Positions 1 through 64,000 of a DNA stretch of 64,000 nucleotides are shown here, piece after piece. The position numbers and the translations under genes were made by a program. Origin of the DNA: Anaerolinea sp. (GTDB lineage: Bacteria; Chloroflexota; Anaerolineae; Anaerolineales; Villigracilaceae). Position 1 is the first letter of the stretch. Each line of letters begins with the position of its first letter. The stretch spans positions 62,001 to 126,000 of the forward strand of contig DYID01000002.1 in the NCBI GenBank assembly GCA_020723805.1. The letters are read 5' to 3'. The notes under the pieces were generated by a model. That model had not been told where the DNA came from, did not search any database, and was given only the letters and a program-made list of their open reading frames with translations.

Positions 1-1264
1 GCATCAACCCGGCGAACAGCGGAGAGGTGGCGCGCTCGTAGAACGGCGGTCCGACGGTCACCTTTTGACCGGTGAACAGTTCCGAAATCAACGGGTAGAT
101 GACGCCCCAGAAGGAGACGACCAGAATGCCCATGAACAACAGGTTGTTGAGCAGGAACAGCGCCTCGCGCGAGAGCAGGGAGGTCATCTGCGTTTCGGAT
201 TTGAGCAAGTCCCAGCGGTAGATGATGAGACCCACCGAGGTAATCAGTGTAACGCCGATGAAGGCAAAGAACAGCGGACCGATGGCGCTCTGAGCGAAGG
301 AATGTACCGAGGACAACACGCCGGAGCGTGTGAGGAACGTGCCGAAGATGACCAAGTCATAGGTCAGGATGATGAGCAGCATGTTCCAGTGTTTGAACAT
401 GCCGCGCTTTTCCTGAATCATGACCGAGTGCAGGAAGGCGGTGCCGGTCAGCCAGGGCATGAATGCCGCAATCTCGACCGGGTCCCAGCCCCAATAGCCG
501 CCCCAGCCCAGCACGTCGTATGCCCAGCGTCCGCCCAGCACAAGACCGGCGGAGAGGAACAACCACGCCCACAACGCCCAGCGGCGGGTGATGCGAATCC
601 AGCGGTCATCGGTGCGCCCGGTGATGAGCGCCGCCATGGCAAAGGCGTAGGGGATGACGAAGGAGACGAAGCCGAGATACAGCATGGGCGGATGGATGAT
701 CATGCCCGGGTGACGCAGAAGCGGGTTCAATCCGCGCCCGTCGGAGGGGGTGAAGAGGATGCTGTTCGCCGGCTGAATGGTGTAGGCGGCGATCTCTCCG
801 CCGAAGGTTTGGTAGAGTTTGGCAAACGGATTCTCGAAGAAGACGTTCATGCCGATGAAGAACGCCATCGTCACGCCGCCGACCACAATAACCCAGGGCA
901 GGAACTCGCGGTCACGGTCCCATTTGCGCAGGGTGACCAGCGAGGTGAACGCCGACATCAGCCACGACCAGAACAGCAGCGATCCTGCCTGCCCCCCCCA
1001 CCAGGCGGTCACTTTGAGGTAAAGGGGCATCGAGCGGCTGGTCACTTCATAGACAAACTGAACTTCATAATGGTCGTTCACCAGCAGGTACACGAGAACA
1101 CCGGCGGCAAGCGTGAGCAGGGGCCAGGTCAAGAGCATGGCGCGGCGGGCGCTTTCCACCATGGCGGGCTTCTTCTTCAGCTCGCCATAGACCGCCGCAT
1201 ACACGCTGTACAGCGCGGTTAGAAACGCTACGACTAAAACACCATATCCGAAATCTGCAATCAT
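1..1264 (-). CDS. ccmF: Cytochrome c heme lyase subunit CcmF (C-terminus cut by window edge)
   Basis: Translating the minus strand from ATG at 1262-1264 gives about 421 residues of a many-helix membrane protein. CcmF marks are visible: the WWGGQAGSLLFW segment near residue 95, a HPGMIIHPPMLYLGF segment near 195 and the tryptophan-rich WWD-type segment WGGYWGWDPVE near 255. CcmF takes heme from holo-CcmE and attaches it to CXXCH apocytochromes outside the membrane. A GGAG ribosome site lies upstream. The gene runs off the left edge, so about one third of the usual 630-690 residues is missing from view. After WDPVE the chain reads IAAF where most CcmF proteins have NASF. It follows ccmE on the same strand, and its product would mature the multiheme cytochromes found further right. 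Confidence 0.93.
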   Translation of the reverse strand, partial: MIADFGYGVLVVAFLTALYSVYAAVYGELKKKPAMVESARRAMLLTWPLLTLAAGVLVYLLVNDHYEVQFVYEVTSRSMPLYLKVTAWWGGQAGSLLFWSWLMSAFTSLVTLRKWDRDREFLPWVIVVGGVTMAFFIGMNVFFENPFAKLYQTFGGEIAAYTIQPANSILFTPSDGRGLNPLLRHPGMIIHPPMLYLGFVSFVIPYAFAMAALITGRTDDRWIRITRRWALWAWLFLSAGLVLGGRWAYDVLGWGGYWGWDPVEIAAFMPWLTGTAFLHSVMIQEKRGMFKHWNMLLIILTYDLVIFGTFLTRSGVLSSVHSFAQSAIGPLFFAFIGVTLITSVGLIIYRWDLLKSETQMTSLLSREALFLLNNLLFMGILVVSFWGVIYPLISELFTGQKVTVGPPFYERATSPLFAGLM

Positions 1265-1276
1265 GGAGTCTCCTCG

Positions 1277-1310
1277 TTAAAAAACCCTAAAGGCATTGTA
1301 TCCTTTAGGG
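1277..1310 (-). terminator. Intrinsic terminator between ccmE and ccmF
   Basis: Read on the minus strand, a perfect 9-bp stem (CCCTAAAGG with CCTTTAGGG, loop of 8) is followed at once by TTTTTTAA. It sits just after ccmE and about 13 bases before the ccmF start, so it would reduce or stop read-through from ccmE into ccmF. Confidence 0.75.
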
Positions 1311-1319
1311 CTGTCAAAA

Positions 1320-1802
1320 CTAATTCGACGCTGCCTGTTCCGGCACAGCCTCTTCGTATTTGGTTGGGCATTTGAGCAGGAGTTCATCGGCGTAGAAGAT
1401 GCCGTCTTCGCCGAGTTTGCCGGTCACGATTGCCTGCGCTTCATGGCGGAGCAGGTCGGGCTTGGGACCGACATAGACGATCTTGAGCCGCGAGCGTGTC
1501 GGGTCGAGCACTGCCTGATGCAGCGCCTCTGCCAGACCGCCTTCATCTGCGATCAGAGCCTGGTCGCCGGGGACGTGCGCCACCTCGAAAGTCAGGGTCA
1601 GCGTTTGCGGGTCGTATTGAATCGTGTCGCCGATGACCGCGCCGGAAACGCGCAGGTTCCTGCCCGTCACCTCGGAGCCTTTTGCTTTGAGTTCGTCAAT
1701 GGTCAGGAAGTATTCCGAAGTCGCCGCAGTGGACGTCCAGATGAGAAAAACCACGGCTCCCAAAATCAGCAAGCCGCCGATAACGAATTTATTGATCTTC
1801 AT
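1320..1802 (-). CDS. ccmE: Cytochrome c maturation heme chaperone CcmE, cysteine-type
   Basis: A 160-residue protein with one N-terminal membrane helix (residues 6-24) followed by the OB-fold periplasmic domain typical of CcmE, which carries heme covalently to CcmF. The family's heme attachment site is normally HXXXY. Here the matching place near residues 145-149 reads CPTKY, so a cysteine replaces the histidine. This CXXXY type is known from archaea, Desulfovibrio and some other bacteria. GGAGGC lies seven bases before the ATG. Length is normal for the family. Downstream on the same strand is ccmF, with a terminator in between. Confidence 0.93.
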   Translation of the reverse strand: MKINKFVIGGLLILGAVVFLIWTSTAATSEYFLTIDELKAKGSEVTGRNLRVSGAVIGDTIQYDPQTLTLTFEVAHVPGDQALIADEGGLAEALHQAVLDPTRSRLKIVYVGPKPDLLRHEAQAIVTGKLGEDGIFYADELLLKCPTKYEEAVPEQAASN

Positions 1803-2148
1803 GAAGCGCCTCCAAAAACGCGATAAGGTGATTTTTACGACTGACGAGTATTTTCACATGCTGAGATTAATTAGCCGTGAGAAGTGCTGGCGATGAATGT
1901 CATGAAACCCTCCCCCAATTTGTCTTTGCCGGCTGTTACGTCGTTCCTGCCCGGCGGATACAGTGCTGGAACACGAGATTGTCTCTTAAAAACTCACCTT
2001 ACGCAGTTTCTTCGTAGCGCGACATTTATGTCGCCCGAAAACGCGAGATAAATCTCGCGCCACTGCGTAAGGTGAGTTAAAAAAACGGCGGGCGGGACCG
2101 CGCCCTTCAAGCGCTTCGCCCGCCCCCCGCCTGTTTCTGCCAGGACGC
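1803..2148. other. Non-coding gap holding a palindromic repeat
   Basis: This 346-base stretch holds no convincing gene. Its right half carries the inverted-repeat element at 1991-2078. The left part would hold the promoter of ccmE, but no clear -35/-10 pair was recognised. Confidence 0.6.
1991..2078. repeat. 88-base palindromic element with 17-bp terminal inverted repeats
   Basis: The ends AACTCACCTTACGCAGT and ACTGCGTAAGGTGAGTT are exact reverse complements. Inside are two smaller palindromes (GCGACATTTATGTCGC and GCGAGATAAATCTCGC). Related pieces occur near 23968-24110, 25640-25724, 35054-35102, 46814-46884 and inside a gene at 59449-59490. It resembles a small non-autonomous or REP-like element. 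Confidence 0.7.
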
Positions 2149-3132
2149 CTACTCGTCCTCCTCTTCCTTTTTCCCGTTGAAGATGGCGTCAATGCGCGCC
2201 AGAATCTCGGGCGTCAGTTTCGGCGCAATCTCCGCCGCTTTCATGTTTTCATGCACCTGCTCCACGCGGCTCGCCCCGGTGATGACCGTGCTGACGAACG
2301 GATTCTTCAAACACCACGCAATGGACAACTGCGCCAGCGTACAGCCCAGTTCCTTCGCAATCGGCTCCAGCGCCTGCACCTTTTCCAGTTTGGCTTTATC
2401 CGTCAGACGTTCCTTCAGCCAGTCGTAGCCTTTCAGCGCGGCGCGGCTGTCTTTGGGGACGCCCTTGAGATATTTTCCGCTGAGCAGACCCGAAGCGAGC
2501 GGACTCCACGTCGTCGCGCCGTAGCCGTACTCGCGGTAGAAGCGTTCATACTCTCCCGAAAACCGATGGCGCTCGAACAGGTTATACACCGGCTGTTCCG
2601 TCACCGGCTTGTGAAGATGATGCCGTTCCGCAATCTCGATGGCTTGCACAATCTCCGCCGCCGACCACTCCGACGTACCCCAGTACATCGCCTTGCCCCA
2701 CTCGATGATGTTGTGCATCGCCCATACTGTCTCTTCGATGGGCGTGTTCTTGTCCGGGCGGTGGCAGTAGATCAGGTCCACGTACTCCAGCCCAAAGCGT
2801 TGCAGCGAGCCGTTGATGCCCTCGATCAGCCGCTTGCGGTTGAGCGTGTTCTTCTCGTTCACCCCGTCATGAAGCCCCCAGTAGAACTTGGTGGAGACGA
2901 GATAACTGCCCCGGCGCCACTTCAACTTTTTCAACGCCGCCCCCATCACCTCCTCCGATTTGCCCCCAGCATACGCCTCGGCGTTATCGAAGAAATTCAC
3001 CCCCGCGTCGTATGCCGCCGCCATCATCTCCGCTGCCTTTTTCACATCCGCCTGAGTGTGGAACGTGACCCACGACCCAAACGACAACTCACTGACTCGA
3101 ATTCCCGTCCTTCCCAAATGACGATATTCCAT
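2149..3132 (-). CDS. Aldo/keto reductase, potassium-channel beta-subunit type
   Basis: A 327-residue single-domain (beta/alpha)8 NADPH-dependent oxidoreductase. The start is [10 protein letters not shown] with GGAGG six bases before ATG at 3132; an upstream TTG in frame is less likely. Catalytic residues are recognisable: Asp and Tyr in DNAEAY (about 50-55), Lys in STKFYW (about 82) and His in YCHRPD (about 122). The C-terminal [13 protein letters not shown] segment matches the cofactor-binding loop of the Kv-beta/YghZ subgroup. Such enzymes reduce aldehydes and ketones, but the substrate cannot be told. The tail is acidic (KKEEEDE). It stands alone, and the next gene is divergent. Confidence 0.92.
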
Positions 3133-3164
3133 TTCCAACCTCCGTGAATAGATGTTGAAACAAT

Positions 3165-3170
3165 TATAAT
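3165..3170 (+). promoter_or_regulatory. -10 box TATAAT just ahead of the LysM lipoprotein gene
   Basis: A perfect TATAAT ends only six bases before the ATG at 3177 and no Shine-Dalgarno sequence is present. Transcription starting the usual 6-8 bases downstream would begin at or next to the start codon, so the message may be leaderless. No good -35 box is seen. Confidence 0.4.
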
Positions 3171-3176
3171 CTTCCC

Positions 3177-4115
3177 ATGCGCCCCCCTTTTTCCTCTTTC
3201 CTCTTTCTTATCTTTCTGACTGCCTGTACTTCACAGCCGGACTTTTCCACCCCTCGGGCTTTTGACCTCCTTCCTTACATCACCTCCACCCCCGTCACCC
3301 CGCTTCGGACTCCCCCCAGCCTGGTCGCCGCCGAGACGCCTCTCCCCACGCCCACGCCTTTTCCTTACACCGTCCAGCAGGGCGAGACCATCAGCAGTAT
3401 TGCGCTCAAGTTCGGCGTATCCATTGACGAACTGCTCGCCGCCAACCCAGAGGTAAACCCCAGCGCCATGTCCATCGGCACGGTGCTGCAAATCCCCAGC
3501 AAGCCGCAAAACCTCTCCGGTGAAGCGACGCCCACACCGGCGCCCTTCACGGTGGAACAAGTGGCGTGCTATTCCACCGCCAACCGTGGAATGTGGTGTT
3601 TTGTCCTCGCACACAACGACACAGCAGACTTCATGGAAAACCTCAGCGCCCAAGTGACGTTGGTAGATTCCAATGGAGCGTTGATTGCCACGCAGACCGC
3701 CCTCCTGCCGCTCAACATCCTGCCGTCGAATACCTCCCTGCCGCTGACGGCGTACTTCCCTCCCGAAATTCCGCTGAATGCCGAGCCTCGCGTCCAAGTG
3801 CTCACTGCCATCCGCCTCCTGCCCGGCGACGCACGCTATCTTTCCGCCACGCTTCACGATACGCTGGTGGAAGTGCAGGCAGGCGGGCATTTTGCCCAGG
3901 TCAGCGGGGAGGTGCGGCTGCCGGCCGAATCAGCCCCCGCGGCGCAGGTGTGGGTGGCGGCGGTGGCTTACGATGAGCAGGGGCATGTGGTGGGCGTCCG
4001 CCGCTGGGAAGGTGGCGGGATTCAGCCGGGGGGGAGTCTCAGGTTCGAGATGACGGTGGCAAGCCTCGGCGGAGTCGTGAAGCGGGTGGAGTTTGCAGTC
4101 GAAGCACGTCCGTGA
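3177..4115 (+). CDS. LysM-domain lipoprotein
   Basis: A 312-residue secreted lipoprotein. The signal peptide ends in the lipobox LTAC (Cys near 17), followed by a proline- and threonine-rich linker. A single LysM module (about residues 64-107, starting [17 protein letters not shown] and ending LQIPSK) should bind peptidoglycan or another GlcNAc polymer. The C-terminal 180 residues are beta-rich and look like an FxLYD-type immunoglobulin-like domain, with a weak match to proteins that display extracytoplasmic binding domains. The precise role is unknown. The gene may be translated from a leaderless message. A palindromic repeat follows directly after the stop. Confidence 0.85.
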
Positions 4116-4118
4116 TCC

Positions 4119-4188
4119 CTGACCCCCACCCAGCCTCCCCCATTCCGCAATTTACGGAATGGGGGAGGTGTCCGAAGGACGGAGGGGT
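4119..4188. repeat. GC-rich palindromic intergenic repeat (CCTCCCC type)
   Basis: The stretch contains the hairpin CCCCCATTCCG-CAATTTA-CGGAATGGGGG followed by a second hairpin of the GTCC-GAAG-GGAC type and GGAGGGGTG. A clearly related copy lies inside the multiheme cytochrome gene at 39177-39247. Here it fills the whole gap between two convergent genes and may act as a bidirectional transcription stop. Confidence 0.65.
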
Positions 4189-4189
4189 G

Positions 4190-5800
4190 TTATTTTCCTT
4201 CCAGCCACATGTAACGCTCGATGGGGATGTCAATCGGCGTCAGCACATAGCCTTTGACGTAGGGTTTGACCAGTTCGAAGTTGAGGTAGTGGACGGTGAA
4301 GAGGGCGGCGGCGTCATCCACGATGATTTGCTCGGCTTGCTGATACATGGCGATACGCTTGGTCACATCCGGCTCGACGCGGGCGGCTTCGAGCAGGGCA
4401 TCGAGTTCGGGGTTGGAATAGCCGCCGTTGTTTTGTGCGGAGCCGGTATGGAAAAGCACGTCGGCGAAGTTTTCAGGGTCGGGGTAGTCGGCGCACCAGC
4501 CGCCGCTGAAGAGTTGACCGTGATTGTTCGAGTAGATTTGATCGTAGTAGAAGTTCGGCTCGAGGTTTTCGATGGTGATGGTGACGCCGAGATTCTTCTT
4601 CCACATATCCGCCATGGCGGCAACGTCGGGGCTGATATCGCTGCCGATGCCGGCGTCGGTGAAGACGATGGGCGGCAGGTCGAGCCCGTATTTGGATTGT
4701 TTGAGGAGTTCGCGCGCCTGTTCGGGGTCGTAGGGCAAACCCTGCAGAGAGATGTTGAAGCCGGGCAGACCGGGCGGGTATAAGCCGATGGCAGGCAGGG
4801 CGCGGTCGGGGAAGATGACCTCGATGAATTGCTGGCGGTTGAACGCCATGCTGAACGCCTTGCGGACGTTGACATCGTCGAAGGGCGGCTGGGTCGAGTC
4901 GAAGACGACGTAGCCGGTGCAGAGCGAGACGCCGGTGCGCAGTTCGTTGTGCAGCGGCTCGGTGGGGTCGGTGAAGCGCTCGATGGAGTACACGCCGGCG
5001 ATGTCCACGTCGCCGGTTTCGTAGAGGCGCTGGCTGTCGCCGCTGTAAAGGTTGACCACGATGTAGGGGATGGACGGCGCGCCGAGGTAGAAATCGGCGT
5101 TGGCTTGGTACACCATGCGCTCGAAGGGCTTCCATTCGACCAGGCGGTACGGTCCGGTTCCGTTGGGGTGGCGGTACCAGTCGTCACCGCTTTCCACGTT
5201 TGCCTTGTCCACCACGAAGGCGGTGGGGTAGGTGAGTTTCAGCAGGAAGTAGGGCTTGGGCGCGTCAATCGTCACTTGCAGGGTGTGGTCATCCAGCGCT
5301 TGAATGCCGGCGATATGGTCTGCCTGACCGGCGGCGTATTCCTGAATACCCACAATGTCGCCCAAGTAGGTGAGGGCGGTGTCGGAGGCAAGTTCGGGGC
5401 TGGCGGCGCGTTCCCACGAATAGACGACATCCTGCGCGGTGACGGGACGCCCATCGTGGAATTTGGCGTTTTGGCGCAGTTTGAAAGTGTAAGTCATGCC
5501 GTCGGCGCTCAGGTCCCAACTTTCTGCGAGGTCGGGCGTCAGATTCAATTGCGGGTCGAAGGAGACCAGCCCGCTGAAGACGCGCTTATCGCCGGAGCCG
5601 TAGGTGGTGTGGGGGTCGTACTGGCGCGGATTGGTGGTCTCGCCTCCTTCCAGGACGAGAGCCTGATTCAACGGAATGCCGGTTTGCCACGCCCAGGCAT
5701 TTTTCTGCCACGCCGCGGCGTCCTGTACGCTTGCCGAGGCGATGACGGACAGCAGGAGGGTTAGAACGATGAAGGTCGTGAGGGTGGTTTTCTTATTCAT
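4190..5800 (-). CDS. ABC transporter substrate-binding protein, family 5 (peptide/nickel type)
   Basis: A 536-residue extracytoplasmic solute-binding protein of the DppA/OppA class. The start MNKKTTLTTF at 5800 has an AAAGGAGG ribosome site and follows a normal signal peptide (residues 1-30). The family signature is seen in the DPHTTYGSGDKRVFSGL...LAESWDLSADG region and in the FHDGRPVTAQDVVYSWERA segment. The gene overlaps the end of the upstream peptidase gene by eight bases, so the two are co-transcribed. No permease or ATPase gene accompanies it, so it is an orphan binding protein or uses a transporter encoded elsewhere. No lipobox cysteine was seen, which is unusual for a cell without an outer membrane. 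Confidence 0.9.
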   Translation of the reverse strand: MNKKTTLTTFIVLTLLLSVIASASVQDAAAWQKNAWAWQTGIPLNQALVLEGGETTNPRQYDPHTTYGSGDKRVFSGLVSFDPQLNLTPDLAESWDLSADGMTYTFKLRQNAKFHDGRPVTAQDVVYSWERAASPELASDTALTYLGDIVGIQEYAAGQADHIAGIQALDDHTLQVTIDAPKPYFLLKLTYPTAFVVDKANVESGDDWYRHPNGTGPYRLVEWKPFERMVYQANADFYLGAPSIPYIVVNLYSGDSQRLYETGDVDIAGVYSIERFTDPTEPLHNELRTGVSLCTGYVVFDSTQPPFDDVNVRKAFSMAFNRQQFIEVIFPDRALPAIGLYPPGLPGFNISLQGLPYDPEQARELLKQSKYGLDLPPIVFTDAGIGSDISPDVAAMADMWKKNLGVTITIENLEPNFYYDQIYSNNHGQLFSGGWCADYPDPENFADVLFHTGSAQNNGGYSNPELDALLEAARVEPDVTKRIAMYQQAEQIIVDDAAALFTVHYLNFELVKPYVKGYVLTPIDIPIERYMWLEGK

Positions 5801-7175
5801 GGCTGCCTCCTTTGCGTTTTTGGGCGCGGATGAAGATGCCGAGCGCGACAACAAACAGAATGAGCAGGAAGACACAGCAGATGCCCAGCAGGGCAAGCGT
5901 CAGCGCGAGGGGAGGTCCGCTGCGGACGGGCGGGGACGGCTCTGAAGTCGGCTCGCCAAATGTGGAGGTGGGAACGGGTGTTGGTGTGGCGGCTTGTTGT
6001 GCCAGCGGCGCGCCGGAGATGGGGACGATGGTGGGGACATAGGTGGGGGTGGGCTGAGCGGTCGGCTGGGCAGAGACTGTTCGGGGCTTGGCTTGAATCG
6101 CCGCCCGCCAGGCGTCCTCCAGTCCCTCCACGTCGAAGCCATAGACTTGTTGCAGCGCGTCGTCAATTACTGCGCCATCGCGCAGGGAGGTGAGCAGTTC
6201 GGTCATCTTTGCCTGACCGTAGGTTTCGATGAGGAACTTGACGATGCTGTACGACTGGCTGTAGGAGAGATATGCCTTGCTCGGCACTTCGGAAAAACCG
6301 GCGCTCAACGAGCGGACGGAGAGGAGGGTATCGTCTTTGATGGCTTCGTCGAGTTGTCGCTGCGAAGCGGAGTCCAAACCGCCTTCGCTGTACACGGCAA
6401 GCCCTTCGTTGAGCCAGGTGGGCACTCCGCCCAGGCAGGAGAAGGTGAGATGCCCCACGAGGACGTGGGTAATTTCGTGGACGATGGCGTCGCGTCCCCA
6501 GTCCAATTCGGATTCGGAGATGCCGAGGATGACGATGTCGTGGTCGGGGAACGCCTGCCCGCCCGTCCAGGAGGGTTCGTAGAGGATGGCTTCGCGCAGG
6601 TCGTCGGTGCTGGCGTAGATGTAAATGTCTATGGGCGATTCGGCGGTGAGCCCGGCTTTGGTGCGGTTGAAGTCGAGCCCGGCTTTGGCGGCATCGAGTA
6701 ATTGCTGGGCGAATGCCTGCGTGCCAGAGTAATAATGAAGGTTGAGTTTGTCGGCTTTGATGGTTTTCCAGTTGTGATCCGAATCGAGCCAGGTGACGGT
6801 TTGCTGTTCGGAGACGGACTCTTTGCCGGTCGAGTCGGTGTAGCGCCAGCGCCACCAGATGATTGCGCCGGGCGGCAGAGAACCGCTCTGGCGCATTTCC
6901 CACGTCCATGCGACGTTGACGGTCTTGGCGGGGTTGAATTGCGGGAAGGCTTTGGCAATCACTTCGCCGCAGGTCAACTGGTCGGTGCCGTATTCGAGGA
7001 CGACGGAGGCGATGTCGGCATCTGCGCTGATGGTGGCGCTGAAGGTAACGGCAATGGGAAAGTTGATGACGGCGCGGTTGTTCGTCACGTCTGCCGGGGC
7101 GGAGGCAAAGGCGGGTTGCGGCAGGAGCAGGCTGGGGAGGAGAAGGAGCGTGAAAAGGGCGAGGAATCGTCTCAT
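5793..7175 (-). CDS. Secreted membrane-anchored zinc metallopeptidase (peptidase MA-like)
   Basis: A 460-residue protein starting MRRFLALFTL at 7175, with an AGGAG site upstream and a signal peptide of about 25 residues. The zinc motif HEITH occurs near residue 234, with the third ligand probably in the WLNEGLAVYSEG segment about 20 residues later, as in gluzincins of the peptidase MA-like family. The N-terminal 130 residues look like a beta-sandwich. A proline/threonine-rich stretch leads to one C-terminal membrane helix (about 426-450) with a KRKGG positive stop. It should act outside the cell, anchored at its C-terminus. The substrate is unknown. Linkage to the following peptide-binding protein suggests peptide processing. 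Confidence 0.85.
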   Translation of the reverse strand: MRRFLALFTLLLLPSLLLPQPAFASAPADVTNNRAVINFPIAVTFSATISADADIASVVLEYGTDQLTCGEVIAKAFPQFNPAKTVNVAWTWEMRQSGSLPPGAIIWWRWRYTDSTGKESVSEQQTVTWLDSDHNWKTIKADKLNLHYYSGTQAFAQQLLDAAKAGLDFNRTKAGLTAESPIDIYIYASTDDLREAILYEPSWTGGQAFPDHDIVILGISESELDWGRDAIVHEITHVLVGHLTFSCLGGVPTWLNEGLAVYSEGGLDSASQRQLDEAIKDDTLLSVRSLSAGFSEVPSKAYLSYSQSYSIVKFLIETYGQAKMTELLTSLRDGAVIDDALQQVYGFDVEGLEDAWRAAIQAKPRTVSAQPTAQPTPTYVPTIVPISGAPLAQQAATPTPVPTSTFGEPTSEPSPPVRSGPPLALTLALLGICCVFLLILFVVALGIFIRAQKRKGGSHE

Positions 7176-7259
7176 GATGGCTCTCCTGGGTTGGTATAAA
7201 GGGAGTTTATCACGTTGAAGCGTCACCTTCCAGACCCATTACGGTTAACCTCCCTTTGT

Positions 7260-7288
7260 TTGACGCATGTATACCTTGCAAGTATAAT
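7260..7288 (+). promoter_or_regulatory. Sigma-70-type promoter for the DUF4388 signalling genes
   Basis: TTGACG at 7260-7265 and a perfect TATAAT at 7283-7288 are 17 bases apart. The first likely gene start downstream is 7332. This places transcription start about 37 bases before the gene and argues against the longer reading that would begin at 7215. Confidence 0.7.
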
Positions 7289-7331
7289 CTTTTCGTTCCT
7301 CCCAGTTTTGGGAGATTTTGTTGAGGCATCC

Positions 7332-8138
7332 ATGGCTCTTCGCGGAAATTTACGAGATTTTACAATCACCCAACTGCTCAATTTGATCAACCTTGCGCGC
7401 AAGACCGGCACTCTGGTGGTGGACGGTCCCAGCGAACAGGCGTTTATTTCATTCCGCGAAGGGAAACTGGCGTACGCGCGGGTGGGGCAGGAGGATGGGT
7501 CGCTGGCGACGGTTTTGCACAAGGCGAACCGCCTGACGGTGAATCAATACCGCGCCATTGTGGAGCGCGCGGGGCGCATCTCGGACAAGGAACTGGGACT
7601 GCTGTTGATCAACGCCGGCTACCTCACTCAGGAAGAAATTCTCGCGCATCTGCAAAGTTATTTTACGGAAATTGTGCGGCGTCTTTTTACGTGGGTGGAG
7701 GGCTTCTTCCGCTTCGAGCCGGATATGCCGCCGCCCGCCGACCGCATCAACGTGCGGATTGACCTGGAAAACATCATCATCGAAGGGTCGCGCCAGTTGC
7801 GCGAATGGGAGCAACTCTCCGACGAAATTCCCAGCCTGGACATGGCGTTGAAATTCACCGACCGCCCGCTCAAGAACGTGAACCTGAGCGTGGAAGAATG
7901 GCGCGTGGTCTCGTTCATCAACCCCAAGAACACCATGCGGCAGATTGCACAGACCAACAAGATGAACGATCTCGAAATCCGCCGCATCGTCTATGGTTTG
8001 CTGCAGGCGGGGCTGGTGGAAATTGTCCGTCCGGAGGGCGTGGTCATCCCGCAAAGCCCGAAGATGTTCCCGACGCAGGTGAAGGAAGAACAAAAATCGC
8101 TGGTCAATAAATTGATCGGGCGTATCAAATCGCTTTAG
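7332..8138 (+). CDS. DUF4388 (PATAN-type) domain protein
   Basis: A 268-residue soluble protein. The start MALRGNLRDF is chosen because it opens the DUF4388 domain, follows a GAGG site and lies after the promoter. The domain (about residues 1-105) carries the usual pattern GTLVVDGPSEQAFISFREGKLAYA followed by a helical part. The C-terminal part (about 185-240) resembles a winged-helix fold. In myxobacteria, cyanobacteria and Chloroflexi such proteins act with MglA-like small GTPases or two-component systems. Here the next gene is such a GTPase, 27 bases away. A regulatory or scaffold role is inferred. Confidence 0.82.
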   Translation: MALRGNLRDFTITQLLNLINLARKTGTLVVDGPSEQAFISFREGKLAYARVGQEDGSLATVLHKANRLTVNQYRAIVERAGRISDKELGLLLINAGYLTQEEILAHLQSYFTEIVRRLFTWVEGFFRFEPDMPPPADRINVRIDLENIIIEGSRQLREWEQLSDEIPSLDMALKFTDRPLKNVNLSVEEWRVVSFINPKNTMRQIAQTNKMNDLEIRRIVYGLLQAGLVEIVRPEGVVIPQSPKMFPTQVKEEQKSLVNKLIGRIKSL

Positions 8139-8165
8139 GCATTCAGGCGGAAGGATTGAGAAATC

Positions 8166-8696
8166 ATGCAAACAGTCAAAATGGTTGTCACAGGTCCGTT
8201 CGGCGCCGGCAAGACCGAGTTCATCCAGTCGGTCAGCGAAATTGATGTCGTCTCGACCGAGCGCAAGATTTCCAACAAGGCGGAGGCGGCAGTCAAGGAA
8301 GCCACCACCGTCGCAATGGACTTCGGGCGCATCACGGTGGACGAAGACCTGGTGCTTTACCTGTTCGGCACGCCGGGGCAGAAACGTTTCGATTTCATGT
8401 GGGAAATCCTTTCGGAAGGTATGCTGGGCTTCATCGTCATGGTGGACAGCACCCGCCCCGAAACCTTCCGCGAAGCGCGCTCGATCCTCGAAACCTTCCG
8501 CGCTTATGCGCCCACCCCCTACGTCGTTGCGGCAAACAAGCAGGACATGGAAGACGCCTGGGACATGGAGGACATGCGTCACGCCCTGCGGCTCGACGAC
8601 AAAGTCAAATTCCTGCCCTGCGTTGCCACCGACAAAAACACCGTCAAAACCGTCCTTCTCGAACTTCTCTACAGCATCCTGGCTGAAATGGAATAG
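8166..8696 (+). CDS. Small Ras/MglA-like GTPase
   Basis: A 176-residue single-domain GTPase. The P-loop GPFGAGKTEF is at residues 10-19, the Walker B-like LFGTPGQKRFDFMW near 66-79 and the guanine-specificity motif NKQD near 123-126. No lipid anchor is visible. Prokaryotic GTPases of this family are commonly paired with roadblock/LC7 or DUF4388 proteins and govern polarity, motility or signalling. The preceding DUF4388 gene and the following hydrolase and V4R genes are closely spaced, which suggests one operon. The partner GAP was not seen in this window. Confidence 0.9.
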   Translation: MQTVKMVVTGPFGAGKTEFIQSVSEIDVVSTERKISNKAEAAVKEATTVAMDFGRITVDEDLVLYLFGTPGQKRFDFMWEILSEGMLGFIVMVDSTRPETFREARSILETFRAYAPTPYVVAANKQDMEDAWDMEDMRHALRLDDKVKFLPCVATDKNTVKTVLLELLYSILAEME

Positions 8697-8723
8697 CGGA
8701 AATCCCTTTTTCGGCAGGCAGTT

Positions 8724-9584
8724 GTGTCATCCATTACCACCGATCAGGGCATCGTTCATTACGAAGTGTACGGGCGCGGAAAACCCGTCATCCTTCTGCA
8801 CGGCTGGCTCGGTTCGTGGGGGCTGTGGCAGGAGACGATGGCTTTTTTGGGCAGATACTACCGTACCTACGCCCTCGATTTTTGGGGATTCGGCGAATCG
8901 GGCAAGAAGCGCGAGACCTATGCTGTGCAGGACTTCGTCAGCCTGGTGGATCAATTCATGGAACAGTTGGGCATCGTGCGTGCGCCGCTGGTCGGTCACA
9001 GCATGGGCGGCACGGTCAGCCTTTCGGTTGCCATCCGTTACCCCGAACGTGTCAGCAAAGTGGTGGTGGTGGGCTCACCCATCGTCGGTTCCTCGCTGGC
9101 GTTCCCGCTGAAACTGGCAGGAAGACGTCCCATCGCCTTCCTGCTTTTCAACATGATGGGCGCCTTCCGTCTGGGCATGCGTATCGCCTCCCCGTTCATC
9201 TGCCGCGACGAGCGTTTTCCCGACATGATGGATCGCGACCTCTCGCGCACCACCCTCGAATCCTTCCTGCTCTCGATTGCCTCGCTGCGCCGCACCGACC
9301 TGCGCCCCATGCTCGACCAAATCAAAGTCCCTGCTATGGGCATGTATGGCGACCGCGATAACATCGTCCACCCGAAGCAGTGGCAGCCCATGCTGAAGGG
9401 CATTCCGCACGCGCAAATCGAGCGCTTCCCCCTCGCCGGGCATTTCCCCATGCTGGATGAGCCGGAGACCTTTGCCCAAAAGCTCAAAGCCTTTCTCGAC
9501 CAGGAAACTCCGCCTGCGCCTGCCGCCCAGTCTCAGCCCTCGCCTCTGAACACATCCGCCACTTCTGTTACACTCGCTCCATGA
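8724..9584 (+). CDS. Alpha/beta-fold hydrolase
   Basis: A 286-residue hydrolase with the canonical fold: oxyanion loop LLHGWLGS (about 25-32), nucleophile elbow GHSMGG (Ser near 94), acid Asp in GDRDN and catalytic His in LAGHFPML near 245. The start is GTG at 8724. The substrate cannot be told from sequence, since this group includes esterases, haloperoxidase-like proteins and C-C hydrolases. The C-terminal 25 residues are an extra proline/serine-rich tail. Its last four bases overlap the start of the next gene (ATGA), so the two are translationally coupled. Confidence 0.88.
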   Translation: MSSITTDQGIVHYEVYGRGKPVILLHGWLGSWGLWQETMAFLGRYYRTYALDFWGFGESGKKRETYAVQDFVSLVDQFMEQLGIVRAPLVGHSMGGTVSLSVAIRYPERVSKVVVVGSPIVGSSLAFPLKLAGRRPIAFLLFNMMGAFRLGMRIASPFICRDERFPDMMDRDLSRTTLESFLLSIASLRRTDLRPMLDQIKVPAMGMYGDRDNIVHPKQWQPMLKGIPHAQIERFPLAGHFPMLDEPETFAQKLKAFLDQETPPAPAAQSQPSPLNTSATSVTLAP

Positions 9585-10207
9585 CCGAACCTCAGGAATT
9601 CTTCTACCCCAACCGCATGGGAAGAATCATCCTCCTTTCCATGGAAGAGGTGATGGGCAAAAACGGGGTACATGCCCTCTTGAAACTTGCCTCCCTGCAT
9701 TCGCTTCTCGACCATTACCCCCCCGATACCGCAGAACGCGCCTTCCCTTTCTCCACGGTCAGCAGCCTCACTGCCACGCTGGAACAACTCTACGGTCCGC
9801 ATGGCGGGCGCGGGCTGGCGCTGCGCATTGGGCGCGCCTGCTTCAATCATGGCATCCGCCCTTACGGCGGGCAGATGGGCATCACCGAAACCGCCTTCCG
9901 CCTTTTGCCGCTGCCTGCCAAAATCAGCGCCGGCGCAAAAGCCTTCGCCGCCTTGTTCAACACCTTTACCGACCAGAAAGTACGCATCGAAGAAGATAAC
10001 GGCACCCTGTTGTGGCATATCGAACGGTGTCCCTTGTGTTGGGGGCGGCACACGCATGAGCCGGTCTGCCACTTGGCAGTGGGACTGCTCCAGGAAGCCC
10101 TCTACTGGCTGAGCGGCGGGAAAGTATTCAACGTGGAAGAAAAAACCTGCATCGCCGCGGGGGATGACACCTGCACCATTGTGATTGACCAAACGCCCAT
10201 CTTCTAA
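9581..10207 (+). CDS. V4R-type (4-vinyl reductase-like) small-molecule-binding domain protein
   Basis: A 208-residue protein coupled to the upstream hydrolase by a 4-base overlap. The C-terminal half (about 130-200) has the V4R pattern: CPLCWGR, EPVCHLAVGLLQEALYWLSG, then EKTCIAAGDDTCTIVID. V4R domains are thought to bind small ligands such as hydrocarbons, with conserved Cys and His that may hold a metal. The N-terminal half is helical and recurs in Chloroflexi proteins of this type. It is probably a sensor acting with the GTPase module upstream rather than a reductase. The true ligand is unknown. Confidence 0.78.
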   Translation: MTEPQEFFYPNRMGRIILLSMEEVMGKNGVHALLKLASLHSLLDHYPPDTAERAFPFSTVSSLTATLEQLYGPHGGRGLALRIGRACFNHGIRPYGGQMGITETAFRLLPLPAKISAGAKAFAALFNTFTDQKVRIEEDNGTLLWHIERCPLCWGRHTHEPVCHLAVGLLQEALYWLSGGKVFNVEEKTCIAAGDDTCTIVIDQTPIF

Positions 10208-10321
10208 CGGAATAATTTTTTATGCGTACTCGGCGTCCTCTCACGCCGAGGGGATGTTAGAACGTCCCCTACACGGAAAGCCTTCAACCACTAACCACCT
10301 CTTTCTTGACCCAACTTTCAC

Positions 10322-10987
10322 ATGCTCAAAGCCCTCATCTTTGACTTCGACGGACTCATCCTCGACACCGAAACCCCCGAAGTGGACATCTGGACGCGCA
10401 TCTACGCCGAACACGGCTACGACTTTCCCTTCCATGACTGGGCGCAGACCGTGGGCGGATACGGCGTCTCGAACTTCGACGCGGCGGAACATCTTGCGCT
10501 TCTTTCTCAGGGACAGCTGGATCCTGTTTCCCTGCGGGCTCGCCACCACGCGGAGAGTTCTGCTGTCATCGAGCGCTCCTCCATTCTGCCCGGCGTGCTG
10601 GATATGATTCACGCCGCGAAACAGCACGGACTGAAACTGGCAATCGCCTCCAGTTCGCGCCACGCCTGGGTGGACGGGCACGCCAAACGCCTCGGCATCT
10701 TTCATCTCTTCGATCATGTCATCTGTGCCGACGATGTGGGCGTTGGCAGGACCAAGCCCAACCCAGATTTGTTTTTGTTGGCGTTGAATCGGTTACAGGT
10801 CCAGAACAACGAAGCGGTGGTCTTCGAGGATTCTCCCAATGGCGTGCTGGCAGCGCGGCGGGCGGGTATCTTTGTCGTGGCGGTGCTCAATCCGCTCACC
10901 GCCAGGCTGGGCGTCGAAGGCGCAAATCTGGTTGTGAAATCTTTCTCAGATTTATCTTTCCCGGAGTTGCTGGCTAAAGTAGAATAA
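10322..10987 (+). CDS. HAD-superfamily phosphatase/phosphomutase (beta-phosphoglucomutase-like)
   Basis: A 221-residue HAD subfamily IA protein. Motif I is FDFDGLILDTE (nucleophile Asp8, acid Asp10), motif II is in IASSSRH (about 119-125), motif III is Lys in RTKPNPDLF (about 144) and motif IV is FEDSPNGVLAAR (about 165). The helical cap between residues 15 and 90 fits beta-phosphoglucomutase or sugar-phosphate phosphatase types. The 114-base gap upstream has a small hairpin (CTCGGCGT with ACGCCGAG) but no gene. The substrate is not predictable. Confidence 0.9.
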   Translation: MLKALIFDFDGLILDTETPEVDIWTRIYAEHGYDFPFHDWAQTVGGYGVSNFDAAEHLALLSQGQLDPVSLRARHHAESSAVIERSSILPGVLDMIHAAKQHGLKLAIASSSRHAWVDGHAKRLGIFHLFDHVICADDVGVGRTKPNPDLFLLALNRLQVQNNEAVVFEDSPNGVLAARRAGIFVVAVLNPLTARLGVEGANLVVKSFSDLSFPELLAKVE

Positions 10988-11012
10988 AAGAGTTGATGTG
11001 CGGAGGGTTCCT

Positions 11013-12026
11013 ATGTCAACTCAAAAATTCAAATGGCAGACTTTGACTGCACGGTATGCCTTTCCTGATACGCGCCGCAGTATATGGCAGATTGTCAATA
11101 CGGTCATCCCGTTCGTTGTCATTTGGTATCTCGCTTATCGAAGCCTGGCGGTGGGTTACTGGCTGACGCTTCTGCTGGCGATCCTTGCGGGGGGATTCAT
11201 GGTGCGGATGTTCATCCTCTTTCACGATTGTTGTCACGGGACGTTCTTCAAAAGCCAGGAGGCGAACAATAAACTGGGGATGATTTTGGGGGTGCTGGTC
11301 TGGACGCCCTTCCACGAGTGGAAACACAATCACGCCATCCATCATGCCACGGCGGGCGATCTGGATCGCCGCGGCGTGGGCGATGTGTACACGATGACGG
11401 TGGAAGAGTACCTCGCGGCGCCCTGGCACAAGAAGGTCGGCTACCGTATCATGCGTAATCCGCTCATTATGTTCACGATTGGTGCATTCCTGGTGTTTAC
11501 CGTCTTCCACCGTTTCTGGGGACCGCGGGCAGGTAAACGCGAGAAGCAGAGCGTAATCTGGACGAACCTGGCGCTGGCTGTGGTGGTGGGTGGGTTAATG
11601 GCGCTGATCGGCTGGAAGGAATTTCTGCTGGTGGAGGTGCCCGTCCTGATGGTTGCCACCTCGACGGGGGTGTGGCTGTTTTATGTGCAGCACAACTTTG
11701 TGTCAACCTATTGGGAACGCCATGCCAACTGGGACTTCTTCCGCGCGGCTATGGAGGGCAGTTCGTTCTACAAACTGCCGAAGGTATTACAGTGGTTCAC
11801 GGGCAACATCGGTTTTCATCACATCCACCACCTCAGCCCGAAAATTCCCAATTACAAACTGGAACAGTGCTACAAGGACAATCCTGAGTTTCAAGTCCCG
11901 CCGTTGACGATCCGCAAGAGTTTGAAGTCGCTGTCCCTTCGCTTGTGGGATGAAAAAGAACGTATGATGGTGGGGTGGAACGCTCTAAAGAAGTACAAGC
12001 CTCAGCCTGCAGGGTTCAGGTCGTAG
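11013..12026 (+). CDS. Membrane fatty acid desaturase (acyl-lipid, delta-12/omega-3-like)
   Basis: A 337-residue protein starting MSTQKFKWQT, with CGGAGGG eight bases upstream. The three histidine boxes of membrane di-iron desaturases are all present: HDCCH (71-75), HNHAIHH (105-111) and HHIHH in GFHHIHHLSPKIPNY near 270. About four to six membrane helices flank them. These enzymes need oxygen, so the cell probably meets oxygen at times. The subgroup fits acyl-lipid desaturases of the DesA/FAD2 type. A perfect hairpin terminator follows the stop. Confidence 0.9.
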   Translation: MSTQKFKWQTLTARYAFPDTRRSIWQIVNTVIPFVVIWYLAYRSLAVGYWLTLLLAILAGGFMVRMFILFHDCCHGTFFKSQEANNKLGMILGVLVWTPFHEWKHNHAIHHATAGDLDRRGVGDVYTMTVEEYLAAPWHKKVGYRIMRNPLIMFTIGAFLVFTVFHRFWGPRAGKREKQSVIWTNLALAVVVGGLMALIGWKEFLLVEVPVLMVATSTGVWLFYVQHNFVSTYWERHANWDFFRAAMEGSSFYKLPKVLQWFTGNIGFHHIHHLSPKIPNYKLEQCYKDNPEFQVPPLTIRKSLKSLSLRLWDEKERMMVGWNALKKYKPQPAGFRS

Positions 12027-12034
12027 GCGGAAAA

Positions 12035-12070
12035 ACAGCGTCCCGAAGGTTCTAAACTTCGGGACGCTGT
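12035..12070. terminator. Bidirectional hairpin between desaturase and STAS genes
   Basis: A perfect 14-bp stem, ACAGCGTCCCGAAG with CTTCGGGACGCTGT, and an 8-base loop lie between the ends of two convergent genes. A run of A precedes it, giving a weak T tail for the minus-strand gene. Confidence 0.75.
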
Positions 12071-12071
12071 A

Positions 12072-12425
12072 TTACGAAAACGAAGCCGCCGCCTCATCCA
12101 CTGTATCGTACACCTCGATAAACTGGGAAATCCCCGTTACCTGCAGCAGTTCGCGGATGACCGGCGTCGCCCCGGCAATTTTGAGGTGTTTGCCGTTATC
12201 GGCTTGCGCCAGGATTTTGTGGACGACAATCAGCGCCCGCAAGCCAATGCTGGTCATCGAGTCGGTCTCACTCAAATCAATCACGGCATTGCGTGTGCCG
12301 TTTGCGTAAGCCTGCTGTACCAGGCTTTCCAGTTCGGCAAAGTTGCCCAGGTGAATGCGCTCCCGCAGTCGAAAGACGGTGACGGGAACACGTCCCTGCT
12401 TGTGAGTGATATCTGCCAGCGCCAT
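12072..12425 (-). CDS. STAS-domain anti-sigma factor antagonist
   Basis: A 117-residue single STAS domain of the SpoIIAA/RsbV type. The signature region is VIDLSETDSMTSIGLRALI (about 47-65), where the Ser or Thr of MTS is the place phosphorylated by a partner kinase in this family. Such proteins bind an anti-sigma factor when unphosphorylated and release the sigma factor. No partner kinase or phosphatase lies nearby. The gene is convergent with the desaturase. Confidence 0.9.
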   Translation of the reverse strand: MALADITHKQGRVPVTVFRLRERIHLGNFAELESLVQQAYANGTRNAVIDLSETDSMTSIGLRALIVVHKILAQADNGKHLKIAGATPVIRELLQVTGISQFIEVYDTVDEAAASFS

Positions 12426-12516
12426 GCTTGTCCTTTGCCGCCCAATGATACTACAACTGCTTTCGTTCCCAATGTATCCTGCGCGGTTTCAGAAATGCCT
12501 CAAGACCGCGAGTATT

Positions 12517-13680
12517 TCAACAGACCAATCTCATGAAACGAATTTTCCGCAGCAGGTAAATGGATGCGAAAGATAAAATCGTAGTCAGCACGGTGACGAT
12601 GGGAATATAAACCAGCCCGTGGGAATAATATCCCGGCAGGATTTTGACGAAGATACCGTTGAAGATTTCATGAATCAAATACATGCCAAAACTTGCCTCG
12701 GCAACCGCCAAAATCAACCTGTTTGGCGGAAGGCGGGAAGACAGGTTCTTTGCCAGCAGAAAAATCAGCAGGGAGAGTAGAAACTGAATGGGACCCCGCT
12801 CGGTGTTGATGAAATAATCCTGCATAATGCCCAATGCACTGACGGCGTAGTAATTCAACCCCGCCCCCACAGCCGTGAGAATGGCAATGGCGGCTAGAAT
12901 CCAGCCGTTGCTCAGCCGAATGGATGCGCCATAATGGTCAATAAAATAACCCGCAAGGAAATACACCATGAGCCAGGGAAAGAGCGTGAACCAGTCCATG
13001 TTGAGGTGATAAACGACATCCGCCACATTGGCAATGATTTGCAGTACAAAGAATGGAAACGTCAATCCCAGTAAAAGCGCTAGTTCACCCGCCGTCGGTT
13101 TTTCCCCCAGGATGAACTTGTTGAGATACGGCACGAACACCATCAAACAGGCAAATACAGACAAATACCACAGATGCGGGGCAATGTACCCATACACGAT
13201 AAACAGCGCCTTTAGTGTCCACAGCACGGTCTGCCGGTCCATGCCTTCGAGGATATATACGCCCAAATAGATTAAATTCCAGAAAAAGATGGGCGGTATC
13301 AACCGCGCTGCCCGTTTTTTGTAAAAATCCCCCAGCCTATAATGCCTGCCAAGCAGCAGCGCGCCCGAAACCATCACGAACACCGGCACCGCCGTCCTTG
13401 CCAGAACTCCCAATATCATCGAGAGCCACCACACAGCCGCTTGCACCTCGCCGAAGCGGTTGAAAAAATCCACGATGACGTGACCGATAACCACCGCCAG
13501 AATGGCAAAGACGCGCAGATAATCGAGCCAGACTTTGCGAAGAGGTTTTCCATCAGCCTGTAACAATTGATGCGCCGCCTCGCCCGGCTCACTTTGCCAG
13601 AAAGGTATCGTTTCCTCCTGCTTCAAAGAAACCGCCTCTTCCTCCAGACACGCAGATGGGACAATGGTATGTTGTTCCAT
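12517..13680 (-). CDS. Membrane acyltransferase family 3 protein (OafA/OpgC-like)
   Basis: A 387-residue integral membrane protein with about ten helices after a 45-residue cytoplasmic N-terminus. The family signature is RKVWLDYLRVFAILAVVIGHV at the first helix, with the conserved catalytic-type His in IGH. A second arginine-bearing loop follows near residue 115. Acyltransferase-3 proteins move acyl groups, often acetyl, onto surface sugars. It stands alone, with GGAG ahead of the start. The acceptor is unknown. Confidence 0.85.
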   Translation of the reverse strand: MEQHTIVPSACLEEEAVSLKQEETIPFWQSEPGEAAHQLLQADGKPLRKVWLDYLRVFAILAVVIGHVIVDFFNRFGEVQAAVWWLSMILGVLARTAVPVFVMVSGALLLGRHYRLGDFYKKRAARLIPPIFFWNLIYLGVYILEGMDRQTVLWTLKALFIVYGYIAPHLWYLSVFACLMVFVPYLNKFILGEKPTAGELALLLGLTFPFFVLQIIANVADVVYHLNMDWFTLFPWLMVYFLAGYFIDHYGASIRLSNGWILAAIAILTAVGAGLNYYAVSALGIMQDYFINTERGPIQFLLSLLIFLLAKNLSSRLPPNRLILAVAEASFGMYLIHEIFNGIFVKILPGYYSHGLVYIPIVTVLTTILSFASIYLLRKIRFMRLVC

Positions 13681-13750
13681 TCTTTCTCTCTCTCCTCAGT
13701 GAGATTACTTCCTCAAGACGTAAATTTCTTTGAAAAGTAACCTCCCTCAA

Positions 13751-13790
13751 TAAAAAAACTCCCGCCAGACAGAAGTCCCGGCAGGAGTTT
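13751..13790 (-). terminator. Intrinsic terminator downstream of lipA
   Basis: Read on the minus strand, an 11-bp stem (AAACTCCTGCC with GGCGGGAGTTT, one mismatch) is followed by a run of seven T. It ends transcription coming from lipA. Confidence 0.85.
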
Positions 13791-13792
13791 CA

Positions 13793-13830
13793 AATTACCA
13801 ATTACCAATTACCAATTACCAATTACCAAT
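13793..13830. repeat. ATTACCA tandem repeat
   Basis: More than five head-to-tail copies of the 7-base unit ATTACCA fill the gap between the lipA stop and its terminator. The same unit recurs throughout the window between genes and inside some. Confidence 0.9.
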
Positions 13831-14775
13831 CTATGCCTTTACCGATTCCCCATACAACTTCCGATGCACCACGCTAAGCGCGCGGACCTGTTCCGCGGCG
13901 TGATACGACGACCTCACCAGCGGATTCGACTCCACCCACTTGAACCCAATCGAATAGCCGTACTCGCGCAGTTCGGCAAATTCCTCCATCGTGTAATAGC
14001 GCGCGATGGGCATGTGCTTCTTGCTCGGCTGCAAATACTGACCGATGGTCAGGATGTCCACGCCCCAACTGCGCTGGTCGCGCATCACGGCTTTGACCTC
14101 GTCCATCGTCTCGCCCAGCCCCACCATGATGCCCGATTTGGTCAGCACGTCGGGGTCGAGTTTTTTAGCGTTGCTCAAGGTCGCCGCCGCCCATTCGTAG
14201 TTATCCTGCGGCTGGACGGTCTTGAACAGCCGCGGCACGGTTTCCACGTTGTGATTCAAAATCTCCGGGCGGGCGTCCATGACGATTTTCAACGCTTCGA
14301 TGCTTCCCTTGAAATCGGGAATCAACACCTCGATGGAACAGCCCGGCAGCAACTCGCGGATGCGGCGGATGACCATCGCAAAAATCGGCGCGCCGCCGTC
14401 CCGCCGCTCGTCGCGGTTCACCGACGTGATGACGGCGTGCTTCAAGTTCATCGCTTTCACGGCTTGCGCCACGCGTTCGGCTTCGCCCCAGTCCAGCAGG
14501 GTGGGCTTGCCGTGCTTCACATCGCAGAAGGCGCAGGTGCGCGTGCACACGTCACCCAGCATCAGGAAGGTGGCAGTGCCGCTCCCCCAGCATTCGCCGA
14601 GGTTGGGGCACATCGCTTCTTCACAGACGGTGTGCAGTTCCTTCTTGCGCATCAGGCTGTGCAGCCATTCATACGTTTCGCCGGAAGGCGCGCGCACCTT
14701 GATCCATTCCGGGCGGCGCAGCGGGCGGGCATCGGTTTCGGGAATGATACGGTCTCTTGTTGGTGTAGCAGGCAT
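13831..14775 (-). CDS. lipA: Lipoyl synthase
   Basis: A 314-residue radical SAM enzyme that inserts two sulfur atoms into octanoyl groups on carrier proteins. Both iron-sulfur clusters are marked: the auxiliary cluster motif [12 protein letters not shown] (about 51-62) and the radical SAM motif CTRTCAFC (about 77-84). The C-terminal RSSY (fourth ligand Ser of the auxiliary cluster) is present near 289. The length is usual. An AAAGGAC ribosome site precedes the ATG. lipB was not seen in the window. Confidence 0.97.
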
Positions 14776-14796
14776 AAGGGTCCTTTTAATGAGGCG

Positions 14797-16119
14797 TTAT
14801 TTTATCTTGCGGACTTTCAAACGTAAACCCTTCACCTCGACGACTTCCACGCGGTCTCCCTTACGGATTTTGTCGGATGCCTCTGCCTTCTCCGCACTCC
14901 ACAACTCGGATTGCAACTGTACCTGACCGCCCGCTTCGCCCCAGCCGACAACTGTTCCCGTTTTCCCGACATACGCCTCCACCCCGGCGCTGACCGGTAC
15001 CCGCAAGGCGCGCAGGGCAAACATGAGAATCGCCAGGAACATCAGCCCGATGGCAACGCCCGTGCCGACCACCAGCGGCACCGAGACGCGCTGAAACTCC
15101 GGCACGCCCGGCGAATTGAACAACACCAGCGCGCCGACGATGAACGACGCCACCCCGGCGGCTGTCAGCGCGCCGTGCGTGGGCGCTTTGATGTCGAGAA
15201 TGAACAACACGAAGGCGGTGATCAGAAACAGGATGCCAAACCAGTTGACCGGCAGCAACCCGATGCCGTAGAGCGCCACCAGCAAAGACGTGACGCCGAT
15301 GAATCCAGCCACCCATCCACCAGGGCTGGAGATTTCAATCAAAATGGCGGTGATGCCCACAGAGAGCAGGGTGAAAACGATGTTCGGGTCGGTCAGGAAG
15401 AGCAGAAACTGCTCGATCAGGCTCATGTGGAACGGTTCGGTGACGGCGCTGGCGGTATGGAGCGTGCGCGGACCGTCGCTCATCTGAACCGTGAAGCCAT
15501 CGAGCGCTTCGAGCAGGTCGTCCACGTTGTCCACCACAAAGTCAATCAGGTTGGCGTCGAGCGCTTCGCTGGCGGTGACCGCTTTCGCCTCGTCCACCAT
15601 GGCTTCGGCAAGGGCAAGCGCCTGCTCGCCGCGCGGGCGGACATAGTCTCGAATGGCGGCTTTGGTGATCTCCCGTGCTTTTGCGTTTGCGTCGGATGTC
15701 AGATTTTCGCCGCTGCTGTCAATAGGGGTGGATGCGCCGATGGAAGTCTCCGGCGCCATTGCCGCGGCATGACCTGCGAGGGTGATCATCGCGCCGGCGC
15801 TCCCGGCAATGGCGTTGCGCGGATAGACGTACACAATCACCGGCACATCGCTGTCGCGTATTTCGGCGATGATTTGGCGCATGGTGTCCAGGCTGCCGCC
15901 GGGCGTGTTGAGTTCGATGATGAGCGCTTCTGCGTTGCGCCGTTCGGCGGTCTCGATACCGCGTTGGATGTATTCCAGCATCGGCGGCATGATGGGACCC
16001 TCCGCCGTCAACACGAGGGCGAGCGGTTGGTCGCCTTGGGCGCGGGCAGGCTGGAAGATCAACCCAAGCGCGGCGAGCAGGACGAACGTCAAGCCGAAGA
16101 TGCGGCGAAAAGTTTTCAT
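14797..16119 (-). CDS. NfeD-family membrane serine protease (ClpP-class/NfeD1b)
   Basis: A 440-residue protein with a signal peptide, a ClpP-like serine protease domain (about 30-220), four or five membrane helices (235-375) and a C-terminal NfeD OB-fold (about 380-440). The catalytic Ser sits in AGSAGAMITLAGH near 107 and the Lys in DANAKAREITKAAI near 155-165, as in the Pyrococcus 1510-N type Ser-Lys protease. The oxyanion loop is NTPGGSLD. Family members cut stomatin-like partners in membrane quality control. No stomatin gene is adjacent. lipA follows 21 bases downstream. Confidence 0.92.
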   Translation of the reverse strand: MKTFRRIFGLTFVLLAALGLIFQPARAQGDQPLALVLTAEGPIMPPMLEYIQRGIETAERRNAEALIIELNTPGGSLDTMRQIIAEIRDSDVPVIVYVYPRNAIAGSAGAMITLAGHAAAMAPETSIGASTPIDSSGENLTSDANAKAREITKAAIRDYVRPRGEQALALAEAMVDEAKAVTASEALDANLIDFVVDNVDDLLEALDGFTVQMSDGPRTLHTASAVTEPFHMSLIEQFLLFLTDPNIVFTLLSVGITAILIEISSPGGWVAGFIGVTSLLVALYGIGLLPVNWFGILFLITAFVLFILDIKAPTHGALTAAGVASFIVGALVLFNSPGVPEFQRVSVPLVVGTGVAIGLMFLAILMFALRALRVPVSAGVEAYVGKTGTVVGWGEAGGQVQLQSELWSAEKAEASDKIRKGDRVEVVEVKGLRLKVRKIK

Positions 16120-16206
16120 CAGAGATGCTCCGTTTCTTTCATTATAACGGCTGTGACGGGGAGGAGGACGACTTTCAGGAAATCCTTACTTTTTCAGCGC
16201 CTATTC

Positions 16207-16962
16207 TTATTGCATCAGCGACAGATAGATGGTGCGAATGCTCAAAAGGACGATCAGCGTCCCGACGAGCGCCATCAGGGCTTTGATGGGCAGTTTCTTC
16301 GTCACGCGCGCCGCGAGCGGAGCGGCAATGGCGCCGCCAAGCAACAGCCCCAGAATGATCTGCCAGTATTGCGAAAAGGCGAGAGTCAATACGAACGTCA
16401 CCGACTCGGCGAAGGTCACGAAAAATTCCGAAAAATTGACCGACCCAATCGTCAGGCGCGGGTTCTTGCCGCGTGCCACGAGCGTCGTCGTCACCACCGG
16501 TCCCCAGCCGCCTCCCCCGATGGCGTCGCAGAACCCGCCGACCAGTCCAAGGAGGCTGACGCGGGCGGTGTGCGTCCCGTCGTTAACGTGTGTATTGTTG
16601 CGGAACGCTTTGTAGATGATGTACATGCCCATCAAGAGCAGGTAGCCCGCGATATACGGCTTGATGATGTCGCCGTCAATGGACGTGAGCAGGTATGCGC
16701 CCGCAGTGCCGCCCACCACGCCGGGGATGAGCAAACGCTGGACCAGTTTCCAGTCAATGTTGCCGAGCCGCCAGTGCGCCGCGCCTGAGATGCCTGTCGT
16801 CACCACCTCCGCCATGTGGACGCTCGCCGAAGCCGCGGCAGGGGGGAGCCCCAGGCTGAGCAAAAACGTATTCGAGCTGACGCCATACGCCATGCCCAGC
16901 GCCCCGTCAATAACCTGCGCCACAAACCCTACCAGCACATAAAACAAGAAAGTGAGTTCCAT
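16207..16962 (-). CDS. TauE/SafE-family sulfite or anion exporter
   Basis: A 251-residue membrane protein with about eight helices. The two internally repeated halves each hold the family pattern: GALGMAYGVSSNTFLLSLGLPP and GGGGWGPVVTTTLVARGKNPR. TauE/SafE proteins export sulfite, sulfoacetate or other sulfonates. It is preceded on the same strand by an Rrf2 regulator 120 bases upstream, which suggests control in answer to sulfur supply or redox state. AAAAAGGAG precedes the ATG. Confidence 0.9.
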   Translation of the reverse strand: MELTFLFYVLVGFVAQVIDGALGMAYGVSSNTFLLSLGLPPAAASASVHMAEVVTTGISGAAHWRLGNIDWKLVQRLLIPGVVGGTAGAYLLTSIDGDIIKPYIAGYLLLMGMYIIYKAFRNNTHVNDGTHTARVSLLGLVGGFCDAIGGGGWGPVVTTTLVARGKNPRLTIGSVNFSEFFVTFAESVTFVLTLAFSQYWQIILGLLLGGAIAAPLAARVTKKLPIKALMALVGTLIVLLSIRTIYLSLMQ

Positions 16963-17082
16963 TTTTTTCTCCTTTTTGGAATGGGTGCTTTTTGCTCGGA
17001 TTTCTCCAATAGTGTATAAAGTCTATAATATTAGTATAGTTTTATCGTAAAAAATAAACAACGCCAAAGCGTTGTCAGAAAA

Positions 17083-17523
17083 CTATGCTCGCGCGGCTTC
17101 CATGCGTTCGACCACTGCCGCCAGCGTTGTACGGTCTAAAATGTTAGCGATGGCATTGCGCACATCGCCCATCACCATGCGCAGACCGCACGTCTCCTCA
17201 TCGGGACAGCCGCACGGTTCATACGCCATCTGACTTACACAACGGATGGGCGCTATAGGTCCATCCAGTACGCGGAAGACCTGTCCCAGTGTAATTTCGT
17301 CGGCGGGTTTTGCCAGGTAGTAACCGCCTCCGACGCCCATCTTGCTATGCACCAGTCCCGCATTCTTGAGCGCCAGCAAAATCTGCTCCAAAAATTTGGC
17401 GGGGATCTGTTCCTTTTGCGCAATCTCCCGAATCTGGGTCATGCCAGTGGGGGAGTTTTTTTGCACTTCCGCCAGGCTGATCATGGCTCGCAAGCCGTAT
17501 TCGCCGCGTTTGGAAAGTCTCAT
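17083..17523 (-). CDS. Rrf2-family transcriptional regulator
   Basis: A 146-residue winged-helix regulator starting MRLSKRGEYGLRAM, the classic Rrf2 opening. Three cysteines in the C-terminal half (CVSQMAYEPCGCPDEETC, four counting the first) are spaced like those that hold a [2Fe-2S] cluster in IscR/RirA/NsrR-type members, so it may be an iron-sulfur or nitric oxide sensor rather than a CymR. It lies directly upstream of the TauE/SafE gene and probably controls it and itself. Confidence 0.9.
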   Translation of the reverse strand: MRLSKRGEYGLRAMISLAEVQKNSPTGMTQIREIAQKEQIPAKFLEQILLALKNAGLVHSKMGVGGGYYLAKPADEITLGQVFRVLDGPIAPIRCVSQMAYEPCGCPDEETCGLRMVMGDVRNAIANILDRTTLAAVVERMEAARA

Positions 17524-17547
17524 GGTGATTACTCTATAACTTCTATT

Positions 17548-17556
17548 GACTTAGTC
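17548..17556. promoter_or_regulatory. Possible Rrf2 operator upstream of its own gene
   Basis: The 9-base palindrome GACTTAGTC lies 25 bases upstream of the Rrf2 start, inside an AT-rich stretch. A loosely similar AT-rich block with AGTCTATAAT lies before the TauE gene (about 17017-17045). IscR-like sites often hold GACT/AGTC half-sites. The match is short. Confidence 0.3.
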
Positions 17557-17598
17557 GTAGTTTAGCATGTTTCCTGAACCGATTCAAGAGGACTTTCG

Positions 17599-18072
17599 TC
17601 ACTCGCGCTCGCCCAAATCCACAATTTCCACATCCCCCAGCGCTTTGCGGACATCCTCGCTCTTCATGATGATTGCCACATTGCGGACTCCCGACCCAAG
17701 CGAGACCTCCTCCTCCCTCAAAACCGACGCATCCATCAGGACCCGAACCTGATTCTTCACCCCAAACGGACTCACCGTCCCGATCCGATACCCCGTCACC
17801 TCCAGCACTTCCTCCTCGGTTGCCATCCGCACCCGCGAGCGTTTGACCAGTTGACGCAGTTTCTTCCAGTCCACCTGTGTGCGTCCTGCCATCAGCACCA
17901 AGACATATTCTCCAGCCCGCACCTGAAACAGAATGCTGCGCACGACCTGTTCCGGCCGCTGATTTCGGGCGGCTGCCGCCTCTTCGAGGCTGGTAACAGG
18001 CTGTTCGTGCCGGAAGACGCGGTGCGGAATCCCGAGTTGTTCCAATGCAATGCTGGCGGGAGGTTTATCCAT
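17599..18072 (-). CDS. YbaK/EbsC-type aminoacyl-tRNA deacylase
   Basis: A 157-residue protein of the YbaK/ProX editing family, which hydrolyses mischarged aminoacyl-tRNAs such as Cys-tRNA(Pro). Landmarks are the VVRSILFQV strand with its key Lys place, VLVLMAGRTQVDWKKL, and the C-terminal TGYRIGTVSPFG motif (about 112-123) typical of the fold. MDKPPAS at 18072 is preferred because a GAGG site is well spaced for it. An ATG six bases earlier is too close to that site. It stands alone. Confidence 0.88.
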   Translation of the reverse strand: MDKPPASIALEQLGIPHRVFRHEQPVTSLEEAAAARNQRPEQVVRSILFQVRAGEYVLVLMAGRTQVDWKKLRQLVKRSRVRMATEEEVLEVTGYRIGTVSPFGVKNQVRVLMDASVLREEEVSLGSGVRNVAIIMKSEDVRKALGDVEIVDLGERE

Positions 18073-18164
18073 ATTCATTCCTCGCTAGGCGGAGTTGGGA
18101 ATAAAGAATTTTCTCTGTGCTCTCTGTGTCTTTGTGGCAAAGGTTGTAGAGTAAAATCAGCGCC

Positions 18165-18767
18165 ATGCCTAAATTCAAATCGCCTCTCTCCTTGTTTCTG
18201 ATTTCGGTAATTCTAATCGGTCTGCTGGCGTTATTTGGACCGGAAGAAAAAGCGTTGGGCGCCAACGTTCGGGTCGTTTATCTGCACGGCGCATGGGTGC
18301 TGGCGGCGGAACTGGCGTTCCTCGCGGCGGGACTTGCCGGCTTGCTCGCCTTTGTTGTCAAACGAGAACAATTCCACCGCTGGTCTGCCGCGCTCGGTCG
18401 GACGGGCATCTTCTTCTGGGTGACCTACCTGCCGCTTTCGCTCTGGGCGATGCAAACCAACTGGAACGGGCTCTTCCTCGCCGAGCCGCGCTTTCGCCTC
18501 GCCCTCATCTTTGCCGTGACGGGCGTTCTGCTGCAGGTTGGTCTCTGGCTCATCAACACGAACTGGGTCACCTCGCTGGCGAATGTGGTCTTCATCGTTG
18601 TCCTGCGCGCCGTTTTTGCAGGCGCCGATAACGTCATGCACCCCCCGCCATCGCCGATTTTCAATTCGGGGAATTTCGCCATCATCGGCTTCTTCATTGC
18701 CTTGATTTTGCTCTCCCTGCTGGCGGCGTATTTCCTGACGCGTTGGCTGCTCGCTCTGCAAAAATAG
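18165..18767 (+). CDS. Six-helix membrane protein with weak CcmC/CcsA likeness
   Basis: A 200-residue hydrophobic protein with about six membrane helices. The opening EKALGANVRVVYLHGAWV resembles the EKTLGDVQRIVYFHVPSAW segment of CcmC-type heme exporters, and the block around SLWAMQTNW lies where CcmC has its second signature. The tryptophan-rich WGTWWTWD heme-handling motif itself is missing. It may be a distant or degenerate relative with another role. A -10-like TAAAAT ends eight bases before the ATG. A terminator hairpin follows. Confidence 0.6.
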   Translation: MPKFKSPLSLFLISVILIGLLALFGPEEKALGANVRVVYLHGAWVLAAELAFLAAGLAGLLAFVVKREQFHRWSAALGRTGIFFWVTYLPLSLWAMQTNWNGLFLAEPRFRLALIFAVTGVLLQVGLWLINTNWVTSLANVVFIVVLRAVFAGADNVMHPPPSPIFNSGNFAIIGFFIALILLSLLAAYFLTRWLLALQK

Positions 18768-18801
18768 ATTTAAATCATAAACTTGCTTGTCTCCACTTGG
18801 T

Positions 18802-18825
18802 AGAGCCCTTACAAGGCTCTATTTT
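18802..18825 (+). terminator. Terminator after the six-helix protein gene
   Basis: Stem AGAGCC with GGCTCT, loop CTTACAA, then ATTTTATT. It lies 35 bases after the stop. Confidence 0.6.
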
Positions 18826-19062
18826 ATTGTCTGTATCTGGTGCGTTTGAAAATCGGTAGCGCCATAAAAATCGGGGATAAATCTTCATAAAATCTCTACA
18901 TTGAGTTCAATAAAACTTTACATGCTCCTCGTACAATGCATGTCAACAATCAAAATTAATCCTTTGTGAAAATGTTCCGGCGATCTTTATTGCTTTTTCA
19001 TCAGAATGTGCATACTGGGCTTTTTTCCGTGATTTGCTGAAACTGTTCGATAGGAGACATCC

Positions 19063-20505
19063 ATGAAATTCCTCAAAAAACGATCCAACCTTGTCATTGC
19101 GGCTATTGTACTTGCCGCCATCATCGGCGGCGTCTGGTACTTCACCCAAGCGCCTTCGGCAGACGCGACCGCCGCGCCTGCATTACAGACCACCAAAGTT
19201 CGCACGGGTGATCTGGTGATTACCGCCAGCGGTGCAGGGACTGTCATGCCTGCCGCACAGGTGGAGATGGGCTTTCGCTCACCGGGAGTGTTGGCAGAAT
19301 TGAATGTCAAAATCGGGGATCGGGTTACGGCAGGGCAGGTGCTGGCGCGGCTGGATGACTCAACTGCACAGAGGAACTTGGAAGCCGCACAGCGGGAATA
19401 TCTCGAGCTGACTTCGCCGACTGCGATTATCGCCGCCAAACAGCAGGTAGCAGTAGCGGAAGATGAACTTGAGGCTGCCCGCAGCACCCTTGCCTGGTTG
19501 ATCAGCCCCTCCGTATTGACTTGGGAAGAACGAGTGACCGCCGCAGAGACCGCTTTGCAAAAGGCAAAGGATGCAAACGCGCCCGCTGATGAAATCCAGA
19601 AACTCGAACAAGAGTTGAAGTTTGCCCAGGCAAACCTGACCTACGCACGCAATGCTTACTATGATTACCTGCTGGAGAACTTTGTCGAAACAGAAACTAT
19701 TCAAACGCGCAGCGGCGAAGTGACCGTGATCGTCAAGGATGAGAATGGCGACCCCATTATCAATTATCCCAGCGAACAGGATATTGCTCTGGCGCGCTAC
19801 ACCTACGAACTGGCGCAAGCACGCTTGCAGGAAGCGCGTTGGTACCTGGCGGCATTGCAGGGCGAGGAAATTCCTGAAAATGCCAGCGGTGCAAAACTAG
19901 CGGCTCTCGAAAAAGCCCGCCTGAATCTGGAAGATGCCCGTTTGGCTTTGGAATCCACCCGCCTGACCGCTCCCTTCGATGGCACTGTGACCAGCCTGAA
20001 CGCCGTCGTCGGGCAGACGGTTGGCACATCTCCCATTTTGAGCCTGGAGACCATGCACGATTTGCTCGTTCGTTTCTACCTCGACGAAACCGACGTCAGC
20101 AAAGCGATTGTGGGCAGACCCGTCGTATTTACCTTCGACGCTTATCCCGATGAAACCGTGACTGGCGAAATCGTCCTGGTGGAACCCGCCCTGCAAATTG
20201 TGGACGGCACGCCTGTGGTCGTGGTCTGGGCGAAACTGACCGACAAAACGGACGTGGTCATCCTCTCTGGCATGACTGTGGAAGCCGAAGTCATCGCCGC
20301 AGAATCACGCGGCACGCTGCTCGTCCCTGTTCAGGCGCTGCGCGAACTCGCCCCTGGCTCCTATGCAGTCTTCGTCGTGCAGCCAGACGGTTCGCTGAAG
20401 ATGACACCCGTCACCGTGGGACTGCGCGATTATGCCAACGCCGAAATCCTGAGCGGACTCAAGGTGGGGGATGTAGTCAGCACGGGGACGGTGGAGACGA
20501 AGTAG
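19063..20505 (+). CDS. Membrane fusion/adaptor protein, MacA/HlyD type
   Basis: A 480-residue adaptor with one N-terminal helix (about 9-27). A split biotinyl-lipoyl domain shows as MGFRSPGVLAELNVKIGDRVTAGQVLARLD (about 70-100) and STRLTAPFDGTVTSLNAVVGQTV (about 300-325), with a long coiled-coil between (100-300) and a beta-barrel and membrane-proximal domain after it. It is the first gene of an adaptor-ATPase-permease set, the order of MacAB-type exporters. The unusually long hairpin holds a beta insertion near 205-230. No TolC-like channel is encoded, as expected in a cell lacking a classical outer membrane. AGGAG precedes ATG. Confidence 0.9.
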   Translation: MKFLKKRSNLVIAAIVLAAIIGGVWYFTQAPSADATAAPALQTTKVRTGDLVITASGAGTVMPAAQVEMGFRSPGVLAELNVKIGDRVTAGQVLARLDDSTAQRNLEAAQREYLELTSPTAIIAAKQQVAVAEDELEAARSTLAWLISPSVLTWEERVTAAETALQKAKDANAPADEIQKLEQELKFAQANLTYARNAYYDYLLENFVETETIQTRSGEVTVIVKDENGDPIINYPSEQDIALARYTYELAQARLQEARWYLAALQGEEIPENASGAKLAALEKARLNLEDARLALESTRLTAPFDGTVTSLNAVVGQTVGTSPILSLETMHDLLVRFYLDETDVSKAIVGRPVVFTFDAYPDETVTGEIVLVEPALQIVDGTPVVVVWAKLTDKTDVVILSGMTVEAEVIAAESRGTLLVPVQALRELAPGSYAVFVVQPDGSLKMTPVTVGLRDYANAEILSGLKVGDVVSTGTVETK

Positions 20506-20506
20506 T

Positions 20507-20573
20507 AATTTGGTAATTGGTAATTGGTAATTGGTAATTGGTAATTACTACTTACCATTTACCAATTACCAAT
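20507..20573. repeat. Inverted array of TAATTGG / ATTACCA repeats
   Basis: Five copies of GGTAATT on one arm face ATTACCA copies on the other, forming a long imperfect hairpin between the adaptor and ATPase genes. Confidence 0.85.
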
Positions 20574-20587
20574 GATCGCAGAGGTAC

Positions 20588-21322
20588 ATGATGAGTGATT
20601 ATCTAATTGAAATTACGGGTATGAAGAAAGTATATGGCGAGGGCGAGGCGGCGGTCTATGCCCTGGACGGGGTGGATGTGCAGGTGGCGCGCGGCGAGTT
20701 CGTGGCTATCATGGGACCTTCGGGTTCGGGCAAGTCCACGCTGATGAACATCGTCGGCTGTCTCGACCGCCCCACCGAGGGCAAATACGTCCTCGACGGG
20801 CGCGACGTGAGCCAGATGAGCAAAAACGAACTGGCAAAAGTCCGCAACGAGAAACTGGGCTTCATCTTCCAGTCGTTCAACCTCCTGCCGCGTTTGAGCG
20901 CGCTTGCTAATGTGATGCTGCCCATGCTCTACACCGCCGAAGATGTCAGCGACGAGGAAGCCGAAGCCCGCGCCATCGCCGCCCTCACCTCGGTCGGGTT
21001 GGAGAAGCGCCTGCATCACCGCCCCAACCAACTCTCGGGCGGACAGCAGCAGCGCGTCGCCATCGCCCGCGCCCTGGTCAACCATCCGCCGCTCATCCTG
21101 GCAGACGAACCGACGGGCAACCTCGACTCGAAATCCAGCGTGGAGATCATGGACATCCTGCACAACCTGCACAAGAGCGGCGTCACCATCGTCATGGTCA
21201 CGCACGAACCCGACATCGCCGCCCACGCCGAACGGATCATCTGCGTCAAGGACGGCAGGATCCTCTCCGATGGGCGCGATGGACACAGCCCGTGTTTGGA
21301 TCACAAGGTTTTGGCGGGATAG
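20588..21322 (+). CDS. ABC transporter ATP-binding protein, MacB/LolD type
   Basis: A 244-residue ATPase with Walker [10 protein letters not shown] (about 41-49), signature LSGGQQQR (about 145-152), Walker [12 protein letters not shown] (about 166-176) and H-loop VTHEPD. The [17 protein letters not shown] segment is typical of MacB/LolD ATPases that drive mechanotransmission rather than ordinary uptake. The start lies just after a repeat array, with GAGG five bases before it. The permease follows ten bases after the stop. Confidence 0.94.
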
Positions 21323-21331
21323 GAGACAGCC

Positions 21332-22543
21332 ATGAAACTTGGAAAAATTTTCCGCACAGCCTGGGAAGGGCTGATGCTCAACAAAGTCCGTTCGTTTCTC
21401 ACCACGCTCGGCGTCATCATCGGCGTGGCTTCGGTCATCGTCATGCTGGCGGTCAGCGCGGGCGCGGAAGCCGCGATTGCCGACCAAATCAACGCCCTGG
21501 GCGCAAACCTGATCATCGTCTCGCCCATGCGCGGCGTGCCTGGCGCCTCGCGCACCCTCCTGCTCGATGACGCCTACGCCATTGCCGAACAGGTGGTGGG
21601 CATCACGGGCATCTCGGCGGAACAGAACCCCGCGCCGCAAAACATCCGCGCGGGCGGCGTGACCCTCGAATCCATCGCCTTGGTGGGCACCACCGCCGAT
21701 TTCCCCAGCGTGCGCGATTACGCCGTAGCGGAGGGACGCTACTTCACCGCCGACGAAGATGAGCGCAAAGCCAAACTCGTCGTGCTGGGCGCGGGCATCG
21801 CCGCCGATCTGTTCGGCGAAGAAAGCGCCCTCGGGCAGACCATCACCGTCGGCACGACCAAACTCACCGTCATCGGCGTGATGGAACCGAAGGGCATCGT
21901 CTCCGACGTGGATTACGACGGGCGCATCTACCTGCCCATCAACCTTGTTTTGCAGAAATACATGCCGAGCAGCATGCTGCGCACCGCCTCTGTCCGCACC
22001 ATCTACCTCAAAGCCGAAAGCCAGGAGCAGATTCCCAGCATCATCGCGCAGACCACCGCTCTGCTCGCCGAGCGTCATGATGTGGACGCCGCCAAGCCCG
22101 ACTTCACCGTGCAGACCCAACAGGACATCATCGCCACGCAGGAAGCCACCACCGCCGCCTTCCGTGACCTGCTGGCGTGGGTGGCGGGCGTCTCCTTGCT
22201 CGTGGGCGGCATCGGCATCATGAACATCATGCTGGTCTCCGTCACCGAACGCACGCGCGAGATCGGTCTGCGCATGGCATTGGGTGCGCGCCCCGCCAAC
22301 GTGTTGACTCAGTTCCTCATCGAGGCGGTCATCCTCAGCCTGGCGGGCGGTCTCATCGGCGTCATCGTCGGCGTCGGCGGCTCGTACCTGTTTGGCTCGC
22401 TCGGCACCATGCGCACCGAAATCGTCCCGCTTTCCATCCCGCTCGCCTTCGGCGCGGCGGCGGCTGTCGGCATCTTCTTTGGATATTACCCCGCCACGCA
22501 AGCCGCCAAACTCGATCCCATCGAAGCGCTGCGGCGCGAGTGA
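21332..22543 (+). CDS. ABC transporter permease, MacB/FtsX type
   Basis: A 403-residue permease with four membrane helices: one N-terminal (about 20-45) and three C-terminal (about 280-390). Between them lies a large periplasmic MacB-PCD domain. The GGIGIMNIMLVSVTERTREIGLRMALGA segment (about 290-318) is the FtsX/MacB signature and the end ATQAAKLDPIEALRRE is classic. AGGAG precedes the ATG. It forms an exporter with the two genes before it, and its cargo is probably linked to the two lipoproteins that follow. Confidence 0.94.
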   Translation: MKLGKIFRTAWEGLMLNKVRSFLTTLGVIIGVASVIVMLAVSAGAEAAIADQINALGANLIIVSPMRGVPGASRTLLLDDAYAIAEQVVGITGISAEQNPAPQNIRAGGVTLESIALVGTTADFPSVRDYAVAEGRYFTADEDERKAKLVVLGAGIAADLFGEESALGQTITVGTTKLTVIGVMEPKGIVSDVDYDGRIYLPINLVLQKYMPSSMLRTASVRTIYLKAESQEQIPSIIAQTTALLAERHDVDAAKPDFTVQTQQDIIATQEATTAAFRDLLAWVAGVSLLVGGIGIMNIMLVSVTERTREIGLRMALGARPANVLTQFLIEAVILSLAGGLIGVIVGVGGSYLFGSLGTMRTEIVPLSIPLAFGAAAAVGIFFGYYPATQAAKLDPIEALRRE

Positions 22544-22587
22544 CCAGTGATCAGTGATCAGTGATCAGTTTTCAGTCATCAGTTTGA
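22543..22587. repeat. AGTGATC tandem repeat
   Basis: Three head-to-tail copies of CAGTGAT and variants (TTTTCAGTCATCAG) begin at the permease stop codon. The same unit is used near 32790, 37262 and 51240. Confidence 0.85.
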
Positions 22588-22614
22588 CTCATTCGACATC
22601 GAAAGGATTTCACC

Positions 22615-23202
22615 ATGAAACGGATTTTCATCCCCACCTTGATCGTTACCCTCGCCCTGTTCCTCGCTTCCTGCTCAGGGACAGCGGCTCCCGCTTCGAC
22701 GACCTCTTCCAACTCTGACGCCTACGTCAGCCCCAACCTGGATGTCAGTTACGAGAACGCGCTCCCCGCCCGCCTGCAACTGACCCTCGGCTCGCTCAAA
22801 CTGGCAGAGACCGATACGCCCATCACCTCCGACCAGGCGAAGACCATGCTCCCGCTCTGGCAGGCGCTTCAAAACATGACCCGCACGGGCAACAGCGCCC
22901 AGGCGGAAGTCAACGCCCTGCTCGCGCAAATCGAATCAGCCTTCACGCCCGAACAACTGACCGCCATCCGTGAGATGAAACTCACCTCCGCCGACCTCCA
23001 AGCCTGGGCGTCCGCCAACGGCGTGACGATGGGCAGCGGCGGCGGACCTGGTTCAGGTCAGGGCGGCGGAGGCGGCATGTCGCCTGAAGCGCGCGCCACC
23101 AAACAGGCTGCCGAAGGCGTCACCAGCGGAAGCGGCGGCAACGGCGTCTCCACTGCCATGCTCAATGCGCTGATCAGTTATCTGGAAGGCTTGGCGCAAT
23201 AA
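22615..23202 (+). CDS. Lipoprotein of unknown function, copy A, linked to MacAB-like exporter
   Basis: A 195-residue lipoprotein with a lipobox LASC (Cys near 20). The middle is helical and includes QAKTMLPLWQAL (about 80-91) and FTPEQLTAIREMKLTSADLQAW (about 112-133). This resembles the LTxxQ-style repeats of Spy/CpxP chaperone-like proteins, though only by pattern. A glycine-rich stretch (about 140-157) leads to a short C-terminal helix. It is paralogous to the next gene. No named family was recognised. Confidence 0.75.
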   Translation: MKRIFIPTLIVTLALFLASCSGTAAPASTTSSNSDAYVSPNLDVSYENALPARLQLTLGSLKLAETDTPITSDQAKTMLPLWQALQNMTRTGNSAQAEVNALLAQIESAFTPEQLTAIREMKLTSADLQAWASANGVTMGSGGGPGSGQGGGGGMSPEARATKQAAEGVTSGSGGNGVSTAMLNALISYLEGLAQ

Positions 23203-23245
23203 CTCAATTCGTAGAGCGAAATTTCATTTCGCTCCCATTGACCTC

Positions 23246-23342
23246 TTGCAAAAGCGGTTTGGAATCCTGAAGTTCTACTTCAGGCGGGCAGTCCGAAAGT
23301 AGAACTTTCGGAATCCCATGCCCAGTTTGGAGACTTTTGCAA
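23246..23342. repeat. Palindromic element between the lipoprotein paralogues
   Basis: Ends TTGCAAAAG and CTTTTGCAA are reverse complements. Inside are hairpins CTGAAGTTCTACTTCAG and CCGAAAGTAGAACTTTCGG. It is preceded by a short palindrome GAGCGAAATTTCATTTCGCTC. Confidence 0.7.
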
Positions 23343-23364
23343 CGGTTCACTCAAGGAAACCACC

Positions 23365-23955
23365 ATGAAAATCACCCGCACCCTCACCCTGCTCGTCCTC
23401 GCCGCCTCCCTGCTCATTGCCTGCGCCCCCGCCGCCGAAACCACCCCCGCCGCGCCGACCTCCATCGCGGGCGCCTACCTCTCCACCGAATACGCCGACG
23501 CCGCCAGCCTGCGCAATCAACTCGCCTTCGGCATCATGCAACTGGACGGCACGCCCAACGCGGTCACCGCGGAACAAGCGAAGACGCTCATCCCGCTCTG
23601 GCAAGCCATCATCGCCCTGAGCGGAGACGAGACCACCGCCAGCGAAGAACTGACCGCCGTGCAGGATCAAATCGTCACCGCGCTGACGCCCGAACAACTG
23701 CAAGCCATTGCCGCCATGCAGTTGACCAACGCCGACTTGAGCGCCTTCTATGCCCAATACGGCATCGTGCTCCCCACACCTGTGCCTGGCGTCACCAAAG
23801 TCCCTGGCTCGGGGAGCGGCAAGACGGACGCCGAGAAAGCCGCCGCCCAAGCCACTGCCGCCGCCTCGGGTCAGACCACTGGCACGGGTCAGGCTGCCAG
23901 GACATTTTTGTTCGAGAAGACGATTGAATACCTGACAAAAATCGCCGGGGAATGA
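23365..23955 (+). CDS. Lipoprotein of unknown function, copy B
   Basis: A 196-residue lipoprotein with lipobox LIAC (Cys near 20). It shares the layout of the preceding protein: QAKTLIPLWQAI (about 72-83) and LTPEQLQAIAAMQLTNADLSAF (about 109-130), then a low-complexity Gly/Ala/Thr linker and a short helical end. The pair probably arose by tandem duplication with later divergence. Context suggests an extracytoplasmic partner of the MacAB-like exporter. AAGGAAA precedes ATG. Confidence 0.75.
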   Translation: MKITRTLTLLVLAASLLIACAPAAETTPAAPTSIAGAYLSTEYADAASLRNQLAFGIMQLDGTPNAVTAEQAKTLIPLWQAIIALSGDETTASEELTAVQDQIVTALTPEQLQAIAAMQLTNADLSAFYAQYGIVLPTPVPGVTKVPGSGSGKTDAEKAAAQATAAASGQTTGTGQAARTFLFEKTIEYLTKIAGE

Positions 23956-23967
23956 AGGGAACTGACG

Positions 23968-24110
23968 TTATGTAGTTTCCTCGCAGGGCGACACATTGTC
24001 CCCGAACGGGGGTTGATGTCGCCCGAAAATGCGAGATACCCTTCGGCAGGCTCAGGGCACGAATCTCGCACTACTGCGGTTTTTCCGTAGTGCCGACATT
24101 TATGTCGCCA
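23968..24110. repeat. Cluster of palindromic repeats between convergent genes
   Basis: This non-coding stretch holds several short palindromes of the GCGACATTTATGTCGC kind and a CCCTTCGGCAGGCTCAGGGC piece. It belongs to the same loose family as 1991-2078. A further hairpin (GGGGCTGCCCC...GGGACAGCCCC) follows at about 24114-24143. Confidence 0.6.
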
Positions 24111-24244
24111 AAAGGGGCTGCCCCACTTTTGGGACAGCCCCTTGATTCTCCTGCCTTTTCGTTCGATTTTGCTTTTATCCCCTTCATTTGTACAACATCG
24201 CAAGCCGCCCAGAAGGGTGAAGACAAGACGGCGTCTCTTGTTTT

Positions 24245-25012
24245 CTACGGCATCAAGCCCGAAGCGCCCAGCCGATTGTGAATATCAGTGAAAGCATCTG
24301 CCTGCGCCTGAGTGATCGTCCCCGCCTTCACCAGCGCGGAGAGAATGGCGGCTTCGCGTTCCGATGCACTCCCGCCGCTGTTCATGATTTCGGGATGGTC
24401 CATGCGATACTGTTCCGCCGCATTGTGTACGAATGCGAATGTGTCCGCTTCCTCCTGCGTGATGATTCCCTGCTTCACAGCCTGCGCCAGCATTTCGGCT
24501 TGCTGTGCGGCTTGAGCGGCGGGATCATACGCTTCGCCGCCGGACCCGTGAGCGGGCGCGACCGTCCCCAAGCCGAGCGCGCGCATGTAGTTGACCAGGT
24601 CCCAGCGCGCCTGCTCATCGAGGATGTCTTTCCAGGCGGGCATGGATGAACCGAAGGGAGCGCCGCCCTCGCTGATGCGCCAGTAGAGATAGTCATCTGC
24701 CATCATCTGGCTGGTGTGCGCCACAGGCGCGGGAGCAGGGTCGAGCGCGGAGCCAGCGGGACCATCGCCCATGCCGCCGTCGCCGTGACAACTGGCGCAG
24801 TTGGTCGCATAGAGCGCCGCGCCGCGTTCCAACGAAGTTTCATCGGCGGGGATGGGATTGGTCAACCCCGCGTATTCGGCAGGGATTGGGGCATGATGGC
24901 GTTGCATCATCCCGCCGCCGTCTGTGTCCATCCCTGGCTGGAAGGGTTCATTTTTCGCTCCGCACGCAGTGAGGAGCAGCGATAACAAAAGAAGTGTGAG
25001 TAGTTTTTTCAT
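24245..25012 (-). CDS. Lipoprotein c-type cytochrome with C-terminal tandem repeats
   Basis: A 255-residue lipoprotein (lipobox LTAC, Cys17). One class I cytochrome c domain holds CASCH at 72-76 and the probable axial Met in SSMPAW near 124. After it come two repeats of about 35 residues: GIITQEEADTFAFVHN and GTITQAQADAFTDIHN. The start at 25012 overlaps the cytochrome b561 stop as ATGA, so the two are translationally coupled. It may take electrons from the b561 protein on the outer face of the membrane. Confidence 0.88.
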   Translation of the reverse strand: MKKLLTLLLLSLLLTACGAKNEPFQPGMDTDGGGMMQRHHAPIPAEYAGLTNPIPADETSLERGAALYATNCASCHGDGGMGDGPAGSALDPAPAPVAHTSQMMADDYLYWRISEGGAPFGSSMPAWKDILDEQARWDLVNYMRALGLGTVAPAHGSGGEAYDPAAQAAQQAEMLAQAVKQGIITQEEADTFAFVHNAAEQYRMDHPEIMNSGGSASEREAAILSALVKAGTITQAQADAFTDIHNRLGASGLMP

Positions 25013-25545
25013 TTTCCGTACCACATCCGTGAGAAGAGTTTATCCTTGATGAACAACTGATGATAGAACGCCGCGCCGACATGCAAGAGAACGAGAAGCA
25101 GTAAGGCGGGCGCGATAAAGCCGTGCAAAGCGCGCGCCGCAAAGTCAAAGAAGTCGGCGGGCAGCGGCGCGCCCGATCCGCCGAAGACGATGGGGACGAG
25201 TCCCGCCTGCAAGGAAAGCGACATGCCGCTGACCGCCATGAGGAAGACCAGCGCGTATAAGGCATAGTGAACCGCCTTGCCGAGCCAGTCCAAAAACACG
25301 TTACCGGTGGAGGCGTGGGCGGGGCGCGGAAGTTTCATCCGCGTGATGAAGCGGACGACAATCACGAGCAGGGTGAGGATGCCGATGCTCATGTGAATCG
25401 CCAGCGGAGTCAATTTGGCGCTGTCATTATTCGGCAGGCTGCTCATCGTCTTGCCGAGGATGAACGCCGCGAAGACGAGGAGAACGGTCAACCAGTGCAG
25501 GCTGACCTGGAGGGGATGGTAGCGGGAAGGGGTAATTGATTTCAT
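25009..25545 (-). CDS. Cytochrome b561-type membrane protein
   Basis: A 178-residue four-helix protein of the bacterial b561 family. Heme-binding histidines fit HW near residue 18, HMSIG near 52, the GKAVHYALYALV helix and LLHVGAAFYHQLF near 160. The start MKSITPSRYHP has AAAGAGG well placed. Members pass electrons between quinol and periplasmic carriers or superoxide. Coupled to the cytochrome c lipoprotein, it probably forms a small quinol-to-cytochrome module. Confidence 0.9.
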   Translation of the reverse strand: MKSITPSRYHPLQVSLHWLTVLLVFAAFILGKTMSSLPNNDSAKLTPLAIHMSIGILTLLVIVVRFITRMKLPRPAHASTGNVFLDWLGKAVHYALYALVFLMAVSGMSLSLQAGLVPIVFGGSGAPLPADFFDFAARALHGFIAPALLLLVLLHVGAAFYHQLFIKDKLFSRMWYGK

Positions 25546-25639
25546 TGAGACCTCTTTTTTTTCTAACGCCGGAACTACTGCGGGACATCCCAAAGGATTT
25601 TATGCCGCCTTCGGGACGTCCCGTCATGCCAGCGATTAA

Positions 25640-25724
25640 CTGATGTTACGCACCGTCCCGAAGGTTTGGTCGGAAACCAGGCTCATTTTGCGAGAACCTT
25701 CGGGACGTTTCGCGTAAGGTGAGT
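25640..25724. repeat. Inverted repeat between b561 and the 12-helix protein
   Basis: ACCGTCCCGAAGGTT and AACCTTCGGGACG face each other across about 35 bases, flanked by TTACGCA and GCGTAAGGTGAGT, the same end sequence as the 1991-2078 element. Confidence 0.6.
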
Positions 25725-25726
25725 GA

Positions 25727-26905
25727 TTAATGCGCTTCGATCTTTCGCAGACCATCCCGCGCAATCTCGGAGAGTTCTTTGACAGGATGAATCAACGCCA
25801 GCGCGTAGAGCGCGAACCCGACGCCGTACAGGATGCCGCGCAAGCCAACGAGGAAGATGCTCACCCACACGAACACGCTGCCGAGCGTCAACAATGCGAG
25901 GCTGCCCCAACAGCCACCCAGTTGCGGATTCTCCTCTTTGAGGAAGAATCGCCGCGCAATGTACGGGATGAGGGCAACGCCAAATTGCAGCACCCAGCCA
26001 TAAATCAGGGCTTGAGGCGCAGTGGATTCGACGGGTCCGCCTTTGATGAATCCAAGGATGATCAACGGCGCGACCAGCACGGGGAGCAGAATCCACGCAT
26101 ACGACGCAACCAGGTGCCAGCCGCCCGCGCTGGACAGCCTGCCGCTGGCTTTGAGGGCGCGCGTCATCAAAACCATCAGCCAGATCGTCGCCGAGAGGTG
26201 CAGGATCAAACCCGCAACCGTCGGGGGAAGCGAGCCGCCCAGCCAGGGTCCGAGGACGAGACCGAACGCGCCGAGCGTCATTCCCCAATAGATGAATGAA
26301 ATTTCCCTTGCGCTTCCCAGCGGGCGGTGGGTGATCATGGGGATGAAATCCACCAGCAGACCCGCAAAGACCAGCGACATGAAGCCCCACGAGTTGGCGT
26401 GGATGTGCGCTTCGAGCGGAACCTTGATATAAAGCGCCTCGCTCCAGTTGAGGAACAAGCCTGTGCCGATGATGATGCCTACGAGCAAATAGAAAATGCC
26501 CGTGAGATAAAACTTGAGACTGGCGGGCGCATCGCTGCCGCGCACGTTCCAGAGTTGAATGAACAGAAGCGTCGCGGCGATAAAGATCAGCGTGCCGCCT
26601 GCGAAAATCATCGGGTGGTTCATGCCGCCGAAACCTGCCGCAAGCGCAACCAAACCCGCGTTCAGCGTCAGCCAGATGTCCCAGCGCATGGCGGGGTGTT
26701 CCTTTTTGGAAAGCGAGGCAATCAGCAAGGGCAGCAGCCCGAAGATGACCTGCGAGAGAATCCCCAGCGTAATGAAATGCACGCGCACCCAGCGCAGGGC
26801 GGGAAAGACACTCACGAGATTAACGCTGACCAGAGACGCGTCCGCCGCGGCAAGCAGGGCGACGAAGGCATAAAGCAACGTGGTGAGAAGATAGGGAATG
26901 GGCAT
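25727..26905 (-). CDS. NnrS-like / oxidase-subunit-I-like 12-helix membrane protein
   Basis: A 392-residue protein with about twelve membrane helices. Conserved-looking histidines sit in RVHFITLG (about 42), MNHPMIF (about 95), EAHIHANSWGF (about 165-169) and ITHRPLG (about 190). This layout recalls NnrS and heme-copper-oxidase-subunit-I relatives that bind heme and copper, but the full oxidase ligand set was not confirmed. It overlaps the cupin gene upstream by one base (TAATG) and sits with cytochromes and a Crp/Fnr regulator, which fits a role in nitric oxide or oxygen stress. The exact family is uncertain. Confidence 0.6.
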   Translation of the reverse strand: MPIPYLLTTLLYAFVALLAAADASLVSVNLVSVFPALRWVRVHFITLGILSQVIFGLLPLLIASLSKKEHPAMRWDIWLTLNAGLVALAAGFGGMNHPMIFAGGTLIFIAATLLFIQLWNVRGSDAPASLKFYLTGIFYLLVGIIIGTGLFLNWSEALYIKVPLEAHIHANSWGFMSLVFAGLLVDFIPMITHRPLGSAREISFIYWGMTLGAFGLVLGPWLGGSLPPTVAGLILHLSATIWLMVLMTRALKASGRLSSAGGWHLVASYAWILLPVLVAPLIILGFIKGGPVESTAPQALIYGWVLQFGVALIPYIARRFFLKEENPQLGGCWGSLALLTLGSVFVWVSIFLVGLRGILYGVGFALYALALIHPVKELSEIARDGLRKIEAH

Positions 26906-27228
26906 TATTTTTCTCCTTTGGAGCCTAAAAAGATGAGGCGCGTCTTGGCGTTCATGCCGCGCCGCGTGCCGCTGGGCGCAATCACCGTCACCCCCGGTTT
27001 GATGGCGTAGGTTTCATCGTCAACGGTCATCAGTCCCTCGCCTTCGAGAAAATGATACATCGCCGCTTCCCCCTCATGAACGGGAATCTGCCCTCCCGCC
27101 TCCAGCCCCACCACCAGCGCTTTGAACTGCGGCGTATCCAGCAGGAACTGCGGTTTGGGACCATCGGCGGCAAAAACCGCTTTGGACTTTGTTTCTGCAA
27201 AATAGACTTCAGGAATTGTGTCAGACAT
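26905..27228 (-). CDS. Small cupin-domain protein
   Basis: A 107-residue single cupin. The core GGQIPVHEGEAAMYHFLEGEGLMTVDDETYAIKPG pattern (about 48-82) matches cupin motif 1, with His and Glu as likely metal ligands, and the IAPSGTRRGMNAK part stands for motif 2, which lacks the usual His. AAAAAGGAG lies before the ATG. It is coupled to the membrane protein that follows. It may sense or store a metal or small ligand. Confidence 0.82.
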   Translation of the reverse strand: MSDTIPEVYFAETKSKAVFAADGPKPQFLLDTPQFKALVVGLEAGGQIPVHEGEAAMYHFLEGEGLMTVDDETYAIKPGVTVIAPSGTRRGMNAKTRLIFLGSKGEK

Positions 27229-27426
27229 GGCGACTCCTTTTTGAGATGCCTGACTCTACTCGTTTCTCCCGCTTCGCCCCCCGACTTTTGTCGGTTTTTT
27301 CAACTGTGTTTCGGCTCATGTGTGCGGGACGTTAGCCTGTCCTGGCGGACAGTCCAGGGAGAACGCCCATTACGCGCTCCCCCCCGCTTCGCCCCTCGAC
27401 TTTTGTCGGGTTTCTGCCCCCAATCT
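27229..27426. repeat. Intergenic repeats with duplicated CGACTTTTGTCG hairpins
   Basis: No gene is seen. Two near-identical blocks (about 27268-27300 and 27381-27412) share CCCGCTTCGCCCC followed by CGACTTTTGTCGG and T or TTTTTT. Between them lies a copy of the CCTGTCCTGGCGGACAG repeat also found inside the element at 42050. Confidence 0.6.
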
Positions 27427-28110
27427 TTATTCGCCCCGATTCATCGCCCGCGCCTCCAGCCCGTTGCGATCCAAAATGCGGATTTGTTGTTTGTCCATCT
27501 CAATTAACCCCGCCTTTGTCCATTCGCGGATGACGCGGCTCAACACATCGGGGACAGTGCCGAGGCGCGCGGCGAGTTCGGTCTGATTCGTCCAGCGGCG
27601 GCGTTCGATGACGTTCCCTTCGGTTTGTTCCAGCAACAGTTGGGCAAATCGCGCCTCAACCGTTTTCAGCGACAGGTCGGCGGCAAGCGTGACCAGTTCG
27701 ATAATTTTGTCCGCCATGTTGGCGATAATTTGCAAGGCGGTCTGCGGGTGAGACTGGATAACTTCTTCCAAGGCGCGGCGCGGAATGAGCCAGATGCCCG
27801 ATTCTTCCAGAGCAATGGCGGTCGCCGGGCTGGGTCGCTTTGCCAGCACGCCAATCTCGTTAAAGATTTCGCCCGCGTCAATGAAACGCAACACCTGTGC
27901 GCGCCCATCGGGGGAAGACTTCAATACTTTCAACGATCCATAGTGCAGGTAAAACAAATGCGCTTCGACATTTCCCTCCCAAAAGACCACCGCGTTGGGC
28001 GGGAACACTTTCCACACGGCGCTTTCCGCCAGCCGTTGCAGGGAGGCGGAATCCAGCCCGCGCAGGAACTCGAAGGATTGCAAGCGTTTGAGGAGAATAT
28101 CTATGTGCAA
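27427..28110 (-). CDS. Crp/Fnr-family transcriptional regulator
   Basis: A 227-residue regulator with an N-terminal cyclic-nucleotide-binding fold (about 10-125) and a C-terminal winged helix, recognised by RRWTNQTELAARLGTVPDVLSRVIREWTKAGLI (about 170-203). No N-terminal cysteine set for a 4Fe-4S cluster is present, so it is not a classical FNR. It is nearer the Dnr/NnrR-like or general CRP types. The only in-frame start is TTG at 28110, so the N-terminus is uncertain. It lies beside the cupin, NnrS-like and cytochrome genes and probably controls them. Confidence 0.88.
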   Translation of the reverse strand: MHIDILLKRLQSFEFLRGLDSASLQRLAESAVWKVFPPNAVVFWEGNVEAHLFYLHYGSLKVLKSSPDGRAQVLRFIDAGEIFNEIGVLAKRPSPATAIALEESGIWLIPRRALEEVIQSHPQTALQIIANMADKIIELVTLAADLSLKTVEARFAQLLLEQTEGNVIERRRWTNQTELAARLGTVPDVLSRVIREWTKAGLIEMDKQQIRILDRNGLEARAMNRGE

Positions 28111-28258
28111 ATTGCACCCATCATCTATGTAGTCGGCAGAAAATGATTAGACATAGGGCACGTTCTCTAGCGTGTCCGTCGGCGGCATTACGAACGACCG
28201 CTTAACATTACAGCGCAAGGTTGGGCGGACGTGAGAGAACATCTGTCTACACCACAGC

Positions 28259-28285
28259 ATAAAAGACGCACTCTAGCGTCTCTTC
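28259..28285 (-). terminator. Terminator after the minus-strand XRE-cupin gene
   Basis: On the minus strand the stem AGACGC-TAGAGT-GCGTCT is followed by TTTATG. It starts a few bases after the stop codon. A longer imperfect hairpin (GTTCTCT...AGAGAAC, about 28160-28240) lies beyond it. Confidence 0.65.
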
Positions 28286-28288
28286 GCC

Positions 28289-28906
28289 CTACCTTCCAAT
28301 GTGTGTCACGGACGGATGGCTGGAAAAATGCCGCTGAATTGGCTCGCGCGAAGCGTTGGGAGTTTGAAGGACAAGGATGAGCTTTGCCTGGCTGTCAAAG
28401 GGATTGCGCCACAGATGAGGGAGAGCCGCCTCGAATATCAGGATGTCACCTGCTTCTATGAGATAAATCTTGCCGTCAATCACATACTCGATTTTCCCCT
28501 GCAAGCAGTAAACAAATTCATGCCCCGTGTGGACCACCTGCCGTTCGCCGCCGCTGCCAGCCTTCGGTTCCAGCGTGATCAAGAAAGGCTCCAGTTCCTG
28601 ATCGGGCAAAATCTTGCCCATGCCCTCGATGGTCATGCCTTCGCTTTCAATTTTAGGGCGTTCTCCCGATTTGATGTGCAAAATGGAGGTTGGTGCTTCC
28701 TCTTCAAAAAAATAACTCATCCGAATATTGAGCGCGTTCGCCAGGTTTTGCAAAGTTGCCACGCTGGGGGAAGTCTCGTCGCGCTCGATCAGGCTGATGG
28801 CGTTGGGTGAAAGTCCCGCAAGCCGTGCCAGATCTCGTTGTGAAATATTTCGTTCACTGCGCAATTGGCGCAGTTTTTCACCAAGGGAAAATGATCCTTT
28901 TGCCAT
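28289..28906 (-). CDS. XRE-family regulator with C-terminal cupin, copy A
   Basis: A 205-residue two-domain regulator. The helix-turn-helix covers about 9-64 (LRQLRSERNISQRDLARLAG, SLIERDETSPSVATLQ) and the cupin about 115-190 with HTGHEFVYCLQGKIEYVIDGK and GDILIFEAALPHLWRNP. Such proteins bind small ligands, often polyamines or sulfur compounds, through the cupin. It is divergent from a close relative at 29286, with palindromic sites between them. Confidence 0.92.
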   Translation of the reverse strand: MAKGSFSLGEKLRQLRSERNISQRDLARLAGLSPNAISLIERDETSPSVATLQNLANALNIRMSYFFEEEAPTSILHIKSGERPKIESEGMTIEGMGKILPDQELEPFLITLEPKAGSGGERQVVHTGHEFVYCLQGKIEYVIDGKIYLIEAGDILIFEAALPHLWRNPFDSQAKLILVLQTPNASREPIQRHFSSHPSVTHIGR

Positions 28907-29106
28907 TTAAGAGTGCCCTTCTATTGGGTTTACTTTGAGAATTGAATTAGCAATGCTTTTCAATCATACCAGAAGGCAATGAAACACACAATTTTTTGTG
29001 AGGCGTAAGCAAAACCGGCTTTCAAATGGGGGAGTTTATCCATCTAGTTACCGTTTTTTTGCGCTCCTCCCAATTTTCACCAAAAACACAAATTATTTCT
29101 ACTTAT

Positions 29107-29131
29107 GTAACTAATAATGTTAATTAGTTGC
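29107..29131. promoter_or_regulatory. Palindromic operator candidate between divergent XRE-cupin genes
   Basis: The 379-base gap 28907-29285 holds no gene. It contains the inverted repeat AACTAAT-(7)-ATTAGTT, extended by GT and GC. Further GTTAC/GTAAC-bearing matches lie at about 29046-29052 (TAGTTAC) and 29146-29154 (TTGTTACTAA). Multiple related sites in an AT-rich control region fit binding by one or both neighbouring regulators. Confidence 0.5.
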
Positions 29132-29285
29132 TTATATGTGACATTTGTTACTAAAATTTTTGACACACTTAAGCAATAATGGATATGACGGATGACGGAA
29201 AAACCTTATTCGATGAGCAGCAGTTCACAGAGCAAGGCGTGTTCCTGGAAGAGGTCATCTGCCAAAATTCTGGACAAAGGTCAAT

Positions 29286-29942
29286 ATGTTGCAAAATCCG
29301 TTTGTCCCTGCGGCAAATATGATAACAAAAAGGTGCTCCTCGACAAAGGATGGTGTTCTGATTACCGAACAAGTGGGGCGTCAATTGCGGGTCATGCGAA
29401 AGGCGCGGCGGTTATCCATGCGCGCCTTGGCGGAGCTCAGCGGCTTGAGCGTAAATACCCTCAGCCTGATCGAAAACGGCAAGACCTCCCCCAGCGTCAG
29501 CACACTGCATCAACTGGCAGAAAGCATGGAAGTTCCCATCACCGCCTTTTTCGAATGTGAGCATCCGAAACGAAGGATCATTCATCAAAAGGCGGGGGAA
29601 AGACAACAACTCGTTTTCTCCCAGGGACAGGTGGAGAAATTTGGTGCGGGCATGCCGCACCTCGGCTCCGAGCCATTCATTGCAAGACTGGAGCCAGGTT
29701 CCTCGAGCGGTGAAACGCCGATTGTGTTCCCTGGGCGCGAATTTATCTACTGCCTCGAGGGGCACATCACGTACATGATTGAAGGCGAGGTATATCCGCT
29801 TGCGCCCGGCGACAGTCTGATCATGGATTCTTATACCCCTCATACCTGGCGTAATACTGCCCCCACAACTTCCTGCGCCTTGTTGGTTCTTTGTCCCGAA
29901 GACTCGCTGGTTGAGGCTCCGGAGCGTTATTTCATGCCATGA
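29286..29942 (+). CDS. XRE-family regulator with C-terminal cupin, copy B
   Basis: A 218-residue regulator with HTH at about 33-85 (LRVMRKARRLSMRALAELSG, SLIENGKTSPSVSTLHQ) and cupin at about 140-205 (FPGREFIYCLEGHITYMIEGEVYPLAPGDSLIMD). It is related to the divergent copy A. AAAGGT with good spacing supports ATG 29286. MITKRC at 29319 is a possible alternative. The next gene, a multiheme cytochrome, follows closely, so this protein probably governs the sulfur and cytochrome island downstream. Confidence 0.88.
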   Translation: MLQNPFVPAANMITKRCSSTKDGVLITEQVGRQLRVMRKARRLSMRALAELSGLSVNTLSLIENGKTSPSVSTLHQLAESMEVPITAFFECEHPKRRIIHQKAGERQQLVFSQGQVEKFGAGMPHLGSEPFIARLEPGSSSGETPIVFPGREFIYCLEGHITYMIEGEVYPLAPGDSLIMDSYTPHTWRNTAPTTSCALLVLCPEDSLVEAPERYFMP

Positions 29943-29965
29943 ATACAATTTCTCGGAGGTGGAAG

Positions 29966-30502
29966 ATGTTTGCCAAAAATGCCCGTTGGATGTTCACTCT
30001 GCTTACGCTGCTGTTGATCGCTGTTTTTGTGATGGGGGATTTGACCGCTCCTGTTTCTGCTGCGCGGCGTGCAAACGATGCGCCGAATTTCTGTCTGTCC
30101 TGCCACGAAAACCGCTATTACCTCCATGACCAAGGGTGTTGGTATTGCATTACGGCGCACAGAGACCGTTGTGCTGGATGCCATGAAGGAAATCCCGCCG
30201 CAACCAGGGCGGAGGATGCGCACTTGGGAATGATCTCGCATCCCCAGGAAAATAATGGCGAAAAATGCCTGGAATGCCACATGGCGGAGGATGCGCAAAT
30301 GAGGCTGGTGAAGTTTGAATCCATGGCAGGCTTTGATACGGTGATTCAACCAGCCGCATATACGCCCGTAGAGCCTGTTGCAACTGGTTTCCCGGCAGTT
30401 GCCGAGCCCAGCTCATTCAAAAAACTGCCCTGGATGATTGGCGGCATCGTTCTCTTTGGATTTTGGCTGGCGCTGGCGCTCCTGTCGCCGCATAAGCCCT
30501 AG
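29966..30502 (+). CDS. Membrane-anchored multiheme cytochrome c (three CXXCH plus one variant site)
   Basis: A 178-residue protein starting MFAKNARWMF, with GGAGG well placed before ATG 29966. An N-terminal export helix (8-26), hemes at CLSCH (43-47), CAGCH (69-73) and CLECH (101-105) and a C-terminal membrane helix (about 149-172) are seen. An extra CWYC followed by ITAH (58-65) gives a CX2CX3H pattern of unknown use. It probably carries electrons outside the membrane for the sulfur island. An ArsR gene follows 13 bases later. Confidence 0.87.
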   Translation: MFAKNARWMFTLLTLLLIAVFVMGDLTAPVSAARRANDAPNFCLSCHENRYYLHDQGCWYCITAHRDRCAGCHEGNPAATRAEDAHLGMISHPQENNGEKCLECHMAEDAQMRLVKFESMAGFDTVIQPAAYTPVEPVATGFPAVAEPSSFKKLPWMIGGIVLFGFWLALALLSPHKP

Positions 30503-30515
30503 AAAAAACAAGCCT

Positions 30516-30857
30516 ATGCAACCACTAGTGCATGAAGTTTTCGAACTTGAGGCGAAGTTATGTTACGCCTTTGTTGACCCTACGCGCATCCTGATTCTTT
30601 ACGCCCTTCATGAGCGACCACGTAATGTGACTGAACTCACCGCCGACCTGGGTATCTCCCAGCCGACGACCTCGCGACATCTCAAAATCCTGCGCGATCA
30701 TGGGCTCGTCCGAACGACACGACGCGGCGCAATCATCACCTATGAACTTGCCGACGATCGTTTGATCGAAGCACTGAATCTTTTAGGCGCCGTATTACGC
30801 GATCAACTTGCCTATAAGGTAAGCATGATTTCTGAAATGCAAAGCATATCAATTTAG
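30516..30857 (+). CDS. ArsR-family transcriptional regulator
   Basis: A 113-residue winged-helix repressor. The start MQPLVHEVFE is chosen from family length; the longer reading overlaps the cytochrome gene. DNA-binding segment: RNVTELTADLGISQPTTSRHLKILRDHGLVRTTRRG (about 35-70). Only one cysteine (Cys15 or so in KLCYAF) is present, so the two-cysteine persulfide switch of BigR/SqrR is not complete, and no arsenic-type CXC motif is seen. Its place between two cytochrome genes of the sulfur island suggests local control. Confidence 0.9.
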   Translation: MQPLVHEVFELEAKLCYAFVDPTRILILYALHERPRNVTELTADLGISQPTTSRHLKILRDHGLVRTTRRGAIITYELADDRLIEALNLLGAVLRDQLAYKVSMISEMQSISI

Positions 30858-30866
30858 GAGAAGGCA

Positions 30867-31688
30867 ATGTTTCAAAGGAAAACTGCGTTTTATTTTCTTT
30901 TGGCAGGAATGACCCTTTTGTTCATTACGGGGATCCTGCTGTTCACTGCCACGCCCGCCAGCGCCCAGTGCGGCTCGCAGGCGTCGTCCTGCAAGAACTG
31001 TCACGAAGTGCAGGGACAGATGCCTGTCAATGCCGATGGCACGGGCTGGCATCAGTCGCACGCATTTGGCGACTTCTGCTACATCTGCCACGCGGGCAAC
31101 CAGCAGGCGAAGGATAAAGCCGCCGCGCACGAGGGAATGGTGAATCCGCTATCCGATGTGCAGGCATCCTGCCAGCAGTGCCATGTAGCCGACTTGCAGG
31201 AACGCGCGCAGGTGTACGCGTCCGCTTTGGGCGTGGAAATCGGCTCGGGGTCCAGCAGCCCAGCCGGGGGGGCGCCGGATGCGGCGGTTCCCGTCAGCGC
31301 AGATCCCGCGCCCGCTGCGGTATCCAATCCGTGCAATGAAATCGTGGTGGACGATCCGAATGTCATTGATTACAAACAAAATTATGACGCCATCGTGCTG
31401 GGGAAGAAGCCCGTCAATTGGGGCAACATGATTTTGATGGGCATGATTGGCGTGATGCTGATCGGCGGCGGCGGATTTGTTGTGACGCGCGAGAAGTTGA
31501 TCAACGTGAAGTTCGGCGACACGAAGGCGGTGGGTGCCGAGTATCCCGCCGACGTGGTGGACATGCTGCCCAAACTTGCGCATCTCAAGCCGGGGGCGCG
31601 CCGCTCATTGAAATCCGTTTTGGAAAGCAACAAGGCTGAGAAGGTTCTTGGCTTGATTGATGAAGTGGTCAAGAAAGACGAGGCATGA
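30867..31688 (+). CDS. Membrane-anchored triheme cytochrome c
   Basis: A 273-residue protein with a signal sequence ending ASAQ (about 34). Three heme sites follow: CKNCH (42-46), CYICH (71-75) and CQQCH (102-106), with histidines in HQSH and AAAHEGM as likely axial ligands. An Ala/Pro linker, a membrane helix (about 188-208) and an 60-residue cytoplasmic tail follow, so heme domain and tail lie on opposite sides. AGGAG precedes the ATG. The YeeE-like gene starts two bases after its stop. It may relay electrons from or to transported sulfur species. Confidence 0.88.
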   Translation: MFQRKTAFYFLLAGMTLLFITGILLFTATPASAQCGSQASSCKNCHEVQGQMPVNADGTGWHQSHAFGDFCYICHAGNQQAKDKAAAHEGMVNPLSDVQASCQQCHVADLQERAQVYASALGVEIGSGSSSPAGGAPDAAVPVSADPAPAAVSNPCNEIVVDDPNVIDYKQNYDAIVLGKKPVNWGNMILMGMIGVMLIGGGGFVVTREKLINVKFGDTKAVGAEYPADVVDMLPKLAHLKPGARRSLKSVLESNKAEKVLGLIDEVVKKDEA

Positions 31689-31689
31689 C

Positions 31690-32235
31690 ATGAAATTCAT
31701 TTGGAATTACATCCGCAAGGAAGAATGGTCGCCGTACGTGGCGGGTGTGCTGCTTGGACTGGTGGGCATTGCCGCCGTGTGGGCAAGCGACAGCCTGCTC
31801 GGTGCGTCGGGCGCGTTCGAGAATTTGGCGGGCATGATCGGTAAAGCCATTGCCCCTGCCGCGTTCGACAACATGTATTTCAACTTCATCATGCCGCCCG
31901 GCATCACCTACGGCGTGATGCTGATCGTCGGCATTTTCTTCGGCGGGATGATCGGCGCGGCGACCAGCGGAACCCTCAAATGGGGCAAGAAGGACGCGGC
32001 GAATTCGGACGAGCAGTGGAAACGCATTTTTGGTCCGAGCGTCTGGAAGCGCTGGCTGTTGGCGTTCGTGGGCGCAATCATTCTCGAATATGCGGCTGGC
32101 ATTGCCGGCGGCTGCACCAGCGGACTCGCCATCTCTGGCGGGATGCTGCTGGCGCCTGCGGCGTTCCTGTTCATTGCAGGCATGTTCATCGGCGGAATTC
32201 CCACCGCGTGGCTGATTTACCGTGACCGCTTCTAG
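31690..32235 (+). CDS. YeeE/YedE-family sulfur transporter, N-terminal-type half
   Basis: A 181-residue membrane protein with about four to five helices. The conserved cysteine motif GGCTSGLAISGG (about 137-148) marks the YeeE/YedE (DUF395, TsuA) family, which takes up thiosulfate by passing it between cysteines. MKFIWNYIRK is chosen because GAGG precedes it and an upstream start would overlap the cytochrome gene. Classical YeeE is one protein of about 350 residues. Here this and the next gene make up the two halves. Confidence 0.9.
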   Translation: MKFIWNYIRKEEWSPYVAGVLLGLVGIAAVWASDSLLGASGAFENLAGMIGKAIAPAAFDNMYFNFIMPPGITYGVMLIVGIFFGGMIGAATSGTLKWGKKDAANSDEQWKRIFGPSVWKRWLLAFVGAIILEYAAGIAGGCTSGLAISGGMLLAPAAFLFIAGMFIGGIPTAWLIYRDRF

Positions 32236-32244
32236 GAGATTGAA

Positions 32245-32799
32245 ATGAGCAACTTGATCATTGCCCTGATTATCGGCGTGTTCTTCGGCATTTCGTTGAA
32301 CAAGGCTGGCTTGACCAAATATCACAAGATCGTCAACATCTATCGCTTTACGGATATGACCGTGTTGAAGTTTATGATGACCGCTCTGGTGGTCGCCATG
32401 GCTGGGCTCTATACCCTGCGCGGTCTCGGACTCGTCACCTTCCCGAACATTCCCGCCACGTACGTCGTTGGAAATCTCATTGGCGGAATCGTCTTCGGGG
32501 TTGGCATGGCGCTCAGCGGTTACTGCCCCGGCACGGCGGCGGCGGGCGCGGGGGAAGGCAAGTTGGATTACCTGATCCCCGGCTTGCTTGGGTTCCTCGT
32601 TGGCGCGGTGATTTATGGCTTGACCTACCAGCAAGTGTTCCCTGCCATTTCCGCTCTTGCCAACTATGGCAACACCACCATGCCCGACTTGTGGAATATC
32701 AGCCCCTTCCTCACCATTCTCGCCTTCGCGTTGATGTCTCTCTTATTGTTTTACTTCATCGAGCGTGTGGGCTTGCAGAGGAAAAGCAGTAATCAGTAA
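32245..32799 (+). CDS. YeeE/YedE-family sulfur transporter, C-terminal-type half
   Basis: A 184-residue membrane protein with about five helices. The motif SGYCPGTAAAGAGEGK (about 91-106) is the second conserved cysteine site of the family. It starts nine bases after the first half, so the two are surely made together and probably form a heterodimer equal to one YeeE/TsuA unit. The role would be import of thiosulfate or another sulfane-sulfur ion. Confidence 0.9.
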   Translation: MSNLIIALIIGVFFGISLNKAGLTKYHKIVNIYRFTDMTVLKFMMTALVVAMAGLYTLRGLGLVTFPNIPATYVVGNLIGGIVFGVGMALSGYCPGTAAAGAGEGKLDYLIPGLLGFLVGAVIYGLTYQQVFPAISALANYGNTTMPDLWNISPFLTILAFALMSLLLFYFIERVGLQRKSSNQ

Positions 32800-32872
32800 T
32801 CAGTAATCAGTAAACAGTCATCAGTCATCAGTGAATGAAAAACTGATCACTGATGACTGAACACTGATGACT
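32790..32872. repeat. AGTAATC / ACTGATGA tandem and inverted repeats
   Basis: The stop region of the YeeE half runs into copies of CAGTAAT, then CAGTCAT, then inverted TGATCACTGATGACTG units, making a hairpin-prone gap before the molybdoenzyme gene. Confidence 0.8.
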
Positions 32873-32887
32873 GGTTTCGGAGAAACT

Positions 32888-35056
32888 ATGACAAAAACAA
32901 TCTCAAGAAGAGATTTTCTGAAACTGGGCGCGGCAGGCGCGGGGGCGCTGGCTCTCGGCTCGATGCTCCCGCCGAAGGTCGCCGAAGCGGCGCGCGCGGC
33001 TGGGACAATTGATGCGGAGGGCAACGGCTTTGTCCACAGCATGTGCGAGATGTGCGTCTGGCGCTGCGGGCTGATCGCCAAAGTGGTGAACGGGCGCGTC
33101 GTCAAACTGGATGGTAACCCCGAGCACGAACACTCGCGCGGCAACCTTTGTCCGCGCGGGCAATCGGGGCTGATGAACACCTACGACCCCGACCGCGTGC
33201 TGACTCCGCTCATTCGGGTTGGAAAACGCGGCGAAGGGCTGTTCCGCCCGGCGTCGTGGGATGAAGCGCTGGATTTGGTCGCCAGGAACATGCTTGCCAT
33301 CAAGGAAAAGTACGGCGCGGAAGCGATGGTCTTCTCATCCACGCACAACTTGAGCCAGCCGCTGTTCGAGAATCTGTTGTATGCCTTCGGTTCGCCGAAT
33401 TACGGCACGCAGCGTTCGCTGTGCTTCAACGCCATGATTGTCTCGAACCTGATGACCTACGGCATGGAAGAGCCCGCGCGCATCTACGACGACAAACTCA
33501 AGTACATCATCCTGACGGGGCGCAACCTGCTCGAAGCCATTTCCACTTCGGAGACGCACGACCTGATCATGGCAATTGATCGCGGCGCGAAGGTGGTCTA
33601 TCTCGACCCGCGCTATACCAAGACCGCCTCCAAAGCGGCGGAGTGGCTGCCCGTCAAACCAGGCATGGACCTGGCGTTTCACCTTGCTTTGCTCCACGTC
33701 ATCATCCGCGAAAGGCTGTACAACCGCTGGTTCGTGGAACAGCACACCGTTGGTTTTGACGAACTGAAAAAGGAAGTGATGCGCTACACGCCCGAATGGG
33801 CGGCGCCGCTGACGGGCATCTCTGCCGAGACGATTACGCGTATCGCTCGGGAGTTTGCGAAAGCCGCGCCGCACGCGCTGGCGCACAACGGATGGCGCAC
33901 GTCCAACTTTGTCAACTCCTTCCACACCCAGCGCGCTATTTCCATTTTGAATGCGCTGGTTGGCAACTGGAACGTGACCATGACCGCCGCGGCAGAAGAA
34001 GGCGCAGGCTTGGGAGCGCCGCCTCAGCCTCCGTATCCGCGCGTGTCGGCGCTTCGTCTCGACGGCGTGCCGTGGAAATATCCCGTCGTTCCGTTCAAAC
34101 TCGGCGTCTTCCAGGAACTGCGCGACAACATCGTCAAGGGCGAGCCGTATCAGGCGCATGGCTGGTTCATCTCGCGCCAGAATCCCATCATGTCTCTGCC
34201 CGACCGCGCCAAGACGCTCGAAGCCTTCGGCAAAATGGACTTCATCGTAACGGTGGACATCATCATGAACGATACTGCCTGGTTCTCAGATGTGGTCCTG
34301 CCCGAAGCGTCGTATCTCGAACGCTACGACCCGCTTCTGCCTGTAGGCGACAAAGCCTTCATCCGCCAGCCTGTCATCGAACCGCAGGGCGAAGCCAAGT
34401 CTGCGCTGTGGATTTACAAACAACTCGGCGAGCGGCTCGGACTCGGCGATTACTTCCAATATGAGGACGAAGAGGATTACCTCCGCCAGCAACTTGCGCC
34501 CCTGGGCGCCGACCTCGAGGAAGTGAAGAAAAAGGGCTACGCCGAAATGCCCGAAAGCGAACACGCTGGCTTTACGTGGAACACGCCCAGCGGCAAGATC
34601 GAGTTGTATTCGGACACGCTTGCAAAAGTCGGTTTCCCCGGCGTGCCAACCTGGGAGGAACCTCCGCAGCCGAAGGAAGGTCAGTTCTATTTGCTGACGG
34701 GCAAGGTGGCGCAGTCCACGCAGTTCGGCACGCAGAACAATCAACTACTGCACAAATACTCGGACGAGCCGCGGCTGTGGATGAACGCCAAGACCGCCGC
34801 CAGCCTCGGTCTCGCCACCGACGACTGGGTGGAAGTGGCGAGCGAAGTCGGGCAGATTCACATCAAACTGCTGGCGACCGAAGCCATCCGCCCCGATTGT
34901 GTGTACCTGACCCCGGGCTACGGACATCTCTCGAAAGGTCTGAAAACCGCTTACGGCGTCGGCGCGAGCGACTCGGTCGTCCACGTCACCTACACCGACC
35001 CCATCAGCGGCAGCCAGGCGCTCAGCCAGACCTTCGTCACGGTGAGAAAAGCGTAG
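32888..35056 (+). CDS. Molybdopterin oxidoreductase, PsrA/PhsA-type catalytic subunit
   Basis: A 722-residue Tat-exported enzyme. The start [14 protein letters not shown] carries the twin-arginine motif and GGAG precedes it. Cysteines 53, 56, 60 and 88 form the N-terminal 4Fe-4S site (CX2CX3CX27C). Cys179 in QRSLCFNAM is the likely molybdenum ligand, as in polysulfide and thiosulfate reductases. The rest is the usual bis-MGD fold, ending with the dinucleotide-binding domain near 610-722. Partner genes encode a ferredoxin subunit and an NrfD anchor. Thiosulfate, polysulfide or tetrathionate turnover is likely, but arsenate-type activity cannot be fully excluded. Confidence 0.92.
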   Translation: MTKTISRRDFLKLGAAGAGALALGSMLPPKVAEAARAAGTIDAEGNGFVHSMCEMCVWRCGLIAKVVNGRVVKLDGNPEHEHSRGNLCPRGQSGLMNTYDPDRVLTPLIRVGKRGEGLFRPASWDEALDLVARNMLAIKEKYGAEAMVFSSTHNLSQPLFENLLYAFGSPNYGTQRSLCFNAMIVSNLMTYGMEEPARIYDDKLKYIILTGRNLLEAISTSETHDLIMAIDRGAKVVYLDPRYTKTASKAAEWLPVKPGMDLAFHLALLHVIIRERLYNRWFVEQHTVGFDELKKEVMRYTPEWAAPLTGISAETITRIAREFAKAAPHALAHNGWRTSNFVNSFHTQRAISILNALVGNWNVTMTAAAEEGAGLGAPPQPPYPRVSALRLDGVPWKYPVVPFKLGVFQELRDNIVKGEPYQAHGWFISRQNPIMSLPDRAKTLEAFGKMDFIVTVDIIMNDTAWFSDVVLPEASYLERYDPLLPVGDKAFIRQPVIEPQGEAKSALWIYKQLGERLGLGDYFQYEDEEDYLRQQLAPLGADLEEVKKKGYAEMPESEHAGFTWNTPSGKIELYSDTLAKVGFPGVPTWEEPPQPKEGQFYLLTGKVAQSTQFGTQNNQLLHKYSDEPRLWMNAKTAASLGLATDDWVEVASEVGQIHIKLLATEAIRPDCVYLTPGYGHLSKGLKTAYGVGASDSVVHVTYTDPISGSQALSQTFVTVRKA

Positions 35057-35109
35057 CGCGAAATTCATTTCGCACTCACCGCAAAACAAATTTGCGTTAC
35101 AGGTGAATC

Positions 35110-35874
35110 ATGACTGACATCAAACATCACGCCTATCTCTTCGACGCCACGCGCTGTATTGACTGCCGCGCCTGCATGGTGGCGTGCAGCGTGGAAAACA
35201 ACATCGAGATGGACAAGACCCGCATCTGGGTCGCGGGACTCGGCGTCACAGGCGAGTACCCCAATCTTCAGCGCAGCACGATGGTCTATCACTGTATGCA
35301 CTGCGAGCATCCCGACTGCATGTCGGCGTGTCCCGTCGGCGCGTACACCAAAGCGCCCGATGGACCCGTCTCCTACAACCCCGACGTGTGCATCGGCTGC
35401 CGCTATTGCATGAACGCCTGTCCCTTCGGCGTGCCGCACTTCGACTACGACAAGGGCATCATTGACGGCGCGTTCATTGACAAATGCACCTTCTGCCCCC
35501 AGCGCATCTACAACGGACAGGAACCCGCCTGCGTGCAGACCTGCCCCACCGACGCGCTCGAATATGGCGACCGCGACGAACTCATCAAGCGGGCGCACGA
35601 GCGCATCGCCGCGCACCCCGACCGTTACATTAACCACGTCTACGGCGAGCATGAAAACGGCGGCACATCCTATCTCATCATTTCGCATGTTCCGTTCAAG
35701 GATTTGGGTCTGCCCGAACTGCCCGAAACGCCCATCAACGAAGTCAGCGAAAAGGTGATGGAAATGACCATCCCGTTTGCGCTCAGTTGGGGCGCAGTGC
35801 TGACGGCTGTGACGGTCGGCGTGGCGGCGTATGAGAAAAAGAACGGCAAAGGCAAGGCGGAGCAAACGAAATGA
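35110..35874 (+). CDS. Four-cluster ferredoxin subunit (PsrB/PhsB-type) with C-terminal membrane helix
   Basis: A 254-residue protein with 16 cysteines in four groups: 16/19/22/26, 62/65/70/74, 94/97/100/104 and 126/129/141/145, enough for four 4Fe-4S clusters. The C-terminus adds a hydrophobic helix (about 217-235) and a lysine-rich end, which is more than standard PsrB has. It links the molybdoenzyme to the NrfD subunit, whose gene overlaps its end (ATGA). A short palindromic repeat lies in the gap before it (35054-35102). Confidence 0.94.
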   Translation: MTDIKHHAYLFDATRCIDCRACMVACSVENNIEMDKTRIWVAGLGVTGEYPNLQRSTMVYHCMHCEHPDCMSACPVGAYTKAPDGPVSYNPDVCIGCRYCMNACPFGVPHFDYDKGIIDGAFIDKCTFCPQRIYNGQEPACVQTCPTDALEYGDRDELIKRAHERIAAHPDRYINHVYGEHENGGTSYLIISHVPFKDLGLPELPETPINEVSEKVMEMTIPFALSWGAVLTAVTVGVAAYEKKNGKGKAEQTK

Positions 35875-37097
35875 AACTCAACATCACCCTTCCCAAATTC
35901 CTTCGCATCGGGACTTTACCTCTCATCTTGATTCTCTTCATGGCGATTGCCTTCGTTGTCGCCATGATGCGCTACGCCTTCGGCATCGGCGCCATCAGCG
36001 ATCTGAGTTACTCCTACCCCTGGGGCTTCTGGATCAGTTTCGACCTCTTCACGGGCGTCGTCATCTCCAGCGGCGGCTTCCTCATGGCTGGCACGGTGTA
36101 CATCCTGCGCATTAAAGAGTTCGAACCGCTCCTGCGTCCATCCATCCTCACCGCCTTCCTTGGCTACATCATGGTCGCCGTCGCGCTGCTCGTTGACCTC
36201 GGTCAGCCGCTCCGCATCTGGTACATGATGATCCACTGGAACCACACCAGCGTCCTGCTCGAAATCGGCATCTGCGTGATGAGTTACCTCACCGTGCTTG
36301 CCATCGAGTTCACGCCTGTGGTGTTGGAGCGCTTCCCCAAACTCCACAAGGTCGCGCATCTCATCCACAAGTTCATCATGCCGTTCGTCATCCTCGGCGT
36401 GGTGCTCTCCACCCTGCATCAGTCCTCGCTCGGCTCTCTGCTCCTCATCCAGCCGCAAAAACTCCATCCGCTCTGGTGGACTCCCATCCTGCCGATCCTG
36501 TTCTTCTCCTCCGCCGTCACGGTGGGCATGGCGATGATCATCTTCGAGTCGACGCTCAGTTCGCGCTACTTTCAGCGCGGTCTCGAAACGCACCTGCTGG
36601 CGAAACTCGCCAAAGGTCTGCCCGTCGCGCTTGGCTTCTACCTCGTCCTCAAATTCGGCGAACTCGCCGTCGCGGGTGACCTCGGCTATCTCTTTACCAG
36701 CGGCGTCATGAGCGCGCTCTTCTGGGCAGAGATTCTCATCGGCGCGGTCATCCCCCTCATCTGGTTCTCCATCGAAAAGAATCGCGCCAACCCCAACCGT
36801 CTCTTCGCCGGCGCGGTCATCTTGCTCCTCGGCATGATCCTCAACCGCTTCAACGTCAGTTGGTTTGCGGTCAAGCACCCCGACCCGCTCTTTTACATGC
36901 CAACCTTCATGGGCAACGTCAAATACTTCCCCACCCTGCCCGAAGTCGCCGTCTCCATTGGCATCTTCTCGGCGGGCATCATGGCGTTTGGATTGATCGC
37001 CAAATACTTCCCTGTCTTCGAAGCGGAACACGAAACCGAGGAGACTCACGCCCCCGTGCGCAGACTTCACCCCGCGCCGACCGCCGCCGACGATTAA
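35871..37097 (+). CDS. NrfD/PsrC-type quinone-interacting membrane subunit
   Basis: A 408-residue protein with about nine to ten membrane helices, typical of the NrfD family that anchors PsrAB-type enzymes and exchanges electrons with quinone without heme. The GFWISFDLFTGVVISSGGFLMAG segment (about 45-68) and the GQPLRIWYMMIHWNHTSVLLEIG segment (about 110-132) are family signatures. It is coupled to the ferredoxin subunit by a 4-base overlap. Confidence 0.93.
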   Translation: MKLNITLPKFLRIGTLPLILILFMAIAFVVAMMRYAFGIGAISDLSYSYPWGFWISFDLFTGVVISSGGFLMAGTVYILRIKEFEPLLRPSILTAFLGYIMVAVALLVDLGQPLRIWYMMIHWNHTSVLLEIGICVMSYLTVLAIEFTPVVLERFPKLHKVAHLIHKFIMPFVILGVVLSTLHQSSLGSLLLIQPQKLHPLWWTPILPILFFSSAVTVGMAMIIFESTLSSRYFQRGLETHLLAKLAKGLPVALGFYLVLKFGELAVAGDLGYLFTSGVMSALFWAEILIGAVIPLIWFSIEKNRANPNRLFAGAVILLLGMILNRFNVSWFAVKHPDPLFYMPTFMGNVKYFPTLPEVAVSIGIFSAGIMAFGLIAKYFPVFEAEHETEETHAPVRRLHPAPTAADD

Positions 37098-37430
37098 TCG
37101 CCTCTTTCTGGACCTCGAGCCTGCCTCCGTTTCGACGGGCATTTGCCCACCCTCAGCCCTCTTGCCGATTGGTGGGAGGGCTTTTGTTCGACAAGCGTGC
37201 GCAATATGTAGACAGGTACACAAGTAAACATGTACACACGGAACACGTACCATGCAATACTGAACACTGATCACTGATCACTGATCACTGACAGGACTTA
37301 CGCAATCAGGCTTTCTTATCCACTAATCTGCGCCAATCTTCGCGAATTTTGAACAGATTAGCGCAGATTAGCGAAGATTGGCGGAATAAAATCAGGTACT
37401 GCGTAAGTACTGTCACTGAATACTATCTCC
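37098..37430. repeat. Non-coding gap with palindromic and tandem repeats
   Basis: No gene is seen in these 333 bases. CACTGATCACTGATCACTGATCACTG lies at about 37266-37291 as a tandem. CGCCAATCTTCGC (about 37332) faces GCGAAGATTGGCG (about 37371), and ACTTACGCA faces TGCGTAAGT farther out, giving an element of about 110 bases. A similar ACAGGTACACA-GTAAACA block occurs both here (37212-37240) and at 38453-38478. Confidence 0.65.
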
Positions 37431-38453
37431 ATGCGCCCCTCCTTCTTCCACCACCTCCACCCTCCCGCCATCCCAGCCGCGCAAGCGCGCTGGCGTCACA
37501 CTCTGGGCGCAGGCGGGACTGCCGTCTTCCTCATGCTCCTCCTCGGCGTGACGGGCATCTTGGAGATGTTCTACTACGTCCCCAATCCAGAAGAAGCGGC
37601 GCTCTCGGTGCAGACCCTCACCTACCACGTTCCCTTCGGCGGATTCATTCGCAACCTGCATTACTGGTCGGCGCAACTCCTGCTCATTGTTTCCGCGGTT
37701 CACCTCTTGCGTGTGATTTTTACCGCCGCCTACAAATATCCGCGCCGCTTCAACTACCTGCTCGGGCTGGGACTCTTCGTTCTCGCCGTCATGCTCGACT
37801 TCACAGGCTACATCCTGCGCTGGGATCAGGGCATCTGCTGGCCCCTCACCACTGGCACGAATCTCATCAAGACGATTCCGCTCATTGGCGGTTTCCTCTT
37901 CCGCCTCGCCGTCGGCGGCGGCGACGCCTGCCAGACCGCCCTGACACGTTTCTACACCTGGCACATCTTCGCGTTGACTCTTCCCGTCGTCGTCCTCGGC
38001 GTCTGGCACGCCTTCCGCGTCCGCCGCGACGGGGGGATTGCCACTCCGCCCGCCCGCCTCTTCCTTGACCGAACGCGCATCCCGCGCGACGAACTCGTCC
38101 GCCGCGAAGCAGCAGCGATGTTTATCGTGGGCATCCTGCTCATCCTGCTCTCCGTTTTCTTCCCCGCGCCCATCGCCCCCGCCATGATCGACAAACCGAG
38201 CCTCAACGCCGAAACGCGCGCCCCCTGGTTCTTCCTGTGGGTTCAGCAAATGCTCAAATGGGGCGACCCCTTCATTTTTGGCGTGCTCATTCCATTGGGC
38301 ATTCTCACCCTCCTCGCCCTCATCCCCTACATCTTTCCCCAACCCGCCGACAGCGACATCGGACGCTGGTTCCCCAAGTCCAACCGCCTCGCGCAGGTTG
38401 TGGTAACAGTGATTGCAATCTTTGTCATCATTCTCACGCTCATAAATACGTAG
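37431..38453 (+). CDS. Cytochrome b of a bc-like complex
   Basis: A 340-residue membrane protein with about seven or eight helices. The two heme-b histidine pairs are recognised in LHYWSAQLLLIVSAVHLLRV (about 83 and 97) and FYTWHIFALTLPVVVLGVWHAFRV (about 183 and 198), the spacing typical of four-helix cytochrome b. The C-terminal part adds three helices, like subunit IV fused, but the PEWY loop is not found; APWFF stands near its place. With the multiheme cytochrome and Rieske genes downstream it should form a quinol-cytochrome c oxidoreductase. Confidence 0.88.
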   Translation: MRPSFFHHLHPPAIPAAQARWRHTLGAGGTAVFLMLLLGVTGILEMFYYVPNPEEAALSVQTLTYHVPFGGFIRNLHYWSAQLLLIVSAVHLLRVIFTAAYKYPRRFNYLLGLGLFVLAVMLDFTGYILRWDQGICWPLTTGTNLIKTIPLIGGFLFRLAVGGGDACQTALTRFYTWHIFALTLPVVVLGVWHAFRVRRDGGIATPPARLFLDRTRIPRDELVRREAAAMFIVGILLILLSVFFPAPIAPAMIDKPSLNAETRAPWFFLWVQQMLKWGDPFIFGVLIPLGILTLLALIPYIFPQPADSDIGRWFPKSNRLAQVVVTVIAIFVIILTLINT

Positions 38454-38519
38454 ACAGGTACACAGGTAAACACGTACACACCCTCGCCAATTACCAATTA
38501 CCAATTACCTTTTCCCCCC

Positions 38520-39812
38520 ATGCGCCGCATCCTCACTCCTTCCTCTTTCCTCACTTCGACCTTGCTCAGTGCAGGCTTTCTTCTTGCCCTCCTCTTCGTC
38601 TGGTGGTGGAATTCACGCGCCCCAACGCCCATCGTGCTCACTCCCACCCTCACGGGCAAACCCGAATACTGCCTCACCTGTCACGCGGACCTGCCCGAAA
38701 TCAGCGCCTCGCATCCCGTCGAGACCTTCGGCTGCGTCACCTGCCACGGCGGAGAGCGCCTCGTCCTCGATAAAGACTTGGCGCACAGTTCCATGCGCGG
38801 AGGGGCGAATCCCTCCGACCTCAGCGTCGTCGAAGCCTCGTGCGGCGGGAGCAACTGTCACAGCGGCAGCGAAGCGGATGACCGTCACCACATCCAGCGC
38901 GTGACCACCAGCATCCAAGCCACCTACGCGGGCGCGATCGCCAACATCCGCTTCACCTTCGGCGCGCAGACGGACTTAAGTCCGCACTACGGAATCCATG
39001 CCGTGAGCGATGACAAAACGCAGACGGGAATCCAATCGCTCCTGGCATTCGACCCATTCAGCGAGAGCAATCCCAACATCCAAAAATTTGGCGAAGAATG
39101 TTTGACATGTCACATCAACGCGACGCCGCGCGAAGGCGACGCGTATGCGCGTCAAACTGGTTGCGCCGCGTGTCATACCCCCCTCCGTCTCCCCTCAAAT
39201 TCGGAGAATTTGGGGGGAGTGTCCCGCAGGGACGAGGGGGGTGGGGTTCACGCCCTCACCACCGCCATCCCCTACACCCAATGCAACACCTGTCACAACC
39301 GCGGCAACTACAACTTGCGGACAATGACCTTCGACGAACGAACCGACCATTCGACGATTAGACTATATGACTACTATCAACCTATCGCCCAGTTCACAAA
39401 ATGCGAATACACCCTCGACTGCATTGACTGTCACACCCGCTCCGAAGCGATGGGCGACGGCGACATCCACGCCGACCAGAAAAGCATCGAGTACGTGCAA
39501 TGCAAGACCTGTCACGGCACTCCCACCGAACTGCCGCTGACCAAAACCCTCACCGACCCCAACGATCTTGCCTTCAGACTTGCCTTCCTCAACCCCGTCA
39601 TTGACCTGAAACTCGGCGACACCATCCTCGTCACCGAAAAGGGCGAGCCGCTCTGGAACATCCGCGTCCTGCCCGATGGCACATACGAGATGTACGGCAA
39701 AGCCACCCGTCAATACTTCACCTTCCGCCCTGTGATGGGCAGCGGCTGTACACAGACAGGCGAAGACCAATCCTCCTCGTATTGCCACGAGTGCCATGCC
39801 GTGGAGCGCTAA
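38520..39812 (+). CDS. Multiheme cytochrome c (eight CXXCH plus one CX4CH)
   Basis: A 430-residue protein with one N-terminal helix (about 12-31). CXXCH sites begin near 51, 72, 194, 215, 255, 301, 328 and 422, and a CGGSNCH motif at 108-114 has the wider CX4CH spacing known from some tetraheme cytochromes c3. Up to nine hemes are thus possible. A 71-base palindromic repeat lies in frame at about residues 221-243, between two heme sites. It sits between cytochrome b and Rieske genes, where a cytochrome c1 would be expected, and may replace it as the electron outlet. Confidence 0.87.
39177..39247. repeat. Palindromic repeat inside the multiheme cytochrome gene
   Basis: CCCCTCAAATTC-GGA-GAATTTGGGGGG followed by GTCCCGCAGGGAC and a G-run has the same layout as the intergenic element at 4119-4188. 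It keeps the reading frame open and codes for a stretch rich in Ser, Asn and Gly. Confidence 0.75.
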
Positions 39813-39814
39813 CC

Positions 39815-40231
39815 ATGACCAATCTCTCCCGCCGCGACTTTCTCAAACTTGCCCGCGATGGCTTCCTCTGGTTGAGCGGAGCGCTTGCCCTGGGCGGCTT
39901 GCTGCGCTTTTTGGATTACGAACCCAACCCCGCGCCCAAAACGGAATTTGACCTGGGTCCCGCCGACCAGTATCCCCTCGGCTCGCGCACGCTTCTCACC
40001 GACCCGCCAGCGGTTCTGCTCCACACCGAAAGCGGATTCTCCGCCCTGAGCCTGGTCTGCACCCACCTCGGCTGCACCGTCGAGCAAAACGCGGACGGCT
40101 TCATCTGTCCCTGTCACGGCTCACGCTTCGATGCGGACGGAAACGTCACCCACCGCCCCGCCGACAAGCCCCTGCATTCTCTGCGCGTGGAAATCACACC
40201 GCAAAATACCCTGCGCCTGCGGCTGGATTAG
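39815..40231 (+). CDS. Rieske iron-sulfur protein
   Basis: A 138-residue protein starting [16 protein letters not shown], with a Tat-type export anchor (helix about 17-33). The [2Fe-2S] ligands are in CTHLGC (Cys82, His84) and CPCHGS (Cys98, His101), with Cys87 and Cys100 for the disulfide, as in bc and b6f Rieske proteins. Its start lies two bases after the multiheme cytochrome stop. Together with the cytochrome b it marks a quinol oxidising complex. Confidence 0.94.
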
Positions 40232-40437
40232 CGTGCCATGAGGAAACTCAAGAGCAGGCTCCCTTTCTTTGAGTGCATCGTTTCCTGCAACCAATTTGCA
40301 TTCAAGTGCATCTAATCAGATAGCCTTTTCGTAAAAAATCTCTGAATGAAATGCAAGGCGTCCAACATCCTGCTTTCCGAGTCCGCGGCTGATACAGAAT
40401 TTCCAATTTCACATCTATCAAGGAACTTGAATACACC

Positions 40438-41565
40438 ATGCAAAAACGCGTTGTCACCTTCGACGAAATTACCCAGCATTTTGCCCCCGGCTGGTTCGCC
40501 TCCGTCATGGGAACAGCGGTCATTGTGGTTGCCCTGTTCGTCTTTCGGAAGTTTGTTCCCTATGCCCGCGAATTGCAACTGTTTTTTCTCACAACCGCTA
40601 TCCTGCTGTTTCTCGTTCTGCTGATTCCATGGCTGACGCGCTGGCTGAAATATCCACAGGCGGTGCGTAAGGACCTTGCTCACCCCGTTTCCGCGGCATT
40701 TTTCCCAACCATGCCGATTTCCATGCTGGTATTGGGAATTGCCATCGAAAAGACCCCTCTGCCTTTCCTCTCTGAATCCGCCTCATGGAATATCCTGCTG
40801 GTCTTATGGCTGGCAGGCTCGGCAGGCATCCTGTTCTTTGCCCTGGGAATCTTGAACACGTTCTTCCACATGGAAGAGATCAAATGGGAAGCCGCCACGC
40901 TTGGATGGCTAATCCCGCCCGTCTCTGCCCTGCTCGTCCCCATTTTGGGCAGCAGTCTGACGGTGCATTTTATAGAATCCCCCTGGGGAAACATCATCTT
41001 TTTTACCAGCCTGATGTTTCTCGGCGCGGGCAGTCTGCTCTTTCTGCTGGTGATGGGAACCGCCTTCACCCGCTACATTTTCTATGCTCTGCCGCCCGCT
41101 CACTTGACGCCGACCTTGTGGGTGGGCATTGCGCCGACCTCCATCCTTACCATCGTAATCCTGAAGATGAATCAACCCATTCAGGCTGTCTTTGACCCCA
41201 GCCCACCAACGGTGGAGGTACTCAATCTATTGGCGCAGGTGGGTGGCGTAGCGTTATGGGGGTTTGCATTATTCTGGCTGACGCTTGCTTTACTGGTCAC
41301 TTTGAAGACGCACCAAAAGACTCCCCTGCCTTTTGCGCTCAGTTGGTGGGCTTTTATCTTCCCTGTGGGTGCGTTTACCGTTGCCAGCGGCGTCCTGTAT
41401 CAGGCAGTGCCATTTGCCCTGTATCTATGGGTTGGTCTCGCCGCGCTAACGGGATTGCTCGCTTTCTGGCTGGTAACCATGGGACGAACGCTGCGGGGCG
41501 CGTGGCAGGGTTCGATCTTCCTGCCGCATGGCGAAAATCAAAAACAAACACAAATAACGGAGTAA
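40438..41565 (+). CDS. TDT/SLAC1-family anion channel or exporter (TehA/Ssu1-like)
   Basis: A 375-residue protein with ten helices of the tellurite-resistance/dicarboxylate transporter family. The opening FAPGWFASVMGTAVI (about 15-29) is the family signature. Members include sulfite exporter Ssu1, malate permease Mae1 and TehA. Its position after sulfur-respiration genes favours sulfite export, but that is inferred. It is separated from the Rieske gene by 206 bases in which no gene or clear promoter was seen. The NifX-like gene follows six bases after its stop. Confidence 0.87.
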   Translation: MQKRVVTFDEITQHFAPGWFASVMGTAVIVVALFVFRKFVPYARELQLFFLTTAILLFLVLLIPWLTRWLKYPQAVRKDLAHPVSAAFFPTMPISMLVLGIAIEKTPLPFLSESASWNILLVLWLAGSAGILFFALGILNTFFHMEEIKWEAATLGWLIPPVSALLVPILGSSLTVHFIESPWGNIIFFTSLMFLGAGSLLFLLVMGTAFTRYIFYALPPAHLTPTLWVGIAPTSILTIVILKMNQPIQAVFDPSPPTVEVLNLLAQVGGVALWGFALFWLTLALLVTLKTHQKTPLPFALSWWAFIFPVGAFTVASGVLYQAVPFALYLWVGLAALTGLLAFWLVTMGRTLRGAWQGSIFLPHGENQKQTQITE

Positions 41566-41571
41566 CCCACG

Positions 41572-41949
41572 ATGATAAAAATTGCCTTTGCTACCGATGA
41601 CCTGACAACCATCAGCGCCCATCTGGGACGTGCCAAAAAATATCTGGTGGTCAGCGTGGAAAACGGGCAGGTGGTGGCGCGCGAGGAACGTGACAAGCCT
41701 GCTCACCACGCCCACGAGGACCGCCACGAACATGGACATGAACAGCATGGTGGTCATTTTCATCAGAACCTGCTTCAACCAATCAACGATTGCCAGATTG
41801 TCGTTGCGCGCGGCATGGGACGACCTGCTTTTGAAAGCATACAAGCCGCCAGCCTGCAAGCCATCTTGACAGAACGGCATACCATTGACGAAGCCTTGCA
41901 AGCCTATCTGGCAGGAACCTTGGAACATCGTCCTGAGCGCGTGCATTGA
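41572..41949 (+). CDS. NifX/NifB-C-like (Fe-Mo cofactor biosynthesis fold) protein with His-rich insert
   Basis: A 125-residue protein of the dinitrogenase iron-molybdenum cofactor family fold, seen in MIKIAFATDD...HLGRAKKYLVVSVENGQV and the C-terminal ALQAYLAGTLEHRP. A loop at about 44-66 contains eleven histidines, probably for metal binding. No nitrogenase genes are present. Similar stand-alone proteins are common in anaerobes near cytochrome and sulfur genes. It may carry or sense a metal-sulfur cluster for the molybdoenzyme. Confidence 0.82.
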   Translation: MIKIAFATDDLTTISAHLGRAKKYLVVSVENGQVVAREERDKPAHHAHEDRHEHGHEQHGGHFHQNLLQPINDCQIVVARGMGRPAFESIQAASLQAILTERHTIDEALQAYLAGTLEHRPERVH

Positions 41950-42049
41950 TGCAATATTATAAAAACTCAAAACACAATTTTCCCGTCTGTCTGGCGGAGG
42001 GTGCGCCCTGTAAAATCGCCGGATATGGCGTCAAAACCAATTTTGTCTA

Positions 42050-42179
42050 AGAGAGTGTTTTAAAAGTCCCTTATTTTGTGTCATTTGCGCATCCGTAGGC
42101 GACGTTACACCTGCCCTGGCGGGCGGTGCCAGGGGAGAACGTCGCCTACGCGCTAACCAGAAAATTTAAAACACTCTCT
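42050..42179. mobile_element. MITE-like element of 130 bases
   Basis: Perfect 15-bp terminal inverted repeats (AGAGAGTGTTTTAAA and its complement) bound the element, with TA beside both ends. An inner inverted repeat (CGTAGGCGACGTT with AACGTCGCCTACG) holds a CCTGGCGGGCGGTGCCAGG core also found near 27340. It has no coding capacity, so it would need a transposase from elsewhere. A TA target is common for Tc1/mariner or IS630-type elements. Confidence 0.75.
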
Positions 42180-42533
42180 AAATACGAGAAAAAGATTCTC
42201 GACGACAATTATCCCTGAAGCAGCCGAAGATTGTCCGTTACCCGCCCTTTAAAACAGTTGTAGACTACGCCCCGCTCCGAAGCCTGACCGCGCCTACCGT
42301 ACCGCAAGATTTTGAGGTTGCACAAATTAATCTGACAAAAGATGATTGCGCTGAGTGGAGGGACGGTGAGGTTTCGTCCCGCCGACGAAGCGCGGTTGGC
42401 AGGAAACTGCGTCTCGCCTGCGGCTTTCTGCGAGCACGAAGGTCTCCGCTCGACGCAATGGTATGTCAGGTTGAATTGTTAATCTTCAAAAACCGACTCG
42501 CCGCACTAACTCTACTCACCCAAAAGGCATCCC
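42180..42533 (+). other. Non-coding stretch with a possible gene remnant
   Basis: The rest of the 584-base gap between the NifX-like and hydrolase genes has no gene with a normal start. One plus-strand frame stays open from about 42183 to 42560 and reads as protein-like sequence for about 50 residues (KIVRYPPFKTVVDYAPLRSL, then PQDFEVAQINL), beginning right at the MITE border. It could be the tail of a gene cut by the element. No family was recognised. Confidence 0.3.
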
Positions 42534-43370
42534 ATGAAGAATCCACTCGACGCCCTGATTGACCGCATGTACGCCTACAACATCGAGCCGCACCGCCTGA
42601 CGCCCGAAAAGTACGGCATCCCGTTCGATGAAGTCCGCATCCCCGCTGTGGACGGCGGCGCGCTCTACGGCTGGTGGATTGCCTCCACGCCCACCGCACC
42701 CGCGCTGATTCTCCTGCACGGCTGGGGACGCAACCTCTCGCGCACCCTGCCCTACATCGAAGCGCTGTATCCGCTCGGCTACAACCTGCTGGCGTTTGAC
42801 GCCCGCAATCACGGCAGCAGTTCGCCCGTCCAGCATCCCACCGTCGGCACGTTTTCGCAGGATGTTCTCTCGGCGGTGGCATTTCTGCGTCAGCGTGGAA
42901 TCGCTCAAATTGGGCTGGTCGGTCTCTCGGTCGGGGGCGGAGCGGTGATTAACGCCGCGGGTTGGGATAAATCCATCCGTGCTGTCGTCACCGTCGGGGC
43001 AATTTCGCATCCCGTCGCCTTGATGAAATACGAATTCAGCAAGCGGCATGTGCCAGATTTTGTAGCAACCTTCCTGCTCAACTATATGCGCCGCCGCTAC
43101 GGGCTGGACTTTGACGCGATTGCCCCCATCAACAACCTGCCCAAAGCCGAAGCCGATGTTCTCATCATTCACGGCGAAAACGACCAGACCGTGCCGCTGG
43201 CGCACGGACAGGCGCTGGCTGCGGCTGGCAAGCCCTTCGACGGCGCTCAGGGCAATAAAACCCGCCTGTGGGTCGTCCCGCAAAAGGGACACAGCGACTG
43301 CCACACCCATCCGCAGTTTTGGGAAAACGTGAGCGCCTTTTTGGGCGAAACCCTGCCCGTTTCGTCATGA
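42534..43370 (+). CDS. Alpha/beta-fold hydrolase (BAAT/acyl-esterase-like)
   Basis: A 278-residue hydrolase. LLHGWGRNLSR (about 60-70) forms the oxyanion loop, GLSVGG (Ser near 126) the nucleophile elbow, ENDQTVP (about 217) the acid and GHSDCHTHP (about 250) the catalytic His. A PFDGAQGNK stretch near 238-246 matches the DNA of a CCCTTCGAC..GCTCAGGGC repeat also seen at about 24038, so part of this loop may be repeat-derived. Its stop overlaps the start of the NTPase gene (ATGA). Confidence 0.85.
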   Translation: MKNPLDALIDRMYAYNIEPHRLTPEKYGIPFDEVRIPAVDGGALYGWWIASTPTAPALILLHGWGRNLSRTLPYIEALYPLGYNLLAFDARNHGSSSPVQHPTVGTFSQDVLSAVAFLRQRGIAQIGLVGLSVGGGAVINAAGWDKSIRAVVTVGAISHPVALMKYEFSKRHVPDFVATFLLNYMRRRYGLDFDAIAPINNLPKAEADVLIIHGENDQTVPLAHGQALAAAGKPFDGAQGNKTRLWVVPQKGHSDCHTHPQFWENVSAFLGETLPVSS

Positions 43371-43930
43371 CCTTCTACCTGCTCACCGCCCCTTCAGGCG
43401 CGGGCAAGACCACCTTTTGCGCCGCCCTCGCCGAGCAAGCCCGCGCCGCAGGCTGGGACGTGGCAGGCATCCTCTGCCCGCCCATCTTCGAGAACGGAAT
43501 CAAAACGGGCATCCTCGCCCAAAACCTCCGCACCCGCGCAACCCGCCATCTTGCCGCGCTAGCCAATCAATCTCCAATTACCAATTACCAACCCCAAATT
43601 ACCAATTACCAATCACCAATCTCCAATTACCAATTACCCCTCGGTCAATGGCTCTTTGATGCATCGGTAATAGATTGGGGCAACGAAATCTTCGCCGCCG
43701 CCCTGCCCTGTGACCTGTTCATCGTGGACGAACTTGGACCTCTCGAACTGATTCGCGGCGAAGGCTGGATGAATGCCCTCACAGCCCTGCGCCAGGGGAC
43801 GTATAAAATCGGCGTCGCCGTTGTCCGCCCCAGCCTGCTCGAAGCCGCACAGAAATTATTTCCAGAATCTCAAGTCCTTACTCTGCCACAAAGCGCATCT
43901 GAATTTTTTCTATTCGTACAAGAAGTTTGA
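43367..43930 (+). CDS. THEP1-like nucleoside triphosphatase with an in-frame repeat insertion
   Basis: A 187-residue P-loop NTPase coupled to the hydrolase upstream by ATGA. Walker A is APSGAGKTTF (about 8-17) and Walker B with the following acid is LFIVDELGPLELI (about 122-134), typical of the THEP1/DUF2478 family. Between them, about residues 66-91 read ITNYQ-type repeats because an ATTACCA array (43564-43638) lies in the gene without breaking the frame. Related proteins lack such a block. Whether the enzyme still works is unknown. Confidence 0.83.
   Translation: MTFYLLTAPSGAGKTTFCAALAEQARAAGWDVAGILCPPIFENGIKTGILAQNLRTRATRHLAALANQSPITNYQPQITNYQSPISNYQLPLGQWLFDASVIDWGNEIFAAALPCDLFIVDELGPLELIRGEGWMNALTALRQGTYKIGVAVVRPSLLEAAQKLFPESQVLTLPQSASEFFLFVQEV
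43564..43638. repeat. ATTACCA-type array inside the THEP1-like gene
   Basis: About nine units of the ATTACCA/ATCTCCA kind, about 75 bases long and thus in frame, encode repeated SPITNYQ-like residues. The same array type elsewhere lies between genes. Confidence 0.9.
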
Positions 43931-43989
43931 GTTGACCATTGACGGCGGGCGCCCCATCATCCCCAAATCAACCAACCTAATTTGATTGT

Positions 43990-44493
43990 TCATTGTTCTT
44001 CCTGTAGAGCAAGTTTGTAGACTTGTTCTACAATCTTCTCCACAGGCTGTGAAATATCCAACGTCAACGCGTTGGACGGCTCTTCGAGCGCATCGAACTG
44101 ACTTTTCAACATTTGGGGCTTCATGTAATGGTCAGTCCGTTTTTCCATGCGCTGCCAGATTAACTCATAACTGCCTTTGAGATAGACGATTTGCACGCCG
44201 TCGTTACCTTCCAGCAGGCGCTGGCGATAACGCTCTTTGAGCGCAGAACACGCCAGCACGCCGCGGCGGTTTGCTTTCAGGGTAGAGGCAATCAACTCGT
44301 GCAGGGAATCCAGCCAGGGGGCGCGGTCTTCGTCCGTGAGCGGGATACCGTTTGCCATTTTGGCGATGTTGGCGGGTGGGTGGAAGTCATCGGCGTCGAA
44401 GAAATCCCAGTCCAACTTTTGCGCCAGCGCTTTGCCGACAGCGGTCTTGCCGCTGCCCGAAACGCCCATGACGATGAAAAAACGCGTGTTCAT
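43990..44493 (-). CDS. gntK: Gluconokinase
   Basis: A 167-residue kinase that phosphorylates gluconate at O6. The start MNTRFFIVMG overlaps the stop of the upstream gene (ATGA). The P-loop GVSGSGKTAVGKAL (about 10-23), DADDFHPPANIAKM (about 35-48), LTDEDRAPWLD (about 53-63), ACSALKERYR and GSYELIWQRM are all typical of GntK. Its product, 6-phosphogluconate, enters the pentose phosphate or Entner-Doudoroff route. It is the last gene of the tatA-SDR-LarA-like operon. Confidence 0.94.
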   Translation of the reverse strand: MNTRFFIVMGVSGSGKTAVGKALAQKLDWDFFDADDFHPPANIAKMANGIPLTDEDRAPWLDSLHELIASTLKANRRGVLACSALKERYRQRLLEGNDGVQIVYLKGSYELIWQRMEKRTDHYMKPQMLKSQFDALEEPSNALTLDISQPVEKIVEQVYKLALQEEQ

Positions 44494-45737
44494 TTGAGCC
44501 TGTATAAAATCTCGCCCGCTTTGGGGACGTAGAGAATGCCTTCCTCTTCGCGGTTTTGCCATTCGGCGATGCCCACTTTGGCGGGGTCGAGATAGCCCAG
44601 GTTGAGGCGGGCGCAGTCTTCGGGCGAAATTTTGCTCGCCAGCGTGACGCGCACGTTTGGCTTTTCGATGCCATTTTCCATTACACCCGAACCGCGCAGG
44701 TGGGTGCTGTGCGCCAGCACGCCCAGCGGAATGTGCTTGAAGCGCTCCCAATCTGCGAGGAAATAATCGAGGATGTGATAGCCGACTTCGTAAATGTACT
44801 TGCCGTGAACGTGACTGACCACGTCGAGATGCGGCGCGTAAATGACCACTTCGCCGCCAACGGCAACAGCAGGTTCGAGTTTGTACATGGCTTTGGCGCC
44901 CGTCCACAGTTCATCGTACATCGGCGGGGCGGCGGAAAGGACGCGCTGGAAGGGCTTATCGCACCAGCGGATGTGACGCTGCGAGGAGAAATCCGCCGCT
45001 TCATTCCACGCCGAAACATGGTCGCCGATAAACAGCCCGCACAACCCGACGCCTTCCACTGTGAGCGCAATCAGCGTGACGGGGGTCTTGAGCCTTTGGG
45101 CGGCGGCGTGAATCATGGCGCGCACGGGCGTGTCTTTGACGCCAATCGTCCCCACCACGCCCGCCAGCGCGCCCAGCCAGTGCGTGGCGTTGATCATCTC
45201 CGCGCCAGAGATGCCGGGGAAGAGGTACTTTGCCCCGCCCGAAAATCCGACCACTTCGTGCGGGAAGGTGGGACCGAGAATGAGAATGTGGTCGTATTCC
45301 AACGCGGCTTTGTTCAGGCGGATGTCCACTCGATTGGGCAAAGACTCATGCCAGCGCGCGCCTGCAATCTGTTTGATTTCATCCTGCTCCATCGTTCCCA
45401 GCGTGACCAGCGCGGCGGGATTATCCCAGGCGTGGTTGAGCAAGCCGACATGCCTGAAGATTGTCGTCCGTTCTTCGGCGCTGATGCCCACCAGCCTGTT
45501 CAGGCTTTCATCAGAGAGCGGCGGATGTGTGCCGAGGGCGACCATGAAATCGAGTTGCTGGGTATCACGCAAAATCTCAACCAGAGTCCGAAACAAAAAC
45601 GGCAAGGGCAGAGAACGAGTATGGTCAGGAATGAGGACAAGGACGCGCTGATTCGTGAATTGACGTTCCAGGGCGCGGGTCAACGTGTTGCGTATTTCGT
45701 ATTGCGTAAGAAGAGAGTGGGATGTGAGGGAAATCAT
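44490..45737 (-). CDS. LarA-type nickel-dependent racemase/epimerase homologue
   Basis: A 415-residue protein of the lactate racemase superfamily. IPDHTRSLPLP (about 36-46) matches the DxTRP loop, ALGTHPPLSDESL (about 68-80) the GTHxP loop, and SGGAKYLFPGISG (about 170-182) holds the lysine that binds the nickel-pincer cofactor. The short N-terminus (LTQYEIRNTLTR) resembles translated ACGCAATACGAAATACGCAA repeat sequence, so its true start is uncertain. Flanked by a mannonate-type SDR and GntK, it may be a gluconate/mannonate 2-epimerase. Genes for making the cofactor (larB, larC, larE) are not in the window. Confidence 0.85.
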   Translation of the reverse strand: MISLTSHSLLTQYEIRNTLTRALERQFTNQRVLVLIPDHTRSLPLPFLFRTLVEILRDTQQLDFMVALGTHPPLSDESLNRLVGISAEERTTIFRHVGLLNHAWDNPAALVTLGTMEQDEIKQIAGARWHESLPNRVDIRLNKAALEYDHILILGPTFPHEVVGFSGGAKYLFPGISGAEMINATHWLGALAGVVGTIGVKDTPVRAMIHAAAQRLKTPVTLIALTVEGVGLCGLFIGDHVSAWNEAADFSSQRHIRWCDKPFQRVLSAAPPMYDELWTGAKAMYKLEPAVAVGGEVVIYAPHLDVVSHVHGKYIYEVGYHILDYFLADWERFKHIPLGVLAHSTHLRGSGVMENGIEKPNVRVTLASKISPEDCARLNLGYLDPAKVGIAEWQNREEEGILYVPKAGEILYRLK

Positions 45738-45805
45738 AGGTTATGCATGTGCGTAATGGGTGATTAGAGATTAGAGATTCTCCAATTACCAATTACCAGT
45801 TACCA

Positions 45806-46624
45806 TCACACCCCGCTAAACGCCGAAAACCCGCCGTCAATCGGAATCACCACGCCCGTCACGAAAGAGGCGGCAGGGGAGAGCAGCCACATCGTCGCGC
45901 CGAGCAGGTCATCGGGAGTCCCGAAGCGGTTCATGGGGGTGTGAGCCAGAATGGATTTGCCGCGCTCCGTCAGTTCGCCGGTGTCCTTATCGGTGAGCAG
46001 GAAGCGGTTCTGCTCCGTCAGGAAAAAGCCCGGCGCAATGGCGTTGACGCGAATGTTCGCCGAGTATTCCTGCGCCATGTGGACGGCGAGCCACTGCGTG
46101 AAGTTGCTCACGCCTGCCTTCGCGGCGGAATAGGCTGGGATGCGCGTCAGGGGGCGGAAGGCGTTCATCGAAGAGATGTTGAGGATGACGCCGCTTTTCT
46201 GCTGCGTCATGATTTTGCCGAAAACCTGCGAGGGCAGAATCGTCCCCATCAGGTTCAGGTCGAAGACCCAGCGCAGGGCGTCAGCGGGCAGGTCGAAGAA
46301 GGATTGCTCCGCGCTGGTGGTGGCTTGGGGTTTGTTGCCGCCCGCGCCGTTGATGAGGATATCCACACGCCCGAAGGTTTGGAGTACCGTTTGCGCGGCG
46401 GTTTCCACGCTGGCTTTGTCCAGCACGTTGCAGGCAAGACCGATTGCCCCGGCGCCCAAATCACGTGCGAGCCTTTCGGCTTTTTGCGGATTGAGGTCGA
46501 GGATGGCAACCTTTGCGCCCGCTTCGACCAGCGCCCGGCAGATTGCCGAACCCAACACACCCGCGCCCCCCGTGACGACGGCAGCCCGCCCGCGAAAATC
46601 GTACCAATCAGCAGGGGAGGGCAT
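45806..46624 (-). CDS. SDR-family oxidoreductase, D-mannonate (fructuronate reductase) type
   Basis: A 272-residue short-chain dehydrogenase. The cofactor loop is TGGAGVLGSAI (about 18-28), then NGAGGNKPQATT (about 90-101), catalytic Ser in NISSMNAF and YSAAK (Tyr-x-x-x-Lys near 166-170). The GGNxPxATT segment and PIDGGFSAFSGV end are typical of the SDR-type D-mannonate oxidoreductases found beside uronate genes. It probably reduces fructuronate to mannonate. Other sugar-acid reactions remain possible. tatA starts the operon five bases upstream. Confidence 0.85.
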   Translation of the reverse strand: MPSPADWYDFRGRAAVVTGGAGVLGSAICRALVEAGAKVAILDLNPQKAERLARDLGAGAIGLACNVLDKASVETAAQTVLQTFGRVDILINGAGGNKPQATTSAEQSFFDLPADALRWVFDLNLMGTILPSQVFGKIMTQQKSGVILNISSMNAFRPLTRIPAYSAAKAGVSNFTQWLAVHMAQEYSANIRVNAIAPGFFLTEQNRFLLTDKDTGELTERGKSILAHTPMNRFGTPDDLLGATMWLLSPAASFVTGVVIPIDGGFSAFSGV

Positions 46625-46629
46625 GATGG

Positions 46630-46797
46630 CTAACTCTTGTCAGTCTCTTCGTCCACGCCGCTGTCTTTGACGGCTTCGCGGAAGTTGCGGATGCCTGCGC
46701 CGATTTCAGCGGCGATCTTTCCAATCCGTCCTGCCCCAAAAAGCAGGATGACGATAACGAGCAGGATGACAAGTTCTGTGGGACCGAGTCGAAACAT
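46630..46797 (-). CDS. tatA: Twin-arginine translocase TatA/TatE-type subunit
   Basis: A 55-residue protein: short N-terminus, one hydrophobic helix (about 8-20), the FGAGRIGKIAAEIG hinge and amphipathic helix, then an acidic tail. AGGAG lies before ATG 46797. It heads the uronate operon on the minus strand, an unusual place. Tat substrates in this window include the sugar-binding lipoprotein, the molybdoenzyme and the Rieske protein. tatC was not seen. Confidence 0.9.
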   Translation of the reverse strand: MFRLGPTELVILLVIVILLFGAGRIGKIAAEIGAGIRNFREAVKDSGVDEETDKS

Positions 46798-46891
46798 GGG
46801 ATTTTCTCCTATTTCGTAGTGCGACATTTATGTTTTGCTGTGTGCATATTGGGGCGCGGCGTAACGCGAGTATCGCGCCACAAAAACATGC

Positions 46892-46947
46892 TTGACAGTT
46901 TGAATGAAGTGATTATAATCTTGTAAAGCGCTTTAGTAAAGCGCTTT
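46892..46947 (+). promoter_or_regulatory. Strong promoter with two tandem LacI-type operators
   Basis: TTGACA (46892-46897) and TATAAT (46914-46919) are 16 bases apart. Directly after the -10 box, two perfect palindromes AAAGCGCTTT lie at 46925-46934 and 46938-46947, spaced 13 bases centre to centre, covering the transcription start. This is the classic repression layout for the LacI-family gene that follows. The divergent tatA operon starts 95 bases away and may share control. A palindromic repeat lies between (46814-46884). Confidence 0.85.
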
Positions 46948-46975
46948 AGTAAACTTGCAAAAAAGGCATAACGAC

Positions 46976-48007
46976 ATGGCGAAGCGTCCCAATCGAGCCA
47001 CCATCAGTGATGTTGCCCAGGCAGCGGGGGTTTCCATTTCGTCTGTTTCCAACGCCATCAACGGCAAGACTGCCGCCATGACCGAAGAAACCCTGCAGCG
47101 CATTCAAGCCGCCATGCGGGAGTTGGATTACCGTCCCAGCAGTGTGGCGCGTGGATTAGCCATGCAGCGCACTGCCACGCTTGGGCTGGTCGTAACCGAA
47201 ATCGAGACGCCGCTTTTCCTGCAGGCTGTCACCCCCATCGAGCGCGAGGCGCGTCAGGCGGGTTACAGCCTGCTTTTGGTCAATGCCCGCAACGAAGAAG
47301 ATGAACGCGAAGCGGTCAACCTGCTGCTCGAAAAACAAGTGGACGGGATGATGGTCATTTCCACGTCCGACCCGCGCCAAAACGACCATTTGCATAAAGT
47401 TCAGGCAGAAGGGACGCCCGTCGCGCTCATCAACCGCGCCGATGTATCTCCCGAATTCGATCAGATCAATTGGGACAATATGACTGGCGTGAAAGACTTG
47501 GTGAGACACTTCGCAGGTCTGGGTCATCGCCGCATCGCCATTTTGGTGGGACCGGTCAACCGCCGCAGTACGCAGGAACGTTTGCAGGGATACCGCGCCG
47601 GCTTGGAAGCCAGTTTGCTTCCTTTTGATGAAGATCTAGTGCGCCCTGGCGATTACACCGCTACTCCCGAAGACTGGAAAAACTCCATCGAAGAACTTTT
47701 GGCACTGGCTTCCCCTCCCACCGCCATCATTGCATCCGATGATATTGTGGCGGCGGTGGTGATTCGCGCGCTTCAAGAGATGGGGAAATCCATCCCCGGC
47801 GATGTTGCCGTGGCGGGCATTGACGACCAGCCGTTCTCGCAATATCTGGGGCTGACCACCATGCAGCTGCCCGTCGCCGAAGCGGGCAGGCAGGCAATCA
47901 ATCTGCTGCTCGAGAGAATCCATCATCCAGAAAAGCAAGCGAAACACATTCTTCTTCCCTGTCCACTGGTGATACGCGATACCTGTGGGGGAAACAAGGC
48001 AGGCTAA
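46976..48007 (+). CDS. LacI-family transcriptional repressor of the glycan locus
   Basis: A 343-residue regulator starting MAKRPNRATISDVAQAAGVS, with the HTH at about 8-30 (TISDVAQAAGVSISSVSNAIN) and hinge helix RPSSVARGLA. The periplasmic-binding-protein-like sugar domain covers about 65-335, including ASDDIVAAVVIRALQEMG. The double operator in its own promoter shows self-control. It begins the run nagB-nagA-GH4-... and probably responds to an amino sugar phosphate or uronate. Confidence 0.94.
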   Translation: MAKRPNRATISDVAQAAGVSISSVSNAINGKTAAMTEETLQRIQAAMRELDYRPSSVARGLAMQRTATLGLVVTEIETPLFLQAVTPIEREARQAGYSLLLVNARNEEDEREAVNLLLEKQVDGMMVISTSDPRQNDHLHKVQAEGTPVALINRADVSPEFDQINWDNMTGVKDLVRHFAGLGHRRIAILVGPVNRRSTQERLQGYRAGLEASLLPFDEDLVRPGDYTATPEDWKNSIEELLALASPPTAIIASDDIVAAVVIRALQEMGKSIPGDVAVAGIDDQPFSQYLGLTTMQLPVAEAGRQAINLLLERIHHPEKQAKHILLPCPLVIRDTCGGNKAG

Positions 48008-48009
48008 CC

Positions 48010-48780
48010 ATGACCGTTTTGCAGACGCTCGTGTTCGATGAACTTTCCGTTGAAGTGTATCCCGACAGCCGCGCCATGGGATACGCCGCCGCGCAGGTCG
48101 CCGCACAAATCATCCGCGAGGCAGTTGCGGCGCGCGGCATTGCCAATATCATCCTCGCTACGGGAAATTCGCAGTTGGAATTTCTCAAAGCCCTGCGCGC
48201 TCTTCCCGATATTCCCTGGCAGGCGGTCAACGCCTTTCACATGGACGAGTACGTTCATCTGCCGCCCGGACATCCCGCCGGTTTTCCACTCACCCTGCGC
48301 CGCAACATCATTGACCATGTGCAGATTGGCAACTTCTTCCCCGTCCCAGGGCTGGCTTCGGACCTCGATGAAGCCTGCCGCGGCTACGAGGCGCTTCTGC
48401 GTGCTCATCCGGCAGACCTGTGCTGTTTGGGCATTGGCGAAAACGGACATCTTGCCTTCAATGAGCCTTTCGACGCCGATTTCCAAGACCCGCGCTGGGT
48501 AAAAGTCATCAGCCTCACCGAAACCAGCCGCCGCCAGCAGGTGGGAGAAGGTCACTTTGCCAGCGTGGAAGAAACACCCACGCACGCCATTACGCTCACC
48601 ATTCCCGCGCTTTTAGCCGCCAGGCGCATCCTTGCCATCGCCCCCGAAACACGCAAAGCGGACATCGTCTATCGTACCCTGCACGATGAAATTGGCACGG
48701 CATGTCCCGCTACTGTTTTACGGAAGACCGCGCACGCCCGCCTCTTTTTGGATGCCGACTCTGCGGCAAAAATTCTGTAG
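48010..48780 (+). CDS. nagB: Glucosamine-6-phosphate deaminase
   Basis: A 256-residue enzyme turning glucosamine-6-phosphate into fructose-6-phosphate and ammonia. AFHMDEYVHL (75-84) holds the catalytic Asp/Glu pair and GIGENGHLAFNEP (141-153) the active-site His loop, both hallmark NagB motifs. It starts two bases after lacI-family stop. nagA follows seven bases later. Length matches short NagB forms without the allosteric C-terminal extension. Confidence 0.95.
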   Translation: MTVLQTLVFDELSVEVYPDSRAMGYAAAQVAAQIIREAVAARGIANIILATGNSQLEFLKALRALPDIPWQAVNAFHMDEYVHLPPGHPAGFPLTLRRNIIDHVQIGNFFPVPGLASDLDEACRGYEALLRAHPADLCCLGIGENGHLAFNEPFDADFQDPRWVKVISLTETSRRQQVGEGHFASVEETPTHAITLTIPALLAARRILAIAPETRKADIVYRTLHDEIGTACPATVLRKTAHARLFLDADSAAKIL

Positions 48781-48787
48781 CCAAAAT

Positions 48788-49945
48788 ATGTCCACCCTGC
48801 AAATTCTCGGCGCGACTCTGCTGACCCCCGAAGCGGTTCTGCCGGACCATTCTCTTCTCATCGAGAACGGACGGATTGCTTCGATTTCCAGCACGCCCCT
48901 CGAAAGCGATGCGCCGACCTTGAACGCGCGCGGCTTTACCGTCATCCCCGGTCTGATTGACATTCACACCCACGGCGGCAATGGTGCAGACGTGATGGAT
49001 GCCACGCCTGAAGCCATTTACACGATTGCGCGCTTCCTCGCCCGGCACGGCGTAACCTCGTACCTGCCGACCACCATCACCGCCTCGCCCGAAGCCACCC
49101 GCAAGGCGATTGCGAATCTGCGCGGTCTGCCCCAACCTGAAGACGGCGCACAGCACCTCGGCGTTCATCTTGAAGGTCCGTATCTCTGCCATGAACAGCG
49201 CGGCGCGCAGCCCGAAGCGCACCTGCGTAACCCCGACCCCGCCGAGTACACCGATTGGTTTGAAGACGATTTGGTTCGCTTGATTACGCTTGCGCCCGAA
49301 CTCGAAGGCGCAGAAGAACTCATCCGCCAGGCGATTGCCCATGGGGTAGAAATTGCCCTCGGTCACACCGCCGCCGATGAAGCAACTGCGCGTAACGCCA
49401 TCAACCTCGGCGTGCGCCAAGCCACGCACATCTTCAGCGGCATGCCCGCTTTTCATCACCGCCTGCTCAACGTCCTCGCGGTGGCACTGACCGATGACCG
49501 CCTCTACGCCCAAGCGATTGTGGATGGAATTCACATCCACCCCGACGTGGTGCGGATGCTGACCCGCGTCAAAACGCCCCGCCGCCTGATCCTGATTAGC
49601 GACTCGATCCGCGCCGCAGGCTTGGGCGACGGCGAATACGACCTCGGCGGTGAGACAGTGCGCGTGCAAAACGGAATCACCCGCCGCGCCTACGACGGCG
49701 GACTGGCTGGTTCCACGCTGACGCTGGACGCCGCGCTCCGCAACGTGATGAAGTTCTCCAACCTGTCCCTCGCCGAAGCCCTGCCGATGGCAACCAGCGT
49801 CCCTGCCGAAGCGATGGGTTGGAGCGGACGCAAAGGCGTCATCCGCATGGGCGCAGATGCCGACCTCGTTTTCCTCGACGATCAATTCAACGTTTGCCTG
49901 ACGATGGTGAATGGGCGCGTTGTGTACCAAACTCAGGAGTTTTAA
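48788..49945 (+). CDS. nagA: N-acetylglucosamine-6-phosphate deacetylase
   Basis: A 385-residue amidohydrolase-fold enzyme. The metal-binding IDIHTHGGNG (about 57-66), HLEGPYL (metal Glu near 124), GHTAADEAT (His near 191) and the ATHIFSGMPAFHHR segment (about 210-223) are as expected, and ISDSIRAAG holds the catalytic Asp near 270. It removes the acetyl group before NagB acts. Its stop overlaps the next start (TAATG). Confidence 0.95.
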   Translation: MSTLQILGATLLTPEAVLPDHSLLIENGRIASISSTPLESDAPTLNARGFTVIPGLIDIHTHGGNGADVMDATPEAIYTIARFLARHGVTSYLPTTITASPEATRKAIANLRGLPQPEDGAQHLGVHLEGPYLCHEQRGAQPEAHLRNPDPAEYTDWFEDDLVRLITLAPELEGAEELIRQAIAHGVEIALGHTAADEATARNAINLGVRQATHIFSGMPAFHHRLLNVLAVALTDDRLYAQAIVDGIHIHPDVVRMLTRVKTPRRLILISDSIRAAGLGDGEYDLGGETVRVQNGITRRAYDGGLAGSTLTLDAALRNVMKFSNLSLAEALPMATSVPAEAMGWSGRKGVIRMGADADLVFLDDQFNVCLTMVNGRVVYQTQEF

Positions 49946-51243
49946 TGACCAAGATTACGTTCATCGGCGCAGGAAGCGTTGTCTTCACCCGCGAACTATT
50001 GGGCGCCATTTACGCCTACCCCGAACTGCGAAACGCCAACATTGCCCTGCACGATATTGACCCGCGCCGACTCGACGCCGCCGAGCGCATGGCACGCCTG
50101 CTCTCGAAAGCCGCAAACGGGACCGGAGAAATCACCGCCACCGCAGATTTGGGGCAAGCGCTCGACGGGGCGGATTATGTCATTAACACAGTGGCAGTTG
50201 GCGGGTTGGAAGCGACGCGCAAAGACAACGAGATTCCAGCCAAGTACGGCATCCATCAAGTCATCGGCGACACGCTCGGCATTGGCGGAATCTCCCGCGC
50301 CGCGCGGACGATTCCCGTGGCGGTCGGCTTTGCGCGCGAGATGGAAAAGCGCTGCCCCGATGCGCTCCTGCTCAACTACAGCAACCCGATGAGCATGGTG
50401 ACGTGGGGCGTGTATGCCGCGACCAAAATCAAAGTGGTCGGCTTGTGCCACAGCATGTATTGGACGACCAAACAACTGACCGAATACATCGGCGCGAATT
50501 TCGATGAAATCACCTTCGACGGCGCGGGCATCAATCATCAAGCCTGGCTGCTGCGCTTCGAGCGCAACGGACAGGACGCCTACCCCGCCCTGCGCGCCGC
50601 CATGCAAGACCCCAAAATTTGGAAGCAGGACACCGTGCGTTTCGAGATGTTCAAGCGCCTGGGATATTTCGTCACCGAGTCGTCCCTGCACAATGCCGAG
50701 TACAGCGCCTACTTTTTGAAGTCGCCCGAACTCATCGAAAAATTCCAGTCGCCTGTCGGTTTTTACGTGCGCCTGTCGGAAGAACATGCCTCGCACTTCG
50801 ACGAGATGTACGAAAGCCTGAAGCGCGGCGACCCGCTGACCCCCAAACCCAGCCCCGAATACGCCCCGCAGATTATCCATGCCATCGAAACGGATACCCC
50901 GCTCAAGATTTACGGCAACGTCCGCAACGACCATCTTATTGACAACCTGCCCGCTGGCTGCTGCGTGGAAGTGCCGACCCTGATTGACAAAACAGGTTTG
51001 CATCCCATTCACGTCGGTGAACTGCCGCCGCATTTGGCAGCCATCAACCGCATCAGCGTCAACGTGCAGGAACTCACCGTCCGCGCCGTGTTGGAAGGCA
51101 AACGCGACTATCTCTACCACGCCGCCATGCTCGACCCGCTGGTAATGGCGACCCTCGACCTCGACCAGGTCTGGGCGCTGGTGGATGAACTGCTGGAAGC
51201 GCATCAACCCTACCTGCCCGCCAATCTCCTTGCCGCTCACTGA
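49945..51243 (+). CDS. Glycoside hydrolase family 4 enzyme (alpha-galactosidase/glucuronidase type), first copy
   Basis: A 432-residue NAD- and Mn-dependent glycosidase. GAGSVVFT (8-15) binds NAD, the NPM motif (Asn147-Pro148) binds substrate, Cys168-His169 in GLCHS and His198 in GINHQ are metal ligands. GDTLGIGGISRAARTIP resembles the MelA/alpha-glucuronidase branch. The enzyme breaks the glycosidic bond by oxidation-elimination and acts inside the cell. The coupling with nagA and AGGAG before ATG indicate an operon. A tandem repeat of CTGATTACTGATTACTGG follows the stop. Confidence 0.93.
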   Translation: MTKITFIGAGSVVFTRELLGAIYAYPELRNANIALHDIDPRRLDAAERMARLLSKAANGTGEITATADLGQALDGADYVINTVAVGGLEATRKDNEIPAKYGIHQVIGDTLGIGGISRAARTIPVAVGFAREMEKRCPDALLLNYSNPMSMVTWGVYAATKIKVVGLCHSMYWTTKQLTEYIGANFDEITFDGAGINHQAWLLRFERNGQDAYPALRAAMQDPKIWKQDTVRFEMFKRLGYFVTESSLHNAEYSAYFLKSPELIEKFQSPVGFYVRLSEEHASHFDEMYESLKRGDPLTPKPSPEYAPQIIHAIETDTPLKIYGNVRNDHLIDNLPAGCCVEVPTLIDKTGLHPIHVGELPPHLAAINRISVNVQELTVRAVLEGKRDYLYHAAMLDPLVMATLDLDQVWALVDELLEAHQPYLPANLLAAH

Positions 51244-51272
51244 TCACTGATTACTGATTACTGGTTACTCCT

Positions 51273-51947
51273 ATGTCTAACATCCTCGTCTTCTCCCCTC
51301 ACTTCGATGACGAATCCATCGGCTGCGGCGGCGCGATTGCGCGGCATGTAGCGGAAGGCGGCTACGCGGCAGTCATTTTTATGACGCGCGGCGATACGGG
51401 CAACACCACGCCAGGTAAGGAAATCACGCCTGAAGAGAATGAGAAAATTCGCAAACGCGAAGCAGATGCCGCGCTGAAAATCCTTGGCGTGCAAGCCCGC
51501 GATTATCTTGACCTGCCCGATGGTTTCATGCAATGGTCTCCCGAAACCGTCAAAAAAGCCGCCGCAATGATTCGCAAACACCGTCCCGATGTCATCTACG
51601 CCCCGCACGCCGACGATGCCCATAACGATCACAAAGCCACTTGGAAAATCGTTTCCGACGCCATCCCGCGTGCCGCGTGGAGCGCCTTCCCTGACCTGGG
51701 CGAACCCTGGTATTGCCCCGAAATTCGCGGTTACGAAGTCTGGCAGCCTATTTCGACGCCAAATTTTTACATCAACATCACGGATTACATCGAGACCAAA
51801 TCGCAAGCCATTCTCCAATACTCCAGTCAACTGGCTGACCAAATCTACAACGAAGCCGCGCTTGGCTTGAACCGGTATCGCGGCGCGATGGGCGCAGGCG
51901 TGAAATATGCCGAAGCCTTTATCCGCCAAAAGGTCGAGACGATATGA
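51273..51947 (+). CDS. PIG-L/LmbE-family deacetylase
   Basis: A 224-residue zinc deacetylase. PHFDDE (9-14) and HNDH (about 116-119) are the family's zinc-binding motifs. Members remove acetyl groups from GlcNAc-containing compounds such as GlcNAc-inositol. In this locus it probably deacetylates an amino sugar oligomer or conjugate. The gap upstream holds a short tandem repeat. Confidence 0.92.
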   Translation: MSNILVFSPHFDDESIGCGGAIARHVAEGGYAAVIFMTRGDTGNTTPGKEITPEENEKIRKREADAALKILGVQARDYLDLPDGFMQWSPETVKKAAAMIRKHRPDVIYAPHADDAHNDHKATWKIVSDAIPRAAWSAFPDLGEPWYCPEIRGYEVWQPISTPNFYINITDYIETKSQAILQYSSQLADQIYNEAALGLNRYRGAMGAGVKYAEAFIRQKVETI

Positions 51948-52048
51948 GAAAAAGCCAGAAACACACCCAGGAGGTGACATTCCGCAAATGACATTCGATG
52001 ACTCTACCGATAGTTTCGTATCTCATCCACTCACACAAGGAGAAAGAA

Positions 52049-53599
52049 ATGACTAGCAAGTTATCACGACGCGATTTTCTAAAAGCCCTGGGATTAGGCG
52101 CAGGAGCCGCTACGCTTGCCGCCTGTGCTCCCAAGGCGGTTGAAACGCCTGCTCCGGCTGAACCGACTGCCGTCCCCCCAACCGCTGCCGCTGAAGCAAC
52201 AGCCGAAGCGCCCGCCGCCGCTCAACCGCTCTTTGGCTATGAATTCGCCAAGAACAAGGAACAATGGGCAAAACTGCCCGGCGATCATCAATTCGGCTCG
52301 CTGGTCTCTCAAGAAGACTGGTACAAGATACTCGGCGACGCCCCCAAAGAACCGCTGGAACTGGCTCTCTTCAAGGGCGGCTTCGGCGAGGAATGGGGTA
52401 ACATCTTCGTTCAGTTGATGGAGAGAGAACACCCCGGCATCAAACTCAACCTGACCTTCGACCCTACCATTTGGGACAAAGTCCAGCCCAAACTCATCGC
52501 CGGTGAAGTACCGGAATTCCTGTTCTACGCCATCGGCGCCTGGGGCGGCGACTGGAAGAAGGGTGTTGAAGAACACCTCATCATGCCCGGCGACTTCCTG
52601 CTCGATATCGAAGCATACGGTGCGTGGAAAGGTCAGCGCGTGGGAGACCTGTTCAACACCGGCGTGCTCGCCGAAGCCAACCAGGGACTCACCGACCATC
52701 AGTGGTCCTTCCCGCAGACATCCTTTACCTACGGCATCTTCTACAATGTGGAACTGTTCGAAAAGAACAGCTGGCCCGCTCCCGACACCCTCAACTGGGA
52801 AGACTTCATGAAGTTGCAGGAAGAAATCGCCAAAGTCCTGCCGCCGTGGGTATATGCCGGTTTGTATAATTACGAAGGCTGGCTGACCACTGGCTTGCTC
52901 TACAAAACCGTCGGCGACAAAGCCTGGATGGACTGCCACAACCTCGTCCCCGGCGCGTTCCTGAACGAGGGGCTGATCTGGGCGGCTGAACAGCACCAGC
53001 AAATCATCAAGAATGGCTGGAGCATCCCCGGTTCCGACGCGATGGATCACACCTCCTCCCAGCAGTTGTTCGTGGACGGCAAAGCCGCAATGATCCCCAA
53101 CGGCTCCTGGCTGGCGAGCGAACAGGCTTCCACCACCCCGGCGGGCTTTCGCATGAAGTTCTCCGGCGTTCCCAAGCCCGCAAATGGTCTCGGCGACAAC
53201 AACGCGGTTCAGGGTCAACTTGGCGGCGCGGACATGCAGATCGGCAACTCCATGAACCCGCTCTGGGGTATGGAACTGATGCGCCTGTTCTATTCCCCCG
53301 AAATGGCGGAATTCTGGGGCAGTAAGGTCGGTTCACCGCTCCCGCTCAAAGATGCTGCCTCCGGCAACGTCACCGAATACTCTGCCTCCATCAGCGATGC
53401 GGTCAAGAAAGCCAACGGCAAAATCATCCACATGTACTTCAACAGTTACCCGTTGGTGGATAAGGCATACAGCGAGAACTATGCCGATATGGTTCATGGC
53501 AACATGACTGCAAAGGAATTCTTCGAAGGCGTCGAACGCGCCGCGGAAGAGACCCGCAACGACCCCAACATCAAGAAGACGGAATACAAGACCATCTAG
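52049..53599 (+). CDS. ABC sugar transporter substrate-binding lipoprotein with Tat signal
   Basis: A 516-residue family 1-type sugar-binding protein. Start [15 protein letters not shown] at 52049 with AAGGAGA. The twin arginines (7-8) and the LAAC lipobox (Cys26) give a Tat-exported lipoprotein, followed by a Pro/Ala/Thr linker (30-60). The binding domain runs from about 75 to the end. Two permease genes follow after two hairpins. The sugar is unknown, but the context suggests an oligosaccharide with amino sugar or uronate. Confidence 0.92.
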   Translation: MTSKLSRRDFLKALGLGAGAATLAACAPKAVETPAPAEPTAVPPTAAAEATAEAPAAAQPLFGYEFAKNKEQWAKLPGDHQFGSLVSQEDWYKILGDAPKEPLELALFKGGFGEEWGNIFVQLMEREHPGIKLNLTFDPTIWDKVQPKLIAGEVPEFLFYAIGAWGGDWKKGVEEHLIMPGDFLLDIEAYGAWKGQRVGDLFNTGVLAEANQGLTDHQWSFPQTSFTYGIFYNVELFEKNSWPAPDTLNWEDFMKLQEEIAKVLPPWVYAGLYNYEGWLTTGLLYKTVGDKAWMDCHNLVPGAFLNEGLIWAAEQHQQIIKNGWSIPGSDAMDHTSSQQLFVDGKAAMIPNGSWLASEQASTTPAGFRMKFSGVPKPANGLGDNNAVQGQLGGADMQIGNSMNPLWGMELMRLFYSPEMAEFWGSKVGSPLPLKDAASGNVTEYSASISDAVKKANGKIIHMYFNSYPLVDKAYSENYADMVHGNMTAKEFFEGVERAAEETRNDPNIKKTEYKTI

Positions 53600-53612
53600 G
53601 TTTTACGTCTGC

Positions 53613-53645
53613 GGCAGGAAGGGGAGGTGCAATCCCCTCCCTGCC
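53613..53645 (+). terminator. Hairpin after the sugar-binding protein gene (first)
   Basis: GGCAGG-AAGGGGAGG pairs with CCCCTCC-CTGCC around a 6-base loop. It has no T tail, so it may protect the upstream message from decay rather than stop transcription. Confidence 0.6.
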
Positions 53646-53670
53646 TGAATGGATGGAGCCGAACCCAAAG

Positions 53671-53709
53671 AAAGCCCCGCGGGTAGGAATTGCAGACTTG
53701 CGGGGCTTT
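53671..53709 (+). terminator. Hairpin after the sugar-binding protein gene (second)
   Basis: A perfect 10-bp stem, AAAGCCCCGC with GCGGGGCTTT, spans 19 loop bases and ends in TTTCCC. Together with the first hairpin it lies between the binding protein and permease genes, a common way to make more binding protein than permease. Confidence 0.65.
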
Positions 53710-53760
53710 CCCGCCCAACCCATCCAAGCAAATTGTACCTTCATTGCGCAGGAGATGAAC

Positions 53761-54678
53761 ATGAATAAGCGCGAACAAAGGATGTTGATTCTTACCTTCC
53801 TGTTGCCCGGCCTCGTCCTGTACACCGTCTTCAACGTTTACCCATCCCTGCGCGGCATTCTCATCAGTTTTTACGACTGGTCCGGGCTTTCGGGCAATAT
53901 GACCTTTGTCGGCATGAAAAACTTCGCCACGCTCTGGCGCGAATTTACCGACCCGCACGACTTCTACAACATTCGCCTCTACCTTGCCCATAACCTGTTC
54001 TTGATATTCTTTGGCTTTGTCACCACCTTTTTGGGACTTGTCGCCGCCGCCATCATCAACGAAAAGCCTTGGGGGTATCAACTTTTCCGCATTACCTTCT
54101 TCTTCCCCAACGTGCTGGCAATTCCTGCCACCGCCATGTTGTGGAGTCTGGTACTCAACCCAGCCTTTGGTTTGGTCAACAATGTCCTGCGCTCCATTGG
54201 GCTGGAGCAGTTTGCCCTGCCCTGGTTGAGTTTGCAATATCAATGGCCCCTCTTCAAAATCGGCTTGTACTCCGTCGGCTTCATCGTCATCTGGGGCGGA
54301 ATCGGCTGGTTCATGCTTCTCTTCCTCGCCGCCATCCAAAACATCCCGCATGAACTCGTCGAAGCCGCCGTGCTGGACGGCGCGACAAAGGTGCAGGTCT
54401 TCTTCAAAATCACCATCCCGCTCATCTGGGAAACCATCCGCACGGTGATGGTCTATAACATCATTGGCGCGTTGAGCGGATTCGCTCTGAACTATGTGCT
54501 GTTCGAGCGCATTTCTCAAAAACACGCCGACCTCATCATGAATTATTTCTACTGGCAATCCTTCAAGGCGCATAATTGGGGCTACGCCGCTGCCATTGTC
54601 GTGGTCATCTTTGTGGTGACGATGATTTTTACCCTCGTCTCCTATAAAGCCCTCTACCGCGAAAACCTGCAATATTAA
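53761..54678 (+). CDS. ABC sugar transporter permease, MalF type
   Basis: A 305-residue permease with six membrane helices. The cytoplasmic EAA loop reads HELVEAAVLDGATKVQVFFKITIPL (about 198-222), as in the MalF group. ATG 53761 is preferred because GGAG lies nine bases upstream. No ATPase gene is nearby, so the pair probably shares an MsmX/MalK-like ATPase encoded elsewhere. The other permease follows 13 bases later. Confidence 0.93.
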   Translation: MNKREQRMLILTFLLPGLVLYTVFNVYPSLRGILISFYDWSGLSGNMTFVGMKNFATLWREFTDPHDFYNIRLYLAHNLFLIFFGFVTTFLGLVAAAIINEKPWGYQLFRITFFFPNVLAIPATAMLWSLVLNPAFGLVNNVLRSIGLEQFALPWLSLQYQWPLFKIGLYSVGFIVIWGGIGWFMLLFLAAIQNIPHELVEAAVLDGATKVQVFFKITIPLIWETIRTVMVYNIIGALSGFALNYVLFERISQKHADLIMNYFYWQSFKAHNWGYAAAIVVVIFVVTMIFTLVSYKALYRENLQY

Positions 54679-54691
54679 CTGGAGCAAACAA

Positions 54692-55567
54692 ATGCCCAAA
54701 CGTTCTCCTCTTTACTCAGTGCAGAAAGGCGCGGAACGCCTCGCCGCTCAAATGAGTTGGTTTGCCGCCCAACTCATGCTGTGGGTCTTCATGGGCATGG
54801 TGGTCTTCCCCATGTTGTGGACGATTTTCGCCTCCTTCAAAACCAGCCCCGAAATTTTCAACGACCCCTGGGGCATCCCCGACGTTTTTCAATTCCAAAA
54901 CTACGTCACCGCCTGGACGAAGATGAACGCGGGGACATACATTCTCAACAGCCTCATCGTCAGCGCGGGCAGTCTCCTGCTCATCATGGGCTTGGGCAGT
55001 ATGATTGCCTACGTCCTGGCGCGCTACGACTTTCGCGGCAACCGCTTTTTCTTTTTCTTCTTCGTCAGCGGCATGATGATTCCCGGCTACCTCGCCTTCA
55101 TTCCCGCCTGGTTCCTGCACCGCTCGCTCGGCTTGCTCGATACCTACTGGTCGCTCATCATCCAATACACCGCCTTCAACCTGCCCTTCACTGTCTTCAT
55201 GCTCCAATCCTTCTTCAAGACCCTGCCGAAGGAACTCGAAGAAGCCGCTGTCGTGGATGGCGCTTCGCTCTTTACTGTCTTCTGGAAAATCATGCTGCCC
55301 CTCTCCAAAAGCGGACTGCTCACTGTCTCGGTCTTTAACTTCCTCGGCGTGTGGAACGAATTCACCTGGGTGCTCATCACCATTTCGGATGAAAAACTCA
55401 AGACCCTGCCGCTTGGCGCGGTCAACATCATGCAGCAAGCCAAATACGCCACCGACTGGGGCGCGATGTTCGCCGGCTTCGTCATCATCCTCATCCCCAC
55501 CTTTGCCGTGTACATCCTCTTCCAAAGCAAACTCACCGAAGGCATTACCGTTGGAGCGCTGAAGTAG
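54692..55567 (+). CDS. ABC sugar transporter permease, MalG type
   Basis: A 291-residue permease with six helices and the EAA loop KELEEAAVVDGASLFTVFWKIMLPL (about 180-204). It carries the conserved MalG end SKLTEGITVGALK. It works with the preceding permease and the Tat-lipoprotein binding protein. The esterase gene starts two bases after its stop. Confidence 0.94.
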   Translation: MPKRSPLYSVQKGAERLAAQMSWFAAQLMLWVFMGMVVFPMLWTIFASFKTSPEIFNDPWGIPDVFQFQNYVTAWTKMNAGTYILNSLIVSAGSLLLIMGLGSMIAYVLARYDFRGNRFFFFFFVSGMMIPGYLAFIPAWFLHRSLGLLDTYWSLIIQYTAFNLPFTVFMLQSFFKTLPKELEEAAVVDGASLFTVFWKIMLPLSKSGLLTVSVFNFLGVWNEFTWVLITISDEKLKTLPLGAVNIMQQAKYATDWGAMFAGFVIILIPTFAVYILFQSKLTEGITVGALK

Positions 55568-55569
55568 AT

Positions 55570-56592
55570 ATGCCCGACTTTGCTCCCGAAGCCTGCCACT
55601 ACCCCCTGAGCCTTAATGCCCCGCGCCGCCTCAAATTCGACCCGCAAGCGGATTTGCGTGCCTGGCGGCAGGAAGCCTACGCCACCCTGAAGCGTTTACT
55701 CGGCGTCATGCCCGACCACGTGCCGATTAACCTCCGCATCGAATGGGAGCAGGACACCGACCTCTTTCACGAAACCCGCTTCCTCTACGCCGCCGAAGCC
55801 AATCAGGACGTTCCCGCGCATTTGCTCGTCCCCAAACAGGGCAGCGCACCCTACCCGGTCATCATCTGCCTGCAAGGTCACACCAGCGGAATGCACATCT
55901 CGCTCGGCAGACCCAAATTCCCCGGCGACGAAGAGAGCATCGCCGGCGACCGCGACTACGCCATTCAAGCCGTCAAGCAGGGATTTGCCGCCCTCGTCAT
56001 CGAACAACGCGCCTTTGGCGAGCGCGCCGACGCCCGCCCCGCAGAATATCGTCACGGCGTGGACCGTCCCTGCTGGCACGCCACGCTTGCCGCCCTGCTC
56101 CTGGGGCGCACCTTGCTGGGCGAGCGCGTTTGGGACGTTTCGCGCAGCATTGACGCGCTGGAGCATTTCCCCAATCTCGACCTGAGCCGCATCGCCACGT
56201 TGGGCGATTCCACCGGCGGAACCATCTCGTTCTACTCTGCCTGCTACGATGAGCGGATTACGGCAACCATGCCCACCGCCTACATCTGCACCTTCCGCGA
56301 TACGCTCGCCATTCACGACCACTGCGAAGACCATTACCTGCCCGGCTTGCTCAACGAATTCGAACTCGCCGACTTGGCAGGACTCATCGCTCCGCGCCCG
56401 CTGATTGCCGTGCATGGGCGTTACGACATCGCCTTCCCCTACAGCGGCACGCTCGAAGCCTACAGCGAAATCGAAAAAATCTACGCCGCCTTTGGCGCGC
56501 CCGATAAATGCCGCCTCGTCACCGGCGAAGGCGTTCACCGCTTCTTTGCCGACCTCGCCTGGTCCGTCTTCCGCGAAGTGACCGGCTGGTAA
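55570..56592 (+). CDS. Alpha/beta hydrolase of the acetyl-xylan-esterase-like/Abhydrolase_7 type
   Basis: A 340-residue hydrolase. The oxyanion region is in IICLQGHTSGMH, the nucleophile elbow GDSTGG holds Ser near 214, the acid Asp is in HGRYDIAFPY (about 283) and His in TGEGVHRFF (about 325). It has no signal peptide, so it acts inside the cell on imported material. Removal of acetyl or other acyl groups from oligosaccharides is a fair guess. It is co-transcribed with the permeases and is followed by an ATTACCA repeat. Confidence 0.83.
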   Translation: MPDFAPEACHYPLSLNAPRRLKFDPQADLRAWRQEAYATLKRLLGVMPDHVPINLRIEWEQDTDLFHETRFLYAAEANQDVPAHLLVPKQGSAPYPVIICLQGHTSGMHISLGRPKFPGDEESIAGDRDYAIQAVKQGFAALVIEQRAFGERADARPAEYRHGVDRPCWHATLAALLLGRTLLGERVWDVSRSIDALEHFPNLDLSRIATLGDSTGGTISFYSACYDERITATMPTAYICTFRDTLAIHDHCEDHYLPGLLNEFELADLAGLIAPRPLIAVHGRYDIAFPYSGTLEAYSEIEKIYAAFGAPDKCRLVTGEGVHRFFADLAWSVFREVTGW

Positions 56593-56633
56593 CCAATTAC
56601 CAATCACCAATTACCAATCTCCAGGAGTTTCCC

Positions 56634-57935
56634 ATGACCAAAATCGTCCTCATCGGCGCCGGCAGTTACGCCTTTGGCACCGCCACCTTCCGTGACCTGA
56701 TGGCTTGGCGCGAACAATTGCGCGGCAGCACCATCACGCTGGTAGATGTCAATCAGGAATACCTGACCCTGATGACGAACTTCTTCCACAAACTCAACGA
56801 GATGACGGGCAATCCCTACATCATCGAATCCACCACCGACCGCACTCAAGCCCTGCCCGGTGCGGACTTCGTCTTCATCTCCATCGCCGTCAACCGCAAC
56901 GAACGCTGGAAACTGGACTGGAACGTCCCCTTCAAGTACGGCGTCAAGCACGTGCTGGGGGAAAACGGCGGTCCGGGCGGCTTGTTCCACGCCATGCGGA
57001 ATATCCCCATCGTGCTGGACATCGTCCACGATGTGGAAAAACTCGCCCCCAATGCCTTCGTCATCAACTTCACCAACCCCGAAGGGCGCATCTGCCAGGC
57101 AATCAACCGTTACAGCAAGGTGAAATTCGTCGGCTTGTGTCACGGCATCGACTCCCTGCGCCGTGTGGCGGGCTATGCCCTCGACCTGCCTCCCGAAAAA
57201 ATTGACGTGAAAGCGGGCGGACTCAACCACTTCAGTTGGGTGCGCGACCTGCGCCACATGGACACGGGCGAAGACCTCTACCCCGCCTTCCGCAAAGCCG
57301 TGCATGAGCGCCAGGCATACATCGAAGAACAAATGCACCACACCATGAAGTTGAGCGTGTACCTGATGGACACCTTCGGGCTGTACCCCCTGCCCTCCGA
57401 CAACCACGTGGGCGAATACATCTCCTACGCCTGGGAACTGGCGGGCATGGAAGGGCATCCCTTCGACCTGGTGGACCGCGAATCGGATGAGTTCCGCGCC
57501 GACATCCGCTTGTGGACGAGCGGCGAAAAGCCCATGCCCGAATGGATGTTCGAGCCTTCGGGCGAGCGCGCCGTTGCCATCGTGGACGGCATCCTGCACA
57601 ACACGCACCAGTACGAAATCTCGGTCAATATCCCCAACAAGGGCTACATCCCCAACCTGCCGGATGACGCCATTGTCGAAGTCCCCGCCGTGATTGACGC
57701 CACAGGCGTTCACGGCGTCAGCCTCGACCCGCTCCCCGAGCCGATTGCCGCCATGTGCCGCACGCAAATCAACATCATTGACCGCGTTGTCGAAGCGGGC
57801 GTTCACGGCGACAAACAAGCCGCCCTGCAAGCCCTGCTGCTCGACCCCGTCATCTCCTCCGTCAGCCAGGCGCAAGGCATCCTCGATGAACTCCTCGAAG
57901 CCCACAAAGACTTCCTGCCGCAGTTCAAGAAATAA
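56634..57935 (+). CDS. Glycoside hydrolase family 4 enzyme, second copy
   Basis: A 433-residue GH4 enzyme with GAGSYAFG (8-15), NPE (148-150), Cys169-His170 in GLCHG and His199 in GLNHFSW. It differs clearly from the first GH4 copy, with GENGGPGGLFHAMRNIP in place of GDTLGIGGISRAARTIP, so a different sugar or linkage is likely. AGGAG lies directly after an ATTACCA array and before the ATG. The next gene starts after a long repeat. Confidence 0.93.
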   Translation: MTKIVLIGAGSYAFGTATFRDLMAWREQLRGSTITLVDVNQEYLTLMTNFFHKLNEMTGNPYIIESTTDRTQALPGADFVFISIAVNRNERWKLDWNVPFKYGVKHVLGENGGPGGLFHAMRNIPIVLDIVHDVEKLAPNAFVINFTNPEGRICQAINRYSKVKFVGLCHGIDSLRRVAGYALDLPPEKIDVKAGGLNHFSWVRDLRHMDTGEDLYPAFRKAVHERQAYIEEQMHHTMKLSVYLMDTFGLYPLPSDNHVGEYISYAWELAGMEGHPFDLVDRESDEFRADIRLWTSGEKPMPEWMFEPSGERAVAIVDGILHNTHQYEISVNIPNKGYIPNLPDDAIVEVPAVIDATGVHGVSLDPLPEPIAAMCRTQINIIDRVVEAGVHGDKQAALQALLLDPVISSVSQAQGILDELLEAHKDFLPQFKK

Positions 57936-58015
57936 GTAATTGGAGATTGGTAACTGGTAATTACCAATCTCCAATTACCAATTACCAATCACCACTTACC
58001 AATCACCACTTACCA
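57934..58015. repeat. Long inverted ATTACCA/TTGGTAA array
   Basis: TAATTGGAGATTGGTAA faces TTACCAATCTCCAATTA, followed by more ATTACCA and ATCACCACTTACCA units up to the next start codon (CCAATG). No Shine-Dalgarno site is left between. Confidence 0.9.
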
Positions 58016-60112
58016 ATGCTCACCCTCCGCCTCCAGTTCAGCCCCCGCCAAAACCCCGCCGACCTCACCGCGCAGTTGCTGGAACTCATCCAGTCCGCGC
58101 CTGTGGATGAAGTGATGTTCTTTTACTTTGGCGAAGAGCAGAACAACGGACATGAAACGCTCGAAGAGATTCAAACCTGGATTGAGCATTCCCGCCCCTT
58201 CCGCCAGGCGCTGAAGGAACGCGGCATCGCCGTCAGCCTGAACCCCTGGCACACCCTCCTGCACGGCGATTCGGGGCGCAGGCTCAAGGACGGGCAGCAC
58301 TGGCAGACGATGGTAGACCCCAACGGTCACGCCGCGCAAGCCGTCGTCTGCCCGCTCGACCCGGACTGGCAGGCGTATTACCTCGAAACATTGAATCTCT
58401 ACGCCCGCGAAGGCTTCCGCGTGGTGTGGATTGACGATGACATCCGCTACCACAACCACGCCCCGCTCGATTGGGGCGGCTGCTTCTGCCCCCTGCATGT
58501 CGCCGAGTTCAACCACCGCGCAGGGACGAATGCCAGCCGCGAAGAAATCGTCCGCGCCTGCCTTGCCCCTGGCGAACCGCATCCCTGGCGCGAAATCTGG
58601 TTCGACATGTGGCAGGACACCCAACTGGAATTTCTCGCCAAATGCCGCACCGTCCTCGAAGCGGGCGGCGCGCGCATGGGGTTGATGTCCAGCCTGATGG
58701 AAGCGCACGCCGCCGAAGGGCGCCGCTGGGCGGATTGGTGGAAAACCTTCGGCGGAGAGAAAGCCCCCATCCATCGCCCCCACTTTTGGGGATATTCCGA
58801 TGCGCCCGGTTCACACCTCCTCTTTGGCATTGCCCACCTCGACCAGAACCGCTCCATCCAGCCCGCCGAAATCGAATCCGGTCCCGAAATCGAAAACTTC
58901 CCCTACGGACGCTGGAACAAATCCTACCGTCAGACCTTCGCGCAGATGGCGGTGGCGCTCACCCTCGGCGCGACCAACCTGAACGTCAGCCTGTTCGACT
59001 TCATGGGCAACCGCCTCGCCGATGACCCCACCCGCGCCGATTTCCTCAAGCGCATCCGCCCGAATCTGGAATTTCTCCAAGAGACCTTCCCGCCCACCCT
59101 GCAAAGCGCGGGCGTGGGCTTGCCCTGGAGCGAAGACCTGGGGCGGCGCATCCACCTGCCCGCAGGCGCAACCTGGCGCGATTTGCAGGTTCACGCGCGC
59201 GGCTGGGCATACTGGCTGGGCGCGGCAGGGATGGCGTTCTCCGCCCGCGAACAGGACGCGGTCAACGCGGTAGCGGGCGCTTCCGTTTGGGGACTGGACG
59301 ATGACCAGATTCGCCGCCTGCTCTCGCGGGGGCTGCTGCTCGATGGCGTTGCCGCTCACATCCTGGCAGAGCGCGGCTTCGGCGCGGAAATCGGCATCCG
59401 CTCCGCCCGCATGGTGACGCAAAACGAACTGCTCTATTCCATTGAACGTAGCGCGACATTAATGTCGCGCCACATAGTGTCGCGCTACCCCCAAATATCC
59501 GTCAACAACAAACCCCACACCCGCCGCCTCCTGCAAGCCGACCTCGCCCCCGAAGCGCAACCTGTCAGCCAATTGCTCGACCCGCGCCAGAATCCGGTTG
59601 GACACGGCGCGTTTACCTTTGAAAATTCCCTCGGCGGACGGGTTGCCGTCGTCCCCTGGGACGCCTCCGTCAGTGAAACGCCGATGATGGACACCTACCG
59701 CGCCGAACAACTGCGCGCTCTCGTCCGCTGGCTGGCGCGAGACGCCGAAACGGGCAGCGTATCAGGCGGCGCGTGGCTTGTTCCGCAATTTCTCGCTCCC
59801 TCTCCCGTTGGGAGAGGGCGGGGGGTGAGGGCGAGTTCCCCTCTCCCTCTGGGAGAGCCCCTTTCGCTCCGCTTCAGGGGGGCTTCGCACGGGTCAGGGG
59901 TGAGGGAAACCTGGCGCGCCGTTGTCTGGAACGCATCCCCCGATGAACTCGACTCCTTCACCCTCCGCCGCCCCGCCGCCATGCCCGCCCCCACCAAAGC
60001 CTGGCATCTGCTTCCCTCAGGCGCGCGCCTGCCCGTCGCCATCCACGGCGACCGCTTCCAACTTTCTCAACCCATGCACCAATGGGAGTTGGTGGTAATT
60101 GGTAACTGGTAA
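58016..60112 (+). CDS. Large TIM-barrel glycosidase-like protein with several repeat insertions
   Basis: A 698-residue protein. The N-terminal 380 residues look like a (beta/alpha)8 barrel with acidic motifs such as VVWIDDDIRYHNH (about 136-148), the rest being alpha/beta and beta domains like those of GH42 or related families. No signal peptide is seen. The exact family was not recognised. Repeat DNA contributes to the protein at about 479-492 (palindrome), 594-632 (GGGAGAGGG type) and the last nine residues (WELVVIGNW, an ATTACCA array). It starts directly after a repeat, without a Shine-Dalgarno site. Confidence 0.75.
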   Translation: MLTLRLQFSPRQNPADLTAQLLELIQSAPVDEVMFFYFGEEQNNGHETLEEIQTWIEHSRPFRQALKERGIAVSLNPWHTLLHGDSGRRLKDGQHWQTMVDPNGHAAQAVVCPLDPDWQAYYLETLNLYAREGFRVVWIDDDIRYHNHAPLDWGGCFCPLHVAEFNHRAGTNASREEIVRACLAPGEPHPWREIWFDMWQDTQLEFLAKCRTVLEAGGARMGLMSSLMEAHAAEGRRWADWWKTFGGEKAPIHRPHFWGYSDAPGSHLLFGIAHLDQNRSIQPAEIESGPEIENFPYGRWNKSYRQTFAQMAVALTLGATNLNVSLFDFMGNRLADDPTRADFLKRIRPNLEFLQETFPPTLQSAGVGLPWSEDLGRRIHLPAGATWRDLQVHARGWAYWLGAAGMAFSAREQDAVNAVAGASVWGLDDDQIRRLLSRGLLLDGVAAHILAERGFGAEIGIRSARMVTQNELLYSIERSATLMSRHIVSRYPQISVNNKPHTRRLLQADLAPEAQPVSQLLDPRQNPVGHGAFTFENSLGGRVAVVPWDASVSETPMMDTYRAEQLRALVRWLARDAETGSVSGGAWLVPQFLAPSPVGRGRGVRASSPLPLGEPLSLRFRGASHGSGVRETWRAVVWNASPDELDSFTLRRPAAMPAPTKAWHLLPSGARLPVAIHGDRFQLSQPMHQWELVVIGNW
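59449..59490. repeat. Palindromic repeat inside the glycosidase-like gene
   Basis: GTAGCGCGACATTAATGTCGCG, 22 bases with a perfect GCGACATTAATGTCGC core, is followed by a second inverted CGCGACACTATG copy. The frame remains open. Confidence 0.75.
59795..59911. repeat. GGGAGAGGG-type repeat inside the glycosidase-like gene
   Basis: CCCTCTCCC-GTTG-GGGAGAGGG and a second related hairpin CCCCTCTCCCTCTGGGAGAG followed by CTTTCGCTCC...GGGTCAGGGGTGAGGG. It adds about 39 residues (Ser, Arg, Gly, Pro rich) while keeping the frame. Confidence 0.75.
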
Positions 60113-60174
60113 TTACCAATTACCAATTACCAATTACCAATTACCAATCACTGCCAACTGATAACTGGACACCA
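60087..60174. repeat. ATTACCA array around the stop of the glycosidase-like gene
   Basis: TGGTAATTGGTAACTGGTAATTACCAATTACCA... gives the last codons, the stop and the whole gap to the next gene. The array ends with CACTGCCAACTGATAACTGGACACC before ATG 60175. Confidence 0.85.
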
Positions 60175-62265
60175 ATGACTCCCCCCTGGTTCACCTCCCC
60201 CCTCATCTTCGCCGGTCACTGGGAACCGCTCGCCTTTCGCATCCGCCGCGGCGGACAGCGCAGCGACGAAGCCCAGCGCTACGCCCGCGAACATTCGGAC
60301 GAAGCCATCCGCGCCATGAAAGACGCGGGCGTCAACTTCGTCATCACCCACTTCGATAAGGGTTTCGGTCCTGAAGTCCTCGCCGCTGACCTGCCCCTGC
60401 TGCGCGATTGGGTGCGTCGCCTGCACGAGAACGGCGTCCGCGTGGGCGCGTACATCCGCTACGACAACCTCGTCCCCGAAGCCTTCCCGCAATCGCAGGA
60501 ATGGCTCTCGCAGACCGCTTTCGGCGACTCCTCCGCCATCCTGTGGCAGAGTTACCGCCGCTCCGCCTGCCCCACCCATCCCGACCATCACGCCCACATC
60601 GAGTCGCTCATCGGAATCGCCCTCCATGACCTGAAGGTGGATTTGATTCACATGGATGGATTCTGGATGGGCAACGAAGCCTGGGCGTGTCACTGCGACC
60701 GCTGCGTTGCCTCCTTTCGGGCGTACCTCGCCGCGCGCTACCCGACGCCTGAAGCTGCCATCGAGCGCTTCGGGCATCCCCGAATCGAAAACATCCGCCC
60801 GCCTGTTTACCGCCTGCCCGATAACAACCTTTCCCTTGCCGAACCCGTCAAAGACCCCGCCGCGCAGGAATGGCTGAACTGGCGCGTGGAGACCCTCGCC
60901 GCGCTTGCCCGCCGCTTCAGCGCGTACACCCACGCCCAAAACCCCAAAGCGGTCTTTGAAGTCAACAGCCTCATCCCGATTGGCTACAACAACGCCTTCT
61001 ACTGGGGCTTCGAGTTGCCCACCCTCGTCCCCGCCGTGCAAGCCTTCTGGACGGAAGACGACCACTGGGCAGGCTGGCGCGCCGATGGCGTGCTGATTTC
61101 CCGCCTGCGCGAGTTCAAAATCGGGCGCACGCTGGGAGCGAAGGTTTTTTCCTACCAGCGCGGCAAAACGGAAAAAGAGTTGATTCTCTCGCTCCTGCAA
61201 TCCGCCGCCTTCAATCGCGGCGATTTGGGCATGTTGGGTTCGCCCCTGCTCGCCGAAGAACCGCTCTACGCGACCAAACGCGCCTTCACGCAGTGGTACG
61301 CCAAACATCAGCGCCGCTTTGCCCCCGCACCATCCGTTTCATCCGATACATCCGCTTCTCCATCCGCTTCCGTATCCGCTTCCCCATCCGTTTCTCTGTC
61401 CGCTTTCCAATCCGCTGCCGATGTCGCGGTCTGGCGCTCGCAGCGCACGCTTGCCTATAACTCCACCTCCGCGCACCGCTCCGTGATTCTGACCGAACAA
61501 GCCCTCATTCAGGGCAAAATCGCCTTCGACATCATCTACGATGACGGGCTGAAGGATTTATCCCGCTACCGTGTGCTGGTCTTGCCGAATGTGGAGATTC
61601 TCGATGACGAGCAGATTCGCCTGCTGACAGACTTCGTCCGCGCGGGGGGCGGGCTGGTTGCCACCGAACTGACCTCGCTCTATGACGAATGGCGCCGCCT
61701 GCGCCCCGACTTTGCCCTGCGCGACCTGTTCGGCAAGAACGCCCTGCTCGACCTGGGCGATTTCTGGCAAAAACCGACCACCGCCGCCCGATACAACGCC
61801 TCCTACGTTCAAAATCCCGTTGGCAGCGGGCGCGTGGCGTACATCCCGAACCTCCTCACCCGCCGCGCCGCCGATTACACCGGCGTCATCGGCGAAGAAC
61901 CCTACCGCTTCGGCACCGAGCAATGGGAAAACCCGCTCAACGCCACCGACCTGCTCAACGCCATCCGCTGGGCAGCCGGCGGACTGCTCGCCGCCGAAGT
62001 CGAAGCCCCCGAAGGCGTGGCAATCGAACTCCTGACCCAGCCAGACGGAACACTGCTCCTCCACCTGCTCAACTACAAACTGGACGCCCCCGTCCCCGAA
62101 GCCAAAATCCGCCTGCGCCTGCCCGTTGGCAAACGCGTGACTCGCGCCAGCCTGCTCACCTACCCCGCCGAAAGCGAAATCGAAAGCCCTTTCACCCAAA
62201 CCGGCGTCACCCTCAAAGCCACCCTCCCCGCCTTCGAGCAATACGCCTTCCTCATTCTCGAATAA
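60175..62265 (+). CDS. Beta-galactosidase-like (GH42-type) TIM-barrel and trimerisation-domain protein
   Basis: A 696-residue protein. The first 380 residues form a TIM barrel with DLIHMDGFWMGN (about 157-168) and CHCDRCVASF (about 177-186), the latter cysteine set perhaps binding zinc as in some GH42 enzymes. A serine-rich linker at about 385-415 comes from tandem CATCCGCTTC repeats. Then follows a glutaminase-like trimerisation domain (about 420-590) and a beta domain. The active-site glutamates were not securely identified. No signal peptide. Confidence 0.75.
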   Translation: MTPPWFTSPLIFAGHWEPLAFRIRRGGQRSDEAQRYAREHSDEAIRAMKDAGVNFVITHFDKGFGPEVLAADLPLLRDWVRRLHENGVRVGAYIRYDNLVPEAFPQSQEWLSQTAFGDSSAILWQSYRRSACPTHPDHHAHIESLIGIALHDLKVDLIHMDGFWMGNEAWACHCDRCVASFRAYLAARYPTPEAAIERFGHPRIENIRPPVYRLPDNNLSLAEPVKDPAAQEWLNWRVETLAALARRFSAYTHAQNPKAVFEVNSLIPIGYNNAFYWGFELPTLVPAVQAFWTEDDHWAGWRADGVLISRLREFKIGRTLGAKVFSYQRGKTEKELILSLLQSAAFNRGDLGMLGSPLLAEEPLYATKRAFTQWYAKHQRRFAPAPSVSSDTSASPSASVSASPSVSLSAFQSAADVAVWRSQRTLAYNSTSAHRSVILTEQALIQGKIAFDIIYDDGLKDLSRYRVLVLPNVEILDDEQIRLLTDFVRAGGGLVATELTSLYDEWRRLRPDFALRDLFGKNALLDLGDFWQKPTTAARYNASYVQNPVGSGRVAYIPNLLTRRAADYTGVIGEEPYRFGTEQWENPLNATDLLNAIRWAAGGLLAAEVEAPEGVAIELLTQPDGTLLLHLLNYKLDAPVPEAKIRLRLPVGKRVTRASLLTYPAESEIESPFTQTGVTLKATLPAFEQYAFLILE

Positions 62266-62394
62266 CCAACCATCAATTACCAATTACCAATCACCAATTA
62301 CCAATCACCAATTACCAACCACCAATTACCAATCTCCAACCACTGCTTACCACTCACTGATAACTGCCCACTGATGACTGATAACTGCTCACTG
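62266..62394. repeat. ATTACCA and ACTGATAACTG arrays
   Basis: A 129-base gap is made almost wholly of the two repeat families, ending in CACTGATGCCC that gives the ATG of the next gene. Confidence 0.9.
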
Positions 62395-63603
62395 ATGCCC
62401 TCTCCCCTCTCCCTCTCCCCCTCCTTCGGCTTCGGCGACCGCCTCGGTCTTGCCACGCCGGGTCACATCGCCGCCCTGCGCGCCGCAATTACCACTTACC
62501 AATTACCACTTACCAATCACCAATTACCCCTCTCCCCCATCTTCGCCCAGCAATCCGTCCGCGAGAACAGCCGCACGGGACGCACCCCCCAGCAGGTGAT
62601 GGATGACGCCAGACGCGCCGTCGAAGCCGCAAAATGGGATTTGCCCTGGGGCGCGGACGCCGACCACCTGAAAAGCGTGGACGACCTGCCGTCCTTCGTC
62701 GCCGCAGGCTACACCTTCTTCACCGTTGACCCTGGCGCACATGTGGACAACGCCGCCGACGGCGCCCCGCTGCCTGTCTTGCAGGAAAAGGCGCGGGGCG
62801 TGGACTGGGACGAACTCTCAGCGTTGTATCTTTCTGGGACGGGCGAACAGGCTTGGGGGCGGTTCGATGCGGAGACTCTCCTGCGGGCGGTGGTCAAATA
62901 TGGGCGGGCAATCCGTCACAGCGTGGAGATGTTCCGTCATCTTTCCGAAATGAAAGCGGATTTCGATTTTGAAATCTCCGTGGACGAAACCGACTCGCCC
63001 ACCACCCCGCTCGAACACTACTTCATCGCCAGCGAACTGACGCGGGCGGGCGTGCGCTTCACCAGCCTTGCTCCGCGCTTCATCGGGCGCTGGGAAAAGG
63101 GCGTGGATTACCTCGGCGATTTGTCCGCGCTGGATGCGGAAATGCAAAAACACGCCGCCGTAGTGTGTCACTTTGGCGCGTACAAACTCAGCCTGCATTC
63201 GGGTTCGGATAAATTCAGCGTTTACCCCCTGCTGGCGAAGCATTTCGCGGGGCGCTTTCACGTCAAAACGGCGGGGACGAGTTACCTCGAAGCCCTGCGC
63301 GTGCTGGCGGCGCGCGAACCTGACCTGTTCCGCCGCATTTGGGCGCTGGCGCGTGAACGCTACGCCGCCGACCGCGCCACCTACCACGTCTCGGCGGAGT
63401 TGGAAAAAGTGACCGCCGCCGACCTGCCAGCCCTGCTGGATGACTTCCACGCCCGCGAGATTCTCCACGTCACCTTTGGCTCCGTCCTCGCCCGCTTCGG
63501 CGCGGACCTCAAGCCTGCCCTCGTCAAACACACCGACTCCTACGCCCAGGCCCTGCAAACCCACTTCATCAAACATCTGCGGCTGTTGAATGCAGAAGGA
63601 TGA
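62395..63603 (+). CDS. uxaE: Tagaturonate epimerase (UxaE type) with N-terminal loss and repeat insertion
   Basis: A 402-residue protein that matches UxaE, which interconverts D-tagaturonate and D-fructuronate. Recognisable blocks: SFGFGDRLGLATPGHI (about 9-24), PIFAQQSVRENSRTGRT (about 48-64), GADADHLKS, FDFEISVDETDSPTTPLEHY, SLHSGSDKFSVYP and FHVKTAGTSYLEA. An ATTACCA array (62486-62528) adds about 14 residues just before PIFAQQS, and the N-terminal domain of about 80-90 residues found in Thermotoga-type enzymes is absent. The ATG lies in repeat DNA without a Shine-Dalgarno site. Confidence 0.9.
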   Translation: MPSPLSLSPSFGFGDRLGLATPGHIAALRAAITTYQLPLTNHQLPLSPIFAQQSVRENSRTGRTPQQVMDDARRAVEAAKWDLPWGADADHLKSVDDLPSFVAAGYTFFTVDPGAHVDNAADGAPLPVLQEKARGVDWDELSALYLSGTGEQAWGRFDAETLLRAVVKYGRAIRHSVEMFRHLSEMKADFDFEISVDETDSPTTPLEHYFIASELTRAGVRFTSLAPRFIGRWEKGVDYLGDLSALDAEMQKHAAVVCHFGAYKLSLHSGSDKFSVYPLLAKHFAGRFHVKTAGTSYLEALRVLAAREPDLFRRIWALARERYAADRATYHVSAELEKVTAADLPALLDDFHAREILHVTFGSVLARFGADLKPALVKHTDSYAQALQTHFIKHLRLLNAEG

Positions 63604-63693
63604 ATGATGAATGATGAAGGATGAATGCGGAATGATGAATTCCCAATCTCCAATTCCCAATTACCAACCACCAACTACCAACCCCCAATCGCC
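63604..63693. repeat. ATGATGAA and ATTACCA repeats
   Basis: A GAATGATGAAGGATGAATG-like run is followed by CCCAATCTCCAATTCCCAATTACCA units up to the next gene. Confidence 0.85.
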
Positions 63694-64000
63694 ATGCTCC
63701 TCCAAAACTACCGCCCCATCCCCCAACTCGTCACCAAAACCACGCGCATCGAAGTGCCGCGCTTCCCCGTCATAGACGCGCACAATCACCTCGCCGCGCC
63801 CTACGGCGGCGCATGGGACGAAAAACCGCTGTCGGAATTGCTGGCAGTGTTAGACGAAGCCCGCGTGCAAAAGTTCGTAGATTTGGACGGCGGCTGGGGC
63901 GAAGCCCTGCTGCAAAAGCACCTCGACCGGTTCAAAGCCAAAGCCCCAGAGCGCTTCCAGATTTTCGGCGGCGTGGATTGGGCGCAGTGGCAAACCCTCG
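63694..64000 (+). CDS. Amidohydrolase-family protein (C-terminus cut by window edge)
   Basis: 102 residues are visible. The metal-binding motif VIDAHNHL (about 27-34) at the first barrel strand marks an amidohydrolase-2 (PF04909)-type enzyme. It may hydrolyse a lactone or decarboxylate a sugar acid in the same pathway. No Shine-Dalgarno is obvious, since the ATG follows repeat DNA. Confidence 0.8.
   Translation, partial: MLLQNYRPIPQLVTKTTRIEVPRFPVIDAHNHLAAPYGGAWDEKPLSELLAVLDEARVQKFVDLDGGWGEALLQKHLDRFKAKAPERFQIFGGVDWAQWQTL

What the first reader, a model, noticed from the sequence alone, without database searches (positions are those of the whole stretch)
43990..46624. Possible uronate route: fructuronate to mannonate to gluconate to 6-phosphogluconate
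A mannonate-type SDR, a LarA-type nickel enzyme and gluconokinase are consecutive, and uxaE lies in the divergent half of the locus. LarA relatives with D-gluconate 2-epimerase activity have been reported. If this one turns mannonate into gluconate, uronates would reach the pentose phosphate route without UxuA, KDG kinase or KDPG aldolase. I do not know this as a described pathway in Chloroflexota.
Basis: partly seen in the sequence, partly recalled or inferred. Interest (0 to 1): 0.8.

Follow-up and report, generated by a model that had tools for sequence, protein, structure and literature searches.

The report
Nickel sugar-acid epimerase lacking cofactor genes
The three genes most likely turn fructuronate into 6-phosphogluconate by a route already proposed for Thermotoga, but this bacterium and many relatives lack the known genes that make the nickel cofactor the middle enzyme should need, so they may obtain it from elsewhere.

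Summary
On the minus strand lie an SDR of the D-mannonate oxidoreductase subfamily, a LarA-superfamily protein whose best match by sequence and predicted fold is Thermotoga maritima GntE2 (4NAR), and a GntK-type gluconokinase that overlaps it by ATGA. uxaE is the last gene of the divergent operon inside the window. The proposed chemistry is probably right, but the route is not new: it was proposed for T. maritima, and GntE2 epimerizes D-mannonate in vitro. uxuA and eda were not found in the window's genome; a short NAD-type 6-phosphogluconate dehydrogenase was. Two assumptions fail there: no uronate isomerase (UxaC, KduI) and no larB, larC or larE was found. The second gap is widespread: 52 of 76 distinct gntE-bearing genomes lack LarC. 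Active-site residues are invariant wherever they could be read, and nine window/lar-minus pairs show low dN/dS; but 4 of the 23 relatives without lar genes have a truncated or frameshifted gntE. Other LarA homologues in these relatives mostly show the same gap. Verdict: a Chloroflexota variant of a known route, with an unexplained nickel-pincer cofactor supply as the surprising part. No activity was tested.

The parts
43990..44493 (-). gntK: gluconokinase, GntK/IdnK type (P-loop GVSGSGKT), 167 aa, start overlaps gntE stop (ATGA)
   Evidence: (TIGR01313, 183 bits, cut-off 113.75)
44490..45737 (-). gntE: LarA-superfamily nickel-pincer epimerase, probable D-mannonate/D-gluconate 2-epimerase, 415 aa; D38 R41 H71 H160 E161 V162 K170 H186 W278 K282
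45806..46624 (-). uxaD/uxuB-type SDR, probable fructuronate reductase (D-mannonate oxidoreductase)
   Evidence: (NF006132, 377.7 bits, cut-off 281)
46636..46797 (-). tatA-like small ORF between the divergent promoter region and uxaD
   Evidence: PF02416, 50.5 bits
46892..46948 (.). divergent promoter-like pair (+ TTGACA-16-TATAAT; - TTTACT-17-TATAAT) with two tandem copies of the palindrome TAAAGCGCTTTA at 46924-46935 and 46937-46948, possible LacI-family operator
   Evidence: 2 sites; shuffle mean 0.07
46955..48007 (+). LacI-family regulator
48010..48780 (+). NagB-like protein (glucosamine-6-phosphate deaminase family, below every listed NCBIfam cut-off)
48710..49945 (+). NagA-type N-acetylglucosamine-6-phosphate deacetylase (true start inside the span)
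   Evidence: TIGR00221, 315 bits, cut-off 225.65
49939..51243 (+). GH4 glycosidase a
51273..51947 (+). PIG-L (LmbE) de-N-acetylase
51998..55567 (+). probable carbohydrate ABC transporter: solute-binding protein and two permeases (read from the ORFs, no family search run on them)
56628..57935 (+). GH4 glycosidase b (carries CHG motif, recalled as alpha-glucuronidase type)
62374..63603 (+). uxaE: tagaturonate/fructuronate epimerase, short form without the N-terminal ~70 model positions
   Evidence: (PF16257, 399 bits)

Best explanation
The cassette is a Chloroflexota version of the Thermotoga GntE shunt. UxaE interconverts tagaturonate and fructuronate, the SDR (UxaD type) reduces fructuronate to D-mannonate, the LarA-family GntE inverts C2 of D-mannonate to give D-gluconate by hidden hydride transfer on a nickel-pincer nucleotide (NPN), and GntK makes 6-phosphogluconate, which a short NAD-type 6-phosphogluconate dehydrogenase encoded elsewhere takes into the pentose phosphate route. 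Because uxuA and eda were not found, no UxuA-KdgK-Eda branch is evident. Shown here: gene identities by profile, operon order, conserved residues, predicted fold, presence or absence of partner genes at the sensitivity of the searches. Inferred: substrates, direction, NPN use, regulation by the LacI protein. Not explained: where this organism gets NPN (no larB, larC or larE found) and which enzyme or substrate supplies fructuronate or tagaturonate (no uxaC or kduI found).
For: Nearest solved sequence is 4NAR (197 bits; next LarA 40 bits); AlphaFold model (pLDDT 93.1) matches 4NAR best, TM 0.89, next LarA-type 0.77. D38, R41, H71, H160, K170, H186 and K282 line up with the LarA/GntE2 catalytic and NPN-binding residues named in PMC7583248, and the loop E-V and helix W signature of groups 18-20 is present. 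In the 21 loci clustered (window plus 20 relatives) gnd occurs in 16, uxaE in 12 and uxaC in 11. Own genome: uxuA not found (nor in 148 of 150 genomes searched, own included), eda not found, short 6PGDH over cut-off next to pgl. T. maritima operon and GntE2 assay.
Against: No larB, larC, larE found in the genome, no UxaC or KduI. Identity to GntE2 is only 31%, and the protein falls far below the NCBIfam hexonate-epimerase cut-off (167 vs 500 bits), which is a group-18 model. uxaE is 16 kb away and short. The SDR is closer to other solved SDRs than to T. maritima 1VL8 (that 1VL8 is TM0441/UxaD is recalled). The kinase could act on mannonate first, as found in Lactobacillus suebicus. T. maritima itself did not grow on gluconate, glucuronate or galacturonate as sole source. 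gntE is truncated or frameshifted in 4 of 23 lar-minus relatives.
Confidence: 0.78

Rival explanations
1. The enzyme works with NPN obtained from outside the cell, or made by an unknown route: these organisms are NPN users without the known makers, and NPN behaves like a shared vitamin. (Compatible with the best explanation; it answers the supply question.)
For: LarC not found in 52 of 76 distinct gntE genomes; LarB, LarC and LarE are together over cut-off in 6 of 29 gntE relatives and none is over cut-off in the other 23; 11 of these 23 are at least 96% complete; the Roseithermus sacchariphilus chromosome, titled complete genome, lacks LarC and LarE. At each of 12 positions the residue is identical in 44 of the 45 lar-minus loci, the other being a partial gene without a letter there; dN/dS 0.08-0.18 in the ten of eleven pairs that gave a value. 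Other LarA homologues show the same gap: 37 of 45 LarA-bearing genomes lack LarC. The converse, makers without LarA, is reported for ~15% of genomes in PMC11796402 and may occur in G095, G131, G144.
Against: No NPN transporter is known to me and none could be singled out: the recurrent neighbours c7 and c11 do not track lar absence. Absence is negative evidence, mostly from metagenome bins. G158 holds a LarE fragment at a contig end. 4 of 23 lar-minus relatives have a damaged gntE. All 150 relatives have sub-cut-off LarE-like matches, read here as PP-loop paralogues.
Confidence: 0.38
2. In lar-minus genomes the gene is a relic or has another use: the pathway is non-functional for want of cofactor.
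For: gntE is cut short inside the contig in G006 (also frameshifted), G027 and G094 and frameshifted in G082, all lar-minus; none of the 6 lar-plus relatives shows this. G166 has a larC remnant inside a contig and no LarE over cut-off. I raised this rival from 0.15 to 0.2.
Against: 15 of the 23 lar-minus relatives have a full-length open gntE and 4 more are cut only by contig ends; no stop in the best matching segment of 100 loci; identical active-site residues; low dN/dS in nine pairs of the window gene with lar-minus genomes (synonymous sites near saturation); conserved linkage with uxaD and gnd. The four damaged genes could be assembly faults.
Confidence: 0.2
3. Mannonate is phosphorylated first (mannonate kinase) and 6-phosphomannonate is then epimerized to 6-phosphogluconate; the LarA-like protein, or another enzyme, is the phospho-epimerase.
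For: This order of steps was shown in cell extracts of L. suebicus (PMC6978723).
Against: The genes were not identified in that paper; the nearest characterised protein, GntE2, acts on unphosphorylated mannonate. The overlap of gntE and gntK here does not tell the order of steps.
Confidence: 0.12
4. The physiological feed in genomes without uxaC is not a uronate but inositol-derived tagaturonate, as in the T. maritima inositol route.
For: uxaC was not found in G030, G050 and G061. Beyond gnd and a PfkB gene their gntE operons carry iolG (over cut-off in G030) and an iolM-like gene (174.7 bits, cut-off 450, tested in G030); iolN is over cut-off in G050 and its cluster is also in G030.
Against: The inositol-to-tagaturonate steps are recalled, not read. 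The window's operon carries GH4 glycosidases and amino-sugar genes, which point to a glycan.
Confidence: 0.15

Closest known systems
Thermotoga maritima UxaR-regulated gnd-uxaR-uxaE-uxaD-gntE-gntK genes (PMC3750489; Rodionova et al. 2012, cited there, not held)
   Same: Same functions, same uxaD-gntE-gntK order; relatives of the window also carry uxaC, uxaE and gnd near gntE.
   Different: In the window genome uxaC, uxuA, eda and larBCE were not found; regulator is LacI type rather than UxaR; uxaE is 16 kb away; 6PGDH is the short NAD type. T. maritima also keeps a kdgA-kdgK-uxuB-uxuA operon.
GntE2 / LarAH20 of T. maritima (PDB 4NAR), D-gluconate 2-epimerase (PMC7583248)
   Same: Best sequence and fold match; catalytic and NPN-binding residues, loop E and helix W shared.
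   Different: 31% identity; V instead of S after the loop E, A instead of G before the catalytic Lys; activity untested.
Lactobacillus suebicus galacturonate pathway (PMC6978723)
   Same: Also routes mannonate to 6-phosphogluconate and on to pentose phosphates.
   Different: There mannonate is phosphorylated before epimerization; genes not identified.
LarA lactate racemase and other LarA-superfamily enzymes
   Same: Fold (TM 0.69-0.77 for lactate racemase types) and the NPN and catalytic residues.
   Different: Substrate-loop residues (F-F in LarA, E-V here) and context.

Membership tests
GntE (LarA superfamily D-gluconate 2-epimerase) | LarA two-domain fold, nearest to GntE2 | tested here: met
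   4nar TM 0.89, E 7.7e-39; other LarA-superfamily structures 0.57-0.77
GntE (LarA superfamily D-gluconate 2-epimerase) | Catalytic Asp, two His and Lys (D72, H108, H174, K298 of LarA) | tested here: met
   D38, H71, H160, K282
GntE (LarA superfamily D-gluconate 2-epimerase) | NPN-binding Arg, Lys, His (R75, K184, H200 of LarA; R41, K164, H180 of GntE2) | tested here: met
   R41, K170, H186
GntE (LarA superfamily D-gluconate 2-epimerase) | Group 18-20 signature: loop E then V/S, helix 11 W | tested here: met
   E161, V162, W278
GntE (LarA superfamily D-gluconate 2-epimerase) | A and H at the positions of LarA W358 and T359 | tested here: inconclusive
   A342-H343 do not vary in the loci read, but a sequence alignment places GntE2 N348 at G339; no residue-level structural alignment was made
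GntE (LarA superfamily D-gluconate 2-epimerase) | Epimerase activity on D-mannonate | not testable with these tools
   needs enzyme assay
NCBIfam NF052594 (NPN_18 hexonate epimerase, equivalog) | Score over curated cut-off 500 bits | tested here: not met
   167.4 bits; not filed under this model
Functional NPN system | larB, larC, larE in the genome | tested here: not met
   (best LarE match 33.9 bits, cut-off 150); T. maritima control is over the cut-off for LarC and rings for LarB and LarE, whose lists do not say which controls pass the cut-off
T. maritima-type UxaC-UxaE-UxaD-GntE-GntK-Gnd pathway | UxaC uronate isomerase | tested here: not met
   not found in own genome, found in 15 of 29 gntE genomes
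T. maritima-type UxaC-UxaE-UxaD-GntE-GntK-Gnd pathway | UxaE, fructuronate reductase, GntE, gluconokinase, 6PGDH | tested here: met
   (6PGDH is the short TIGR00872 type); by profile, not by activity
Canonical UxuA-KdgK-Eda route | UxuA | tested here: not met
   0 matches in own genome, 2 of 150 genomes
Canonical UxuA-KdgK-Eda route | Eda | tested here: not met
   0 in own genome, 11 of 29
Canonical UxuA-KdgK-Eda route | KdgK | not tested
   PfkB kinases are too numerous for a family search; an unassigned PfkB gene lies at L134:4848-5762

The most novel reading that the evidence does not exclude
Nickel-pincer nucleotide is a traded cofactor. Many Chloroflexota, some Deinococcota and Roseithermus (Rhodothermota) keep functional NPN enzymes (GntE and other LarA homologues) after losing, or without ever having, larB, larC and larE, and live on NPN made by neighbours, while other organisms make NPN without having a LarA. 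Alternatively they make NPN by an unknown set of enzymes. Either way an unknown NPN transporter or an unknown NPN pathway exists.
Probability: 0.38. Interest if true: 0.85.

Novelty: new variant of a known kind. Interest (0 to 1): 0.57.

Why it matters
It places the GntE shunt in a large, mostly uncultured phylum, in genomes where the usual KDG branch was not found. It also exposes a gap in cofactor biology: nickel-pincer enzymes appear to be maintained by selection in many genomes in which the known cofactor-making genes were not found. If the enzymes are active, NPN is either exchanged between microbes or made by an unknown route; both are directly testable.

Tried and rejected
Rejected: the idea that missing lar genes reflect poor assemblies. 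Taking stated completeness as the chance of finding the cluster, about 1.8 misses would be expected among the 23 lar-minus relatives if all had it, not 23; the Roseithermus chromosome also lacks LarC and LarE (LarB not searched there, and a plasmid outside the record is not excluded). Rejected: a distinct cofactor-free subclade. Lar-plus and lar-minus genes interleave (at least 14 changes on the tree, 6 forced by starred branches, quick method, root not inferred; the label is still more clustered than in 499 of 500 shuffles) and have the same residues. Against this, lar-plus is commoner outside the clade of the window gene: 15 of 19 against 9 of 48 (Fisher p 7e-6, which ignores shared ancestry). 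Rejected: neighbours c7 (no family hit) and c11 (PanS/SBF-like membrane protein) as NPN transporters; c7 in 7 of 43 lar-minus and 1 of 24 lar-plus loci, c11 in 5 of 43 and 1 of 24. The Amidohydro_2 protein after uxaE was considered as a replacement uronate isomerase; it has no solved relative by sequence and matched 1 of 100 gntE loci (G094), so nothing is claimed. Led nowhere: literature searches for NPN users without makers and for this route in Chloroflexi.

Limits: all 12 genome searches are used, so iol genes, kdgK and zwf were not sought in the own genome. In some searches, 50 of the 80 loci were examined. LarB was searched only in the 34 genomes. The Lar_N search is not complete: it rang in T. 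maritima and Methanosarcina but not in the Corynebacterium control, whose species has GntE1 by PMC7583248, and it missed the gntE pieces of G006, G027 and G094; so 'no LarA' in G095, G131 and G144 is weak. The residue check of other LarA homologues fetched 20; two (L149, L150) were read in a wrong frame and dropped, leaving 18, of which 15 are lar-minus and 10 of those keep all seven residues. dN/dS is a simple pairwise estimate with synonymous sites near saturation (dS 0.94-1.95, one pair infinite).

Full report
OBSERVATION. The SDR passes the cut-off of the D-mannonate oxidoreductase subfamily, the kinase that of GntK/IdnK-type gluconokinases, and the middle protein matches Lar_N. A 54-residue TatA-like ORF precedes the SDR. 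The region between this ORF and a divergent LacI-family gene holds a perfect sigma-70-like promoter on the plus strand, a promoter-like site on the minus strand, and two tandem copies of the palindrome TAAAGCGCTTTA (46924-46948) that occur nowhere else in the window even with one mismatch. The scan found 3 promoter-like sites against 1.4 in shuffles, so these are consensus matches only. That the LacI protein controls both directions is an inference.

SURROUNDINGS. The plus-strand operon holds NagB-like and NagA proteins, two GH4 glycosidases, a PIG-L deacetylase, what reads as a sugar ABC transporter (from the ORFs only), a weakly GH42-like protein and, last in the window, uxaE. Beyond the window the same contig goes on with an Amidohydro_2 protein, a SIS-domain protein (below the deaminase cut-offs), a tagatose-bisphosphate aldolase, two PfkB kinases and, further on, a galactokinase. 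I read this as use of a glycan with amino sugar and uronate parts; that is inference. GH4b has a CHG motif and GH4a a CHS motif; that these mark uronidase and galactosidase types is recalled, not tested.

WHAT THE LARA-LIKE PROTEIN IS. Its best match among solved sequences is 4NAR, T. maritima GntE2 (197 bits, next LarA 40 bits). An AlphaFold model (mean pLDDT 93.1, 21 sequences) matches 4NAR at TM 0.89 and 31% identity, other LarA-superfamily structures at 0.77 or less. The residues that PMC7583248 (four sections and passages read) names as catalytic and NPN-binding are present, as are the loop E-V and the W of groups 18-20. It is far below the cut-off of the one hexonate-epimerase model that matched in NCBIfam (167 of 500 bits), so it is not filed under that group. 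In PMC7583248 GntE2 converted D-mannonate to D-gluconate (KM 17 mM, kcat 197 per s); PMC11770544 (passages and two sections) added a eukaryotic GntE.

THE ROUTE IS KNOWN AS A PROPOSAL. PMC3750489 (passages) lists the T. [quoted passage not shown] 2012, which is not held. It also reports that T. maritima did not grow on gluconate, glucuronate, galacturonate or inositol as sole source. PMC7583248 says GntE2 probably lets mannonate enter the pentose phosphate pathway. PMC6978723 (passages) notes that no in vivo proof of that pathway existed then, and shows a variant in Lactobacillus suebicus with phosphorylation before epimerization. A four-term search for mannonate, gluconate, epimerase and Chloroflexi found no paper; one for Chloroflexi, glucuronate, uxuA and Anaerolineae (any three) found 7, none of which names uxuA (listing only). 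The library is not the whole literature.

GENE CONTENT. The window lies in G000, 3.69 Mb, 97.2% complete. Not found in G000: uxuA (2 of 150 genomes have it), eda (11 of 29 gntE genomes), uxaC (15 of 29), kduI (10 of 29). 6PGDH: a short form in G000 that passes the NAD-type model, next to 6-phosphogluconolactonase; 27 of 29 have some 6PGDH. So the lower half of the proposed route is there, the classical branch is not evident, and the enzyme that would feed the route from uronates is missing. In relatives in which uxaC was not found, inositol genes follow in the gntE operon: iolG over cut-off and an iolM-like gene under cut-off (both tested in G030, same clusters in G050 and G061), iolN over cut-off in G050 with its cluster also in G030.

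CONTEXT IN RELATIVES. gntE homologues at E 1e-20 or better occur in 29 of the 150 genomes, own included; 18 of the 29 are among the 105 better genomes. In 21 loci clustered (window plus 20), uxaD occurs in 20, gnd in 16, uxaE in 12 and uxaC in 11 (clusters identified). In 80 loci from genome contigs, within 7 kb of gntE: SDR matching uxaD 49, gnd 29, uxaC 24, gntK 16. These counts are not independent of shared descent, and many contigs are short.

THE COFACTOR GAP. LarC: 11 of 150, not G000. LarE over cut-off: 11 of 150, not G000; all 150 have weaker matches, which I read as PP-loop paralogues. LarB over cut-off: 10 of 34 genomes examined, not G000; nine more have weak matches. Among the 29 gntE genomes, 6 (G050, G090, G104, G117, G126, G139) have all three and 23 have none over cut-off. 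Among 50 genomes reached from 50 of the 80 loci, LarC is in 19 and LarE over cut-off in 17, all within the 19. The 52 include four Deinococcota bins and the Roseithermus sacchariphilus chromosome, whose record is titled complete genome. Exceptions told: G158 has a LarE fragment at a contig end and may be a false lar-minus; G166 is counted lar-plus on a broken LarC remnant without LarE; G196 has LarC pieces on two contigs and no LarE over cut-off.

IS THE ENZYME STILL IN USE? Twelve positions (D38, R41, H71, H160, E161, V162, K170, H186, W278, K282, A342, H343) were read in 100 loci, three of them repeats of the same genome. All are identical to the window protein in 25 of 25 lar-plus loci and, at each position, in 44 of 45 lar-minus loci, the other being a partial gene without a letter there; 30 loci of untested lar status agree where read. 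Pairwise dN/dS of the window gene with eleven others is 0.08 to 0.18 in ten, nine of them lar-minus; the eleventh (G072) is saturated at synonymous sites. The tree of 66 genes needs at least 14 changes of lar status, 6 forced by starred branches (quick method). Against use: among the 23 lar-minus of the 29 genomes, 15 have a full-length open gntE, 4 (G046, G070, G075, G077) are cut by contig ends, and 4 are damaged: G006, G027 and G094 stop matching although the contig goes on, and G082 and G006 are frameshifted. None of the 6 lar-plus relatives is damaged. The numbers are small and assembly faults are possible.

NOT PECULIAR TO GNTE. Lar_N (PF09861) matches 44 of the 150 genomes. Together, and leaving out the weak matches in G116 and G124, 45 have a LarA homologue and 37 of them lack LarC. 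Of the other LarA homologues read in the right frame, 10 of 15 from lar-minus genomes keep all seven catalytic and NPN-binding residues. G095, G131 and G144 have LarC and no LarA match, but the Lar_N search also missed its Corynebacterium control, so this is weak. PMC11796402 (passages) reports makers without LarA in about 15% of genomes; in the passages I read I found no report of users without makers. Searches that named the Lar genes or the cofactor with auxotrophy, metagenome or cross-feeding terms showed none among the papers listed (20 of 53 and 12 of 48 listed; none found).

CONCLUSION. The finding is real and its chemistry is probably right, but the route is a described one. What deserves attention is that a nickel-pincer enzyme appears to be kept by selection in many genomes in which the known cofactor genes were not found. 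Salvage, an unknown pathway or loss of function remain open; I rate a working supply route (salvage or unknown synthesis) at 0.38 because all evidence is presence/absence and sequence.

Noticed in passing
window 46924-46948: Two tandem perfect palindromes TAAAGCGCTTTA overlap the divergent promoter region in front of the LacI gene; shuffle expectation 0.07 sites at up to one mismatch.
   Followed up: partly
window 46636-46797 (-): A tatA-like gene heads the uxaD-gntE-gntK direction; no reason for a Tat component there is evident.
   Followed up: no
window 62374-63603: uxaE lacks about 70 N-terminal model positions and carries an in-frame TTYQLPLTNHQLPL stretch that resembles repeats at the ends of neighbouring ORFs; short uxaE ORFs (389-413 aa) also occur in G016, G030, G053, G063, G071.
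   Followed up: partly
L134, L135 (G000:C11:124000-163000): The plus-strand operon continues with a SIS-domain protein, tagatose-bisphosphate aldolase and PfkB kinases, and a galactokinase lies further on, suggesting galactosamine or galactose use.
   Followed up: partly
L133 and L158 (G006), L028 (G027), L026 (G082), L027 (G094): gntE truncated or frameshifted in four lar-minus genomes; in G006 gntK and gnd beside it are open.
   Followed up: partly
L157 1368-1747 (G166:C22:9367-9746): A larC remnant (about positions 133-256 of the model) in the middle of a contig of a genome without LarE over cut-off but with an open gntE.
   Followed up: partly
G095, G131, G144: LarC present, no LarA homologue matched: possible NPN makers without a known user; the Lar_N search is not complete.
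   Followed up: no
L031, L034 and others, cluster c7: A conserved 160-184 aa protein, without Pfam or NCBIfam match in the one member scanned, sits just after gntE in several loci.
   Followed up: partly
window 57947-60112: A 721 aa ORF between GH4b and the GH42-like gene has no Pfam or NCBIfam match; possibly an unassigned glycosidase.
   Followed up: no
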